A stretch of DNA of 64,000 nucleotides, from contig JADQAV010000015.1 of assembly GCA_019775845.1 (NCBI GenBank), positions 1,364,001 to 1,428,000 of the forward strand, written 5' to 3'. Shown piece by piece: positions 1 through 64,000 of this stretch. Source of the stretch: Myrmaecium sp. VS I D KN 1. Its lineage: Eukaryota; Ascomycota; Dothideomycetes; Valsariales; Valsariaceae. A program made the position numbers and the translations under genes. The notes beneath the pieces were generated by a model. That model made no database searches. It saw only the letters and a list, made by a program, of their open reading frames with translations, and was not told the origin of the DNA. Within the stretch, counting starts at the first letter, position 1; every line of letters begins with the position of its first letter.

Positions 1-270
1 AGGCCTTGTTGAGAGAGCACATTGTAGCATCCAGTGGCAATGATTCAGAACTGCACTATACGAATTACTTGAACATTGCTGATTTAACTGACCAAGGCAT
101 GAGTAATGGGCCTTTGCTCCATTTCCTGTTCTAAAACCTGCGTTTTTTTTTTTGCCCACGTTCTAGCTATAATTGCGTTCTGCCTTGACTATATCCAAGC
201 ATGTAATGGAAGAGGAACTGGATGTAGGTTGGTTGGATGCCTACAGAAGGCGGTATCGGAGGTCCATTGA
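1..270 (+). CDS. 3' end of a gene entering from the left edge (partial, one intron)
   Basis: Bases 3-102 are open in one frame and read like protein (it includes the run HYTNYLNIADLTDQGM). A donor GTAATG at 103 and an acceptor TTCTAG ending at 166, preceded by a T run and a CTAAAA branch-like site, give a 64-nt intron. The phase-1 join continues through CLDYIQACNGRGTGCRL and stops with TGA at 268-270. At least 67 residues are visible. I do not recognise the family. Without splicing the frame stops near 132. The splice is my inference, supported by phase and the polypyrimidine tract. Confidence 0.42.
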
Positions 271-388
271 TAAAAGGAAAGAAATGAAAAGAAGAGAGCG
301 ATAATACGTCCGGAAAATTCCCCTGCTACGAGAAAGGACAGTAAGTTAGCAACATGTCCATCCTGCAACTATTCGGGAACGTTGCCTT

Positions 389-862
389 TCAAGGGAGTTC
401 GTTCTCCTTATCCTCATCATTGTCTTCGTCGCTATCCAACTCTTCGGAGGACTTGCTCTTCTTCGCCTCGGGTTCTGCATTATCTTCATCAGCATCCATC
501 GAGGAAGCCTTGCGTTTGACCGATTCCGTCAAAAGCCCATCAGGGGGAGAAGAATCCATACCGTCTACGGATGTGGACGCCTCAGAAGATGACCCAAGCA
601 AGTCCGCATCCATCTTCTCTACGAGAGCCTCCATGCACTCCCGGGTCTCGTTCATTCCGCGGCGAGCGAACATCAGCTCTCGGCTGAGGACAGTAAGTCG
701 GAGAAGGTATCGAGGGGTCGACTCGTTGATACCGGTGAGGTTGTCTGCCAGCTCGCTCCAGTACTCGTTCAGAGTATGGTAGTGCTCTCGTAGAACGTAG
801 TGTTTTGCCGCGTCGGAGATCTGCGCCTGCATGATGTGGTAGGGAGAGATATAGAGATACAT
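389..862 (-). CDS. Small helical family member with acidic/basic tail (family member 1)
   Basis: 157 aa from the ATG at 862. The frame is open further upstream to 1285, but the upstream ATG-less part lacks the family pattern, so I chose the start that aligns with the relatives. Residues about 1-90 form a predicted helical domain whose second half (TVLSRELMFARRGMNET) aligns without gaps with three other proteins in the window. Residues 115-157 are a Lys/Arg- and Asp/Glu-rich tail (KRKASS, KKSKSS, EDNDEDKEN) suggesting nuclear location. No catalytic motif is seen. Function unknown; membership in a local family is inferred by eye alignment. Confidence 0.6.
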   Translation of the reverse strand: MYLYISPYHIMQAQISDAAKHYVLREHYHTLNEYWSELADNLTGINESTPRYLLRLTVLSRELMFARRGMNETRECMEALVEKMDADLLGSSSEASTSVDGMDSSPPDGLLTESVKRKASSMDADEDNAEPEAKKSKSSEELDSDEDNDEDKENELP

Positions 863-1361
863 TGTAATTGTTTTCGAAGGGGATCGTTGGATGTGGGTGT
901 TTCGAGATGGGTTGGTTTGGGAATAATTGTTTCGGGAAGAGTTGGATCGGGACGAGTTGGATTGGGAGGAGTTGGATCGGGGAGGATTGAGTCCAGGTCG
1001 TCCTTTTATGAAGATGGAATGCGGTTGAGCTATGTTAAGGTCACATCGAACGTCCTCCGTGACCGGTTCTCTTAACGTCTGGGTATTAGTAACTGTCCGC
1101 ATAGTTACGTACTGTGACTTATGAGTGTTCAAGCACGCCCCGCAATGGATGGACTTTGTAACGTACTGTATATAAAAACCTGGAACGTCGAACGGTAACC
1201 GGGCGAAATTTTGTTCATTAATTCTCCGGTGACACATGTTACCTATCTGCTTGCTCCGGACACAAACCTCCGGCCGTCTGTTCATGCTCCTATAGCATTA
1301 AGGACTTGGAGTTTCCTCTCATCATTGTCACGGCTCCTTTAACAGATAACGCTTTCTCAAT

Positions 1362-1706
1362 CTAGATGGTATAGCTCGATAGTGTCGCCCCACCGCATCC
1401 GCGAGGAGCCAGAATCCCCACCACCGCCTGCGGCGTCGTCAGAAACCGCCAGCCTTCATCAGTGCCTAAGGCTTTCAAGCAGTTGATCGTCGTCGCCATG
1501 TCCTCGCTCGTCGCCCTCAACTCTTCTTCTAGAAGTGCCGCTCGCCGGTAGTAGTTTGAAGTGGTCGGATCGAGGTTACGGCACATCTTCAAAATGGGTT
1601 GGAAGTGGTCGGCTTGGTAAAGGTAGTGCTTCCATAAGAGGTTTAGCTTTTCATCAATGGTAAATGTTGCCCTCGCGATCGTGAAGGCGAGGGTGGAACG
1701 CGGCAT
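1362..1706 (-). CDS. Small helical family member (family member 2)
   Basis: 114 aa, ATG in the context CTAACATGCC. A TATATA motif lies at about 1735-1742, some 30 nt upstream, so the leader would be very short. The N-terminal STLAFTIARATFTIDEK matches the TLA motif of two relatives (MTLADVNTILK, LTLAAITANTFLSK). The segment AALLEEELRATSEDMATT aligns gaplessly with the other family members. It lies 0.5 kb upstream of member 1 on the same strand, like a local duplicate. The tail after residue 85 shows no pattern. Function unknown. Confidence 0.6.
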   Translation of the reverse strand: MPRSTLAFTIARATFTIDEKLNLLWKHYLYQADHFQPILKMCRNLDPTTSNYYRRAALLEEELRATSEDMATTINCLKALGTDEGWRFLTTPQAVVGILAPRGCGGATLSSYTI

Positions 1707-1801
1707 GTTAGGCGGGGGTGTATTGGAGTGTGGGTATATATGTTGCTTTCTCTTGCTTTGCTACAATTATTGATGTTCTGTGGAAGACGGAGCACGTCAA
1801 G

Positions 1802-2453
1802 CTATCGCGTGATAGTTGACCTTCCTAGGAGGCGTACCGCAGTTTTAACAAGATCTTGAAATCGAGAAAATGTGTTATGACGGAACTGCTCGAGCGGGAG
1901 CAATGAAGTGAACGGTTGCAGAACAATGTCGACACAATGTTGTATCTGCACGCCCGGAGTGTAGTTCCGTAAACGTCGGAGTTCCAGAAGCGGGCCTCTT
2001 TCTTGGAGTATCAGGAGGAATATTGTTGCCTCTCCATGCCGCGCGGGCTCCCAGCAGGATTCACTGCCGGTTGATCGATTCCTGGCAATGACTTCTGCGC
2101 CCGAGGCCGACGGACAACGGAAGGCTAAACGAAAAGGCGTATCGATCAAGCTGAGCTTGGCTGTGCCTTGGTTTAAATCAGTAAACAGCCTCTTCATTCG
2201 CAGCGTCAGATATACGCACCATGCCTCCGAATTCCATGAATGCGGCCATGGCCATAGATGGACATGCTGATTCCGTAGCACCTGCACCAAGCAGCCTCTT
2301 CGTTGCCCATTGACCATCAGCAGCAGCCCGTATTCTGCCATCGTGATCGATCTTCGCAGCCAAAGGAAAGACCTCAGTCACTGAGGACAGAACGACGGTC
2401 CTGAGAAGCCTATAAAGAGTTCCAGACAGCCTGTCCAAGACGGTCTGCAGCAT
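1802..2453 (-). CDS. Unrecognised gene split between two frames (frameshift or unseen intron)
   Basis: The ATG at 2453 lies just below a TATATAATG box (about 2470). It opens 91 codons of protein-like sequence ending VRISDAANEEAVY at a stop near 2178. Protein-like sequence then goes on at once in the next frame, from FTDLNQGTAKLSLIDTP, to the stop at 1802. No GT-AG pair joins the two at that point, so a one-base indel, an assembly error or a recent break is likely. The second half has Leu-rich helical stretches. No family recognised. Confidence 0.4.
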
Positions 2454-3271
2454 GTGTCCTTCCCAGCATTATATAGGCTGTCCGTTTGCTCATAATCGCT
2501 CAGATGACGGATGGTGTTTCGTCAGCAACGGGCCGCTGTTGGCGTAGCGTTTGACGTGACTAGGTCACGGTAGTAGGTATGCTTTTTCACAGACCGGGTA
2601 TTTCTGGCTGGCGTTTGTTTCTCGTTTGATATCGTCTGCTGCTTGCGTTTTCTGCTGCTTGCGTTTTCTGCTGGTGCGGGTCTTGCGTAACGACGCTGCG
2701 GTTGCGCTGGAGCAGTAGTGTTGACTGATGTGGGTGCTTTGAGCTGGAGCTGCTGCACAATCGGATGGTGGGCTTGGTGGGCGTATGGAGCCAGGTGCTG
2801 GCAGGCAATTTGGGGACATGGAAATGTGGACTGAGATGTGCGGTGTTGGAGAGAGCGGCGGCTTGGATGCTGCTGCACCTTGGGCCTGTTTACTTTTTGG
2901 TAGAGGGTTCAATTTGTGTGCGTTTGCTTTCACTTCGATGTTTGCATACCGGTTGTCATCCAAAGAAAGATTAGAAAGAAATGATAGATGAAGTTGATGT
3001 GATGCTTTGATTGAGGAGATACTATTTAATGTGTATAGATGAAGAATTCCCTGCCCTCCGATCCATCTTCATTGACAAAGATTGATTTTTCCCTTCTTCA
3101 CTGACTTTCAACCAACTGACCATCCTCCTTGGAGCTCTGTTGTCCATGTATCATTGAAAAAGGCCGCAAAGGCATGAGGTTAGCGCTGTTGAAATACTAT
3201 GTAGCTATTTGAAACGCTTACTTTGTTTTGGGATGATATCCCACAGTGGTCTGCTCCGAGAAGTTTACAAT
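2454..3271. other. Intergenic, one weak minus-strand ORF
   Basis: The frame 2565-2963 on the minus strand is open for 132 codons and begins at an ATG, but it is Pro/Gln/Ser/Thr-rich and overlaps a second frame with near-identical tandem bits (the run CGTTTTCTGCTGCTTG is repeated at about 2645-2665). I cannot decide whether it is coding. The rest of the interval shows nothing clear. Confidence 0.3.
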
Positions 3272-3864
3272 TCACAGTTGAATGTCGAAAGGCGAAAGCG
3301 TCGAAGTCGAAAAAGGAAAAGAAGTAGAAAGAAAAGAAAGAAAGAATGAATGAATGTCCCCAAACCCCCCCCCCTCCGAAGAGGAACCGAAGTCACGAAC
3401 TGACCAGATTAGCGTAGAGGCGATTGCGGAATGAATTGAGATTCCCTCAGACATGATTGCGCAGAGTTTGGAAATTATCATTCCACTTCGTGTACCACTC
3501 CAGCGGAAGCAAGAGGGTTGCGAAGGGAGATCAAAGCGTTCTAACTTTGTCATCATCGGGGACGCTTTGATCACGGTCGAGACTGGCTCCACCTCGATGT
3601 CGACCCATGGCCCGCAGTTGGATCGACTGAGCGAGCTCGACCGGCTGCGTCGTTCCCCCCCCGGGTTCACCACCCCCCCGGGGGAGAAGGGGATTATTGG
3701 GTGAGTACTTACTCAGTCCTTGGTGTTGAGTCGTTTGATGTTATGCTTTCAGGCAAGTTCATTGTCAAGGGAGGTTGCGTGGTGTTGATGAAAGACGATG
3801 ACGGTGACAACTGGAATGGTGGAGTGCCGCGTTTGTTATTGGAAGTGCAAGAATGAACAAGCAT
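3272..3864 (-). CDS. Two-exon hypothetical protein, 168 aa
   Basis: A TATATAAATA box at 3999-4008 heads a typical C/A-rich leader. An upstream mini-ORF of 9 codons (MATSPLSSL) precedes the ATG at 3864. Exon 1 is 3864-3713. A donor GTAAGT at 3712 and an acceptor CTCAG before 3626 give an 86-nt intron that keeps the phase. Exon 2 runs to 3272. Exon 2 holds VDIEVEPVSTVIKASP and a hydrophobic stretch ending in a Ser/Phe-rich tail. The intron carries G and C homopolymers and lacks a clear branch site, which lowers confidence. A second in-frame ATG (MNLPESITSND) could be the true start. Confidence 0.42.
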
Positions 3865-3998
3865 GTTAGGGAAAAAGAAAAGACAAGATGTGATGGTTAA
3901 AGTGATGAGAGTGGTGAAGTTGCCATGTGTTGTCGGGTTGAGTTGTCGACGTTGGTTGAGGTGGAAGAAAGAAGACGGAGAGGAAGAGTCAGTGTGGG

Positions 3999-4008
3999 TA
4001 TTTATATA
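3999..4008 (-). promoter_or_regulatory. TATA box of the 3.3-3.9 kb gene
   Basis: TATATAAATA on the minus strand, followed by a C/A/T-rich leader without G runs, about 135 nt above the proposed ATG at 3864. The spacing fits a fungal core promoter with a leader of about 100 nt. Confidence 0.45.
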
Positions 4009-4043
4009 GAAGCAGAGGAGCCGCCCTGCTTAAGCGAAACGGA

Positions 4044-4361
4044 TCACTCCGCTCCGTCCAGCCGCTGCCGCGACCGGGGGGCAATCAGTATGTCTGCTCG
4101 GATATCCGAACTCACTGGGCCTGGATATGACTTGGATTCGTCCATAGCCTGTCCCGTCTTCCCTCGATGCTCTAGGTATAAACTTATTTCTCTCAGTTTT
4201 ACCCCCGTTTCACAGTGTGACTGCTTGCTGCGGCGGCTACCAAACCTTGCAATCCAGAGTATGGAATCGATGCTCTTTGTTAGCAGCTCATGCAGGCTTT
4301 CCAGGTACAGCTGCAGCACCACGAGAAACAATGAAGCATATCGTTCTGATTCTGCTCGCAT
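4044..4361 (-). CDS. Short ORF under a TATA box, 105 aa, doubtful
   Basis: ATG-started frame with a Leu-rich helical N-terminus (YLESLHELLTKSIDSIL). A TATATAAGG motif at about 4375 sits only 15 nt above the ATG, so the transcript start would fall inside the ORF. The helical N-terminus is reminiscent of the left-end family, but the diagnostic REL segment is missing. Could be chance. Confidence 0.25.
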   Translation of the reverse strand: MRAESERYASLFLVVLQLYLESLHELLTKSIDSILWIARFGSRRSKQSHCETGVKLREISLYLEHRGKTGQAMDESKSYPGPVSSDIRADILIAPRSRQRLDGAE

Positions 4362-4879
4362 CTCTCAAGAACAATCCCCTTATATATCGCAGCATCCTCT
4401 CAACCATAAAGACCCCTACTAGCCAATGGGGTGCATCATAGCATTGGTGTTCAATTCACCACTCCTTCACCTGGTGACTGTGATTTCAATCTACACTCAA
4501 CCCGTCACGCCCCAGCCACAAGCATTCACAGCCTATCCTTCACTCAATGGTAGAAGCGGTGTCCCGGGTCAATTATTGACGTCCTGTGGCGCATGCTTGC
4601 ACGTACTGTGCAGGCCTATAGCACGTTGAGCCGTCAGTTGCTGAACATCACGCGTTCCATTGTTCTCGTCAATCCGCGCCTTCAACGCGACCACTTAATC
4701 CTCGACTCAACCCACTACACCTACACACCCCGACTCCCCAACTCGTCGCTCATAGTTGACAAACTTCCTCCTCGCCAAACGACGACCCCGTATATTCAAG
4801 CTCTGGAAATACGTCCCTATCACACGCCTCTACAATCATCGCGTCGAGACTGCGCCTTCACATACCACCACAATAAGTC

Positions 4880-6262
4880 ATGTCCCACAGTGACTCTGCC
4901 GACATCGATCAAATGACGCTCGCCGACGTCAACACGATTCTCAAATCCGCCACCGGCAAAAGCGCTGAAGCCCTCAAACGTAGCGTCCTCTACCTCGACC
5001 ACCGCAACATGATCGAAGACGACTACTTGAAGCTCAAGAAGAGCGATCCTAGATATTTCTTCCGCCGCGCGGTCCTACACCGGGAGTTCGACGCTTCAAA
5101 TGATGGCATCCTTGCGACGGTCCGCCAGTCGCAGCAATATCATCTGGAAGAGCAGAAGCGAGAAGCAGCAAAAGGACGATCCCTTATAAAGCCTCCATCT
5201 CCGGTATCACCACCTGAACGAGAGGGAAAATCTACGTCTAGGCCGCTCAAGCGATTTCGTCCATCTGGCGAAGGAACATCTTCAGCGATGAGCGACAGCC
5301 GTACAAAGCATGATAAAGGAACTGCCGAATCTCGCCCATCCAAGCGTCCTCGAACCGACAGCGGGCCAAAACGACACTCCAAGCACCGGGACATGAACCC
5401 ATCCTCAAACGCGACTCACAAGAACCCCATAAGCCCTCCGGGGTGTACGCAGGCACAGTCCCACCAGCCTCGCAGTATCGCAGGCAAAGAGTCCTCTCGG
5501 CCGTTGAAGAAAATCCGCGAAGACGAACCCACCGCAGCACCTCAGCCTCCCAACGACAACAACAACAAGAACAACCAGCTCCCCTCCCCCCCGCTCTCCC
5601 GTCCACACAAGCGCCCTCGCACTCGGGCCCCAAGCGAGCCAGCAACCGCCACACAATCAAACCCACATCTCCTCGTCCCGCGCTCCCCCGGCTCCAACCC
5701 CTCACCAGCCCATCCAAAGCCTTCTGATTTCCCTGTCCCAGTCCGACGCGCGCGACACGGTGTACCGACCCGAGTCTGCCTTGCGCGGCGACAGCGAAAG
5801 ATCAGTTGGCCCCGGCCCCCTGGGTCGGTGGAGAAGCCAAGGCTGCGGAAGGCGTCGGGGTTGAGGGCGGTTTGCTTGGTGGAGGATGTGGATGTGCAGG
5901 AGAAAGTGCTGTGGGAGGACACGGAGGAGGATGAGGATGTGGATGCGCTGATGGTGAATGTAGCCGGGGATACGGAGGAGGATGAAGAGGAGGTGGTGGA
6001 GGAGTTGGCCAAGAAGGCGCGCGAAGATATTGCGGATGTGCATGACGAGGGTACCACGAATGGACCCAAGGACACCGAGGATGAGGTTATAAACAAACCC
6101 GCGGATGCAAAGGAAGACGAGGACGTGGAACCGGAAGACGAGCAGGAGCTCGAGGACCTGAGGGAGAGGATCAGGAGAACACACAAGACGCTTGCTCGCC
6201 TTCGGGCGGAGTACGTGACGCGGTGTTCTTCTAGCAACCGTGCGAAGCGGAGGAGGGTCTGA
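4880..6262 (+). CDS. Family member 3: helical domain plus long nuclear-type tail, 460 aa
   Basis: ATG in AAGTCATGTCC context after a C/A-rich leader, with CGTATATTC about 90 nt upstream. Residues 11-92 are the family domain: MTLADVNTILK start and AVLHREFDASNDGILAT core. The rest is disordered. A short basic motif of the form RP-x-K-[RK]-x-R occurs four times, at residues 121-127, 152-158, 207-213 and 241-247, like repeated nuclear localisation signals. Residues about 330-425 are strongly acidic. A charged helix (LRERIRRTHKTLARLRAEY) and the basic end AKRRRV close the protein. This suggests a nuclear or DNA/chromatin-associated role, which is inference only. Confidence 0.65.
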   Translation: MSHSDSADIDQMTLADVNTILKSATGKSAEALKRSVLYLDHRNMIEDDYLKLKKSDPRYFFRRAVLHREFDASNDGILATVRQSQQYHLEEQKREAAKGRSLIKPPSPVSPPEREGKSTSRPLKRFRPSGEGTSSAMSDSRTKHDKGTAESRPSKRPRTDSGPKRHSKHRDMNPSSNATHKNPISPPGCTQAQSHQPRSIAGKESSRPLKKIREDEPTAAPQPPNDNNNKNNQLPSPPLSRPHKRPRTRAPSEPATATQSNPHLLVPRSPGSNPSPAHPKPSDFPVPVRRARHGVPTRVCLARRQRKISWPRPPGSVEKPRLRKASGLRAVCLVEDVDVQEKVLWEDTEEDEDVDALMVNVAGDTEEDEEEVVEELAKKAREDIADVHDEGTTNGPKDTEDEVINKPADAKEDEDVEPEDEQELEDLRERIRRTHKTLARLRAEYVTRCSSSNRAKRRRV

Positions 6263-6270
6263 AGTCTGGT

Positions 6271-6486
6271 TTAACGCAGCTCTTTACGGAGAGCGGCGCT
6301 CCATCCAGGACACCTATAAATCTGGGATCGATAGAGCAACATACATGGGGAAGCTATATATCCGGGAATGACCAGCCTCTGGGAGTGGACAGCGAAATCG
6401 CTACGGCGAACTGTCCACTGCTCACCGCCCGAGCTACTTGCTGGGAAGTCAGCAGGGCGTGTGGGTAACTTCCGGGGGTTCGGCAT
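6271..6486 (-). CDS. Short ORF, 71 aa, doubtful
   Basis: ATG-started frame ending 9 nt past the end of family member 3 on the other strand. A CGTATATACC box lies about 15 nt above the ATG, too close for a normal leader. Contains PASSSGGEQW and a Cys/Tyr-rich middle. No relatives seen. Confidence 0.22.
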   Translation of the reverse strand: MPNPRKLPTRPADFPASSSGGEQWTVRRSDFAVHSQRLVIPGYIASPCMLLYRSQIYRCPGWSAALRKELR

Positions 6487-6725
6487 ACACGGACTAGGTA
6501 TATACGTGGGAAGAGGAAGTCTAGGGAAAGCCTGAACGCGCGTGGATCTTTCGGGACATCCGTGCTGTTTTGTTTTCTTCCTGGACAGATCGGTCGATAT
6601 ACGGATGGTCGCTCACGGGACTTGCTGGGAATTCGTACTTCAATATATATTCATTCTTCAATCATAATTCGTATTCCCTTGAACCGATACATCTTCAACT
6701 CTCGTCTCGAAACCTCATCGAACCC

Positions 6726-6854
6726 CATATATAAGCCCTCCACAAGTAATACGAGACGGCAGACAACCTGAAGATTGCGAGCATCACCGCCAACACTTAT
6801 CTCTCCAAAGCTGCGTTGAAGCGGACAATTATGATAAATACTCCGTCCCACTAG
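6726..6854 (+). pseudogene. Relic of the small helical family (related to member 4)
   Basis: The frame from 6756 starts ACG where member 4 has ATG. It reads TADNLKIASITANTYLSK against MADDLTLAAITANTFLSK, 12 of 18 identical, then departs and stops at TAG 6852-6854. The nucleotides around the lost start also match member 4 (ATACGAGACGGCAGAC against ATACAAGATGGCAGAC). A TATATAAG box remains at 6728-6735. It is a truncated, start-less copy of a host family gene. Confidence 0.7.
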
Positions 6855-7294
6855 GTTGTACTGCCGCTCTTGTATCTGTATGGATGAAGCCTAAAGTCAA
6901 GATGAGGAACAGCGTCCGGTATGCTTGTCATGGAACGGCTGGCCACATAAGAAGGTCAACACCGAGAAAACAGATAGGCAGTGTATAGATCACCGGTCCC
7001 AATAGCAGTGATCTCAGCAGACGAGAAATTGAACGGTATAAAAAGCAGTAATCGAAATTCTTGAGGTAGCGTGTGGCAATAAGGGAGGCGAGGGCAATGT
7101 CCGATACTACTGCAACAACAACAACAAGACAACGTTCGACAATACATCAGACCTATATAGGAAAGAATAGCTAAATATGTATGAACGACAGCAGGCAGCA
7201 CGCAGTACACGACCTATCGTATATGTTAATTTCACCAGCAAACTCTCAAATTACTCGCTTTCTTCCTCAAGTGCTTGGAACTACCAAGAGCATC

Positions 7295-7450
7295 TCAATG
7301 GAAAAAAAAAGGGCCAGTAGACATGAGCGGGAGGCCCAGCGGCCTACCGGCACTTCCAAAGATTCCCACCGGAGTTTCCCCCAAGTGGAGCGCCTCTACA
7401 CTGAATTTTTGAGCTCCAGGCCGGGATCCCTCTCTATCCCCTTCGGCCAT
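7295..7450 (-). CDS. Short protein, 51 aa, under a strong TATA box
   Basis: TATAAAAG at 7543-7550 is followed by a pyrimidine-rich leader with five TTTCC units. A first ATG opens a 19-codon mini-ORF; the second ATG at 7450 opens MAEGDREGSRPGAQKFSVEA and runs to 7295. The protein is Gly-rich and ends in Phe-Phe-Phe-His encoded by a T run. No family recognised. The TATA, leader and ATG order is convincing; the product is not. Confidence 0.38.
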   Translation of the reverse strand: MAEGDREGSRPGAQKFSVEALHLGETPVGIFGSAGRPLGLPLMSTGPFFFH

Positions 7451-7542
7451 CGGAGCCCCGCCGCAGCGTGTATTCAGCTCGAGACGATTGCATGAAGAGG
7501 AAAGGAAAGGAAAGGAAAGGAGCTGAGAAAGTAGAGGAGGCC

Positions 7543-7550
7543 CTTTTATA
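7543..7550 (-). promoter_or_regulatory. TATA box TATAAAAG
   Basis: Canonical TATAAAAG on the minus strand, about 95 nt above the proposed start at 7450, with a (GGAAA)n pentanucleotide run (7500-7520, plus-strand reading) between them. Confidence 0.5.
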
Positions 7551-8033
7551 GACGAATCTGCCCGGCCTGTCAAGAGTCTCGGTTAACGTGCGTGAGGAGA
7601 TGTACAGACGGGTTGAGGTCAAGGACATGGACGGGATGGAGGTAGAGAGACAGGGGTGGAAGCAGAGAGACAGGGGTCGAGGCAGACGGGGGAGACACGG
7701 CTGGCATGTGATTGCCTGTTGTTGTTTTGGCATCCGTCGTGTATGTGGGCTTCCCGCGTCGGTCGTAGACTTGGGGGAAACAACGTCCCTCACACGCACT
7801 CAAGGTAAGTCACTGTCTGCCTTTTCCATGAGATTTCGTCATGATTCGTCCTTGAAAAAGTAAACTGCTATTCGATGTCAAGCCAGATGGTTTTACATGC
7901 ACTCATCTTGAACGTCATTGCAGCTGATGCTGCTTGGAATGGGTGCTTCTTGCTTCCAATGCGGCGAGAACCACAGCAGCCCTTCGTTACTCAACAGTCT
8001 CATCTCTTTGAATGACTAAGCGAATGAACTGTC

Positions 8034-8041
8034 TTATATAG
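8034..8041 (+). promoter_or_regulatory. TATA box of family member 4
   Basis: TTATATAG followed by a C/T/A-rich leader of about 70 nt that ends CAATACAAGATGG. The same leader end is recognisable at the relic at 6756. Confidence 0.5.
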
Positions 8042-8112
8042 AATCTCCTCTTATAACCAGAACCTCCTCCTCTTCAAACCAGTATCTCTCCACCATCAGC
8101 CATCAATACAAG

Positions 8113-8361
8113 ATGGCAGACGACCTCACACTGGCCGCCATCACCGCCAACACTTTCCTCTCAAAAGAGGAAAAGGAAGGAGCACTTTTCGAGCTCCTTG
8201 ACGGACAGAGGCGTCACTTCGACGCCATCCGGCAAAGGCTTGGGGCCAACATGGCGCACCGGCTCGGCCGCACATTGGCCATCCAGAGAGAGCTTGCGGC
8301 GACTGTCGACGACATCGCCAGGACGCTTCAAGCGTTGAGGGAGATCGCCGCGGAAGCTTGA
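8113..8361 (+). CDS. Family member 4: stand-alone helical domain, 82 aa
   Basis: The shortest full member. It begins MADDLTLAAITANTFLSK and has the core AIQRELAATVDDIARTLQAL, which aligns gaplessly with members 1-3 (Glu-Leu/Phe and a Thr 10 residues later conserved). The whole protein is predicted helical, with no tail, signal peptide or membrane segment. Because it is domain-only, it marks the limits of the family domain (about 80 residues). Function unknown. Confidence 0.68.
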   Translation: MADDLTLAAITANTFLSKEEKEGALFELLDGQRRHFDAIRQRLGANMAHRLGRTLAIQRELAATVDDIARTLQALREIAAEA

Positions 8362-9095
8362 AGGACGAGGTTTGTGCGTTTGAGCTTGTTCGATTGGATC
8401 AATACTAACTTGAAGCAAGCAGAACTAAGACACCACCATGGTGAGAGCTCGGCGCGGGAAAGAAAGCTATATAATAGTATAGCAACAAGAATGTATAAAT
8501 AGTTTACCGTTCACCACCTCATCGGCCGGCTTGATTGCTTTGAGCTGATACTATGCCTTTATTGGTTGTAATGAAACTCGATAGTAGGAGGAAACGAGTC
8601 TCTACCGTGACGGGAAGCAATATTGAACATGCTAGGCCTTGAGGTTATTCTTTAGACATACTAGAGGCATCACGTGAGACTGCTGAGTGCCTATAGCTAA
8701 GTGTAATGCTATATCTGGCACAATAATATAGAATTTGCATGATCATGGCCGGCATTAACAGCGGCTGCGTCATTCAAAGAGGTAGCAGAAGCTGTGTTCC
8801 AGTATTGCAACATCAGAGAGCTAGGCACATATGGCAGACGCGGCGAAATCAAGGAAAGAAGGCAGGTGTGGAGAAGAAATCATATATTGATTTGTGGTCG
8901 ACTTGAGCATTACCACCGCCAAACAGCGAAGGACTCTTTTTTTTCCAGCTCCCATTGAATAGAGAGCTTCCGACAGCCCGGAAACTATATGATGATAGAG
9001 GAAGTTGTGCTAGAAAGCGCGAAGATTCCCAGCAGCAACGGCCAAATTATGACAGGTATAGAAGCGAAACCCCATCTGCCCGGCGAGTTACGGCT
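8362..9095. other. Intergenic, no gene seen
   Basis: Between two genes ending toward each other. Contains an A/T-rich stretch and short palindromic words but no ORF with a start, TATA and protein-like content. Confidence 0.5.
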
Positions 9096-9653
9096 TCAAA
9101 ACATCCTCCAGTCGTTGCCCGGGTCGATCCAAGGCTCGTAGCTCTCGCCTCCTTGGCCATCTTCGTCCAAGGCCTCCTTCAGCTTCATGCCGACGGCCTC
9201 GATCTTCTTCTTCAGCGCAGTATGCTGCTTGTGCAGCTCCTGCCCTTCTTTGGCAAACTTCTGCATCTTCTCCGGCAGCACCTCGCTCTTGTACTGCAGG
9301 GAGCCCAGCTTGCCGCGGAGCTTCTTGAGGTCGCGGTCCTTTGCCGCGGGTCCGGACGACGCGGCGAGAAGTTTGGCGACGGCGGCCGTCATGGCCTTGG
9401 CCGCAGGGAGGGCAGCGAACTGCGAGGCGTTGTCTGATGGATGTATGGTCAGCTAGAAGCCCTTTTGATTCAACTCGCGACGGTGGTTACCTTGGATGTC
9501 TTTAGGAGGAGCTTCCTTGCTCGGGCCGCTGTCAAGGTCTTCGGTGGCCTTGCTAACGCTGACGGGAGGAACGCAGCGACTGCCTTTGGTGAAGGCGCGA
9601 GTGGTGACCAGCAATGGCAGCTTGGTGGCGACGAGCTTTGAAAAAGAAGACAT
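9096..9653 (-). CDS. Two-exon coiled-coil protein, 166 aa, possible mitochondrial presequence
   Basis: Exon 1 is 9653-9491. The intron 9490-9434 (57 nt) has donor GTAACC, branch GCTGAC and acceptor ATCAG. Exon 2 is 9433-9096. The phase-1 join gives DIQDNASQF. Residues 1-24 are basic/hydroxylated with no acidic residue (KLPLLVTTRAFTKGSR), typical of a mitochondrial targeting signal. Residues about 75-145 are Lys/Leu-rich and helical (DLKKLRGKL, KMQKFAKEGQELHKQH, ALKKKIEAV), a likely coiled coil. The end is acidic and Trp-containing. Family not recognised. Confidence 0.65.
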
Positions 9654-10159
9654 CTTGATGGGATGTTTGACGTTGAAGGTGAATGGTTCGAGTATCAGCC
9701 GGTTGCTTCGAATGGTGTAACACGCTGGGGGTGCGGAATTCTGGTGTCAAGTAGCTAGAGTTGATGAACCAACGCAAAAGATTGCTTGTCAAGTGCGTGG
9801 TTGGTAAGCCAAGTCGTCGGTCGTGACAGTGGACGCAGCGGTTTCAGTAGATCAGAACAATAACATCAATAACAGTTACTAGCTAGGCCCTACGCTGAAC
9901 TTCACCGCCTCCGTGACCTGATTTCGAGTCGTGCGGTCAACGGGCCCTGCACAATAGTTAGGTTTCTGTCACAATAACAGTCGAGGATTACCTAAGCCAT
10001 TGTGTCCAAGGCTCTGTTACTGCTAGCATAAAACCAACTCTCCCCTGCGACACACAACCAACTTCTTCCACTCTCGATAGAACATCAGCTTGCAGACTAT
10101 ACCCCAAGTTCATTTACAAAGCCTCGAACAAACTGCCTACATCGATTTACCCCTTCAAG
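9654..10159. promoter_or_regulatory. Divergent promoter region between two genes
   Basis: Shared upstream region of the minus-strand gene starting at 9653 and the plus-strand gene starting at 10160. A CATAAAACC box at about 10028 precedes a C/A-rich leader (about 130 nt) of the plus-strand gene. No clear TATA for the other side. Confidence 0.4.
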
Positions 10160-11518
10160 ATGAGAGACCACCGTTCTCACAGCGCGCCTATCCTTTCAAG
10201 CGCCATGAACGAAATCGAAGACGTCGGCGACATGCTTACTGGCGCTCGTATGTCACATGTAATCGAAGGCACCTCGGAGAAGTGGACTGCACGTAGAGCC
10301 ACCTTGCGCAAATCCCGCGTCATCGACTGCGGCGCTTTGAGGGCGCTCTTTCACCAGCAAGGAGACCCAGGAGACGTCAAGGAAATTGTTTCCGGACCCA
10401 CAGAAGGTGTTGGCACCGAAGGCGAAGTTCTTCCTCTGCTTCGCGCGATCAACCGTGATGACGGTGCAGCTGCTCGTGCTGCCGCCTGGGACAATGACGA
10501 CTACTCCATTCTGAAGGATCCTTTGGCTGCGTACAAGACTAAGGGAAGCACTCGTCACAGCTTCCAGACGCCGGCTCATCTGGCTGATCCACCCAGCCCG
10601 GCGAGCCACTTCGAAGACAACCGGATGCTTTTGACAGAGGAAACTCTGAAGCGTTTGGAACAGTTTCATATCAAGAACGCTCAGAAGGCTGCTGGCAAGG
10701 CCGATCAGCAAAAGACATCTACCCAGCAGTACAACCTCGAGGACCAGGATCCTTTCAAGGACCCATCCAAGAACCCCTTCGAGGATCCATCCAAGGGCAA
10801 CTCGGAGGCCAGCACAATCAAGACCTCTGATGTTACCTTGGCTTCCATGGCTGCACACCATTCACACTCGCAAGAGCTTCAATCACCTTCAAGCGTCTAC
10901 TCGCAATCCACCGGTTGGGAGGACGAGCGCAAGGTGTACAAGTACACCTCCACTGTCACTCCGGCCCGGCCCCTGCCGCCTGCCGGTCTCTACCGCATCG
11001 ATACTTCGGCAACCGGCTTCAAGGAAGACAACAAGACGTACATTCCCCCTGCCGCACCGGCCATGCCCCGGCAACCTGCCGGCCTTCACCACGCCGATAC
11101 CATTCGCGACGGTCTCGAAGACAACCAGGACGCCGCAGCAGCTCGGCGCCAGACCCATCTCGGCATCATGGAAGCCGAGATGAACGCCGCACTGGCCCAG
11201 ATGGCCGCCGACGTTGACATGAAGAAAGCTCGCGACTTTGTCTTGAGGTCCTTGGCTGACCTCTACAAGAAGGATCCCGATGAGAAGTTCCTCAATTCTC
11301 TGGGTTACAAATCCCTCCGTGCCTATGTCGATCAGCTTGACCGTGAACAGCTGAAGAAGATGTACGCTAGGTTTCGCAATGCCAATGGACAAGCTGAGGA
11401 GGAGCGCCTTGCCAAGATGACAGTGGAGGAGAGGCTGTTGGAGGAGTTGTTGCCTCGTCTGGAGACTGAACAGGAGTTCTGGGAAGACATGAAGGCGTAC
11501 TGGGACAGTCTTGAGTAA
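10160..11518 (+). CDS. Hypothetical 452-aa protein with helical C-terminus
   Basis: Single exon; ATG in TTCAAGATGAGAG after a C/A-rich leader. Residues 1-130 are mixed. About 140-330 are disordered and rich in Pro, Ser and Asp, with a short repeat (DPFKDPSKNPFEDPSKG). The last 125 residues are charged and helical (LRSLADLYKKDPDEKF, EEERLAKMTVEERLLEELL). No enzyme motif, signal peptide or membrane segment. Clean codon use and length make this one of the most secure genes here; probably a lineage-restricted cytosolic or nuclear protein. Confidence 0.8.
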   Translation: MRDHRSHSAPILSSAMNEIEDVGDMLTGARMSHVIEGTSEKWTARRATLRKSRVIDCGALRALFHQQGDPGDVKEIVSGPTEGVGTEGEVLPLLRAINRDDGAAARAAAWDNDDYSILKDPLAAYKTKGSTRHSFQTPAHLADPPSPASHFEDNRMLLTEETLKRLEQFHIKNAQKAAGKADQQKTSTQQYNLEDQDPFKDPSKNPFEDPSKGNSEASTIKTSDVTLASMAAHHSHSQELQSPSSVYSQSTGWEDERKVYKYTSTVTPARPLPPAGLYRIDTSATGFKEDNKTYIPPAAPAMPRQPAGLHHADTIRDGLEDNQDAAAARRQTHLGIMEAEMNAALAQMAADVDMKKARDFVLRSLADLYKKDPDEKFLNSLGYKSLRAYVDQLDREQLKKMYARFRNANGQAEEERLAKMTVEERLLEELLPRLETEQEFWEDMKAYWDSLE

Positions 11519-12897
11519 TTGCGAAAAGGCATAGGCAACGACGGATAGCACAAGTCGTGAGAGACTGCTTCCCCTGTCCAGAAACCTTCAACCGGTTTCC
11601 TATTGCTAGGCATATCGCCTTGATACTTACCGCTCAACGGTAGCGTCATCGAGAATTGGAGGTCTAGTCAGAAGTTCATTGCACGAGAAGGAGTGTCAGG
11701 AAATCCAATGTAGCTAGACCCAGAATACATATTCTCGACCTAAAGAATGCAGACAGGTTGCTCTATCTTATCTCCTTATTAGATGAGTTTGAATTGTAGG
11801 GAACATCGAAGTATATCCGCCTGAACTCTTACATAGAGGATGATGAGGTAGATAGGGACAAAAGAGCCTGCTGGTATGGGGGGGGCTTGGCTGATAAAAT
11901 CTCAAACTGGCTAATTGATTTCATTGATATATCGTTGCGTCCACTCTTCTCTTCCTTCTTTGAATGCGATGTTGCGACTAGTCTTGACGTATGGGAAGAG
12001 ATATATGGCAAGAAGCTATACGGTATTGGGTATTGTGGTACGTGGAGAACAGAGAAAGGCAAAACCTTCCAGTAAAGATTCTATATTGTTTTCCCGTAAA
12101 GCAACGGATGGATCAGACCATCGGCTGGTGAAAGGGAAGTTTTCAGAAACCGGAAGCTAGGAAACGAAACAAAAGATATTGAATTGATACTAAAGACCAA
12201 AAAGAAAAAAGATGGAAATGTACGACATCCAACGATCCAGTCGAGTCCCAACATGACATTGCCTTTACAAGCGCTGGGCTCCTGGGTTCCGTCCGTGTCC
12301 CTCGAAACAAAAAAAAGGTTGCTTGCAGAAGTGCGCCTCCGGCGCAAGCGCTCATACTTTCGTGTGCTTCCTCAAAAGGGCTGGAGACCTCTGCAAGCGG
12401 AGCCAGAGCGCTGGTGGAGGACTCCGTCGTTTGATCTAGGCATGGGAGTGGGTGCGCTTGCAACGGGGGGTGCAAGGCGGTGGTTGCTCGCGCATGCCGT
12501 AGGTTGTGGTGGGGATGGAGGAGAGAGCGGGATGGGGGAGGGACTTGCCTGGGTAGTATGATGAGATAGAAAGAGGTGAGTATGTTGGCCACACCTCTGT
12601 GATAGTTCGATGCAGTGGTGGAGGGCCTTTTTGTCTCCGTGCTCTTGCCAGTAATGTCGAAGTGTTTGACATAGGCACTGCGGAATGTGGGCCTCTATGA
12701 TGAGGACGTTCTCCGTAGTGCGTGCTGTGGGATTCAATTGGAGCGGGTTGTATTTCCTATATGGTCAGGTGCCGTTACTCCGATTGTCGTGCTCAGCTTG
12801 AACGAAATCGGCATAATAAAAGTGTTCATCGCTTCTGCTACTATGTTCGCCTTTGTTTCAGTTTAGCTAAGCCGGCTGCAAGCAGGTAGCTTTTTAG
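11519..12897. other. 1.4-kb stretch without a supported gene
   Basis: Several open frames of 70-150 codons overlap here on both strands (for example 12143-12592 and 12372-12737, minus). The longest begin at non-ATG codons and none stands out. A CATATAGG box near 12760 and an ATG at about 12677 opening MSNTSTLLARARRQK could mark a small minus-strand gene. I cannot confirm it. Confidence 0.35.
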
Positions 12898-13107
12898 TCA
12901 GACAGCTTCAGGACTCGCATGCAGTAGATGGTGCCATGATGTAGTGTTCTTGACCAGTCGGAGAACGACGAGGTAGGACAGAAGAAGTATCCTAGTCAAA
13001 GCGGTAAGCTGCGAGAAAACGGTGTATATCACGATGACCAGTATAAGAGGCAGATTACTGCGGAATCGCCGTAGTGTAAGGCAGCACTGATCAACGCTCA
13101 GATGCAT
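12898..13107 (-). CDS. Small membrane protein, 69 aa
   Basis: ATG at 13107 (MHLSVDQCCLTLRRFR) about 60 nt below a CATTTATACG box. Residues 18-52 form a long hydrophobic stretch (LPLILVIVIYTVFSQ, then ILLLSYLVVLRLV), one long or two short membrane helices, followed by a polar His/Ser tail. The frame is open further up but without ATG. Family unknown. Confidence 0.42.
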   Translation of the reverse strand: MHLSVDQCCLTLRRFRSNLPLILVIVIYTVFSQLTALTRILLLSYLVVLRLVKNTTSWHHLLHASPEAV

Positions 13108-14087
13108 ATTTGTGTCCGTTATGTCATTATGTAGTCGCGGCTTGACTGCGTATAAATGTATCTTGCGCTCTGACTGGCGAAGAAAGTAATCCCGGATCTG
13201 AGTGTAGCTTAGCACGATTTATTTTCCGGTCGGTCTGGAGGATGTAGTAACAAAGTAGTTCAAAGAATTTGTAATAGCCGGTGCAATGCAGGAATGCGGA
13301 TGATGAGAGAGGTCGAAAAACCGAGGACTCGATCCGGTTTCAATGACGCGTGCCATTTTGCGAATCTGTGTCGTCACACTGTCACTGATGTGTGATGGCG
13401 GTCACGACACTGTAGAGGTAAGAAGGAAATGCAACTATTTGTATAGAATGAATGGAAGGAGAAGCAAGTATACAAGGAAGAAGAATCCGGGACCTGTAGA
13501 ACGTGAGGGTCGTGGTGTTGGTGCGTGAAGATGGTGGAAGAAAGGCGGACGCGGGAGCGGAACAACAATGCAATATCGCAAGTTCAGCATTGTGCGCTAG
13601 ACTTTCGGCTGATTGGCTTAGGATGGGATAACAAAGCACCCCGGGCTCGACCCCTCTCCGACTGTAATTTGAAAAACAATGTTATACCTTAGAGGAAATA
13701 GAGAAAATGAATGTCTAGATTTGATCTCGAAGGGCTAGAGTAGCGCTTTCAGGCTCACGCATCCCCCGCCTTCCGTCCATGCACCTCTATATCTCAAGCA
13801 TATCAGCATACAGCCGTATATTTCTAGCTGTTAAAGAAGAAAAGAACGAGATACGTCTGTTCAGAGCCAAAAGGCATGCGCTTCACTTTTCCGTGCATCC
13901 CAATATAGCTCCTGAGCACCCCGTGCCTCAGGCACCAGTTTCACCCTGGGTCTCTCTACCAGCACAAGGCTTTGTCTCTCTAACATAACAGGTTGACTGG
14001 CTAGCCTATCTGCCTATATTCCCTATCCGCCCATTCCCACCACGATACTCTCCTTCTTTTACTGCTACTGGTGGCCCGCGGCTCCCT

Positions 14088-14318
14088 CTATCCGGCTCGC
14101 GCCCATCCCCCTTCTATGGCGCTTTGCTGTTCTGTCTCAGCGACCGGATCCATCCTATAGCGGAGCCGAGGAAACTGGCGCAGGATTACAGCCTTTTGTA
14201 ACCGAATGTAAAGCGGGCCATGCTCGCCTTTGACGTCGCCAGTCGCCAGCGATTGTAGTAGGGCCCGGCACCGATCTTTATATATGGTCTGCCGACGGAG
14301 GTGCAGAGGCTTGGACAT
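14088..14318 (-). CDS. Possible divergent member of the helical family, 76 aa
   Basis: ATG at 14318 (MSKPLHLRRQTIYKDR). The segment QKAVILRQFPRLRYRMD can be laid over the family core (A-[VL]-[LI]-x-R-[EQ]-[FL] and Met 7 residues later), and the part before it is helical. The TLA motif at the N-terminus is missing. The frame stays open upstream to 14501 without the pattern. I treat membership as plausible, not shown. Confidence 0.35.
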   Translation of the reverse strand: MSKPLHLRRQTIYKDRCRALLQSLATGDVKGEHGPLYIRLQKAVILRQFPRLRYRMDPVAETEQQSAIEGGWARAG

Positions 14319-14616
14319 AGATGAAAACGAACACGGCGGCCCACTCGCCGCGCAATACGACGGCCCAGTCCACTGGCGGACGCTAGCGGGCGGACGGCCA
14401 GTCGCCCTTGAGAGCGGGCGGGTTGCCCACGAGGATCTCTTTCCCAAACCACTCAGGAGTGCTGTCAAACTATACCGAAAAAGACCCGTTCGGAACTCCA
14501 CTATGACAGACCTCCCTAACTTAGAGGCGAGGGGGCTTCTTGTCGTGCCCTCGGAAGAGTTTCACCACCGCAAGTGTGGTCTGGCCGGCCGTAGTCAAGG
14601 GATCGCCCTCTATCTG

Positions 14617-15044
14617 CTATATACTCGACTTCCTCGAAGAGAAGTCGCCTAAGTTGTGACAGATCAGTCGTACCGTCCGCGTTCCGAACCGAAAAGTATC
14701 CTGAGATATGGCCTTGACGCCTGAATCCCGATACTTAGATGGATCAAAATTCCCCGCTAGGAAGGAGTCCGCACTTGGCACGATCTTTTGGAGTCCCGTA
14801 AGTTTCCAATCCATTCGGACACCCAAGCACACAGAGTATTCTGAGCTAACGTGAGGCCCTTTCTAAGCAACCTCGGAATCTGAACAAAGAGCGCTTTGTT
14901 GGACTCAGTCAATTCCTCTTTATCGAGAGCCGAAATCTTTGAGGTCGTTGAAAGATTTTGGGAGGCGTTTGCCGAGGGCTGAGACACTTCTGACGCGGAA
15001 GCCTCAAGACGCTTCCTGTTCCGTAGTCGCTTGTTGGAATACAA
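14617..15044 (-). CDS. Unrecognised coding sequence in two frames
   Basis: The frame 15044-14757 (no ATG; preceded by CTAACAG, which could be a branch plus acceptor) reads NKRLRNRKRLEASASEVSQ and is basic, then Ser/Leu-rich. From about 14830 the adjoining frame reads better (FDPSKYRDSGVKAISQ) down to 14617. It may be an exon set with an unseen intron, or a broken gene. An upstream exon is not visible. Confidence 0.33.
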
Positions 15045-15399
15045 GGCTGTTAGGACTATCTAACAGGGAGGCCGCGTGATGGCGGAAGTCGTATAGTTTT
15101 TAATACTCATTCTTCAAATGAGCTCGTCGAATTATCGCTTGAATATGTTCTCGTATATATTACTTCTCAACGATCTGGGGAAGCAACCCTGGGGTCACCT
15201 GAGACACATGTTTTCACTTGCACTGCAGGGTCCTCTTTTCACCAAGAAATCGACGTTTACGTGGCGATTAATTCACCGTCTTTAGAAAAGAAGCAGTATA
15301 AGCCCCAGCGACCGCGATCGCGACGTCGACCTCCGCGCGGTTCCAGGCGCCGTCGGTAGGGAAACGGCATCGCCCCACCTCCTAACATGATATGAATCC

Positions 15400-15894
15400 T
15401 TACTGGGCCGCAACGAAACATACGCGGCTTCGCCCACGTCCATGCCCGGCGCTCGGCGCACGGCCGTGACGGTTAAACCGACGATTTGGGTCCCGTGCCA
15501 CAGTTGTGTCCGGACCTCGGCGGGCCAGGAGGACGAAGGCTTCTCGTTTGGGGGTGTTCGGATGGTAGAAATACGGTCTGCGTGAGAGTATTTCGTATAT
15601 ATTGGTAGGGGAATGAACTGGCGAGGACGAAAGCCGATCGGGATCGCGACGGCGGCAGCGTGGGAGGTAGGTAATACCTAGACTTTTCCTGCCCGGAGCC
15701 CACAGAGCCAGATGAGGCGGCGGCGAAGGCAACGACGACAACTTCTGAGCGTTTCGCGAAGACGAAGGGAGAACGAGTTGTGATTCGACGGAGCGTGAGC
15801 AGGCTCGCCTGCGGAGGCGCTTCCTCAGCTGGTCGAGAAGACGTTGCGCTTTGTTCCAGAGGTCTTTGAAGCTGAGAGGGAGGAGGCAGGGCAT
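15400..15894 (-). CDS. Basic hypothetical protein, 164 aa
   Basis: The leader ends CCACAACAACAATGCCC, a very strong fungal start context, with CTATAACTC about 70 nt above. Residues 8-32 are a basic helix (FKDLWNKAQRLLDQLRKRLRRR). The rest is Pro/Ser/Arg-rich with clusters of Arg and His near the end. The total charge is strongly positive, which suggests nucleic acid binding; this is inference. A second frame is open across the same DNA (15473-16039) but lacks such a start. Confidence 0.5.
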   Translation of the reverse strand: MPCLLPLSFKDLWNKAQRLLDQLRKRLRRRACSRSVESQLVLPSSSRNAQKLSSLPSPPPHLALWAPGRKSLGITYLPRCRRRDPDRLSSSPVHSPTNIYEILSRRPYFYHPNTPKREAFVLLARRGPDTTVARDPNRRFNRHGRAPSAGHGRGRSRVCFVAAQ

Positions 15895-16432
15895 TGTTGT
15901 TGTGGTTTATAGGTAGGTTGGAGTGCAATCCGACTGCGATTGAGATTGACGACGTTGAGTTATAGAAACAGCCTTTGCAGGCAAGTGGGAGTTGGTGCCC
16001 AATTGCCCTTCCAGGGATTCGCACTCCATTTTGGCTCATGCGTGTTGGCCCTGAACCTCTCCACCACCGAGCATTCCCGAACCTTGCGGACTTGGATCAA
16101 CGGCGAACTCTTGCAGACTGGGCGGAACCTGGTGGTTGAAGAATAGCAGCTAAAGCCTCTATTAAGCATTCAGGAATATATAATTCGCATGAAAAGAAGC
16201 AGCGCAGACTGTCGTTGCAGGCTTTAGAGGGCATAGCCATCTTATCAATTCAGCTTTAACGAGTTCAGATGAAGACAAAGCCCCGACGTCTCCATACACA
16301 TTCTTATATACCGTAACCTTCAAGCAATCAGGGCATTGACACGTAGGCGGCTACGAGGATGAAAGACAGCAGCACCACTACGTGTAGAAGCAGAGACACG
16401 GCCTGAGGCAGCAAACGGAAAGAAGTTTCTGA

Positions 16433-16560
16433 TTATACCGCCCTCTTCTTGAGGGCGAACGGTCTCTGGCAGGCGGTGCTGCCGCTTTCAAAAACGGCAA
16501 AGATGTTGTCGCTGTTGCTGTCGTTGTCGTCATCGTCGTTGTCGTCGTCATCCTCCTCCT
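16433..16560 (-). other. Acidic-repeat coding-like segment
   Basis: In one minus-strand frame this reads EEEDDDDNDDDDNDSNSDN and ends ALKKRAV before a stop, encoded by GAC/GAT/AAC repeats. It lies below the gene ending at 16705, beyond a T-rich tract with a CCTCAG acceptor-like site, but the best donor (GTGAGA at the end of that gene) joins to the wrong phase. It may be a terminal exon, 3' UTR or chance. Confidence 0.3.
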
Positions 16561-16704
16561 CTGCCCGTAGGCGCTCCCGAAAAGCAAACAACGACGTCTG
16601 AGGCCCGTAGGCCGTATTGTTACAGAAAAAAAAAAAGAAAAAGAAACCACAAAAAGAAAAAAGACCAGACGACACCGCAACACCCCCCACAGCCCCCCCA
16701 CCTC

Positions 16705-16995
16705 TCACTCCCCGTCCGCAATCCGACGCAACGCCTCCACCAACACCTCCTCCGACCACACCGTGGGGGTGTTTCCACCCGCCACGGGCGTTCCCGGCGC
16801 AGGGCGGGGGCGACAGCGGCGGCGGCGGAGGCGGCGGTCCTCCCTGGGCAGGTGGATGATGATCCTGGGGCGAACCCCAGCTTCCCTTGCCATGTGGATC
16901 GCTAGGGCGACCGATGGCATGACCGAGCCCAGAAAGGGCTCCAGCTGCAGACCGTGGAAGGTGAAGTGGATGTCTAGCACCCACTCGACCGGCAT
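16705..16995 (-). CDS. Short protein, 96 aa, below a CAG-repeat leader
   Basis: ATG at 16995 in ACCAAAGACCATGCC, following a CT-rich then CCACCACAACC leader typical of fungal 5' UTRs. Starts MPVEWVLDIHFTFHGLQLEP, then GSVMPSVALAIHMAREAG, an Arg-rich linker and an acidic helical end (WSEEVLVEALRRIADGE). The same frame is open upstream through the CAG/AGC repeat (poly-Ser reading), so a longer protein starting near 17496 cannot be excluded. I prefer the short one because of the start context. Confidence 0.45.
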   Translation of the reverse strand: MPVEWVLDIHFTFHGLQLEPFLGSVMPSVALAIHMAREAGVRPRIIIHLPREDRRLRRRRCRPRPAPGTPVAGGNTPTVWSEEVLVEALRRIADGE

Positions 16996-17063
16996 GGTCT
17001 TTGGTGGTTGTGGTGGTGGAGGAAGAAGAAGAGAGAGAGAGAGGGAGGGAGGAAGAAGGGTTT

Positions 17064-17240
17064 TGTTGCTGCTGTTGCTGTTGGTGCTGCTGCTTTTGCT
17101 GTTGTGGCTGCTGCTTTTACTGCTGCTGCTGCTGCTGCTCCTGTTGCTGCAGTCGCTGTTGCTACTGCTGGTACTGTTGCTGTTGTCGTTGCTGCTGTTG
17201 TCGTTCCTGCTGCTGTTGCTGCTGCTGCTGCTGTTGCTCT
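17064..17240. repeat. CAG/CTG trinucleotide-rich tract
   Basis: About 175 bp of CTG/TTG/CTT-type triplets on the plus strand (CAG/CAA on the minus strand). It would read Gln, Ser or Ala according to frame; all three minus frames stay open. It lies between a possible promoter and the ATG at 16995. Confidence 0.75.
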
Positions 17241-17686
17241 TGCCTGAGGCGCCGATGGCGGTCGGCGGCAGAGTTCTTGACGGGCTTCTTGTGAGTGGCT
17301 TGTAAGGCAGTTTGCTGCAGAGATGGTGAGCATACGCCAATCGAATTGGTGTTGTATGAAGAGCAATACAGACTGATTGCAACGACGTGAGCTGGCTGAA
17401 GAAGAGAGGAAAGGAAGCGAAGCAACCGTCGCGTAGGTATTCAGGCGAAATGGCACGGGACGGAACAGTAGCGAGGCTTCCCCACACAATAAGCATTAGT
17501 TGCCTTCAAAACTAATATCTAGCATAGAAAAGCTATTGACGTGCGCTTGAGAGCGATAAAATTACATATATATATACTATATAATACAAAGTCGTCGTGT
17601 CCATGCTTGTCAAAACAAGCTGCAAAAAGGCTGGCCCACAGCCCCAGCCAGAAGCATCTGGCAAACGTTTGTTGCCTGACGGCAGC

Positions 17687-17803
17687 CTAACAAGTTGAAC
17701 TCTGCGGCAGCTCGTCCCGCTTGGGGGTGAAGAAGAATTTGAAAACGGCTTTCCAGCCGTGTGCCTTGATGGCGCGAGGAAGGTTGTGCCAGTTGAGGCC
17801 CAT
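17687..17803 (-). CDS. 38-aa peptide gene with two leader introns
   Basis: The ATG at 17803 (AAGAACAATGGGC) opens MGLNWHNLPRAIKAHGWKAV and stops at 17687; the peptide is basic with a Phe-Phe-Phe core and ends in Cys. Upstream, a GTAAGT donor and a GGTATAG acceptor just before the ATG bracket one intron. TATAAAAG lies at 17942-17949. Further up, GTAAGT, GCTAAC and CTCTCAG mark another intron, with ATATATATGG at about 18065. The frame stays open through the joined leader but has no other ATG. Accurate splice signals and a good start support a real transcript; function unknown. Confidence 0.48.
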   Translation of the reverse strand: MGLNWHNLPRAIKAHGWKAVFKFFFTPKRDELPQSSTC

Positions 17804-17941
17804 TGTTCTTCTATACCGCCATCAGTGGCCTATTCAGATAATGTAGGCTTGAGAGATGGGAGGGAACTTACGGTTGGTGGAGGAGAGGACGAGGTGAAGG
17901 GGGGAGATTAGGAAGCTGGCGGCGCTGAGGTTGAAGAGAGG

Positions 17942-17949
17942 CTTTTATA
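17942..17949 (-). promoter_or_regulatory. TATA box TATAAAAG
   Basis: Lies inside or just below an apparent upstream leader intron, so the 38-aa peptide gene may have two start regions (here and at ATATATATGG near 18065). Confidence 0.4.
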
Positions 17950-18070
17950 GACTGAGAGACGTTAGCTAGACAGCCGCGATAGGCTGGATGTGGTGTTGAC
18001 TTACGTTTGCAGAAGTTGGGGATGCTGAAGATGAGACAGGAACGGTGAGGACGCTATTAGACCATATATA

Positions 18071-19186
18071 TATGGCCTGGCTAAAGGCTGTTTAGCGAGT
18101 ATCTGCGTGTCACGAGCTGTGACGAGATTACGTCCTGACGGTACTGAAGCGCATTCTAGCATCCAGATCTTATAACTGAACTCAAGCCGTGTGATATAAA
18201 GGCATAGCTATATATTCACCTCACCGGATCGGGTTCTGGATGAGCTTACGACCGATTCGTTTTGATCAACTGACTCGCTTGCCAGTGTGGACGGAGCTAG
18301 ATGTTTAATTAACTCTGGGCATGAACGTATTCCGTTCTCTTTCGCCATATAGCGTATACGGGGAGAATCGGTCATACGCCTCAGGTAGTCTGAAAAGAAT
18401 TCTGGAAAGGGATCTAGGAGAGCATCTATATCCGTGTAACATATCCTCTCGCAACCCCGGCGTCACCAGGCTCCTACGCGTCTGTTCTAATTCCAGTCTG
18501 GACGATAATAGGAGCCGCATTCCCGGCAAGAGACACGGTGGAATCATTATTCTTTGAGTCTCGGGCGGATCCGAGAGTACGGGGTATAGCGGTGACGATG
18601 CCATGCATTTACGGGAGGAGCTCAAGTAGATGGAGATCCGACCTGCGTGGGGGCGTCTTCATCGATCAGGGACCCAGAACTACCGGAATGGATGTAGGGT
18701 CTCCTGTATATTCCATCCTCATCAACACGTTAACATTCGGACAATCTTGAGCAAGATAATGGCATGCTTGGTCTTCCATGTAGGGAGCGATTCCATGGGC
18801 ATTGCCTCTTTCAAAGACGCAATTGCGGTTTCGGCTGTCAGGCCAGATGAAGGTTGGTGAGTAACTGTGATGGGCGGGGCATATAAAGCTTCTGGGGCTG
18901 ACAGCTGCTTAATTATATGTCTCTCTTGCGGACCTGTGAACGAAGCTGTCTATAAGTACGCAGTGACTTAGTTGTACAATGTTGCTGGCGACGGACACCT
19001 TGGTGACCAGCGCACGGAGGGTTCCCTGATCAATGGCTGATTGCACTGGCAGTGGGGTGTTGGGAAGGTTCTCACGACTGGATTGGCTGAGGCAGTCCGT
19101 TGGGAGGTTCCTTTGGGTTTGTAGCAGGGGTGTTTGGGATTTTCAGAGGAAGCTTGATGCAGGAGGAGAATTGTCTCCATCGCTAC
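18071..19186. other. 1.1 kb with only fragments of coding-like sequence
   Basis: On the plus strand, 18759-18860 reads MACLVFHVGSDSMGIASFKD and ends at a GTGAGT-like donor; no matching second exon was found. Frames at 18305-18625 (minus) and 18321-18557 (plus) overlap each other. I see no supported gene. Confidence 0.3.
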
Positions 19187-19339
19187 CTAATCGGCGCACA
19201 GTAAAGTTCCTGCCTTTTGGTTGGAGGGATCATCAAACTGGTAGCGAAAAGGGACGGTCTGGTATTGTTCACCAGGAACAGAGATATGAGAACGGTTGAA
19301 AGATGAGGTTGGATCTGCTGAGTTCGCGTGAACGGGCAT
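19187..19339 (-). CDS. Short polar protein, 50 aa
   Basis: ATG at 19339 (MPVHANSADPTSSFNRSHIS) about 45 nt below GTATATATGCG, so the spacing to a transcription start is normal. The ORF also has an earlier ATG, but that one overlaps the TATA. Polar, Gln/Tyr/Asp-containing, no membrane segment. Unknown. Confidence 0.35.
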   Translation of the reverse strand: MPVHANSADPTSSFNRSHISVPGEQYQTVPFRYQFDDPSNQKAGTLLCAD

Positions 19340-19592
19340 TGATCTGATGACGGTGCTCGGTGCAGCTGGTCCGCGCATATATACTGCGTGTTCCTGTCTG
19401 TCCTTTGATCCTAACGGTTGAAGAAAAGTAAGCGTATCGGGCTGATTCACGGAAGAAGGAAGACAATACCTTTAAAGGGCCTATTCGTCCAATTGGATAT
19501 GTACAGAGAAATACGGTCTGTCCTTTCATCCTGCTCTCTTCCCTACTTGTATCTCCTCTACCCGTAAAAGCTTACCTTCAGCAGGAACATTT

Positions 19593-19871
19593 CTATTCAG
19601 ACATGATCTTCCTGATACCAGCTTCTTGATCGCCCACATGTATTGTCACCTGCAGAAATCCTTCTACGGCTGAATAAAATGCAATGGGATGCGCTCGCAG
19701 ATCCCTCGGGTATTCCGATATTGGTGCCACGGTAGGAGCGTAGGTAAAATCCAGCCGATCTTTCTGTTCCATCTTTTTCCGTATAGACCGGATCAGGTCG
19801 AGCCCTCCGTACGAGTGTAGTTCATTGTTGCTGTTGTCAGACCGTCCAGCTCCTTCCCTGGTGTCAATCAT
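19593..19871 (-). CDS. Hypothetical protein, 92 aa
   Basis: ATG at 19871 (MIDTREGAGRSDNSNNELHS). Composition is protein-like throughout: a Lys/Arg-rich helix (LDLIRSIRKKMEQKD), then FTYAPTVAPISEYPRDLR and a hydrophobic region before the stop. Above it, another frame reads SDTLANIEKLKTMD after a TTTGCAG acceptor-like site, hinting at a missing exon or a frame break. No family recognised. Confidence 0.38.
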   Translation of the reverse strand: MIDTREGAGRSDNSNNELHSYGGLDLIRSIRKKMEQKDRLDFTYAPTVAPISEYPRDLRAHPIAFYSAVEGFLQVTIHVGDQEAGIRKIMSE

Positions 19872-20167
19872 ATGATAGTCAATCCATTGTCTTGAGTTTC
19901 TCAATATTCGCCAGTGTGTCCGAACTGCAAACGAGGAGAACGGTGCTACCTCTAGCTTTCATAAAGCTAGCGTTCCGGTCGAGGAGCGATATTGGAGACG
20001 TATACCGGTCCATATTATCCTACTCTGAACCTCCCTCCTTATGTGAGCGTCTTTTTCGTTTTCCACTCTGCCGTGTACCCGCCCCTTCCATCTATGAGGG
20101 TATTGGTATAAGTCGTATGGTAGACAGTCCGCTCGAGGCCAGGCCTTTTGCCCGTCCGACAATCGGT

Positions 20168-20641
20168 TTAAGATCGCTTTATACCCGTTACTCGTGTATG
20201 TATCCGCAGCCTCGTGCCGGTGGTACGGTCGCTCGGTAGGATCATTGCAGCGCATGAGAGAAGAGCGAAGTTCTGAGCCTTGGAGCCCATCCCATTGTGT
20301 CGTGACGTAGCCGTAAAGGGTGCCAATCGAACCGTCGACTGGGTGGAAATTTGGGCGTACTCTCTGGCCCTTTTCAGGCCAGTCAGGGCAGTGAAGCTGT
20401 CGATTTGCAGCCGCTTGGATGGGTGGTAGCGGCGGTAGTGTAGGACTCGAGGGACGTTGCTCGCGTCGCGCAACTGATACGCATAGTCTTTAACGTTCCC
20501 AGTCGTTGAGAAGCTACGTTGAGAAGCCGAATGATAGCAACATTCCTGTTCATGTGTGTAACTATTTGTAGGTATCGTGAGGTGTGATGCGGAGATGTGA
20601 ACAAAGTACCCTGCCGTTCTTTGTCGGAAATGGAACTTCAT
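20168..20641 (-). CDS. Hypothetical protein, 157 aa
   Basis: ATG at 20641 (MKFHFRQRTAGYFVHISASH). The frame is also open upstream to 20821 without ATG. His/Tyr/Arg-rich with a basic middle (YRRYHPSKRLQ) and Thr/Arg-rich end. No motif or membrane segment. Judged only on length and composition. Confidence 0.33.
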   Translation of the reverse strand: MKFHFRQRTAGYFVHISASHLTIPTNSYTHEQECCYHSASQRSFSTTGNVKDYAYQLRDASNVPRVLHYRRYHPSKRLQIDSFTALTGLKRAREYAQISTQSTVRLAPFTATSRHNGMGSKAQNFALLSCAAMILPSDRTTGTRLRIHTRVTGIKRS

Positions 20642-22026
20642 TAGAGCTGATAAGCGCTGGGGTGTGCCTTGTCCCTCAGCTACCTGCTTGTCCTTCACTG
20701 GTGGCTGGCTGAGGGAGCGGTCTATCTCTCGCTGGAAGCAAGGCGGCCTCCCCGGTCTGCCTCCGAACGCCCCCGCACTGCCAGGCCAGAGGAGCGGTCG
20801 GCGCGCTGCTTCGCAGCCCACGTGACCTGCGAGTCATTGTTGCGCCTCAAGCCAGGCACCAACGCACAACTCTTCTCACTGCGCTAAGTTTGCCTGGACA
20901 TCACTAGAAGTTCCGACGCTATGATTGATGAGCGCTAATATCCTAGCTAACGGAGTCGATCGTTTCGCGGACATGAAAGCAAGAGTCATTGACCCGAATT
21001 CTACAACCGCGGCGAGCCTAAGACAAAGATCCGAACCGGAAGCACTCCCTCCCTTCACCTATCTAAATCAGCGCTTCAGACAATGAGAGATGGGGATTTG
21101 GCATACGATACTCGTTGCCTAAGACGGTCGTGTTGTCGTGGCCCAGTACGGCCTGTACGATAGCTATCCAGCCGGGGAGGGGGGTCTCCATCATGCGCTT
21201 CCTCTAGCAGGCAGGAGCCGTGGGCAGGCTAGGAGCCAGTCTGTGTCACTCCAAAAGCCACTCGACGCCAGGACTGGCGAGACCGAGCGGACCAGCCATC
21301 TCATCACTGCCATTAAAGCCAGTGTCCTTGATAAGAGGTCCGGCGCGACCTGCCGCCATCGCCTGCCGATGATATGGGGCCTGAACTTTACAGGCGACGC
21401 GCTGAGCTACGAGTTCGTCCATCTCGTCGATATCCGCGGGATGGCGCTAAAAGAAAATCCGGCTCACAAGAGAAGATGCCTGGCCATCGTGTCTTAGCCC
21501 TGGGCCGTACAAAGAATACGGTGCCGGGGTTCCTGAAGTTTGAAGCTCCAGTTTGCGAGCTTGAAGACGATGAGCGGACTGGAGTTCCCATTCCACTGTA
21601 ACCCGAAGTATGGCATCGAGAGTCTTGGCAACAATGGGGGGGGCCTCATAAGAAAACAGAGGCCGAGAGAGATGGGATATATCTGTCAACATTGAGAGTG
21701 GCTGTCTTGGATCGCAGGGTGTCGGTCAGGAAAAGAACGGTAATGATGATGAATGCGGAAGATATCACCTAACGTGGATGTTGTTATAGCTTTTCCCCTT
21801 TGTCGACGAATTGTTAGGAAGTATAAAAGCTTTCGATCGTTCTCTAATCTACATCTCCTAGACGCAGAAGAGAAATGTCCCTAGCACATACGGCTGCGGC
21901 GGTAGGGCAGTTTATAGGACTGGTGGTGTAGGACCAAGGGAGCAACCAAGGTAGAAGACGTGATGGATATTATACTAACCCGCGTGAATTGGACATAGCT
22001 AAGCCAATCAATCACAGGCGCCTAGC
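20642..22026. other. 1.4 kb, no supported gene
   Basis: The best candidate is 21370-21497 plus (MIWGLNFTGDALSYEFVHLV), whose protein-like reading passes into a neighbouring frame (GFLKFEAPVCELEDDERTG) that stops at 21601. No TATA or splice pair links them. Confidence 0.3.
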
Positions 22027-22290
22027 TCATCGGACCCTTTTCCAAGCCAAACAAAGTCGCCTTGCCTTGTAGGTCGACTCTGAAAGGCCTACGGCCAACA
22101 TGATGATAGGATTTGTCAACCATGTTTCAATACCGGAATTGGAAGAAGGCTCCCTACGCAAAGACATATACGAACTCCTATCTCCGAGCAACTCCTCTCT
22201 CCGAGCGACGGGAGGCTCTTCCTGGGCATACGTGTGACGGATCAACTTTTCCCGAAAATGTGCGCAGACGCGGTTCCGAACGTCTGGCAT
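22027..22290 (-). CDS. Hypothetical protein, 87 aa
   Basis: ATG at 22290 (MPDVRNRVCAHFREKLIRHT), followed by a charged region (EEPPVARREELLGDR) and a hydrophobic end. No promoter motif close by. Low-confidence ORF. Confidence 0.3.
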   Translation of the reverse strand: MPDVRNRVCAHFREKLIRHTYAQEEPPVARREELLGDRSSYMSLRREPSSNSGIETWLTNPIIMLAVGLSESTYKARRLCLAWKRVR

Positions 22291-22425
22291 ATCAGTCCGG
22301 ATCAGCTGCTTGGGGAGCCCAGACACAGGGATTGTATTACGGGTTCCACGGGTTGTGTGCGCAAGGTTAGGATATGATGAGATACACGCCCTCCTCGACG
22401 ACTACGACGACAACGTACGGGAGTC

Positions 22426-22725
22426 CTACAACAGACCCCTCAGCACCACCCTTGCTCGCTGGGACACGGGTGCGTTTGCGTCCGCTGTGCTATCTTCCTC
22501 TTCGGCAATGTCTCGATGGCAGCTAAATCGCTTCCACACATGGTCAGCAGCCTCCAAAATTAAACGTATAGGCAGCGAAAAGCTTCCATCCCAGTACCCT
22601 CGCTGAGCTTTGCGAGCGCATGATTGACGAACGAAAATCCAAGTAGGACGGCCGTTAGCTACAGCCAAAATAGGGCAGGGGTTGTTCGAGGCAGCTCCGC
22701 GGCACGACTTCGACGATAAAGGCAT
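22426..22725 (-). CDS. Hypothetical protein, 99 aa
   Basis: ATG-started frame with a Cys-containing N-terminus, a middle helix (SLPIRLILEAADHVWKRF) and an acidic patch (DIAEEEDSTADAN). No relatives or promoter motif recognised. Confidence 0.3.
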   Translation of the reverse strand: MPLSSKSCRGAASNNPCPILAVANGRPTWIFVRQSCARKAQRGYWDGSFSLPIRLILEAADHVWKRFSCHRDIAEEEDSTADANAPVSQRARVVLRGLL

Positions 22726-23678
22726 CCATGCGGCCCTGTACTGGATTTCGCTACATCACCGACTCTATAGCCCCAGAGGGGATGCTCGCGATCCTGAAGA
22801 AAGCATATCGAGACAAGATCGAGCAGCCGGTAGAGGCGATAAACAGTAGGACGGCGTGCACCTTCATAACAGCCCCAGGCAGAGACCTGTCCTGAGAATC
22901 CGCTTGACTTCAAGGACAGGAATGTCAAACTGCCTTCCCGCCTCACTCTACGACGAGCAGCATTTCTCATTTGTCCGAACCAGCACACCCAGATTGGTCA
23001 CTGCCGCCGCTGATCCAACACCCGTACCCCACATATCTCGTCTCGCCATCATGATAGTCGCACTCAGTTCTAGGAGGCTAGGCGAAAAGAAAGTGCTCGC
23101 GGTCTGGCTCTCTGTGCCGGTAGAACGTTTGGACGGGATCGGTTACGATAACGGCGAGCCAGGGGAGCGCAGCGGGCAGGTTGAAGGCAGGAGCGCGGCT
23201 AAGGAACGATGGTGTTGAAGCAGGGTTCGGGTGGTGTAGGAAGCGTGTTTGAGAATATCATGGAACGCTTGTGATCCTTATTGTTGGGTGGAGCTTAAAC
23301 CTTACTGATTGATTCCAGTAGAAAGCGATGCCATTTCCGCGGAGCCTTACGGAGCACAATGCTCTATAAGCTCACGCTTTGCGTCTCCGAAGTCCCAAGC
23401 GTGAGCAGCCTTAGGACGTTCACTGCTGCTCAACCGCCACCGTTGGATCTAAGTAACGAAAGGCGGGCGGAGGATCGGTTACACGGGAGACGCGGTGTCA
23501 CCATTGCCACGGTTACATCCCGTCCTTCCCGTCCCTCCCGTCTGTCACAGCATGTGATTGTTCAACACCAGACGCGCCACCACGCGGCGCCAGCCTTTAA
23601 AAGCCGTCCGACGGCATTCAACCTCATCTTCATTCACCCTCACCCACTCTTTCCCAACCCTCGCACGGAACCGCAAAG
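22726..23678. other. Intergenic; leader of the 23.7-kb gene at its right end
   Basis: Overlapping weak frames on both strands. The last 60 bases (TTCATTCACCCTCACCC and similar) are the C/T-rich leader of the gene starting at 23679. CCTTTAAAAGCC at about 23593 is a plausible TATA element. Confidence 0.4.
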
Positions 23679-24140
23679 ATGCCATACCAATCCTCGATGT
23701 GGATGACCCTCCACCTCACCACGCTGGCCGATTTCCTGGCGCACTACGGCCGCTACGACCTAGTAGTGATCTTCGGCATCACCCTCTTCCTGATCGTCCA
23801 CCGCAAATGGCACCTCGTCGGACTCTACCTCGCCATGGGCTGGCTCATCTTCCGCGACCGCGGCCTGTTCCCCTATCTCGTCCTGTTCGGCATCTTCCTG
23901 TATCACATCGGGCACATTATTTTGGCCACCGGTATGTTTACATCTCCTCCCCTCTCAAAGCTAGGTCTTTAGGATCGTCGTTGTTAACCTGTGGATCTAG
24001 TTATCGTAGGCTACATTGAGGTTTATTATCCCCTCCGGCAGTTGCTGCTGCATCCTGTAAGTTGGATCCATCCTTCCATCCCTCGTGTGTTGTTCGCTTT
24101 GATGGGTGGGATTCAGGCTAATGCGGGCGCGCCGCTATAG
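23679..24140 (+). CDS. Small multi-pass membrane protein, 107 aa, three exons
   Basis: Exons 23679-23931, 24010-24056 and 24117-24140. Intron 1 has GTATGT, a GTTAAC branch and ATCGTAG. Intron 2 has GTAAGT and ATTCAG. Phases agree (1, then 0) and the join ends LLLHPANAGAPL. Hydrophobic segments: YDLVVIFGITLFLIVH, HLVGLYLAMGWLIF and FPYLVLFGIFLYHIGHIIL, so three membrane helices with short loops. The ATG context is CGCAAAGATGCC. The splice evidence makes this one of the best-supported small genes. Family not recognised; a small ER or organelle membrane protein is possible. Confidence 0.68.
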
Positions 24141-24271
24141 GACCAGCGACGCCCAATGTTACCAGAGACCTATCATCAGCGCCTTTTACGTGAGTATGAG
24201 GAAACGTTATAAGAGCCGAAACGGATGGCTACGGGGATATCGGCAGGCTCTGATGGCAGTGGAAGATGGTG

Positions 24272-24630
24272 CTAGATCAGCGAATATGAACCTACAACGC
24301 AGGGGCACTCACTCAGCTCAAAGCTCCTGCTGAGTTCTGACCGGGGTCCATCTTGAAGGGTCACTACATTGTTCTCCATAGTTCCTGTCAGGACACATTG
24401 CAATCCAAGAACACCTCCTTCTTTCACAGCCATTGTCGTCGTGCCCGCTCCGCCCCACTCTACAAAGCGTTCCTCAGGTGTCAAGGCAGCCAGCCACGCC
24501 AAGGCTTGGCGTCCACCCCGACGCGACAGAGCGCGTAGCCGTTCACCGTCTGGCACACGTGATGTATATGAGTGTAGTTACCGGACAATGCGAAATAGCT
24601 TCAGCCGCGCCATAATATTTCCTTATATAC
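24272..24630 (-). CDS. Probable gene, start unresolved
   Basis: GTATATAAGG at 24621-24630 heads a minus-strand transcript. The ATG just below it opens only 11 codons. The protein-like frame 24556-24272 reads ERLRALSRRGGRQALAWLAA and TPEERFVEWGGAG, with its first ATG at MAVKEGGVLGLQ (53 residues remaining). A short first intron whose ends I could not match in phase may connect the two. Unknown family. Confidence 0.35.
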
Positions 24631-24639
24631 GTGCGATGT

Positions 24640-26064
24640 ATTTATTCGAGCTGGGGGAGAAGTATGAAGGGAGGTCGAGTAGGTGGATCCACCCATGTGG
24701 GTCGCACGGCGTAAGCGAGAAAGCTTGATCGGACTTCGGACGATGGATGGTGTGCGTGCGGGTGTGCTTTGGATGCCGAGGGAGATGGAGACAAGAGCAA
24801 CAAAACCCGTGGTAGAGAGAGTTGCAAGGAACGAGCGATGTAGAGAATGAAACCAAAGGAGCTACTGATGAGTGGGTATCTTGCGCAATATCTAATTCAT
24901 AGTAATGGGTATATTCGAATGATTTGTTTTTAATTCGATTTATTTTTGCAATATTAATTGGTGAGATTAGATGCTATGCAAAATCGGTAAATTTATCCCA
25001 AATAGCCACATAAGCACCACCGAACAGAATCTTACGACAGATATATATACCTATCTCAACTGCCGTCTGTCCCGTCGCTGTTTTTTTGTGGATTCTCGTG
25101 CCAGTATGATTAAGCCAACAGTATTATATAATACTTGTCGTTTGATATCCAAAGATATCAGATCTATACGTGGATTGCCGGCTAATGATACTTTACCGGT
25201 ATCTGCCAAGCGAATCACAGTTAAGTAAACCGTCAGAAGAAGTATAGATTTGCGATATGATAGAAGAGCCACTAATCCAATGAATCTCACGGGATGAATA
25301 AAAACCAATCCCTACGTAAATTCATACTCTGATATCGCTAAAGACCGTATAAGAACCATCTAATAACATACTCATCTATCCCATGTCTGCGCGAGAAAAC
25401 CTCAGAGAATCCGCGGCACTCTCTATTCGCCAGACTGAGATTAATGGAAATAGTTCACGCACGGATCAAGTGGGATGGAAAGGGACACTGTATCGGTCAA
25501 AGGATAGTCAGGCAGCGTGCGTCGGTAGAGTGTACAACTAGTAATGGATGAAAGGCCGTAATCACTGCTTGATTGGATTGAGTAGTAAAGGTGGAAATAG
25601 AGAGTGGAAGAGACAAGAGAATATGATGTATTTCAATTAGAACTCAGCCTATAACTAAACCCCCATTTCCACGATCGCATTCCATAAGCCCCCAAACCTC
25701 ACCATTCATAAGCCCCCAAACCTCACCATTCACCAACACCCCTCAACCCACCAATGAGTCAAGGAGAGGAAGCTCGTCTTAGCAACCGTCATCGAAGCAG
25801 ATCCAATGAAAGTCCCGCTTCTCAAGCTGGTCCCCGGCACCGCGTAAAGGTGCGAGCTTCCCAAGTCGCACGGGGTGGGTCTTACGCATTGATCCCAACA
25901 CCACCACCACCCCAGGAGCGGAGGGTGGTGTGAAGTGGGGTGTCTTGGAGGAAGAAAACTCCACCAGACCTCCAGTGCAGGAGGTAGGGAAAAGTAATCT
26001 TCCACCTTTCGCCCCCCGTCACACAACGCCCAGCCCCAGTGGCTGAGGTGGCTTGGGATCTTGC

Positions 26065-26096
<32 letters not shown>

Positions 26097-26191
26097 GTTT
26101 TTCTCCTTTTTTAGCTTGTTCTTCTTTTTCTTCATCGTCTTCATCGTCTTCATCCTCCTCCTCGTCAGTCTCATCTCCTCCTCTTCTTTCT
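24640..26191. other. 1.5-kb AT-rich to low-complexity stretch, no supported gene
   Basis: 24,870-25,640 is AT-rich with weak frames on both strands (25051-25308 minus and 24971-25228 plus overlap fully). It keeps CpA/TpG, so it is not strongly RIP-altered. 25683-25730 is a perfect 24-bp duplication. 26071-26095 is a T run followed by TTCATCGTC repeats that read acidic on the minus strand (25882-26199). Confidence 0.4.
25683..25730. repeat. Perfect tandem duplication, 2 x 24 bp
   Basis: The unit starting CATAAGCCCCCAAACC occurs twice back to back without a mismatch, indicating a recent slippage or duplication event. Confidence 0.85.
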
Positions 26192-27168
26192 CTAGTCACC
26201 TATCAAAAGCGCTTCAGTCAAAGCCCACTAACACAAAAGAAGAGGGAAAAAGAAAAAAGAAACAAATACTTACAGCCACGAAGGCCGGACCACCACGGAC
26301 TATTGTCCTGGGTCTGCCGGCCATAAACTTTGCATCTTCCCCGGTTCCATCCCAGTCCACGGACCAGCAGCCCCAGCGGGCGCTTACTCTGCGCCTGCTG
26401 CTTCTGGCTGTAGGCCATGTGGCTCCCGCGGCCACCGAAGTGACCGACGGGAGCAGACACGCCGCCGACGGTCATGTGGTCGATAAGAGCCCTCTGAACG
26501 CCAGGACTGCACGACGAGTGGATGGGATGGCCTGGGACATTGAAATGAGGGAGTAGAGACGGGGTCTGGGGATGTGCGTTAGCTTGGGTTTATTTGGGAA
26601 GGAGGAGAGGAGGTTGACTGACCGAAAATGCAGATGAACTGCCGGTTTGCTTGCCGGGGAGAGAACGGCTGGGAGGACTAATGAGGTGTGAGTGAATTGC
26701 CACAAAGTAGAGCTCAGTGAAAAGAAAACTCACTTCCCACCGAAACTCTCGACCTTTTCTGTAAGCACCGGAACCGCTGCCGTCCCCACCGCGCAACCGT
26801 TGCCAGCCTTGACGGGCATGGTCATCGGTGCGACAGCTGGTGACGGACAGACGGAACCGGCCCCCAGCTTGAAATTCGGTGACGAGCGCAGCGGGAACGG
26901 GCCCGGGGAAACAAGAGGCGGAAGCTGATGATGGTTATTGGATGACCGGCTTGGAAGAAAGGAACGGTGAGGCGAAGTTACTTACCACACTGCGAAGTCG
27001 TCTTTCGAAGCGGAGCGGACGCAACGACATCGGATGCGACGACGTCATACAAGCGACGCTGACGTGGGAATGTCAGTTGAATGTCGTTTGGTGGGATTGT
27101 GGATGATGTGGTGAAATGACTTACTAGTGCAAAGGACGGAATATAACTGGAGAGGGTTGGCTTTGCAT
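26192..27168 (-). CDS. Six-exon hypothetical protein, about 220 aa
   Basis: Exons (minus): 27168-27125, 27058-26986, 26924-26734, 26677-26623, 26565-26274 and a short last one ending near 26192. Donors GTAAGT, GTAAGT, GTGAGT, GTCAGT, GTAAGT; acceptors CGTCAG, ATCAG, ATTAG, CCCCAG, GATAG. CTGAC and GCTAAC branch sites are visible in two introns and all phases agree. The protein starts MQSQPSPVIFRPLH, has a basic segment (LRPLRFERRLRSV), a Gly/Val/Ala-rich middle and HMTVGGVSAPVGHFGGRGSH, and a Lys/Gln/Arg-rich end. No family recognised. The last exon is uncertain; without it the frame runs to 26218. Confidence 0.55.
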
Positions 27169-27609
27169 CAAGAGAACAGCGAATGAGTGGTGGTGGTTGG
27201 TTTTTTGCTGTTGATGAAAGCCGAAGAGGAAAAGAAAGGGTGAGAGAAGGAGGACGGCGTGTTTTTGTTGTGGCGGCCGTGATGTGCGCTTAGTCATGCG
27301 TTTTGTCCAGCCCTGCCTGGCATCGTCGGACTTTGTATGCCGTCTATGTTGGCGGGACTCGGTTCCGGGTGTCTGATTAGGTCAAAGCAAGGCGAGAGAC
27401 AGATGAAGCCTTGCTATCCTCCCAGATAGCTAATCTATGAGGATGATGTATATATATCATAATTATGGCTAATTCAAGCTCGCTATGCGAGTATTTCCCT
27501 ACTATGAACTTGCCTTATAGGAGGAGCTGTGGGAATCGGGTACCTTAAAGAAACGTCCAGTTATCCGGCCTCGGGCCGTGATGGAAGCGCTACAAACAAA
27601 CCACCCCCA

Positions 27610-28158
27610 TTACTCTGCAGTGGATATATAATGAACAAAATAATATATAAAAACTACAAAGTGATGACAGACTGGTCCTTCATCCTCTAGTAAATAGAAG
27701 GCCCGTTCAGGAAGAGCTCTGCGACAGCAGCCGGCTACTCCTCTCCTCCCCGGCTGTTTTAATGACGCTAGTGCAGGAGGGGCTGTGATCTCCAGAGTTG
27801 CGGAGGGCCACGAACGCCATACGCTATAACTCGAGTCGACGAGGAGGATACAGGGTAACATCAAATGCAGTATAAATACGTCACCCTCGATGGAGGATTT
27901 ATCAATAGAATATCCTACTTCCCCGGTTTCGGGACCGATGGGTATGACGGCGACGTAGTCCGCTAGTAATATACGCCTATTCTTGACACAGATTCCGCGG
28001 CCGGCTGGTCGGCCGAGCTGGGTCACTGTGCGTCTCCCTGATTCAAGGCAGGGGTCACACATGAGACGTTCGTCCTTGACGCTTGCGGCTGTTCCATCAT
28101 TGAAGTGCTCATGGCGGATGCGTGACAGACAGACGGTACCTACTTTGGGATCGGGCAC
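27610..28158 (-). CDS. Hypothetical protein, 149-182 aa, first exon may be missing
   Basis: A 182-codon open frame beginning near CCATACCAG (acceptor-like) with VGTVCLSRIRHEHFNDG and CDPCLESGRRTVTQLGRP. The first ATG in frame is at MCDPCLES (149 residues left). Middle: a hydrophobic stretch (VFILHLMLPCILLVDSS). End: Cys/Arg-rich and then Tyr/Phe-rich, reaching stop at 27610. No upstream exon found. Confidence 0.4.
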   Translation of the reverse strand: MPDPKVGTVCLSRIRHEHFNDGTAASVKDERLMCDPCLESGRRTVTQLGRPAGRGICVKNRRILLADYVAVIPIGPETGEVGYSIDKSSIEGDVFILHLMLPCILLVDSSYSVWRSWPSATLEITAPPALASLKQPGRRGVAGCCRRALPERAFYLLEDEGPVCHHFVVFIYYFVHYISTAE

Positions 28159-28570
28159 CTCTGGTATGGCAACTTATAGTTTGATGAAGTGTTATTTACT
28201 GCTCAAGTCTTGCTGCCTTATGCTCTCCTATATCTGCTTGTCGTAGCTCTACCTGGAAATTATACCGTGGTGAATTTAATGATGTTATACTTAGACTGAG
28301 TGAAGAAAGAGTGATTGGGCAGAAAGCCCTGAACAAGAACGCACTCCTTATACCGCCCAAGGCAGCCGGCAGAGCACAGATGTTTCGGGTGAACCTCGGA
28401 CACTGAAGCTAACGTGCAATATCACGCACAAATGTCTTCCTATACTTCACACGCCTATATCCCACTCCCTTCAAAGCAACACCAACCAACACAACAAAAG
28501 CAAGAACAGTATTCCATCACAGAATCAACAAAGCCTCCCTTCCGTCACAACCCAAGTCCACCCTTCTACA

Positions 28571-29064
28571 ATGGCCAGACGGCCAAAAATACACACAAAG
28601 TAAGCGCCACGCCCTCACATAGATTTCGAACACAATAGCTAACCCAGCAACGCAGCTACCCCAAAACCATAAATCACAACGCCCTCTATCACGGTCTCCA
28701 AACCACCGAGCAATATACCCTCATCAAACACAAAGAAACACCGGACGATATCACTACTTCTACATCCTCAACAGCCTCCCTCGGCCGCCGAGCAGGACGA
28801 AAACCCCAGCGCGTCAACATTCTCGCCCTGGAGCCGCAGCCGCCTGCTCTGAGGCGATGGACAACAGACCGCAACGCCGCAGCCCCCTCCACACTCAGGA
28901 CACATGGGCGCGTGGACTGTGCGAGCAAGCGGCAGTCCTCGCGGCGGCCGCTTACCCACTCCACACCAGCTCAGTTTCCTCCACACCCGCCCAGCCTTAC
29001 GGTTGTCGACGCGGCAGGTATGCGAGTAAGCGGAAGGCCTTCGCGCCGGCCGGGTCCTCCGTAG
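28571..29064 (+). CDS. Two-exon basic protein with AT-hook-like motif, 145 aa
   Basis: The ATG at 28571 (CTACAATGGCC) opens MARRPKIHT. Donor GTAAGC at 28600, branch GCTAAC and acceptor ACGCAG at 28655 give a 56-nt intron; the phase-2 join reads NYPKTINHNALYHGLQ. Residues about 58-68 (GRRAGRKPQR) resemble an AT-hook. The C-terminal third repeats a short basic pattern (CASKRQSSRRPL, MRVSGRPSRRPG). An alternative upstream ATG (MSSYTSHAYIPLP) would put exon 2 in a poorer frame. DNA below the stop carries further copies of the same repeat. Possibly a DNA-binding, lineage-specific protein. Confidence 0.55.
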
Positions 29065-29116
29065 CCAGTCCCGGCACCGGCCGCGTGCTCCGCAGCCAGT
29101 CGCGTTCTCCGCAGTC

Positions 29117-29380
29117 AGTGCTGGTGCCGGCGGTGGGCGTGTGAGGATGCGACAGTCTTCACGTCGGCCGCAGCAGCGTGCTCCACGGTTTCCACAACCC
29201 TGGCGCCGGCGCCGGCTGCGGGGGTGGTATACGAGATTGCAGCAGACCTTCGCGCCGGCCGCGTTCTGCGCAGCCAGTGCTGGTGCCGGCTGTGGGCGTG
29301 TGACAATGCGGCAGTCCTTGCGGCGGTCGCAGCAGCGTGCTCCACGGTTTCCACAGCCATGGCGCTGGCGCCGGCCGGTG
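29117..29380. repeat. In-frame 159-bp repeat following the 28.6-29.1 kb gene
   Basis: Two diverged copies (starting at 29118 and 29277) of a unit with GTGCTGGTGCCGGC at the front, then GCGTGTGA..ATGCG.CAGTC and CAGCAGCGTGCTCCACGG. 159 is a multiple of three. On the plus strand both copies read MRQS.RR.QQRAPRFPQPW; on the minus strand VETVEHAAA. Shorter relatives lie upstream inside the gene. Confidence 0.7.
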
Positions 29381-29459
29381 GGGTATCAAGTGGATTATGG
29401 CAGTGGTGATGAAGGGAGAGAGGAGGAGATGAAGGATAGTGAGGAAGGAAGTGGATGAT

Positions 29460-30300
29460 GGATGGCGGTGGATATTGTTCGACATTGGCTGACTGCTGGC
29501 GAGGAAGCAGTGGATGGATGGCCGCTTGGGGACAGTTATCATGCGTTGTATCGCGACGCTTTGGCAAAGGGAAATGAGAGTGACATGTCTTGCAGTGTGT
29601 GATGGGCACCACGGAGCCCTTGCTTTTCCTTCGGAGGTTTCAAGTAAACACAACATACAAGACCGTGGACTCGACATCGGGTCTTCGACGCGTGCGAGAA
29701 GATGAACAAAGAAAATAAAGAAATAAAAAGATAAAATCAAGCACGAGCCTGCGCTGATCAAGAAGCGATGCTAGAATTCCACTTTAATAGAATATCCGTG
29801 ATATCCACTCACCAGACATAATATAACTCGTGCGTATACGCAAGGTCATGTCGACGGAGAAGTAATATAGAATACAAATCACAGCCCGGTAGATGCGCAG
29901 TCTGTCTCCGCCTCGTGGGACGCCGGATATAGCAATTCTTTGTTTAGACCCCCATCACGAAGCTGTCCTCACCACGCTTCGCACTCACACTTCGCACTCA
30001 CACTTCACACTCACACACCACACTGACACACCACACTCACACTCCACACTCGGCCATCCGCACACCTCACACCACCATCCACTCAACTCNNCCCCCCCCC
30101 CCCCCCCCCTCCAACCCTATAAATACCCCCTCTCCAACCCACCAAAGCAGCCTTCACTCCAGTATCCACTCCACAACCACATTCCCCACCTCCTCCTCCC
30201 TCCGCCCGTTCCTCACGCCTCTTTCACCGTCCTCGTCGGCGGAGAACAGACGCAGATCACTCCTACGGAGCGCAGCGGGTCCCATCCCCACCGCGCTCCG
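29460..30300. other. Non-coding; CA-rich low-complexity DNA and an assembly gap
   Basis: 29,970-30,060 consists of CACTCACACTTC-type repeats. Two undetermined bases at 30090-30091 precede a run of 18 C. No gene seen. Confidence 0.6.
30090..30109. other. Assembly gap (NN) plus poly-C
   Basis: Two N followed by C18. Homopolymer-length error or a closed scaffold gap; distances across it should not be trusted. Confidence 0.9.
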
Positions 30301-33300
30301 GACACTTGAATTGCGGGGCACGATCTCGCGGGCGGGCGGGGTGGAAACCCTCACCTTATACCTTACAGCACCAGTACCCGGTACAGCAAGCATGACTGTA
30401 CCGGCTGGACTCCAGACCAGATACCTACGCCTGCTTAGCACGGTTCAAGCAATCCTTACGGACGGACCAAATAAGTGCGTTTCTCGTCTGAACCAACGTC
30501 ACGAAATGCGCTCTGGGCTTTGGGGGAGGGGGAATGAAGACGGGCATGGACCATGTGCGAGGGAGAGAGACGGGACTCGTCCATGAAACAGGCCGGAGGG
30601 AGCGCGGAGGCCGATACCTTTCACTCACACCGGCGTCGGGTCGTTTGCGCCTTGCGGTGCGAGATCCCGGGCAATGCACCACGGGCTATTCATTTCGCCT
30701 TGCCTTTCATCAGCGGTCACTCCGCCGCTGCGAAGAGCGAGAGATGTATGGAATACTCTCGGGATCTTCGAGGAATTGCACTAAGATTACTCCGGCTGCG
30801 CTTCGCGCTTCTCCTTGGCCCATACCTAAGGTCATCCGGTCTTTCCCTCCCTCGTCTGGAGAAGGGGGGCTCCCTATCCATCCGTTCGATCACAACCTAC
30901 CAACTCAGGAAGGTTCCCACCAGATAATAATCAACGTCGCGTTCCTCCTGTGCGGAACGCGAAGACGAGATCTGGTTCCATTGCTCTGCCTTGGGGTTGG
31001 GCTGGGGAGGATGAGGATTCTGCGGCAGCGGCTTGCTTGCTTGCGCTGGTTTGGTCAAGGACTGACTGTGAACGATGGGCCGGAGCGGAGGAGGAGGTCC
31101 AGTCCTCAGCGATTACGCTCCGCCTGGGAGGAAACCGGCTGTACGGATACCCCCAATCCCCCCGTTCCGTTCCGTTCCGTGCCGCGGGTGCCGTGGGAAC
31201 CCACACTACCGGCGGCGGTGGACGTGCTAGGTGCCCGGCGAATCGCAAGATCCATTTTTCGGCTCTTGTGGCGCGGAGTAGAAAGCGTTGATTGCCCGGG
31301 GTGAACCGATCATTTCCACTTCATCATGGGCTCACTGGCATCATCCTGTCTACGGCTCATGGGCTGCGCGCGCGCTGGGGTGGAGGTTGAAGGGCCGCCG
31401 TATATGGTGCTGGGAGTGAGTGGTTTGGGTGGCGAACATTGCTGCTGTGGAAGATGATGGGTGGCTTGTAGTGGAGGAAGAGCGACGGAGAGGAGCGATG
31501 GACTGGGGACCGAAAGTTTACATTCTTTCACTTTCAGAGAGGGCCTGGGTGGGTGGTCCATGCAAGCTACTCTCTGCTTGTGCGGCTGCTGCTGCGGCTG
31601 TGGAGCGAAGGTCGAAGAGAGCTACGTTCCGGAGTCCCTCTGTCCGGTCGCCGAAGGAACACGCCTAGCTGGAATGACAGACAGCCGTCTCTTCTACCTT
31701 AGAGCCGTCCGCGGAAGCTACTCCCGTCTCCACTCTCTCCCGCTGCAGGCCCGAAAGTCGAAGACAGCTTCCTCCAGTCGCCGAAGGAACAAGCCCGAAT
31801 ATCGAGACGACGAAGAAGACTCAACCAAAAGACATCGGCTAGCGCCCGTTTTACGAAATCCGGTTGAGCTCAGATCCAGAGTTCCTGGAGACGTCGAACC
31901 TCGCGGAATAGACCGGGCCCTTCGTCTCTTACCTACCTAGCAGGGTACGCCTCAAGAATCTAGGCTGGCGCGAGAGATCGGCGAGATCAGGTCCTCTCCC
32001 TAGACCCCTCTGCCTCTCTCTCTGTCGTGCACACGATGTCCTGCTCCTTCCCCAATCCACCACGGCTTCACATTGGGAAGCGGCGGGGGCCAGGATCCGA
32101 TCGATAGACCGCTGTTCCGCATCCTAAGAAGACGATACCTTACAGCAACGCCGGCACGAGGGTTGTCGTGCTCATCTCAACCTAGCCTGCGCTCCGAGAA
32201 TACCAGCAACTAGATACACGCTCTGCTGGCGCGCCGGTGCGGTGCGCTGGAGACGGGCCTGTAATTTCTCTCTGGAGGGGTTGGGGCGCTGTAATGTCTT
32301 CCGAACAAAACAGAGCCGCTGCGTTAGCTGATCTTTCATGCTCTGGTGAAACGTCCAGTCAGCGTTGATTGGCCGGAGTGGTGGGGTGGTATGGCGGCTG
32401 CAGTGAAGGGAAGATCCGAGGAATTCAGTGGGAGTGCGACAGATCACCAAGCGACAAGAGTAGGGAGGGCGTCGCCCGGGGGCAGGCTATTGACAATTAG
32501 CCTGGGCGGGACGTGCTGCTTCCATTGACGTACCGTCCGCCCTTCGCTTCTGCGTCAGTCCGTAGGACCATTTCCGCCTTCTGCTGGGAAAAGGTGCCGA
32601 ATGGGAATCTCACGGGCCCCCGGTCTCCTCGTCTCTCTCTCACTACAGTCTCGTTTCGGAAAGAGACGAGTTTCCTATCAGAAGCTCCGGAGACAGGATA
32701 TCTTCACCTACACCTAGGTCTCTCGTCGGTCCGCTGCAGATTCAAAGAAGCATCCTGGAAACCGGACAAAGACGCCAGCCTTAGCCTTGGGCGGTGCTGG
32801 TTGCTAGCTTACCTGCGCCGTCTCCCGTCTCCTCCTTCGGTCGTACCTACGTACCTACGGAATCATAACGAATACAGCCTGGGCTTTGCGTATTTGTATG
32901 CACTTGGAGATGCAGTCCCCTGCCGTGCGCCGCATGCCGCAATATCTGCCTAACGCTGCTGTCCCGGCGGTGCGCCTGCCCTAGGGAGCGATAATCACAT
33001 AGCTTTCCAGGCTATGGCTCGTGGGAAGACTGCGGCTGTTATGTCGGTCAGTTGGTGTCGTTTCTCCTCTCCCCGTTACCTAGGGACAATGATGGAGCGA
33101 GTGAAGTACTCGGCGGAGACACTCGCATCTACCGCGTCATCAGCGCTGTGGTGGGAGCTGCTGGGCTGAGGGGCCTCGGTGTGGGACTCGATTCCTCCCG
33201 TCGGTGCTACCCGGGGAGTGTAAAGAACCGGCCAATCAGGATTCTTGCCATGTGTGTGTGGCGGGATGGGATGTTCATGTGTTGTACAACACAACATACA

Positions 33301-35610
33301 CTATTTTTTCCAACTCAATTCTCCGGCCTGGACTCCGGCGTGAGTCTGGGAGGCAGGGGTGAGCGTGTGGAGGATTTTACCGCCGGGATAGTGCAGGGGA
33401 GAAGGATCGACCGAATCGCATGGCCCGTCCCGTTCCGTTCCGTCGGACGCAGACGCCCAAGATTTACCCAGTCCGCCTCCCGCGGGCCTCTGGCGGGTGG
33501 AAAGACGTCACATACTCGCCCAGAAACAGTGGGCCGGGCGGGTTTCCTCAGTCGACTCCTACCCACGTCGGCGTTATGCAAGGGAAGCTGAGAGTGGGGG
33601 AGGAGGGGACGGGAGAGGGCCGAACAGGTACATCCCAGAGGTTCTGCTCTTCTTGCTCTGCCGCTCTCGCGGGGCATGGAATGTCAAGCCAGTCATCCAC
33701 TCCTTTGGATCTTCCTATCTGCGCGCCCGCGCTTGAGAGGACGGATAACTCTCGCGCAGCAGTGCGGATCGGATCGGTGGAGCGCTCGTCGTCTGGCAAC
33801 AGGATCATGTCGATCACCTAGAGCACGGCACGGACAAGGCATCGCACCGTCTGCGGCTGGCACTGGCCGTGGCGGAGGGCAGGCTCCTTCTACTTACCAA
33901 CCTACCTTCTGCGTCCTGTGTGCGCGGCTTCAATCATAGCCGTGCCTGGCTCGACTTGGTTCCATCGCTCTGCCGGAAAGTCCGTATCCTGCCTCTACTC
34001 CTGCGTGTCTTTCTCTTGGGGAAGCTTAAGCGGGGTTTCCTTAAACCCTGCTGGGTGCGTTGGCCGGAAGCCGGGGAGGGAGGTTGAACGGTGGGCTGGC
34101 TGTTCGCTTACGACTCGACCCTGGTTATACCGTTGCGTGGGTGTGCGGGCGTGCGTCGCTGGAGGCTATGGCTTTGGCATGAGACAGTGAAAGCTGGTGG
34201 ATGGGAGGTCCTGGGTACCTGGTCTGGCATGGCGGGACTCCGTTGATCCGATGTCGATGGGAGAGTGGCGGGAGCGAGCATATCTGACACAGATCCTCCC
34301 TGCCTGTTCCGTCGAATCAACGGGAACGTGCTTGCCTCCCCTCGATGGCGCTGCAATATCCACTTCTGGACTGCAACAGCAGGTGCTTCATTCCCGCTCG
34401 TCTGTGGCCGACGTCGGTGCGACGATGGCTTCCTACCTCTGCGTTGTGCGGACGTACCGACGCTCTTACATTGCGGAGGGGCAGGAGGGGAGAAAGACAA
34501 AGGCCAGCCGGGAGATCCGGCAGTCGCCAAACCGTGGTATTGCCGCCGTGGGAGGAAGAGGGAGAGGGCGATGGTAGCGGCAACATCCCGCTGCGACCGG
34601 ACTCTCTACTTGAACCCGAACGAAGAAACGAAGCGGATCATGGTTCATACGATCCCATTTATTCGCCGATCTCCTCCCGTTTTCTGCCCTTGACCCATCA
34701 CGGGCTTGCTCCGCCGGAGCGCGGTGCGACTTACAACTGTATCATTGCCGCCCCCGGCTGTGAGCGGGTAGCGCGGACTTCACTTACTACGCTCCGTGCT
34801 CGGCTTTGGGGCTTCAACCGCCTCTTTCAGCGGTTATCTCAGCGCAGAAGGAGAGATTCAGATGCGCTTCGTCCGGCGATCGGTCGCTTACCGCTGTGGT
34901 TCCGACCCGCCGGAGAAGTGTCGGTCATGGGGAGAGGGAGGGGAGCAAACGATATACGCCGCGCTCGTGCCGGTTTCGATCTCCCTATGGGATGGAGTCC
35001 TACTCCGTCTTTTCGGCCCGGGATGCTTCATGGTCTTCGCCGCCGCCATGCAGAAGCGCACCATGAACGTCCTTTATGCTGCTGGTCCCTGGTGGTCAAG
35101 GTCAGTGGTACTCGCGGTGTGTGGGAGAGGGGAGAGTCGGCGGATACCACATTATCTCTGCTCCTTTTTGGAGGAGTGGATAGCGCAACTATGCCTGCTG
35201 TGGTGGTGGTGGTGTGGGATGATGCGAGGGAGCGGACCAACACCGCTTGGTTGCGACGCGACGGCAGAACAGAATGCCGAGTCAGACGGTTGTTCCCCTC
35301 GTGCAATCGCCGCAAAAGACCTACGGCGTCAGGTCTTGCGGTCGGTATACACGGAAACAAACGACTGGTGCGGTGTGGTGCGGTGTGCTATGAAGGTGAC
35401 GATACTGCCCCCGGCGGCTGGGAGGCGGTCCAGCTTTTCATACATAACACCTCCGATCCAGAAGCTGTCGCAGACATCATGCCATACTCCCGCCCCGTGG
35501 CGGGCTTCGACCTCAGTCTCAGAGTGTGGAGAGAGCGCTGTGCTGGAGTAAAGAGTCCAGGAATGCATTGCTTGGTGGCTGGCTGCCTGGCTTTACACGC
35601 GTTGGCCTAA
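30300..35610. other. 5.3-kb GC-rich, stop-poor block without convincing genes
   Basis: Open frames of 80-420 codons overlap on both strands (30534-31304 and 34345-35610 plus are the longest), usually in two or three frames at once. None has a TATA/leader/start arrangement, and the predicted proteins are Arg/Ser/Pro/Gly mixtures as expected from GC-rich random DNA. Short words recur (GTTCCGTTCC at 31170 and 33430; GGTTCCAT.GCTCTGCC at 30975 and 33960). One of the long frames might still be coding. Confidence 0.45.
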
Positions 35611-36066
35611 GATGCCAGAGGCATGTTGGGGTGACGTGCGCAGGGCACGGCGCGGAGGGGGGGCGGAGTGGACTGGGGGGATGGAGGTGAAGAGGAGGTG
35701 AGCCGGGAAATGAGGTAGGATGGTGGATTTACCCGGATGACTGGTGGATCTCGGGCTTCGCGGGAGTCACACTCCGCACAGGGTAGGTAGTGAGAAGAGG
35801 TGTGTGTCTGGTAAATAGTGTTTGTAGGCGTATATGAAATTACATTCACATTTATACAGTGTGTTTCACTGATCATATGAATTTACATTCATCTGTCTTT
35901 TATCATTTCATTCTCACTCATTACCATGCACATTCACATCCCAAACGCCTCATATTCCTTCATCACCATCATTCACACCATCCTCCCTCACCGCTCCGCA
36001 CATCTCCAAACCCCCACCCTGTGCCCCGAACATCGCATTCCCCTCCCGTGCCACCCTCAGGCCGCC

Positions 36067-36291
36067 ATGGAGACGGCCCGGAAAAACTCCACCCCACCCC
36101 GTCATTTCTCAGCATCGCCCAATTTCCACATCGCACATGATGATATCGCCGGACTCGGCCAGGAGATGCGTCACCGCCAGGGATCGGAACCCCACTGTCC
36201 CCTCCATAAAAGGCCGGCTATGAATGCAGGATCATCCTGGCTGGATCTTGATCTAGGTTTGTCTTTTTCAATCCTATCTGTTCTGTACTGA
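36067..36291 (+). CDS. Short protein, 74 aa
   Basis: The ATG at 36067 (GGCCGCCATGGAG, an optimal context) follows a 130-nt C/A/T-rich leader. The product begins METARKNSTPPRHFSASPNF, continues HDDIAGLGQEMRHRQ and ends hydrophobic. A GTTTGT near the end could be a donor. Unknown family. Confidence 0.4.
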   Translation: METARKNSTPPRHFSASPNFHIAHDDIAGLGQEMRHRQGSEPHCPLHKRPAMNAGSSWLDLDLGLSFSILSVLY

Positions 36292-36385
36292 TATTTTGAT
36301 GTAGAGAACTGGAAAAGGAGGAGCAGATCTGCATTTCCTATGGGACTTTGTGGATGTGGAGTATATTGAGTACTCCACTTCATTC

Positions 36386-37530
36386 CCTGCGCCACATCGC
36401 CGCCGCCGCGGCGGCAGTGGGCGGTAGCACCGGTCCGGATCGGATGGGACTTTGTTCCCTTGAACGACGCTCCAGTTTCCACCCCTGCGCCACATCGCTG
36501 GCGCGGTTGGGGGGTATGTCGCCCTAATCGAATCAGACTTTGCCCCCCTCAACCGGATGGAACGACATCTTCCCGTCGGGTCCTCCATTTTCAACCCTGC
36601 GCCACATCGCCGCTGCGGTGGTGGCGGGGGGAGAAGTTGTTTCATCGACGTACCTCCGCCGGCGCGCGGACATGTTCCCAGCTTCGAATGGTGGGAGTGT
36701 GCTGTAGGGACTCAGCTCCCTAGACCAGATCAAGGGACATCTTCCCGTCGGACACTCCAGTTTCCTCCCCTACGCCACATCGCCGCTATGGCTGGTCTCG
36801 GAGACGATGGTCTCAAAATAGACAGCCGGCGGCGGCGCGGGGATGTCCTCAGCTTCGATTGTTGGGAGTATACTGCATAAGGCTCAGTTTCCTGGATTAT
36901 ATGGGAGGATTCCATGGATCTCTCCCCTTTGTCATTGGCGCTGGGTTGTGGGATGTTTCTCGAGACGGATGCCGGACTTGAAACGGGCCTCGGTTTTCCG
37001 AAATATTTGGGAGAGGAAGTAGGGGTTCCTCTACTTCTTCCCCTGCGCCATCGGTGCCTGGGGCCTCCTGGATGATTTCACGGGATACGGTGGTGGCTAG
37101 CATACTTACAGCCTGGATCGGATGGAGCATGCGAAACGTCTACTCCCCAATCTTCTGCGAGGGACCCGTACGCTCTACTGCCTGGATCGAATGGCCCATG
37201 CTAAAGGGGCTTCGATTACTCAAGCCTACAGCGGAGGAAGTTGAAATTTCTCCATTTCTTCCCCTGCGCGATGTGGGTCTGGGACCTGTTGGACCAAGGT
37301 TTCATAACGGACTGTTGTGGCTGATACCATCCCACGCATAGTTTCAGTGTGAATCGGATGGCGCATGTTAAACGGGTCCCTTCTCTCAATCAATCGGAGG
37401 GGATTTGTATGTCTCCACCCGCAGATTCGAATGGCCCATGTCAAAGGGGATTTTATTCCCTCAATCCCACGGCGGAAAATCATAATTTCTCCTTTTCTTC
37501 CCTGCGCCATCGCCGCTTCGGACCGGCTGG
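36386..37530. repeat. Diverged tandem-repeat array around CCTGCGCCACATCGCCGC
   Basis: The core occurs at 36386, 36483, 36596, 36769, 37042, 37263 and 37501. Spacing grows from about 100 to about 240 bp. In the right half a second motif, GGATCG.ATGG..CATG..AAA, appears twice per unit (about 37115 and 37180, 37351 and 37423). On the minus strand the units read like protein (HPIQAVSMLATTVSREI against HPIHTETMRGMVSATTV; MWRRGGNWSV repeated), with stops between, so an old repeat-containing gene may lie underneath. Confidence 0.65.
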
Positions 37531-38099
37531 ATATGTTTCCACAACATCCAGTTCTAGCTGTTCTTCAGCATATATATGCCTACAGCTAATAAGCAATTCG
37601 CAACCCTAGTTCAAAGGGGCTGCACATATCCTCACAGAAGCAGCTTCGTCTCCTCCCTGCCGCTCCCGCGCAAGCATTATCCCTGGCACCTCACATCAGC
37701 TCCAGGCTGTCGGCGAACCTGAACAGTGTGCTACAACGCCTGCGTAGATCAGGGAGCATGCTCAACAGCCGTTAAGGCCGAGGCGCCTGAGGCGGGCATG
37801 TGATATTCCTCCCGGTCATGCGAACATTCACTTGGAGTATGCACTCCACTGGAGCACCTCTCACACGATTGCTGTCTTGCTTTTCCTCAAGTAAAGTAAG
37901 GCAGACATGGGCAGCGTCTTCCACCCTGGTTTTACACCAGTGGGGAGGACTGTTTGGGTGCGTGATGATAGCTCATACGACCTGGTGCTCCTTAGTTCTG
38001 TGACGAAAGTTTGGGCTTTGTATGAGCCACACTGCAACAAGGTCTTGCCCGCGTACTGGCAACCACAATGCAACTTGTTCAGCCAGTATTGACCGTGAG

Positions 38100-38350
38100 T
38101 AACAGTGCAATTATACGGTGCTGTGCGCCGTGGAGTGAGGGAGGGCACATCTTCGAGTTTAACAGCTGGCTGTGTTCTATGCTACAACGAAAGCGCTAGG
38201 AATCAGCCAGCGTTAGCCGTAGGCCACAGCGCAATGGTGCGGTGCTGTGCGCCGTCAGTGAGGGACGAAGCAGCTTCACAATAAATACAGCTGCCTGTCT
38301 CCAATGCCACAACAAAAGGCCTTCGGGTTCTAATTCGTGTTAGCCACACT
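38100..38350. repeat. Two diverged copies of a 124-bp unit
   Basis: CGGTGCTGTGCGCCGT occurs at 38116 and 38240; AT-GC-ACAACxAAA follows 60 bp later in both copies (about 38178 and 38302). Fragments of the unit's start (GCCACACTGCAACAA) are also seen at about 38023 and 38344. Confidence 0.6.
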
Positions 38351-38392
38351 CCAACAAAGCGTTTCGCTCTTGCCCTCTTCAGCGAGGCGTAC

Positions 38393-38906
38393 GTATTAGC
38401 TATATCGCCACAATACGTTCCACAAGTGTCGGCCCTGCATACGATATCCAGTGGTCCACTACACAGAGCGCACAGCCCAAAGCTTCTCGAGGGACTTCAA
38501 GAGTTATCGACCAGGTCGTTCTTCCGAACAACGCTCTCCCGGCACCCGCTCTCTCGTACTATCTTTCGTGGATACACCTGTGTGGCTGCTCCTCCGCAAA
38601 GAAAAACCAAGCTCCTGCACTGTGTGCTCGGGCAGTATCGCAATAACCCATAAAGACGGTGTTGTGTCCGCTCTGAACATAGTGACCGAGAAGGCTGCGC
38701 TCTGGGACAAACGGCAGACCCTGGGCCGCGACCACGCCGCCATCACCCGCTTCGCCCGCAGCCTGGATGGGAAAGACTTCGAGAGCGCGCACACTATCGT
38801 CCTCACCACCATCACCTGCTTCCACACGAGGACGCTCCATACCCACCAGGGCGGCGACTACGAGGGGGAGGACGAGGAGGCGCTCACCTTAGCTGTCGCC
38901 GGATGA
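38393..38906 (+). CDS. Protein-like frame without a visible start
   Basis: Open from just after the 124-bp repeats to the stop at 38904-38906, reading KCRPCIRYPVVHYTERTAQ, CTVCSGSIAITHKDG, DKRQTLGRDHAAITRF and an acidic end (GGDYEGEDEEALTLAVAG). Two CxxC pairs could bind metal. No ATG lies in the frame before the middle of the product, so an upstream exon or a broken start is likely. The next frame (MSALHTISSGPLHR, from 38432) is also open for 75 codons. Confidence 0.32.
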
Positions 38907-39859
38907 GCGGCAGGTACAGATACGGATTCACTTCCTGGAAGTCATCATGCCCTCCTCATAAGAGCTATGAATTCCGCTATTCCCGTCCCTTCTTCCCATG
39001 AGCGAGCCTCCACCCTACCCCGGCGGCCGCAGCTTACGCCGCATGGTTACAGAGTTGGCTGAGCTGGGCTGGCCAGCATTTCCAGGTAACTAATACTGGG
39101 AGGTGAAGAAACGGGATCTGGACATTGTGTCTTCGCTCGTATGAAGGAAGAACGGATGATTGGCTGTGAGGATCTGGTGTGGAGTTCCGAGAGCTTGCTC
39201 TAGGAGGGCAGGGATTGGTGTTCAAAGCTGAAGAGCATGCTGGGTACCAAGGGCCAGAGGTTCTGGGTAATTGGGATGCTCTTCAGCGGTTTTGGGATAA
39301 GTAGTGTCTTGTTCTGGATCGATTTTGTATATCACTTTCAATTCACTCACTTCACATAACTGATACTATTTCCAGTTCATAGAGGCTATATGAGATGATC
39401 AATGCAGAGACTGTGACTACCCTGATACAGTCCGTTTACGTACTTCCAGCATAACAGTGGTGGATAGTTCCTGGCAATGGTGAAGCTCCTTTGCAAGATT
39501 TGTTTGCATGGATGAACAGCGCGACAGGAGGCTCTAGCCCGCTGCCTCGGCTCATATAAAAACCGGAGCATGTATACCCGTAACTATAGTTTGCCTGGAA
39601 TAACTTAGTCAAGCACTGCCTACTCGGCACAGCGTTCTTCCGCCCTGCCGTCCCGTGTGTACCTTTTGCCTCACCACTTTCTCCCACCTCTCATCTCAAC
39701 CACTTCCAACCGCACTCACACTCACACCCACACCAACGTAATCATCTCATCTCCCCTATCCAATGCATCTACCAACGTCTAGCAGAAGCCATACAAACTA
39801 CCACACAACCAAAGATCTTTCGCCCGCCCGCCTCCCCGCCCGCCTCCCGCCCTCCCACA

Positions 39860-40009
39860 ATGCCCCTCCGCCTGCCCTTCGACATGGAGGCGCTTGCCGA
39901 GACGCTGCAGTTCGAGCAGCGCAAGGCGGTGTACGTTCGCGTTTCGCTGGGCTTGTTAGCGTTCGTCGGCTTGCTCACGTTGTTGCTGTGGGGTTTGAAG
40001 AGGGAATAG
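39860..40009 (+). CDS. 49-aa single-pass membrane peptide
   Basis: Start in CCCACAATGCCC after a long C/A-rich leader. Sequence: an amphipathic N-terminal half (DMEALAETLQFEQRKAVYV), then a membrane helix (VSLGLLAFVGLLTLLLWGL) and the end KRE. In the 3' UTR, GTATGT at 40013 with GGCTGAC and TTGCTAG marks a probable intron, supporting transcription on this strand. A charged segment followed by a C-terminal anchor resembles small organelle or ER membrane subunits; I cannot name it. Confidence 0.55.
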   Translation: MPLRLPFDMEALAETLQFEQRKAVYVRVSLGLLAFVGLLTLLLWGLKRE

Positions 40010-40189
40010 TGGTATGTTTCTTGCCCTCCAGTCACGTGGTGCATAAGGCTGTGGCATATGTAGATGGCTGACTTGTTTATTGCTTGCTAGAACTATCGAC
40101 CAAGGGATTATGGTGAGATGGGGGAGGGTAAAGTACATGACGGGGAAGAAGGTGAAGGGAAAATTGGGGGGAATTAAAGTAAAGGGAAG

Positions 40190-40220
40190 AAAAGAAAGAA
40201 AGAAAGAAAGAAAGAAAGAA
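40190..40220. repeat. GAAA microsatellite
   Basis: About seven GAAA/AAGA units in a purine-rich stretch between two convergent genes. Confidence 0.8.
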
Positions 40221-40301
40221 ATTCCATCGCCAAGTGTGATCCCCTCAACAAAGTGTTATCCATCACAGTCGAAGGAACAGAGGACAGAGTAGCCACGCCT
40301 C

Positions 40302-43300
40302 TCAACGCTCCTCATTCTTGATCGGCACCCAGATGAACTGCCAGAGCCTAGGGTAGTACACTGCCGGCGCACCCTCCAGACCAGGCACAACCCCAAATCC
40401 ATGGCGGCTCACCCACTCCTCCTGGGCATCCAAGATCCTCGTCCAAAACGCGGTCAACCAGGGGAACTTGGCAGGAAAAGTCTCAATCTGCCACCGCACC
40501 CACTCCGCCTCATCCTGATCCCCGGCAACGAAGGGGATGGATGATGGGTGCTCGATGTACTCCGGTATGCGGAGATAGCGCCAGCTGCAAAAAAGGCATT
40601 GGCCTGCTGGCATCGGGGCTCGTAGGTCCAGGCGGCAGAGTTCGCATTCGTTGTAGCATAGCGGGCAGACGTCTTGGGCGGGTGCCGGGACGACTGAAGC
40701 CGGATGGAGGACCTGGGTTGGGGCCGGATGCTGGTCGGGAGTCGCGGGTCCAGTGAGAGTGATCATGGGAATTTCAGGCGGGCTGGATGGGGGAGCGGTC
40801 TGGCGCGATGCAGTGATGGCCCGGTTGGGAATGGTGAGGCCGTTGCTGCCGACCTGACGGGTCTGATGAGTTTGCCTAGCCTGACGGTTCTGTTTAGCAC
40901 GTCCGAGTGCTTGTTCGAATGTCATGTCGCTAGTATAGGGTGGAGACGATGGGGGAACGAGGATGGTGGCCTCGCTGCCCGCATCCTGGTCTTCGTTGGC
41001 CGCAGCCAAGTGAATGGAATTGTAATGACTCGGCTGAGGGAAGTCATCCTCATCTTCGTCCATATCATCAGACTTGTTAGATTGAGCAACCGTCTCGGTG
41101 TCGCTGTCTTCCTGTTTAACCTTGACGATATTCTCTGGATGTCGAGCAGCCTGTTTGCGCTTCACCGGTGGGCCGGTCGTATTGACGAATTTCCATGTGA
41201 CTCCGGCTTTGGGTTTGTCCTGAGCCAAGGGACGGGTTAGTGCTTTCTGCTGAGACTGGGACTGCACTAGGGCCTTAGCCTTTAATCCATCAGGATGACT
41301 GGAGGTGCTAGCAAGAAGTTTGCGGTCAAACGCAGTCGTGGCACGCTGGCGGCCCTGCAGCCTCGCCAAGCGCTCGCCAAAGGGTGATTCTTCAAGCAAC
41401 TGCTGGTAGCTCATACCTTCATTGCTAACAGCGGCTTTGGCATTATCAGCCAGACGATGTTCTGGGGTGTTCTTGCCCTGCTCGAGATTGTCTTTGTCTT
41501 CCAAGACTTCTTGCATCGTAGCATCAGGATCGATCTTCTCGGGCTCTTCGTCAGATGGCGCATCGCCCATAATCTCATCACTGTCAAAGACATTGTCTCC
41601 ATCGACGCCAATCTGGCTAGTCGTATCATGGCGATCAAGCAGACGAGCATGGTTGCCATGCTCATCATCCTCTTGATCCATCGCACCATCCATACCCCAA
41701 ATCGAATTGTTCCCGTATAGAAACTTTCCAAAGCTGCAAACTTCGTCAAGGTTAGTTTCAGAGGTAGGATTAGCGGCATATTTCGTATTTAGTGCAGCAG
41801 CGTCGTGCTGATCAAGTGCGGCAGGCTCGCCGCTGTTCGCGTTCCCCAGGTTCTGATAGTATTCAGGGTCATCTTCACCCTCAGCATCACCTTCAGATCC
41901 AAGATCATCTTGCAGCCGGCGCGCAGCCTCAGCTTCAGTGGCAGCCCCAGCCTGGGGGTACGCATCAGCAACCCCAGTCGTGACTCCATCCCCGCTCTGC
42001 ACCTCCTCATCAACACCAAAGTCAACAAGGTCCTTCCACCACTCGCCGAGGACAGGCAACTCCTTAGCTGCCTTCGGACCCGGACCCATCGTGCGCTCAA
42101 CATCATCTTCAAAAAAGAAACCCTCGAACGTCTCCTCTTGCTGCTGCATCATCGGCAGCGTCATATGGGCTACCGGCGCCACCTGCGCCTGCATGCTCGC
42201 ATACTGCGCCGCCGCCGCAGCAGAAGCCGCCGCCGCCGCCGCACTTGGCTGAGCGAAGTCATCCTTCGCCCGCTCGCCATTTTCAAAGTAAAACCCTTCG
42301 AACCCGTCGTTGACGAAGTCGACGTATGAGCTTCCGGGGATGGGTTTACCATGGACTGCGGCAGCCGCGGTTATAGCTGGTGCTGCGGTTGCAGTGGTGA
42401 CTGGGTTTTTCTTCGGGCGCCCTGTGCGACGGCGTGGGGCGCTGCTGCCATCGCTGCTCTTCGTTTTGGAGACTTTGCGGCCTTTGGGCCCGCTGCTGGG
42501 TGTGGGCAAGTCGCTGGTGCTGGCTTTGCGTTTGCGACGTTGACGGGTGCGCTTGGGGGGGTTTGCGGCTCCTTTGGTGGTTTCGTTGGCCGCTTGGGAG
42601 CTGTCTTTGTGGGCTTTCTTGGTTGGGCTCGTAGAATTGATGTTCTTGCCCTTAGCAGTGAGATTGGCAGTCATGTTGTTGTCCACGTTGGAAGTAGCAC
42701 CAGTATTAGCAGCAGAATGAACTTGAGCAGCGTTCAAGCCAACTTTGTAGCTATTCCCATGAAGAGGAGTCGGCCCAGCAGCGAAGGCGCCAGGCACGAT
42801 ATTCTTGGCACCAGCGCCAGGAATGAAGTTGATATTGGGAACAGCGTTGACGTTGTAGTTATTAGCACCAGTAGCTGCACCTCCGGCAACGCCAGCACCA
42901 GGTACAAAAGGATACCAAGGATTCTGCTGGATAGCAGTTTGGTATGTCATGCCGTTCGTACTGCGGCGATTGACATTCGCAGCCACCATCACCGTAGCAA
43001 AAGCCCCATACTTAACATTGTCGTTGACAGGAAACCTGCCCCCAGCGGCGTAGGGGTTAGGATTGACGTTGTTGACACTACCTTGAGCAACGATATTCTT
43101 ATCAGCAACAGCGTTGGCATTGCCAGCGTATGCACCACTAGAAGTAACTCCAGTCGTACGAGCATCGTTGAAATAAGCGCTTGGAACACCGCTGCGATTA
43201 GCGACGGTATTGCTGTTATAGGCATTCGTATCAGGTATAGCCAGCCCGGCGCCGAAGCCAGTTGCTGCAAAGCGCTTGCGAGCGTTCTGCTGGCAAGAAG

Positions 43301-43754
43301 AGTTGTTCGGCATAACGCCGGGGTTGTAGGAAGGCTGAGATGCGAAGCTCTGCGTTGTGTAGACGTAGTTGTTGCCAGCGGGAACGCCGGTGGGTATGTG
43401 AGAGGGCAAAGGTGTGTTCTTGAACTGTTGCTGTTGTTGTGCTTGTGTGGTGGGTACGTTATAGAACAAAGCTGCGTTGTTGACTTGTTGTTGAGGCAGT
43501 TGCTGTGCTTGCTGGAGGGGTTGGTTCCAGTAAGGCATCTGCGTGTTGAAGTTGCTCATGCCCATTCCGTTTGGTGGGTAGTTTGGGTAGATGTGATTTG
43601 GGTCGACGGAGGTCTGATTCATGTTCGAATTGAATGTTCCTTGGCCATTGAAGGTGTTGTTCGGCCATGTGGATGGGTCAATGGTACTTAGTTCCGCTAA
43701 TAGCAGATTGGGATCGTTGCTCTGCTGGACTTTGTCCGGATTGGGACTGTCCAT
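40302..43754 (-). CDS. Asn/Gln/Ala-rich AT-hook protein, 1150 aa
   Basis: Single exon; ATG in CCGACACCATGGAC. Residues 1-360 are low-complexity, rich in Asn, Gln, Ala, Gly and Tyr (prion-like composition). 401-410 is a basic cluster (KRTRQRRKRK). 441-451 (RRRTGRPKKNP) is a classical AT-hook core. 500-900 is acidic and disordered with Ala runs. Near the end Cys1030, 1033, 1037, 1040, 1053 and 1056 form three CxxC pairs, followed by a folded, Trp-rich C-terminus (FPWLTAFWTRILDAQEEW). It suggests a nuclear DNA-associated protein with a zinc-binding region. Family not recognised; related pieces lie at 46.3 and 47.8 kb. Confidence 0.8.
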   Translation of the reverse strand: MDSPNPDKVQQSNDPNLLLAELSTIDPSTWPNNTFNGQGTFNSNMNQTSVDPNHIYPNYPPNGMGMSNFNTQMPYWNQPLQQAQQLPQQQVNNAALFYNVPTTQAQQQQQFKNTPLPSHIPTGVPAGNNYVYTTQSFASQPSYNPGVMPNNSSCQQNARKRFAATGFGAGLAIPDTNAYNSNTVANRSGVPSAYFNDARTTGVTSSGAYAGNANAVADKNIVAQGSVNNVNPNPYAAGGRFPVNDNVKYGAFATVMVAANVNRRSTNGMTYQTAIQQNPWYPFVPGAGVAGGAATGANNYNVNAVPNINFIPGAGAKNIVPGAFAAGPTPLHGNSYKVGLNAAQVHSAANTGATSNVDNNMTANLTAKGKNINSTSPTKKAHKDSSQAANETTKGAANPPKRTRQRRKRKASTSDLPTPSSGPKGRKVSKTKSSDGSSAPRRRTGRPKKNPVTTATAAPAITAAAAVHGKPIPGSSYVDFVNDGFEGFYFENGERAKDDFAQPSAAAAAASAAAAAQYASMQAQVAPVAHMTLPMMQQQEETFEGFFFEDDVERTMGPGPKAAKELPVLGEWWKDLVDFGVDEEVQSGDGVTTGVADAYPQAGAATEAEAARRLQDDLGSEGDAEGEDDPEYYQNLGNANSGEPAALDQHDAAALNTKYAANPTSETNLDEVCSFGKFLYGNNSIWGMDGAMDQEDDEHGNHARLLDRHDTTSQIGVDGDNVFDSDEIMGDAPSDEEPEKIDPDATMQEVLEDKDNLEQGKNTPEHRLADNAKAAVSNEGMSYQQLLEESPFGERLARLQGRQRATTAFDRKLLASTSSHPDGLKAKALVQSQSQQKALTRPLAQDKPKAGVTWKFVNTTGPPVKRKQAARHPENIVKVKQEDSDTETVAQSNKSDDMDEDEDDFPQPSHYNSIHLAAANEDQDAGSEATILVPPSSPPYTSDMTFEQALGRAKQNRQARQTHQTRQVGSNGLTIPNRAITASRQTAPPSSPPEIPMITLTGPATPDQHPAPTQVLHPASVVPAPAQDVCPLCYNECELCRLDLRAPMPAGQCLFCSWRYLRIPEYIEHPSSIPFVAGDQDEAEWVRWQIETFPAKFPWLTAFWTRILDAQEEWVSRHGFGVVPGLEGAPAVYYPRLWQFIWVPIKNEER

Positions 43755-44802
43755 GGTGTCGGTCGCCAGGTGGGCTGGCTGCGATTGTGCGTAGGAAACA
43801 AAGTACAGAGTTCAAGTGAAACAAATAAGAACTGAAGTAGTGCACTAAGGTGAGGATATGGATGAACGGTTGAAAGGAGAAGGTGTTGTGGAAGTTGAGT
43901 GTTGCTCTAGTGTTTTGACGACGGAGCATCCGAAGGCGCCCGTGACAAGCGGTCCAAGTCTGGCGGTCAACAGGGGATGTTTACATGGACCGTAACAGCA
44001 GCAGGCTAAGGAATTACCGCCCTTTCTCTCACACTGGCCCATATGCACCAATCATTTACCTTTGCTCTCCGGTAGCACGCTGAGCGACTCGGGACTTTAA
44101 GCACCCGTCCCGTGTCCATAGGTAGCCATCATCGGTCGCGCATGTCGCAATGGCCAATCACGCCTCTGCACATGAATTCAAACGACGGGTAGTAACGCAA
44201 AGTCCTCGATCAACAGACTTGGTTTGATTGGCCCGTGAACAGTAGTAAGGTAACTTTTGGCAGTTATGGACGTTCGATCGCTGCGCCGGACTTGGTCCCA
44301 GGAGCAGTGGGGAGCTTCTCCCTGCTCCCAGCCGACAAATGATCATGCTATACAACTCCTTGCACCCCAGAAGATCCCAAAGGCTTGTAAAAGGCAAAAG
44401 GATAGGTGCTGGCCTGGCAGTGTACTTATCCACATGCTTCATTCTTACGAAGGCAGTATGGCCTTTGCAGAGCACTGCCCGTGCCGTATCGACGCGGCGT
44501 TTCTTGGTACTTCTCGTGACTGCACCCTACCTAGAAGACAAACTCCGCAGCGCACGAAGGGACAGCTGCCGGACCGGCAGTGCACTCCCGCCTGAAAGAT
44601 GACACTCATTATGACACTCATTCGCATCATTACCAAAATCGTCCCAACGCAGGTCATAAAGCGTTTCCAATTGCAGTGCACTATGCCATATCGCCGCAGC
44701 GACCCTACCATCCTCACTCTAGGGCATAGTACCCTAAAGAACGGCGCCTAACATGCATCTATACCAACGTACACCAAATCCCGACGGCATCCCATCGTCG
44801 CC
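43755..44802. other. Promoter side of the AT-hook gene; no other gene seen
   Basis: Weak overlapping frames only. 44599-44622 holds the direct repeat ATGACACTCATT twice. Confidence 0.45.
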
Positions 44803-44967
44803 ATGCAAGATGTCGTCGCGACCGACAGAGTCTTGGCGTTATTGACAATCCTCCATCCAGCAGCGTCTGTTGGTGCCTCGATGCCTTGGCATCGCGACTC
44901 CACCGGACAAGCGAGCCACACGAGCGCAACACCGAGCGCTCGGCACCGGACGGACAGCCTCGTCTAA
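44803..44967 (+). CDS. Short ORF, 54 aa
   Basis: ATG-started frame beginning MQDVVATDRVLALLTILHPA with a hydrophobic N-terminus and a Ser/Thr/His-rich remainder. Other frames are open too. No promoter motif close by. Confidence 0.27.
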   Translation: MQDVVATDRVLALLTILHPAASVGASMPWHRDSTGQASHTSATPSARHRTDSLV

Positions 44968-45069
44968 GGCATCTACACGGCGGCGCACAATGCTTTTCAT
45001 CGGCAATGCGACGGCGGTGGACGACAATGTCAACCGTCGCAGCGAAATACAGATCACGGATCGTCGTCG

Positions 45070-45327
45070 ATGCCAACACCGCGCATCCGAATCCCAACCG
45101 AGAAAGCTTTGAACGGATTTTGCTTCCGATACGCGATGCGACCAACAGAGAGAGAAGAGGAGAGAGCGAACCGCGTTGTCGCTGACACGATACCTACTTC
45201 ACCTCCTACAAGCGTATCCGACAACCAGTCTCCTGTCCGCGCAGTCGCAGGTACAGCCAACAAGCTCGACGTAGATACACGACAGAGCGGAAAGGCAAAC
45301 GACAGCGTATATACACCGTTGGCGTGA
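45070..45327 (+). CDS. Short polar protein, 85 aa
   Basis: ATG at 45070 (MPTPRIRIPTEKALNGF). Charged middle (REEERANRVVAD) and Ser/Pro/Asn-rich end. A neighbouring frame (AHPNPNRESFERILLPIRD) is equally protein-like over its first half, so the reading frame is uncertain. Confidence 0.33.
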   Translation: MPTPRIRIPTEKALNGFCFRYAMRPTEREEERANRVVADTIPTSPPTSVSDNQSPVRAVAGTANKLDVDTRQSGKANDSVYTPLA

Positions 45328-46159
45328 CGTCCACGCGTGAGGGTGCCACGGTATGGAGCCATGACGGCAAATAACGACTATTCACGGTCGACAGAGGCTG
45401 GTGTTGGCCTTTGCAGGCCGATAGGCCATGGATGGCCGATGCCGTCGCTTTGGCTAGGAGCGAACTCGGACTCCGGCATGGAGGAGGCAGAGTGTGCTGG
45501 GAAAGATGGCACTTTCCAGGTATAATCCGTGGGAATACTGCGACGGCGCGTGTGCGGAGGACATTCGATTTGCACCGTTGAAAGCACACGCGTCTTCTTC
45601 CCGCCTCCGCTGCGTTGTCGGGATACAGGCAGGCCTGTCCCGTGGATGACGGCGGACCCACGAACTTAGCCGCTGGAACTCGTCGCCTGGACGAATAGTG
45701 TGGGATGAGCGGATGAAGAGGATACAAAGCGCCTCTGGCGCGGACAGCGGACGGTGGCAATACACTACTGCAACATCCTCTCGCCACGAATCCCCATGGA
45801 GCCGTCCTCCGTCGTGAACGGCAGTGCTACTCCTTCACTAGCATCCAACATTATTGCGGCTGCTGGGGAACCGTTGCTCTACAGCCAGCCAGGACAAGAC
45901 CAGCGCTGCACATCGTCAGCAGGATGGTACTGTGCTACCAGTGACTGCACAGCGTAAACGGAAGCCCTGGCATACCTATCACCACTCTTCTGATCCCGCG
46001 ATCCTCTTCTCACACAGCACAACACCGCCAGAGCAGGCGATATATACATCCCGACTTTCACGCAGGCCCAATCCACCGTCGAATATATGTACATCAGTGA
46101 TCTCATATCATTTCCCAGCGTGTGGGGATATATATCTGCGGCCTTCTCCGATACCACCA

Positions 46160-46672
46160 TGCGCTTTCGAAGCCGAGAGTATTCTTCCATCCGCCAACCC
46201 AGTCGCAGGTGTCGGGAATGTCAGCAATGTCCCTATGTTCAACATGTACAATGGGTTCAACGCGTTCAACGGATTCAACGAGTTCCCAAACAACAACACC
46301 TTCAATGACCAAGATACCTTCTTCTCCCTGCTGTTCGCCGCCGATCAGATAACCTACCTACCTACTGTCCTGTCGCCCTACAGCGCTCACTCATCGTATC
46401 ACCCACCTACTGCTGGCGCCGGCCCTCCTGCCGCACCCGCCTGCGCACCATTTCGACGCGGCCTAAGGCAATGAGGACGACGGACGTCCCAACCTGCTGC
46501 GCTACCTGGGCTTCATCCTCGCCGATGGCCCCGCCCACGTCGGCTGGTCGGGCCCGCGCCCGCAACACCGCATGGTGATGACAACGCAGGTGCATGTGGA
46601 GCTGACCGCTTGCCCGTACGCGTTGTGGCACATCAGAGTGCAGGGAGATGTGTGGATAGTGATGGTGGGATG
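46160..46672 (+). pseudogene. Sequence related to the N-terminus of the AT-hook protein
   Basis: After GATATATATC (46118), one frame reads VPMFNMYNGFNAFNGFNEF, built on a 9-bp repeat (TTCAACGxx), then FPNNNTFNDQDTFFSLLFAA. The AT-hook protein reads WPNNTFNGQGTFNSNMNQ at residues 30-47, and the DNA matches as well (AACAACACCTTCAATGxCCAAG). A further protein-like frame follows (RPNLLRYLGFILADGPAHVG, ending IRVQGDVWIVMVG at 46672) but no donor/acceptor joins the two. The first ATG (46160) opens a different, Gln/Arg-rich frame. Either a small gene of unclear exon structure or a relic. Confidence 0.45.
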
Positions 46673-46818
46673 AGTTGGAATGGCTCTTGCACAGATTGCG
46701 TTTTCAATGATGGTCCGGCCCTGGTGTGAGTCTGCTGCTTTCTATTGGTAACTTGATTTGTACTGACTGGAAGATGCGTTTAGATATAAGTTATGTTATG
46801 AGCCTTGCGCATGCCTCT

Positions 46819-47016
46819 CTAGAACCCCGGCGTTACTGAGTTCGTCCTCCCTGCAGACGCAAGTCCAACGGCCGACTTGTTCTCGGTCGGGCGCCTCGCG
46901 AACAGCCTCGATATGTCTTCTCCATCCAGTTTCTCTGTGATGCCAGATAAGACCAAGTTCAATATTTTGAGCATAAGAGCCTCCCTCCAGCTCACTGTCT
47001 CCTTTGGCGGTAGCAT
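46819..47016 (-). CDS. Small helical protein, 65 aa
   Basis: ATG at 47016 directly after CACTATCTAG (acceptor-like). Reads MLPPKETVSWREALMLKILN, then LSGITEKLDGEDISRLFARR. Clearly protein-like and helical. May be the last exon of a longer gene. Confidence 0.38.
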   Translation of the reverse strand: MLPPKETVSWREALMLKILNLVLSGITEKLDGEDISRLFARRPTENKSAVGLASAGRTNSVTPGF

Positions 47017-47475
47017 CTAGATAGTGATCCAGTGGCCATCCCACCCCTGAAACAGGTGGGCCTTTGGATATCCCCCGAAGCCGCTGTCCAGTGTGTCGGC
47101 ATGGCCTACTGCAGAGGGTGAAAATACGCTTCCATTTCTCCACATGACTGGTTCCTCCGCGACCGCATCATCCTAATCAGGAATGGCGAGAGGCACCCAG
47201 TCTTTTCAGAATGCCGGAGTTTGACGATTCTTCCATAGCTGCCTCATTGTCCTTTTGACGCCCTTCGTTGCCAGCTTGACTTCCATCCCTATGACTCTCT
47301 TTCACTCTCTCTTTCTCGTTTCGCGCCGTCGCCACTCGCTCAGGTGGTGCGTCTGTTACCGGCAGAACCTTCCAATCGCCTTGCATTCCTATAGTATACC
47401 TACTTACGTCGCCGGAAACACGTTATATCCCGATCTCTTACTGCCTAACCTGCGCCCTCTTCGGTCGCCTCTACT

Positions 47476-48560
47476 GTGTATACCGCGGACCCTTCCGGCA
47501 TTCCTAATCCCTCCGCAGGCTCTCTCCCTCTGTTAACACCGCCCCAGAAGCTTCGCGAACCCGCGCATCCGTTCTCTCGCACCTTTACGCCCTCTACGGT
47601 GCTTACCTTACCTACGACGTCGCCGCCATCGGCCTGGCCAAACGCCGTCTGGCAACAACTCTGGAACGGCACACAAGGCCACGCGCTGACCATGGCATCC
47701 GTGCGTCTGGCGCTTGGCTTCGACGGTGGCGAGGCCACGGCGGGCCACGGCCAAGTTCCTCTTCACCGAGGAGCTCCGTCGCCGCGATCTCACCTTGGAC
47801 GGGCGACCAAGCCTAACCCCAACGCTGCTGGTGGCAAATTTCCTGTCGATGACACAACAGCGCATGTCGCGGCCCCGTTGCTGCACCCACAGTGGCCGCC
47901 TGGCCGCGGTTAGACTAAGCGGCGGTAGAGCGCGGCGATCGACCTACGGCCGCGTCTATCGCCTAGGTAGTCCGTCTCCGCTACGTCGACAAGCCTCGTC
48001 GGGGCGTACCCCAGCCACGAGCGACGGATACCTTTGAGCGCGATGATCTTCTTTCGGCCCCGTCCGTCCCGTCCGACGCCCTGCCGGCCGTCCTGTCTGG
48101 GGCATCCACGCCGGCCCTGTCGATCTTGTCGCTCTTTCAGTCCACGATCCGCACGCCGGAACGGGTGGAGCCGGCGGTAGATGTAGACAGCACCCTAGTA
48201 TTGGGCTTCGCGAGCATTTCCATTCGTCCCGCCCGCGTCCTCCGCAGGTGGGCGTGTTGTGGCATCTTGGGCCAACCGGCGTTCCGGAGCAGACCCGGTC
48301 CAACTCACCGGCGAAAGTCGTTTGTCGGTTCGATTCGAGACGATTCCATGTTATCGCTCATCTGGGAATCCAGGCGGTGGATGATTGGTCTGGAATGCTT
48401 GAGCTTCACCAATGGCGGCCTTCTACCTATGCTACGATATCAACTGACGACCAGCGCGGTATACGCTGCGACCGCGTAATTCGTATTCGCACTTATCGAT
48501 ATATAAGCCGCCGGCCTTCTGCTTCATCAGCCGCCGGTTCGCTACCTTCGGGACGGAGTT
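47476..48560 (+). pseudogene. Degraded coding region; one part related to the AT-hook protein
   Basis: Protein-like stretches lie in changing frames: AVWQQLWNGTQGHALTMASV, then ATAKFLFTEELRRRDLTLDG, then STIRTPERVEPAVDVDSTL, then HVIAHLGIQAVDDWSGMLEL. At about 47,815 PNPNAAGGKFPVDD matches residues 231-245 of the AT-hook protein (PNPYAAGGRFPVND), also at DNA level (CTGCTGGTGGCAAATTTCCTGTC). No consistent splice sites link the pieces, so I read this as a host-gene relic, possibly more than one. Confidence 0.42.
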
Positions 48561-48566
48561 CTGGCT

Positions 48567-48610
48567 ATCCTAGTGCTACTAGTCATTTATCCTAGTGCTA
48601 CTAGTCATTT
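48567..48610. repeat. Perfect tandem duplication, 2 x 22 bp
   Basis: Unit beginning ATCCTAGTGCTACTAG, two copies without a mismatch. Each unit contains a small palindromic centre (CTAGTGCTACTAG). Confidence 0.85.
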
Positions 48611-49732
48611 ATCACCTTACAGCGACTAGCAGGCCCCGCTATATATACGACCTACTTCCTCTCCAAGGTCCGAACCCTCACCCTGACCCCGTTCGAGATC
48701 CGAACAGTTTTATGGAAGTCTTTGCGAGGCGACTGTCCACGGCATTTGCTGTGCATATTCCAAATGGCCTTGAAAGAGCGAATGTCAAAGACATTGTCTA
48801 AGCCTTCGGTCAATTATTAAGACCTTCAGCTCCCACCTCTTCACAGCTACCTGAGGCGATCTCCGATACCGCAATCGTGCATTCCCTCTCGATCAGTCTA
48901 CCAGAGAACGGGCTTGCTTGCAGCTACCTGTTAGGAACCGTCCGAATGGCGGTCGTGGCATCGACTTGGTGGATCTGTTGGCCGGGGCAAACAGCAATCG
49001 TGGCTTTGGTGGTGCTGTGCGGTAGACGGAGCCTCCAGTGTGGCCTTGACGAATACTTTAGAAGACGCATCGGATGCTGATGGGCAGGATCGCTTCAGCT
49101 TCAGATAGACTAGAGCGACACTCCACTTCTCTCTTAGGACGAACTTCGATCATACCCTCTCCTCTAACCCTTTCACCTACATCCACAAGTGAGTGCAGCA
49201 CTGCCGTTCCTATTGTTCCATTCGAACTTTGTACTTTACTTCTGCCGCATGCCCGCTGAATTTTACATACGGATGATTTTTCTGGCTTTTACCGTGCAAA
49301 AAAGAACTCGATACATGGGTTTTACAACATTGTGATCGATGTGTGCGCTTCTACGTCTCATATGGATGTGACGTTTAATTCACCATATCGTCTCTGCAGC
49401 TGTCATATTCTCAGAGAGGCAAAAACAGAGAAAGCAAAATGCGTCCTTCGCTAATTTCCCAATGTCAACGCTCCTCCGCCCGACGAAATCCTCCCAGCCT
49501 ATCAGCTGTGACGAGGGCCGAGTGGGTACTTACGGATCCAGCCAAACAATGCGTGCGGTTTCCGTTACACCGGCCATTCACCGCGAGCTTGCCACTGTGA
49601 CAGCGAAGGCCTCAACTTTACCTTCACCGGTTATTTTTATTTGTGACTATGATCGGAAAGCGACCGTCTACTTATAATCTTCGCTCCCTCTATTCCTTCG
49701 CTCCCTACAACATCCTTCGTCTTCTCCATTCA
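48611..49732. other. Intergenic; promoter of the 49.7-kb gene
   Basis: No supported ORF. CTTATAATC at about 49671 and a pyrimidine-rich leader precede the next gene. Confidence 0.45.
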
Positions 49733-50914
49733 ATGATGCACGACTGCAGCGGATCCAAAACAACGGTCAAGAAGCTTTTCGGTCGCGTCGCGGGCGCAAA
49801 GAGCTTGGGCCGTGTCCTTCATCGGCGACAGAATGCGATGGATCTCTCGAACCAAGGCGACGCTGCTGAAGTGTTCTCTTCCACCGGTGTCAATACCTAT
49901 AGTCCTGTCCCCGTGCCGCCGAAAGCACTGTCGGTGCTCGGCGTTAGTGCGGCAGAAGTCCAGGCCAGTATATCTGGAGATGCATCCACTACTGGTCATC
50001 CTCAAGGCAAACGCTGGTCATTTCCACCAAGTACAGGACCTTCTATTCTTTCGGACGAGCGCCCCATGGCGCCTCTGCCACCCTTTGAATTCCCACCTCG
50101 CGAATGGAGTTTGGGCACCATCTCAGCAGAACCAGATCACTTGAGGGATCCCTACAGGGCACCCCACTCAACTGCTCGGAGGATTCCTCACTCAAGCCTT
50201 GACCACTCTCCAGTCAGTCAGAGTTTTCGCAGCGACGCAAACTGGGCCACCCTCGGTACAGAGTCTGCTCCTTCCGGAAGCCCATCCTCTTCGGTCTCAG
50301 CCAAGCCTGCCATTCTTCCCAGCTACCTTCGAGCTTCCTATGGCGGTATGGACTGTGCTCATTCCTCATCCTCGGAGGAGACAATCAAACCCTCCGCTCT
50401 CACGAACAACAACGAGCAATCCGAATCTTCAAACCAGGGAACTCCCACCGGCACCCGCCGCCAGCGTCCCAACCTCAGCATCCGCACATCCTCCCACCTC
50501 AACAGCAGCAGCTCCACCACCTACCCCTCCCCTCCGAGCTCCGCCTCCTTCCTCCCCTCGCCCTCGGGGAACTACCCACCCTACCAGATCACCTGGCGGT
50601 CCCCGGACTTCGACCCCGTCCGTCTGACAGCGCCGGCACAGCACCAGCCGCTTGCGCCGCGGGAGCCGGACTACGTGGTTGGTCTGGATTTGGATATGTT
50701 GGATGCAGTGTTGGATCGGATTCTGGGCCCAGTCCCGGAGGGGTCGGAGCGCTGTTTGGATGGGGAGGAGGTTAATGCGGTGGCGTGGGCTGTGAGGGTT
50801 TTGGAGGGGGAGAGGGTTTGGGAGGGGGAGGAGGGGGGGGATGTGATGGATTCTCCGGGGGTGGAGGGAGAGGGGGAGGATGATTACACTGCCGATTACG
50901 ATTTTGACGAATGA
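49733..50914 (+). CDS. Ser/Pro-rich hypothetical protein, 393 aa
   Basis: I start at the ATG at 49733 (MMHDCSGSKTTVKKLF) because the 60 nt before it are a typical C/T-rich leader with a TATA-like CTTATAATC; an in-frame ATG at 49649 would add 28 residues. A short basic N-terminus (KKLFGRVAGAKSLGRVLHRR) is followed by 230 disordered residues rich in Ser and Pro, then a C-terminal region (PDYVVGLDLDMLDAVLDRIL, EEVNAVAWAVRVLEGE) and a strongly acidic end. No enzymatic motif. Probably a cytosolic or regulatory protein. Confidence 0.72.
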   Translation: MMHDCSGSKTTVKKLFGRVAGAKSLGRVLHRRQNAMDLSNQGDAAEVFSSTGVNTYSPVPVPPKALSVLGVSAAEVQASISGDASTTGHPQGKRWSFPPSTGPSILSDERPMAPLPPFEFPPREWSLGTISAEPDHLRDPYRAPHSTARRIPHSSLDHSPVSQSFRSDANWATLGTESAPSGSPSSSVSAKPAILPSYLRASYGGMDCAHSSSSEETIKPSALTNNNEQSESSNQGTPTGTRRQRPNLSIRTSSHLNSSSSTTYPSPPSSASFLPSPSGNYPPYQITWRSPDFDPVRLTAPAQHQPLAPREPDYVVGLDLDMLDAVLDRILGPVPEGSERCLDGEEVNAVAWAVRVLEGERVWEGEEGGDVMDSPGVEGEGEDDYTADYDFDE

Positions 50915-50995
50915 GTGGTGAAGGAGAGCGGTCTGGCGATCTGTATCAGGGCGATTGAGAGTTGGGCAAGCTACAGAGGACAGTGTATAATTTCA

Positions 50996-51547
50996 CTAAG
51001 ATGGGAATAAGCAGATACTACTCAGAACAACAGAGAATTGCTTCAGCTTAGCGAGGAATTTTCCATCTCGCCCATAAGATATATTGATTTCGGCCGTTAT
51101 ACGTCGTGAAGTTGTAGATAATATATGCTTAAAAAAAAAGTCTTTCCTTCTCCTCCCTTCCTCCTCCTCATTCTCATAAGTCGTCATCGCCAGGAGTCTT
51201 CCTGGCTTTCCGCAAAAGGGGTATATACGCAGTTGGCGTCCGCGGGCGCCGGGGGGTACCGAAAACATAACGCTGAAATTTTACCTGCTCTTCACGCCAT
51301 CAGTACACATTTCAACTAGGCCTAGCCTGAGGCATCAAAAGAACATACTCACCACGCAGAAGAAGCGACCAGCAACCGGCCTCGCCCAATCAGGCACCCA
51401 GGCATCCAGGCAAGCAGCCACCACAAGAGCAAACAGCTCCCACGGCGCTTCCCATGGTGCTGGCGTCGACTGATCTGGATTGGGACGGTCAGAAAGCGCC
51501 TCCACGGTAGGGCACATGATACTTACGGTTTTAAGGAAGCCGTGACC
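50996..51547 (-). other. Transcribed-looking region below the 51.7-kb gene
   Basis: Holds GTAAGTATC (about 51527), a CTTTCTGACC branch-like site and AATCCAG, then GTGAGTATG at about 51353, so introns on the minus strand are likely in the 3' part of the neighbouring gene. The frame 51517-51335 is protein-like (APWELFALVVAACLDAWV) but cannot be joined in phase to the exon above. Confidence 0.35.
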
Positions 51548-51739
51548 TCACCGCGACCCCCCGAACAACCGCCGCGTGCGGTGCTTGATGCTCTCGTAGT
51601 GCCAGATGGCGGAGAGCTTGGCTTGCCGGGCTTTGGCTTTGAGCTTGCGGATGTACGGATCCAGCGGCGAGTATTTGCCGCAGACCTCTTGGTTGTGCTC
51701 GCAGGCGCAGTTGGTGGGGCGGTGGGCGGGGTTGGGCAT
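51548..51739 (-). CDS. Small basic, Cys-containing protein, 63 aa or longer
   Basis: ATG at 51739 after a long CCACCACCA/CCAAC leader ending AACCACCATGCCC. Reads MPNPAHRPTNCACEHNQEVC, then PLDPYIRKLKAKARQAKLSA and a basic end (KHRTRRLFGGSR). Three Cys in 12 residues could bind metal. A GTGAGG straddling the stop could be a donor leading to a longer protein, but I could not find a phase-consistent continuation I trust. Confidence 0.5.
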   Translation of the reverse strand: MPNPAHRPTNCACEHNQEVCGKYSPLDPYIRKLKAKARQAKLSAIWHYESIKHRTRRLFGGSR

Positions 51740-52641
51740 GGTGGTTTGGTTGGTTGGTTGGTGCTGGTGCTTGTGTGGGGGAGGCGGTTGGTGGTGGTAG
51801 CGGTGGTGGTTGGCTGGTGGTAGTGGTGTGTGAGTGGTGGTGGTGACGGTGGTGGTTGACGGTGAGAGAGAAGTGAGTGAGAAGGCGAGGCTGACGAGGT
51901 GAAGTTGCTTGGGCACGGGCCGCTTTGCTTGGTCTTATTGTGAATGGGTTGAATTGGGCTACTGGTGCGTCATATGCTTGGAAGTAGGGCTTGGGAATGG
52001 ATCAGGTAGTATCTTACTGGGCTTACTCTTCTACGTCTATCGAAGAAGGCTTCATGCATCTCTATCCTATTACGTCAAGTCTCATCATGGCGTGGAGAGA
52101 CGCTCTGAAGCAAGCAATGGAGAAAAAAAGGCGGATAATTTTACTTGAAGAGCCGTGAATCTGAGGGACAATAGTTGGAGAATTGATTGAAGCAATTCAG
52201 CCCAATTTCCATTGGAAATCGTGAATCAAATTCAGCATGAGCTGGACCGGGAATGTACCGGTAGGGAAAGGAAGAGAGCCATCTCCACACATCTTACAGT
52301 GGTATATACGTTCGCTTATGTCTTCAGCTATTTGACGAGACTCATCGTGTTCGAATACGGGCGCCGTTCGTCTCGAGCGTTGCCGAGCATTGTTGTAGCC
52401 TAGACAAATAGGAGATTAGAAAGTATACATCGCATGGCCATAGGAAGATGTAATAAATTATGAATAGGAAAGAGAGTGCGGTCCAGAGGAGGCAGCCGTT
52501 TCCATATCAGATTAACTTGACCTTGTAGAGCGAGTATGAAAGTCCACAGACTTGAAGACGCCAGTGTCTCCGAAGGCCCTCGACAAAGCGGAAAAGCTCG
52601 ACCACCACTACGAGGACACGTCGGCGTGAGACACTGCCCTG

Positions 52642-52872
52642 TCAAATCCACACTGTATCTATTCGAAAGTAGAAATGATCGAGCGATATCGTAAGCACCG
52701 AGAGATTCGAAAAGCCGAGAGTCGAGCGTCCGACATGCCGTTGAATTTCGGTAGCTACGCATCCGACTCTGCGTCGAACTTTCGACAGACTCTCGGGTAG
52801 CAGATTGTCGAATGGCTGAGCGGAATGTGGAACGTTGGAATAAGCGGTAGAACGGTGCTCTGTCAGATGCAT
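52642..52872 (-). CDS. Small protein, 76 aa, in TCGA-rich DNA
   Basis: ATG at 52872 (GTGCCATGCATC). Reads MHLTEHRSTAYSNVPHSAQP, a basic middle (SKVRRRVGCVATEIQRHVG) and a hydrophobic/aromatic end. Above it the frame 53048-52863 is protein-like too (LVHADLRHVDILNHDVSATL) but has no ATG. A GTATATATCC box lies at about 53065, so the two may be exons of one gene (a CTCAG|GTGCC junction is the only donor candidate). Confidence 0.35.
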   Translation of the reverse strand: MHLTEHRSTAYSNVPHSAQPFDNLLPESLSKVRRRVGCVATEIQRHVGRSTLGFSNLSVLTISLDHFYFRIDTVWI

Positions 52873-53132
52873 GGCACCTGAGAGGGTAGGAAATTTGAGG
52901 TCGTGTCGAAGGGCGTCGTGTCAAGCTTCCCACAAAGAGTGGCAGAAACGTCGTGGTTCAAGATATCGACATGTCGAAGGTCAGCGTGCACGAGGTCTTG
53001 TTTGCCAGTCGAAACGCAGACCCAACCAGCCGGCCAGTAAGCTTCCACTCAGTATGGGGGATATATACCCCGAAAGTACAGAGTCAATCACTAAACAATC
53101 ACACCCATCGAGTCGGACCTGCGCTCGGGGAC

Positions 53133-53259
53133 TAGCGCAGTTGGTCTAGTGGTTTGAGGACGAGTTGACGCAACTCCTCCGGTGAGGCGATCTAGCATCA
53201 CGGTTCGATGGGTGAGGAGTGTTCGGAGGCGCCGGTGTTCGAGTCCCGGCTGGCGCTAA
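53133..53259 (+). tRNA. tRNA-like element with Pol III boxes, probably a pseudo-tRNA
   Basis: Ends pair as an acceptor stem (TAGCGC with GCGCTA). TGGTCTAGTGG is a good A box and GTTCGAGTCC a good B box; the T stem pairs (GCCGG.G with CCCGGC) only with one bulged T. A T-rich terminator follows (TTTTTTGG then TTTTTTTCC). Between D arm and T arm lie about 70 nt with a perfect small hairpin (GAGTTGACGCAACTC) and a second pair (ACTCCTC with GAGGAGT); no normal 7-nt anticodon loop can be placed. The ends resemble tRNA-Gly. It may be a degenerated tRNA, a tRNA with an odd intron, or a tRNA-derived SINE head. Confidence 0.42.
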
Positions 53260-53828
53260 GAGATGTAGGCTACGGCCGAACTCTTTTTTGGTTTTTTGCT
53301 TTTTTTCCGCTTTTATTTTTACTTAGGGGGATTTTCACTTCACTACCCGTCTAATACATGGTGTAATGTTAAAGCAGAACATTATGTCGAACTGCGGTCT
53401 GTTGAATGCTTGACGCGGTGTATGTATTTTATGTCAGCTGGAGTATTTGGAGCTGTATGCGTATCGGTATAGGATATTTGAGCGGAGTATGGATAGCATC
53501 GGATTGGTTTCCAAAGTGTTAGGTAGTATATTCAGCGCAAGACATGAACCTCGTCAATCACAGGCGTCCGTTACACGCAACGCTTGACAAGAGCATTGTG
53601 TCCGCCTTGTCGAGGCCTTCGTGCGTCAAGAAGCTGCCCGTTCGCTCGAGCTTCGAATCTCTCTTCCATACCCACGACACTCAGGATTCCGCCAAGGCAA
53701 ACCTGCAAACGAGGCTTTTGCGAACGTGACGTTCAAACCCACCACCACGCTCGCCAACGCCGGTTCCCCCATCCCAACCTCAACCGTTGCTCAAGAAGTT
53801 GACTCCAAACATCAACTCCACCGCAGAC

Positions 53829-55301
53829 ATGGATGACAACGCTCTCGTAGCCCACCAGCCGGGCCTCCGCTGGCGCACCGGCGACGATCTCGAACAACAT
53901 TGCGAATGGACAATCATCCCCGACCCAGTCATCATTGAGAAGATCGCCCGCGAACGGCTCAACATCGCATTCGACCAACCCTGCAACGTCGCCTTCTTCG
54001 CCGAAGGTACCTACAATAAAGTCTACAGCATCCGCACCGCCGACAACACGCTCCTCTTCCGCGTCTCCCTCCCCGTCGATCCAGGCCGCAAGGTCGCCAG
54101 CGAAGTCGCGACATTGGAGTTCATTCGGCGCTTCACCACAACCCCGGTTCCCCGCGTTATCGACTACAATCCTTCCCATGATAACGAGTTGGGCTTCGAG
54201 TGGATGATGATAGAGAAGATGCCCGGACGTCCGTTGGGTGAGGTATGGAAGCACATCTCTTGGGAGGCGAAGGTAAAGCTTGTGAAGCAGATTGCGGAGC
54301 ATAATCTCGAGCTCTTCCGCACCCCCTCGAGGGGGATTGGGAGCTTGTACCTCGACGACCGCGCGGTCCTCGAACAACTCTCCTTGTTCGCTTTCCCGGA
54401 CCCTCTACCGCGTCCCCCCTTCATCACACTCCAGCTTCTCTTAACCTACAGCGCTCGGATCATCTGCCATATCGCCTCCAAAGTCAGCTCATCCGCTCTG
54501 AACCTCCTCGGGTTTCGCCGCACCACCCCCATCCCCGGCTTCACCCTCGGCCCCCTCGTCCAGCCTCTCCACTTCACCAAAACTGCCATCAACGCCACCC
54601 ACCTTCCCCGGGGACCCTACCCCACCAGCGCAGCCTGGCAGCACGCGCGTCTCGCCTTCCAAATCCACCACGCCCGCAGCCGACTCGTCGAGCTAAGCAA
54701 CCGCAGCCGCAGCCGCACGCGCGGCCCCGGCATACCCGCCCCCGCCGCGTTCGACACGCTCTTCCAGCAACGCACGCTGTACCTGTGCCAGCGGCTGCGC
54801 CGCGTGATCTCGGCGGCGTTTGCTTCGCCGCCGTCGTCGGACCCCGATAACGCCCAGCAGGGGGAGATGACCGTGCTGACGCATCCGGACCTCCACCCGC
54901 TTAACGTCCTCGTCGACGACCGGGGCGCGCTGACCGCGCTGCTGGATTGGGAGTGCGTGGTTGCGGTGCCGCGGTGGTGCGCTGTGACGCGCGGACCGCT
55001 GTTTCTTACGGATGTTGGGGTTAAGGAGAGGACGTGCAGGGAGGATGCTGAGGATGGCGTGCGCGATGGGAGGGAGGTGTCGGAGTCGGAGATGAGGAGG
55101 CTGGGACGGGTTTATTGGGGTTATTTGAGGGAGAGGGAGTTGGGGTGGAGGGAGGCGGAGAGGGAGGGTCTAAGGGCGGATGTGGATTTTGCGGTTGAGG
55201 TTTGTGGGGAGCCGGAGTTTCAGCGGGATGTGGAGGAGTGGGTTTATGGGTGGGAGCAGGGGAGGGGGTATGGGTTGAGGGGGTCGGTGCCGCGGTGGTA
55301 G
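53829..55301 (+). CDS. APH-type kinase-like protein (aminoglycoside phosphotransferase fold), 490 aa
   Basis: I start at the ATG at 53829 (CGCAGACATGGATG). Features of the APH/choline-kinase fold: glycine-rich-like loop FAEGTYNKVYSI (57-68), a following strand (LLFRVSLP), helix with Glu92, hinge WMMIEKMPGRPLGEVW (125-140), catalytic loop HPDLHPLNVLVDD (352-364; Asp354 and Asn359) and metal-binding LDWE (372-375). A 150-residue insertion, rich in Arg and Pro, sits between hinge and catalytic loop. Such fungal proteins phosphorylate unknown small molecules or proteins; real aminoglycoside resistance is not implied. No introns. The C-terminal part is charged. Both catalytic motifs look intact. 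Confidence 0.85.
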   Translation: MDDNALVAHQPGLRWRTGDDLEQHCEWTIIPDPVIIEKIARERLNIAFDQPCNVAFFAEGTYNKVYSIRTADNTLLFRVSLPVDPGRKVASEVATLEFIRRFTTTPVPRVIDYNPSHDNELGFEWMMIEKMPGRPLGEVWKHISWEAKVKLVKQIAEHNLELFRTPSRGIGSLYLDDRAVLEQLSLFAFPDPLPRPPFITLQLLLTYSARIICHIASKVSSSALNLLGFRRTTPIPGFTLGPLVQPLHFTKTAINATHLPRGPYPTSAAWQHARLAFQIHHARSRLVELSNRSRSRTRGPGIPAPAAFDTLFQQRTLYLCQRLRRVISAAFASPPSSDPDNAQQGEMTVLTHPDLHPLNVLVDDRGALTALLDWECVVAVPRWCAVTRGPLFLTDVGVKERTCREDAEDGVRDGREVSESEMRRLGRVYWGYLRERELGWREAEREGLRADVDFAVEVCGEPEFQRDVEEWVYGWEQGRGYGLRGSVPRW

Positions 55302-56245
55302 GTACCTTAGGACTCGGTGACCCGGGGTAGTCGAAGGTATGGAGTATTGAGGGGATATTGACAATTAAGCGGGCTCCTATAATGATTATAGTATCGAAAA
55401 GATCTTCGGTGCTTTCCATCCAGCGGTAGCAAATGACAGAAAACTTTGCTTAAAAATCCTCGTATCTTCTAATACTGCCTATGGCAATATCCACCCGTGA
55501 ATTCCCATGGACAGACTACAAATGCTGGCGTAACCGCAAGCTCATTCACTTTCGAACTTCATCTCTCTTCTTAAGACTGTTCACATTTTACATCGTTGCG
55601 TCTCTGTTATCAGGAACTGGGGGAAATGCCCACAATGAATGGTGTTAGCTGATATGCGCGTGGGGGAAGCCCGCATTGGATATATCTAGGAGATGGTGCA
55701 GTCTGCACGTTATGCCAGAGATAGTCTGGCTCGTGGACGTTGGTATCGCATGTTGGAATATTGGATAATATTTAAATTATTTCATATTATATAGAACTTA
55801 CGACCAATGCGCATCAATATATCAAGCTCCAGCAGCTGACGCCGTCTTCTTCTCTGGGCCGTCCGCGTTGCCAAATTCCACTCCCAATCTCTTGCTCCTC
55901 CCCTCGAACATACCTGCAGGCGTTTCGTGTCCGCTGATACCAAGATCCTTATTACCAGCCGGACCAATCAGGCCAACGCACAATCTCTGTGATACCCAGC
56001 CCATTTTGACGTCCACCAGCCTCCGGAGCCTCAATGTCAGGACATGAAAATGAAACCACTACACCAAAGGGCAGCGGCCTGTATAGTTTTGGGGGCCAAG
56101 CGCTGTTTGTGAAAGGCCGTCGGTTCCCGGGTCCACCTCCCAACGTACCTCTAGCGCGAGATAGCCATGTGTCTTGGGATCAGCCTACCTGGCGCATGGG
56201 GAATACAAATCCAGGGTTTGCAAGGTAATATGATTCCCCTGGTCT
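55302..56245. other. Intergenic, no supported gene
   Basis: AT-rich patch at 55,765-55,800. A plus-strand frame at 56034-56228 (MSGHENETTTPKGSGLYSFG) is open for 64 codons but has no promoter signal. Confidence 0.4.
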
Positions 56246-56249
56246 TGCT

Positions 56250-57480
56250 GTCTATAACTCCCGCTGTCGGTGCACTGCCCAGTGTCTGCTTTCAGGTTTC
56301 TCTTGCACCCGTGTTTCTCCGGCAATCCGATCTCGTTTTGTTAGGTACCATAGGCTAGATGGCACCTGACGGTATTTATCGTGGCGTGGAGTGCCGATGC
56401 GATGCGATTCCATCCTTGTGCCCAGGTCCAAAGGGGACATGTCTCCATTTTTTCTATTCCCCCACTCCTTAGACTGCCGGGTGTGCTGGTGCGCATTGTC
56501 CGATGGACCATTGAAGTACCTCCTCGTACTGAAGGAGCAGGTTATTCCGTATAGAAGTTGAGCTGAGCTTTTTATCTGGCTCCCACAGGCGTCCCGGCTC
56601 ATAAGTGACTTTGAATCTCTATACCATGCTAGCGGCCACTTCACGTATCTTGGGTTAAATCCAGGGACCTTTTGTCGTTCTGAGCGACGACTTCCGTCTC
56701 GGTAGTTGATGGTTTCAGTCCCATAGTATAATGATGTGAATGATTCTGGACTTTATTTCGTTGTATATTCTTCCTTTGCTTTTTCCACTCCCGCCATCTG
56801 GCCACTGGTCCTTGTAAGACTGTGTAGTCGGCTGGCAAGCCATGGTATTCTCTCCCATTCTGGGGATCTATTGCCGGGAACCATTTGACTGTGGTCATCA
56901 TATCCAGGTCTTTCCCTCCAGTCCGGCTCCGATGTGTTCCGAGGGTTCAACACCAAACACGTATGAAATGCGAAAGTAATACTCTTAGGAACATCGTTGT
57001 CAGTAATCCCTCAAGGAACGAGAAGGGTTGTTGAGCTTAGCGTCCAGGGAAAGGAAAGCGCAGGCCTTAAGGTTGTTGTTCCATCCTGATAATGAAGAGA
57101 CAGATTGTAGGTGGAATCTACCCTCCAACTATTATCGTGGTTCTCTCGGTGAGCAGCGTCCGTTCTATTTGGACAATGGTCCTTTGGATGGTCTGTAGGA
57201 CCGCGTTTTGCAAGCTTCGTAGTCCAGAAAGTGAAGTAATGTATCTCCAATCCCATTGGAATCCCAGTTGCCCTTTGGCTCGTTGCTGAAACAATGGTGA
57301 ACCCCTCCGCATATGTTGTTGCCGACAACTGAACAATCCATTGTTGAAGCCCTCCCTTCAAACTCGAGATTGACGGGGATCCATTCAACTCGCGGCCCGG
57401 TGTCTGCCTTGAGCGTACCTATGTACTGTATGCCTGCGCTCGCCTTTACGCTCCCCATATTCTATAGCTCCTGTTGCAAA
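56250..57480 (-). pseudogene. Degraded or multi-exon coding sequence, unclassified
   Basis: Protein-like stretches on the minus strand lie in changing frames: VNLEFEGRASTMDCSVVGNN near 57,370, DSTYNLSLHYQDGTTTLRPA near 57,090, NGREYHGLPADYTVLQGPVA near 56,850. The upper one is preceded by TTGCAACAG, an acceptor-like site. I found no consistent splice pairs and recognise no family. It lies next to the RIP block. Confidence 0.35.
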
Positions 57481-57822
57481 CAAGCAAAGAGATGTCGCAA
57501 TAACCACCACCAGGCCTTTCAGCTGTTTTTACCTTCTCTTTTAACGTTGCTCTCGAGGTTTGGAGGCGGCCCGGATCATAAGACAAGTGCATTTTTCGGA
57601 AAACTGCTTCTGCTAGGATATTGCTTTGTTTAGCTTTTGGGGGCTGTAACGGGTCTGCCCAATTTGCGATCATCAATACGTGCGTAGTTCTGGTCCGATG
57701 GACTATAAAAAGCCTTAATCAGGTGTTATTAATTTTCCAGTTAAGGTAGATATTACGGTATACTTTATTTTATTTTACCGCCTAGGCTGGACGTCCTACC
57801 GCCCTCCTATATTCTGCTATAG

Positions 57823-58620
57823 GCTTAGAAGCTAGATATATACTAGGGATAGATTACCGGTAGTAGATTAAGTATCTAGGTATAAGTATATATAATATAT
57901 CTAAGGCTAAGTAATTAAGTTAAGATTTATAATTTTTATTCCTAGAAACTTCTATTTTAGTATAGTTTCTATATTTTTATCCTAGCTCTCCCTTTATACC
58001 CTAGTATTCTTATAATACTAAAGATCTAGATTAAAAGGTATAGCGTTAGTAATAGTAAGAATTTATATTTCCTTAATATAGAGTCTAACTATTATATAAG
58101 TAAGATACGTTTTAGGGAAAATTAACTTAAACAGCGTTTAAACGCTAGCTTTAGTGGTAACCCCTATATTCTCCTATATATTATATATAAAAGTACTTTA
58201 TACCGCTTTTATATTATAACCTACGAATAAAGTATAAACTTAAACTACTATAAAGAAGTATTATTAATAAGTACTTAAGATTAGGAAAAGTAATAAAAGG
58301 GAATAAAAAAATACTAAAAAAACTAGTAGCTCTCTTTAATTAAGCGTATTATCCTTAGTATAGAGCTATAAGAGTTAGTTAATAATTACTTTAGTTTAAT
58401 AGAGAATCGAACTACTTATACTATATTAATCTTTTCTATATTATATTAATTTAACTAAATACCCGAAGGCGAAAGGGTAAACTATATATACTTATAAATA
58501 TACTAGCTATAGCTTATTATCTATTTAATAGGCGATAAGCTGGCTACGCTATATACGTTTTTATATATATCTTTGTACTACTAATATAGTTAACTTTACC
58601 CTTAACTACGTTTATAGCGG
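57823..58620. mobile_element. RIP-altered relic of a repeated element, family unknown
   Basis: About 800 bp at roughly 70% A+T in which CpA and TpG are nearly absent: between 57,823 and 58,537 I find only two, while TpA is everywhere and CpG is kept. That is the footprint of RIP acting on a multi-copy sequence. The element's class cannot be read; no terminal repeats or coding motifs survive. It is an old, heavily altered fossil. Composition grades back to normal at about 57,720-57,820 and 58,620-58,790. Confidence 0.75.
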
Positions 58621-59110
58621 CGCATAGTCTCTATACACACGTAACTATAACGCCTATATAACTACTATTATAGTCTTTCCTAGCAGCCTTTCTAACGAAC
58701 TATATCGATTAATTCTTATACTAACGGTATACTCTCTCTACTATTTACCTTCTAACCTGCTAAGCTTACTGTTTACTAATTACCGAATCGCTCCATCTGA
58801 CTTTACAGTAGGCCGACATAAGCAACTGTCCGCACTTCCCAAGCCAGCTTCCACGGTCTTATATTCCCTCACGAAAGCGCGTTCTCACGGCAGTACTTCC
58901 TTATATCTTGATAACGTACCACCCGACGGTGTTACGCTCAGCTCACTGTCTTCCCTCTCTACCATATCCATCGGAATTTCGACCGGAACACGCAAAATCA
59001 AGGTACGCTATACACGCAATCTTTCGTTTACCACATCATGGCGCTCTAGGCTAACGTTATCATGATTAGCAACCAATCCGCTTTAAGATGACGTCCGCTG
59101 AATCCGCCGA

Positions 59111-59440
59111 ATGCACCATCGCCGTGCTCTCCGACCCACACTTCAAGTCATAGTCCGTGAGGAGATAGAGCGGCAGCTCGCGTTCGACGCTTATCGGACG
59201 TTCTTAATTTGCTGCCTCTGGACCGTCATCTTCGTCCTCGGCGGTGTCCTCGTCAAATGGTATTGGAGCTACCGGCGCAGCCCTGCCTACAAGCTCAACG
59301 CGAGGCAAAAGCAGGTCTATAATAAGATAACCCACGGCCTGGCGATTGCTCTGGCCAGGGATCCTGACTTCGTTGACGAGTTCTTCAACACTGAGGACGA
59401 TGAGGATGTGGTGGTGGACTGGGCTCTTCCTCCTCTATAG
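59111..59440 (+). CDS. Small single-pass membrane protein, 109 aa
   Basis: Starts MHHRRALRPTLQVIVREEIE; membrane helix TFLICCLWTVIFVLGGVLV (about 31-49) followed by KWYWSYRR, a soluble part (LNARQKQVYNKITHG) and an acidic end. Upstream, donor GTACGC (59002), a perfect GGCTAACG branch and ATGATTAG mark a leader intron. The first ATG after it (59089) opens an overlapping frame of 21 codons (MTSAESAECTIAVLSDPHF) with a good context; it is either an upstream ORF or shows an unseen junction. The layout (charged N-terminus, one anchor) recalls the 49-aa peptide at 39.9 kb. Confidence 0.55.
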   Translation: MHHRRALRPTLQVIVREEIERQLAFDAYRTFLICCLWTVIFVLGGVLVKWYWSYRRSPAYKLNARQKQVYNKITHGLAIALARDPDFVDEFFNTEDDEDVVVDWALPPL

Positions 59441-60161
59441 CTGCCCCGGGTAAAGAACACTACCTACTATAGCTACGGCACAGTCAGGGATAGGCGTGGT
59501 GCCTTCGAGGAACGGACGAAGCATATGGACCGCTGGATCGAGCGGTGTAAGGATCATGGAGACAAGTGAAAAAAGGTCTGCGATGCAGAACTCAAGCACT
59601 AAAGCATCCATTTAGAACGGGGAGAGAAATGAAATTGTCCTGCGTTCTTCGAGATATAGTTTACTTGCTTTGTAAGATGTGACGATAAGCCTGAATTACA
59701 GGCAAAAGGGCCCCATCAATCTCCGCTATATAGTGTCGTCGGAATAGGCCATCGTGACTTGCGTGGGATCAGAGTAATGGATTTCGATTGATACAAGCGG
59801 CTGACACAGATAGAGACTACTCAGTTTGACTGGGCTTAGGTATTAGCGAGAATCATAATTCCTCGGGAAGGAAACGAGACTGGTCGCCTGTTATCGTTGT
59901 TGGGTTTAAAGTTGGAACTGGACGTATTTGCATCCGTAAACACCGTTTGAAGCTGGCACGTAGAGAAGAACTCAACAGAAGAATCAGACGAAAACGGCAA
60001 GCATAGACACGGGAACGTACATCAAGCTACATCCGTAACCGTCACGGCAATGTCGTGTTCCAACCGTCCCTTCGGGTCTAGTAGCACCAAAAAAAGCAAA
60101 AGGCAAACACATCCCAGGCCGCCCCAAGCAAAAGAAAAGCCCGCACGGCCGATCCAAATCA
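59441..60161. other. Intergenic, nothing recognised
   Basis: No ORF with promoter or splice support; the last part is the 3' flank of the tRNA gene with its terminator. Confidence 0.5.
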
Positions 60162-60167
60162 CAAAAA

Positions 60168-60262
60168 TGCGAGCGGCGAGAGTCGAACTCGCGTCCCTGC
60201 CTTGTCTCCTAGCTTATGATTGCTTGGGAGGGCAGTAGCTTAAACCCCTAGCCCACGCCCGC
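60168..60262 (-). tRNA. tRNA-Gly(CCC) with intron
   Basis: Acceptor GCGGGCG pairs with CGCTCGC (one G-T), discriminator A. D arm contains GGGCTAGGGGTTT (A box). Anticodon stem CTGCC/GGCAG with loop CTCCCA, anticodon CCC, followed by a 22-nt intron after position 37. T arm GCGAG-TTCGACT-CTCGC is perfect. A T5 terminator follows directly (60163-60167). It reads GGG codons. Structure is complete, so it should be functional. Confidence 0.9.
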
Positions 60263-60806
60263 TGATTGTGAATAAGATGGAATTGGGATCTTTGTTCTGA
60301 ATATAAGAGTGCTTGAGGACGGCTTGCGTGCGGCTTGAGCCGGAAGCTACATAGATTGCATGTTTTGGGACCTGCGGGACGTTCAAAGGACGAGGAAAAG
60401 TGGGAGAAGCACTTGTTTCAATTCCCTTCGGTTGGGACCGCCGGTAGCATTTCGCTCGCTAGAATTTCAGATTTCAACTGAGATTTCACCTGGGAATTTC
60501 GGTCTCTGGGTACAGCAGGTACATGATATTGAATGATTGTACATGGCTTCTTGTCAACTTTTCTGGGGGAGGTCGTAGCATGATACCTATCTATCTTCAA
60601 CCCCGAGTCACAAAGCAAGAATACATCCAAAAGACTATGTTATACGAGTGGAGTAGTAGTTTCTTTCTCCATGGCAGAGGATCAAGCCGTGCCAACTACA
60701 ACTAAAGCATCCATTTCATATACCCCCACCATGAGTCCGTAGACTGTTCACGTTGCCTTCTTGTATTGCGCTCTACACGCACAATTATACCCACATCCCA
60801 GGGCGT

Positions 60807-61513
60807 TCAAAGGTCCTTGCGTGGCGAGTATATATTGGCAGGCACGAGACCGCGGAAGTGTCCCTTGGGGTATTTAGGGCGTGGCAGCATGTTCTGAAGA
60901 TTTGACGGTTAGCTACAACGCGGAAAAATCCGTCAGAGTGAACTGCTTTACCTCCTGCGTCTTCACGACCAAAGCGTTGCTGGGGGCTGGGACAAGAGCA
61001 AGCGTGTTGCCGACATCATCCTTTGCCATATATTCCCCCTGATGCTGGCGATAGTTCATCGGTGCGTTGACAGTTTCAGTGGTATAGGAGGGTTCAGCGT
61101 CGCTTTCAGTCGGGTGCTGTATGGGCTCAGTCAGTAAGCTGACCACCTTAGACATTCTCTTCAGCACTTACCAGAATCATCTCACGACCCGACGCTTCGG
61201 CATCTTCTCCATTGCCTAGCAGAAGAGTCGGCGAAGCCTGCACTTCAGCTTGCGCCCTCGTAGTGCGATGCACAGATCTATGCTGGTCCATAAAGTACTC
61301 GCGGCGGTCGCAAAACGGACCTGCGGACGTGATCGTAGTCCGGCGAGCCACCTCGACCAAGACAACATTCTCGTCTCCATCTTCCTTTGTAGCTATGTGG
61401 ATGGCATATTGCCGAGCCTCGACTTTGGGGACAAGCCCGTTGTTGTTGGTAAGGGAACCGACTTCGCTGAAGACGGGGGACTGGTAGCTGCTGGAGGATT
61501 TCTGGTCTGCCAT
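60807..61513 (-). CDS. Three-exon hypothetical protein, 197 aa
   Basis: Exons 61513-61172, 61116-60952 and 60893-60807. Intron 1 (55 nt): GTAAGT to ATACAG, phase 0. Intron 2 (58 nt): GTAAAG, branch GCTAAC, CTTCAG, phase 0. Exon 1 begins MADQKSSSSYQSPVFSEVGS and contains VVLVEVARRTTITSAGP; exon 2 has TTETVNAPMNYRQHQGEY; exon 3 ends KGHFRGLVPANIYSPRKDL. Soluble, mixed alpha/beta composition, Ser-rich N-terminus. Branch sites and phases make the model reliable even though the family is unknown. Confidence 0.68.
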
Positions 61514-61848
61514 TTCTGGGTTTGGATGTTGGTGGTTTGGTTATGGGTGAGAAAGCGCAGGTAGGTGGGTTGGTTGGGGTTATAAGTAAAAGATGCGTCG
61601 CCTTACGGTGACTGAAAGTCGAATGGTCGCGCCGACCGTCTAACGTGTATTTCCGCGTACGTGTGAAAAAGGGTAGTGACCACTAAGAACCCATAGGTAC
61701 AAATCGGTGACGCGACAGATGTGAAAGCTATCCAATTTCTTTTGCTTGTGAACTATATACCGGTAGGCGTGCTGGTCGCGAAAAAGCTCCTTCATGCTTC
61801 TCTTTCCTTGTGCTCCCGGGCACCTGCCTGCGTCCATTTCCCATAGTG

Positions 61849-62340
61849 TTATCTCCCACTTTCGCCGTACTTCACGGTCCCGAATCGCCGCCTGAAACCT
61901 TCAAATATCGTCCCCTGATCTATCAGGCATAATTTGTCGCAAACAACGCGGCTTGGAGACGATTGTGTGCGGTGCGCTGCATGGAGAAGAATAACCAGAT
62001 CAGCAACTGCTTCCCAATATGGTATCAACTTCAGAATCTGTGGGAGTCTTACAACGTCAGCGAACTTGCCTTTGCTTTCCGAGCAGCTCGCAGGCTCAAG
62101 AGCGTAGCTCGTCCTCATCCGTTTCAGATGCTCAGCGCCATGGTCACAGTAATCCCCGAGCCCTTTCGTCACGGTGACCTGGTAGAGAGTCGTGGTGGTG
62201 GTGACTAGATTGTAATCGTTCACGATTGCGGTGTCTATAGAGATGGAATAGGTGCTGATGACAGCCTTTCGCATGAAACCGTTTTGGAGTGTCGCCGCCT
62301 CCGTGTTGCGGAACGTGAAGGACTTGGTTACGGACAACAT
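61849..62340 (-). CDS. Hypothetical protein, 163 aa (right-end duplicate pair, copy A)
   Basis: ATG in CACCACCATGTTG. Residues 20-50 (RKAVISTYSISIDTAIVND) are beta-like, followed by a Thr run; later part helical (RLPQILKLIPYWEAVADLV) and a basic end. A second, diverged copy of the N-terminal half lies 300 bp upstream on the same strand. No signal peptide or known motif. Confidence 0.55.
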   Translation of the reverse strand: MLSVTKSFTFRNTEAATLQNGFMRKAVISTYSISIDTAIVNDYNLVTTTTTLYQVTVTKGLGDYCDHGAEHLKRMRTSYALEPASCSESKGKFADVVRLPQILKLIPYWEAVADLVILLHAAHRTQSSPSRVVCDKLCLIDQGTIFEGFRRRFGTVKYGESGR

Positions 62341-62628
62341 GGTGGTGATGAGGAGAAGCGATGGTGAGGAGGTTCATAATGGTTGGCAAGGGCTGCTGGC
62401 CGTGCGATTGACCTGAACGTTGCCGCGTTGTTCGGGATTGTGGTCGGCATATGCAAACAGAATGGTCGTAGTACTACTCTTGCCGTTTGCTTGTCGGCGG
62501 GCACCATACCATATATTGAATGACTAAGCTCCAGGTTAGAGTCTCACTTAATGGCGTGGGAAAAGTTTGTCCGTGTGGTAATAATATATTCAGCACGTCG
62601 TCTGGGAGCTGCGACCTCGCTTCCTTCG

Positions 62629-62892
62629 CTAACATTCTCCCTGGTGTACAGCGCGCAAGAGCGCTTGCTGGTGGGCCTTCACCTCAGCAGCCAGAGACTT
62701 TGTTCGCAGCCGCACAAAGAGCTGCATCGAGATCTTCTTCCTCTCCTTTTCCGTCTCCGAATAGATGCCATTGTGGCGTAGAGTATCGTCCATGGCGAGA
62801 GAGGTAGTGATGCCGGAGTCTTTTGCATTGATAGTGACGGTATATACGTTGAGTACAGCCGTTCCGGTGAAGTTGCTAGCCAGGCAGGTAGC
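62629..62892 (-). pseudogene. Diverged copy B of the 62-kb gene, start not visible
   Basis: Frame 62892-62629 reads LASNFTGTAVLNVYTVTINA, which matches LQNGFMRKAVISTYSISIDT of copy A, and goes on with EKERKKISMQLFVRLRTKSL. A TATTTAAAATGG box lies at about 62925. The frame has no ATG before MDDTLRHNG in the middle, so the start is lost or in an unseen exon. Probably the remains of a tandem duplication. Confidence 0.5.
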
Positions 62893-63173
62893 AACTGCTC
62901 AAGTGTTCGAAATAAACTGACTGGCCATTTTAAATAGCGCTGATATTATGGCGGTATATCTAGGGGATGTAGTCAGCTTCTGACTGTCTAAGGGGGAGAT
63001 CAGGCTATGCTTACATGTCTCGGCCTAAGAGTATCTTGCGGACTGGAACTATGTTTTTTACAAAGAAAAGCTTGCCAGATCTCCAGGCGTGCGCGGGTGT
63101 CTAGGTAAGCTTGGACTTTGCATTTTGCCCCTCGGGTTTGCATATCTAGGTATATAATCTCAGGAGGGGGATT

Positions 63174-63527
63174 ATGCCCAGCAGCGCATCCTCCGCCCAA
63201 ACCGTAGAGGTCCGGCACTATTTGACATTAGAAATCCGGCTCCAGAATGTGAAAGATAGTAGGAGGCGTCAGGTCCGGTGGTCTGTCCGAGACCATGCAC
63301 GGGTTCACTGGATTACGCTCGCTGCCGCACTGGAGATCAGATTCTTGAGCCGCGCTGGAGCAGCTTTTATATACCAGCTAGACGGAGTATCCCGAAAGCT
63401 CATCGAACGCAACGTATTACAGGGCCACGCAGAGCGATGCGCTTGGGGGGCCAACGATAGCATCGCCAATCGCTTCCGGGCAGTAGCTCTATATGGTTGG
63501 AAGCAAGGCACCACTGCTCTTCTCTGA
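63174..63527 (+). CDS. Hypothetical protein, 117 aa
   Basis: ATG at 63174 (MPSSASSAQTVEVRHYLTLE) with TATATAATC about 24 nt upstream. Basic, with a helical middle (ARVHWITLAAALEIRFL) and Trp-containing end. Leader would be very short. No relatives. Confidence 0.38.
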   Translation: MPSSASSAQTVEVRHYLTLEIRLQNVKDSRRRQVRWSVRDHARVHWITLAAALEIRFLSRAGAAFIYQLDGVSRKLIERNVLQGHAERCAWGANDSIANRFRAVALYGWKQGTTALL

Positions 63528-63625
63528 AGGACAAGGTCAGAACACGCACGGAGCTGCAAACCGACGCCATTCTTGTGCGTTCGCTCTCAGCCGCAAAAGA
63601 TGCCCGTCGGCAGATCAGGCTCAGT

Positions 63626-64000
63626 TCAGCGTTTCAGCGCAGGCGGAGGTAGATAGCCCCTCTGTGTGCTACATGAAGCTGTAGCCGATCTCATTATTAG
63701 TATAGGAGTTCTTGACGGTCGCGTCAATAACCAAGGGTCCTTCATGGGCTCGATTTGAACAAGTTGGAAAGATGGAGGGGAGTCGTATCTGATATCTTCA
63801 ATTTGTATTGAGCCACTGGACTGCGCATTTCGACCAACCCTTCCATCGCCAGAAGAGCAACCTCGTTTGCTCTTCAGCCTTCTTTTCCTCCCGGTGAAGT
63901 ACAAGTGGAACTCCGATGGGGAGTTCGACTCAAACTGTGGGTCGGACCCGGATATCTCATGCTGCATACCCAGGTACCCCTCAAAGAAGTTGTTGCCGAT
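63626..64000 (-). CDS. Gene running off the right edge (C-terminal part)
   Basis: The frame is open from the window end (IGNNFFEGYLGMQHEISGSD) to the stop at 63626, at least 124 residues. Contains FHLYFTGRKRRLKSKRG, a basic cluster, and QIEDIRYDSPPSFQLVQ. The start lies beyond the window or is the ATG at 63967. Composition is protein-like; family unknown. Confidence 0.45.
   Translation of the reverse strand: MGNNFFEGYLGMQHEISGSDPQFESNSPSEFHLYFTGRKRRLKSKRGCSSGDGRVGRNAQSSGSIQIEDIRYDSPPSFQLVQIEPMKDPWLLTRPSRTPILIMRSATASCSTQRGYLPPPALKR

Follow-up and report, generated by a model that had tools for sequence, protein, structure and literature searches.

Four clustered fungal open reading frames share a small, predicted helical domain that lacks a Pfam match

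Four open reading frames (ORFs) lie within 8 kb near the start of a 64-kb stretch of fungal DNA, hereafter the window, which raises the question of whether they encode one protein family and what their common part would do. The first-pass annotation had described them as a local paralogue family with a shared helical domain, and its coordinates, lengths (157, 114, 460 and 82 aa) and quoted core sequences are all correct. The four ORFs are as follows.

389 to 862, minus strand: P1, 157 aa in one open frame, with a helical domain at about residues 1-85 and an acidic tail that contains a KKSK (PEAKKSK) patch
1362 to 1706, minus strand: P2, 114 aa, with a helical domain at about residues 1-84 followed by about 30 low-charge residues
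4880 to 6262, plus strand: P3, 460 aa, with a helical domain at about residues 9-91 and a long low-complexity tail
8113 to 8361, plus strand: P4, 82 aa, the bare domain

The gap-free alignment of the four cores was reproduced, and the tripeptide TLA occurs near the N-terminus of every member except P1. The description of the domain as occurring either alone or with a charged tail fits P4, which is bare, and P1 and P3, which carry basic and acidic tails, but does not extend to P2, which has a low-charge tail with one K/R and zero D/E among its last 24 residues. With respect to signal peptides, all four N-termini were inspected by eye only and lack a long hydrophobic core. The open frame of P1 continues upstream to 1285, and an extension of the protein in this frame was rejected because the best-scoring part starts near 862. 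This upstream portion of the frame contains a 15-bp minisatellite of 3.3 copies at 932-981.

To evaluate the kinship of the four proteins, we aligned their first 95 residues (82 in P4) locally, with 2000 shuffles as the background. Four of the six pairs showed significant similarity (P2-P4, z 9.0; P1-P2, z 7.3; P1-P3, z 5.6; P2-P3, z 4.0), and the five pairs for which identity is reported are 16-27% identical. Direct similarity was not significant against the same number of shuffles for P1-P4 (z -0.6) and P3-P4 (z 0.9), which means that P4 is linked to the family via P2 only. Using profiles built with one member left out and searched against 1906 six-frame segments of the window, each at least 20 aa long, we found that the omitted member ranked first among non-members in all four cases, with E-values of 5.5e-4 for P1, 1.3e-3 for P2, 6.3e-4 for P3 and 5.3e-3 for P4. 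In comparison, the lowest E-value from 100 decoy profiles with shuffled columns and four rows was 0.076, and the full profile reached 0.55 on reversed segments. One alternative is that unrelated helix-rich ORFs resemble each other by chance, a reading that could draw on the two pairs without direct significance and on the fact that the four ORFs were originally chosen by eye. However, the recovery of all four omitted members from the full set of window segments, the decoys that did no better than 0.076 and the pairwise z-scores make chance the least probable of the explanations considered here, and we reject it. Together with a structural model of the P2 domain described below, these comparisons uphold the proposed shared domain and provide solid support, at the level of sequence, for common ancestry of P1 to P4. 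Residues invariant in the four-row alignments are an Arg, a Glu and a Thr that lie in the last helix, together with a Lys and a Leu ahead of it, with the first Met also invariant in one of these alignments, although a list drawn from four rows says little. The invariant Lys of P3 is placed via a six-residue gap; the gap-free local alignment of P2 and P3 starts beyond this gap and needs none.

The family was also expected to yield additional members upon profile search, and this expectation failed within the 64-kb window, where neither the full profile nor the leave-one-out profiles led us to accept a further full member among the 1906 segments. Apart from a relic near P4, the next segments found by the full profile were 47611-47943 (E 0.57), 47209-47301 (E 1.5) and 20386-20637 (E 3.4), and the lowest leave-one-out E-value of any other non-member was 0.21 (47611-47943). 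The relic, whose presence had been suggested, is detectable in the DNA, though it is short.

6748 to 6810, plus strand: P4-like relic of 63 bp, 78% identical in DNA to 8105-8167 (E 1e-6)

The relic translates as ADNLKIASITANTYLSK, which corresponds to ADDLTLAAITANTFLSK in P4, and it has no start codon and differs from P4 at 8 of 17 compared codons, with 5 of these differences changing the residue. Its flanks did not resemble those of P4 in shuffle tests of about 200 bp upstream (p 0.34) and 250 bp downstream (p 0.90), and the remainder of any such copy was undetectable. Protein profiles gave weak scores for the relic (E 1.2 with the full profile and 0.027-3.9 with the leave-one-out profiles), which would not be acceptable on their own. 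Judged by its sequence, the relic seems to be a piece of the 5' end of P4 itself or of a closely similar copy. Birth and death of copies is therefore a plausible history for this family, one suggested by a single 63-bp relic and by the low identity between the copies.

We next consider whether the four ORFs are coding. Codon usage was learned from five other ORFs, and scores were compared with those of stop-free stretches in gene-poor parts; because these null stretches, each of 70 codons, overlap one another, the resulting percentages are rough. Whole P1 scored higher than all 381 null stretches, and its first 85 residues scored higher than 99% of them. The first 95 residues of P3, as well as P4, scored above all but 0.3% of the null stretches. 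The final 130 residues of P3 outscored every one, but its middle part was weak, with 14.2% of the null stretches scoring as high. Support for P2 was weak, with 4.2% of null stretches reaching the score of its first 82 residues and 7.9% that of the whole ORF. A candidate gene antisense to P3 was rejected, as its open frame looks noncoding (52.5% of null stretches score equally high).

The domain had been thought to match no well-known family, and searches of Pfam, NCBIfam, PHROGs, PDB and Foldseek agree, having turned up no relative of known function. None of the four proteins reached the curated cut-off in Pfam-A, where Apo-CIII came closest with its match to P1 (E 0.0014; 18.6 bits, with 34.1 required), or in NCBIfam, where the best match was TIGR00253 (E 0.0033; 17.9 bits against 78.5) at residues 324-386 of P3, which lie in the tail and outside the domain. 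PHROGs gave no significant match, with one of the four domain sequences at E 0.25, and a profile search of PDB sequences returned no relationship (best E 0.077). In single-sequence scans, which reach close relatives only, viral contigs yielded 10, 58, 1 and 9 stretches that matched the patterns of the four domains, and prokaryote genomes yielded 100 stretches that matched the pattern of the P2 domain; none was confirmed in either set. This lack of viral and prokaryote relatives is as expected for a fungal family, and the titles and abstracts consulted do not describe such a family. These searches also bear on the idea that the locus is a selfish or conflict system, such as a meiotic driver or an incompatibility or killer-type locus. 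Clustering, divergence and the relic would all be accounted for in this way. Strongly diverged proteins accompanied by a relic inside 8 kb are what such a system might leave, but P1 to P4 contain no domain at the Pfam cut-off, and the only match among 15 other ORFs or segments tested in the window was of the APH type, and we regard this idea as quite improbable.

To describe the fold of the domain, we modelled P2 with AlphaFold2 from the four-row alignment. The best model (pLDDT 85.1, pTM 0.71) predicts helices at residues 6-12, 17-43 and 52-80, that is, a short helix and a two-helix hairpin, from an alignment of only four rows and with the other four models scoring lower (71-77). P4 modelled alone with no alignment, an approach that often gives poor models, was predicted to form helices at residues 2-15 and 18-81, the second being one long helix with no hairpin (pLDDT 89.6, pTM 0.54). 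The comparison of folds is ambiguous because the two models agree on the first helix and on the start of the second at residue 17-18 but disagree at the hairpin turn. As read from the sequence, the turn is STPRY in P1 and SDPRY in P3, a typical helix start, and the turn of P4 has no proline. P4 may truly differ in fold, forming an extended coiled coil, for instance. When alignment columns were averaged, all three helices fell short of significant amphipathicity (p 0.07, 0.23 and 0.29 by shuffling). In Foldseek searches, none of 292 PDB matches (E<=10) and none of 658 BFVD matches reached E <=0.001, the best values being 0.47 and 0.18, respectively. The best 50 of the 292 PDB matches, all of them weak, include helical hairpins as well as designed heterodimers of hairpins. 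The CHMP4B hairpin (4abm), the Rtt103 coiled coil (5m48) and a designed heterodimer (6dkm) resemble the P2 model in general shape, yet they share only 11-21% identity with it and fall among the matches outside E <=0.001. E-values are a weak guide for small helical folds, and therefore a structural relative may have been missed.

The tails of the family had been called nuclear-type, and as sequence motifs this holds strongly for P3, marginally for P1 and not for P2 or P4. The P3 tail features an acidic stretch, a charged C-terminus with a KRRRV end and the following repeated motif.

5237 to 5620, plus strand: four SRPxK[KR]xR motifs of P3, at residues 120, 151, 206 and 240

The expected number of these motifs is 0.00, and 0 of 2000 shuffles contained as many, for a pattern that was defined after P3 had been inspected. 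P3 also contains six K[KR]x[KR] patches where 1.10 would be expected (p 0.001), P1 contains one (p 0.07, marginal) in its tail, in which 22 of 67 residues are acidic, and P2 and P4 contain none. The bipartite pattern of nuclear localization signals (NLS) was no commoner in P3 than chance would give (2 found against 1.13 expected, p 0.31) and was absent from P1, P2 and P4. These counts indicate NLS-like tails on two of the four members, of which one is convincing. Basic patches are not peculiar to this family; they also occur in a 1150-aa ORF on the minus strand at 40302-43754, which has much low complexity, a Cys-containing C-terminus and no Pfam match.

What might such a family do? Our leading reading, to which we assign a probability of about 0.4, is that P1 to P4 represent a fungal paralogue family built on an interaction module of about 80 residues, some copies of which enter the nucleus by means of NLS-like tails. 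The domain would consist of a short N-terminal helix and two longer helices and act in protein-protein interaction, a role we infer because it is all-helical and has no enzymatic signature. Nuclear targeting is suggested by the tail motifs, and the charged tails of P1 and P3 would carry the module into the nucleus. The bare or near-bare copies, P4 and P2, would presumably have the same binding partners but no tail of this kind. The family is probably lineage-restricted. Orphan, or lineage-restricted, paralogue families occur in filamentous fungi, and the present cluster is like them in its clustered ORFs that can be read as single exons, its uncatalogued domain and its nearby relic, with the difference that P3 is long (460 aa).

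A less probable reading is that the four are orphan paralogues with no present-day common function, in which the domain is left over from old duplications, the tails were gained independently and some ORFs, P2 first, are decaying. The low identity between copies, the tails that differ from member to member, the weak coding signal of P2 and the dead fragment at 6748-6810 are all consistent with this account. However, a gap-free core has been retained in four open ORFs, and three of the four show codon use like that of the other long ORFs of the window (P3 at both ends), which argues against general decay. We consider orphan paralogues without a common function somewhat less probable than the interaction module, which we retain as the preferred reading.

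A more specific version of that reading arises from microProteins (reviewed in PMC6003976), which consist of a single domain and interfere with larger, multi-domain relatives. Single-domain P4 beside P3, with its domain and long tail, agrees with this outline in domain architecture, whereas the copies here have diverged to 16-27% identity (five pairs). By this analogy, P1 and P3 might act in the nucleus through a helical dimerization domain, and P4 and P2 might pair with and restrain them. Such antagonism is compatible with the anatomy of the proteins, and we give it a small chance of being correct. The cluster is significant as a strongly diverged yet well-supported set of paralogues with a common domain and no Pfam match, which came to light in 64 kb of raw sequence. 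Should the domain turn out to be widespread in fungi, it would merit a family entry, and its bare and tailed copies would offer a testable case of paralogue interference; at present, it is another uncharacterised gene family.

We also considered whether the cluster is a domesticated transposon or gag-like fragment that multiplied locally. A short helical domain with a basic tail recalls gag proteins, and composition at 56001-60000 resembles the pattern of repeat-induced point mutation (RIP), with AT-richer sequence (GC 0.44), TpA/ApT of 1.21 and (CpA+TpG)/(ApC+GpT) of 0.89, which suggests repeats elsewhere in the window. However, the RIP signal is absent at 1-12 kb (TpA/ApT 0.64-0.71), self-comparison of the window (E 0.01) revealed no repeat at 1-9.6 kb except the relic pair, beyond short tandem repeats, and P1 to P4 have no Pfam match. 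We therefore reject the view that the cluster arose through RIP or from a transposon, for which only a slim chance remains. Proximity to a telomere was likewise rejected, as doubled TTAGGG is absent from the window.

The rest of the window has few long ORFs, with 17 of at least 180 aa overlapping 12-64 kb when introns are unmodelled; together with the RIP-like composition at 56-60 kb, this points to a filamentous ascomycete as the probable source. A plus-strand ORF at 53787-55301 matches the APH phosphotransferase type (PF01636, E 3.4e-15). On the minus strand, 9096-9653 may be a two-exon gene, spliced by eye, in which 9456-9653 would encode a basic, perhaps mitochondrial N-terminus and 9096-9452 a helical exon; their open segments have codon scores of 30.7 and 14.4, respectively, and some probably noncoding segments score at least as high as the latter. 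A 131-bp direct repeat (29095-29225 and 29254-29384) is 85% identical, and the translations of 15391-15582 (plus) and 47448-47762 (minus) are 48% identical over 48 residues (E 8.6e-7), perhaps as a dispersed repeat. Finally, Rfam identifies a tRNA gene on the minus strand at 60168-60262 (47 bits), which ARAGORN missed with bacterial code settings; the gene is 95 bases long and the model has 71 positions, a difference that suggests an intron or an extended variable arm.
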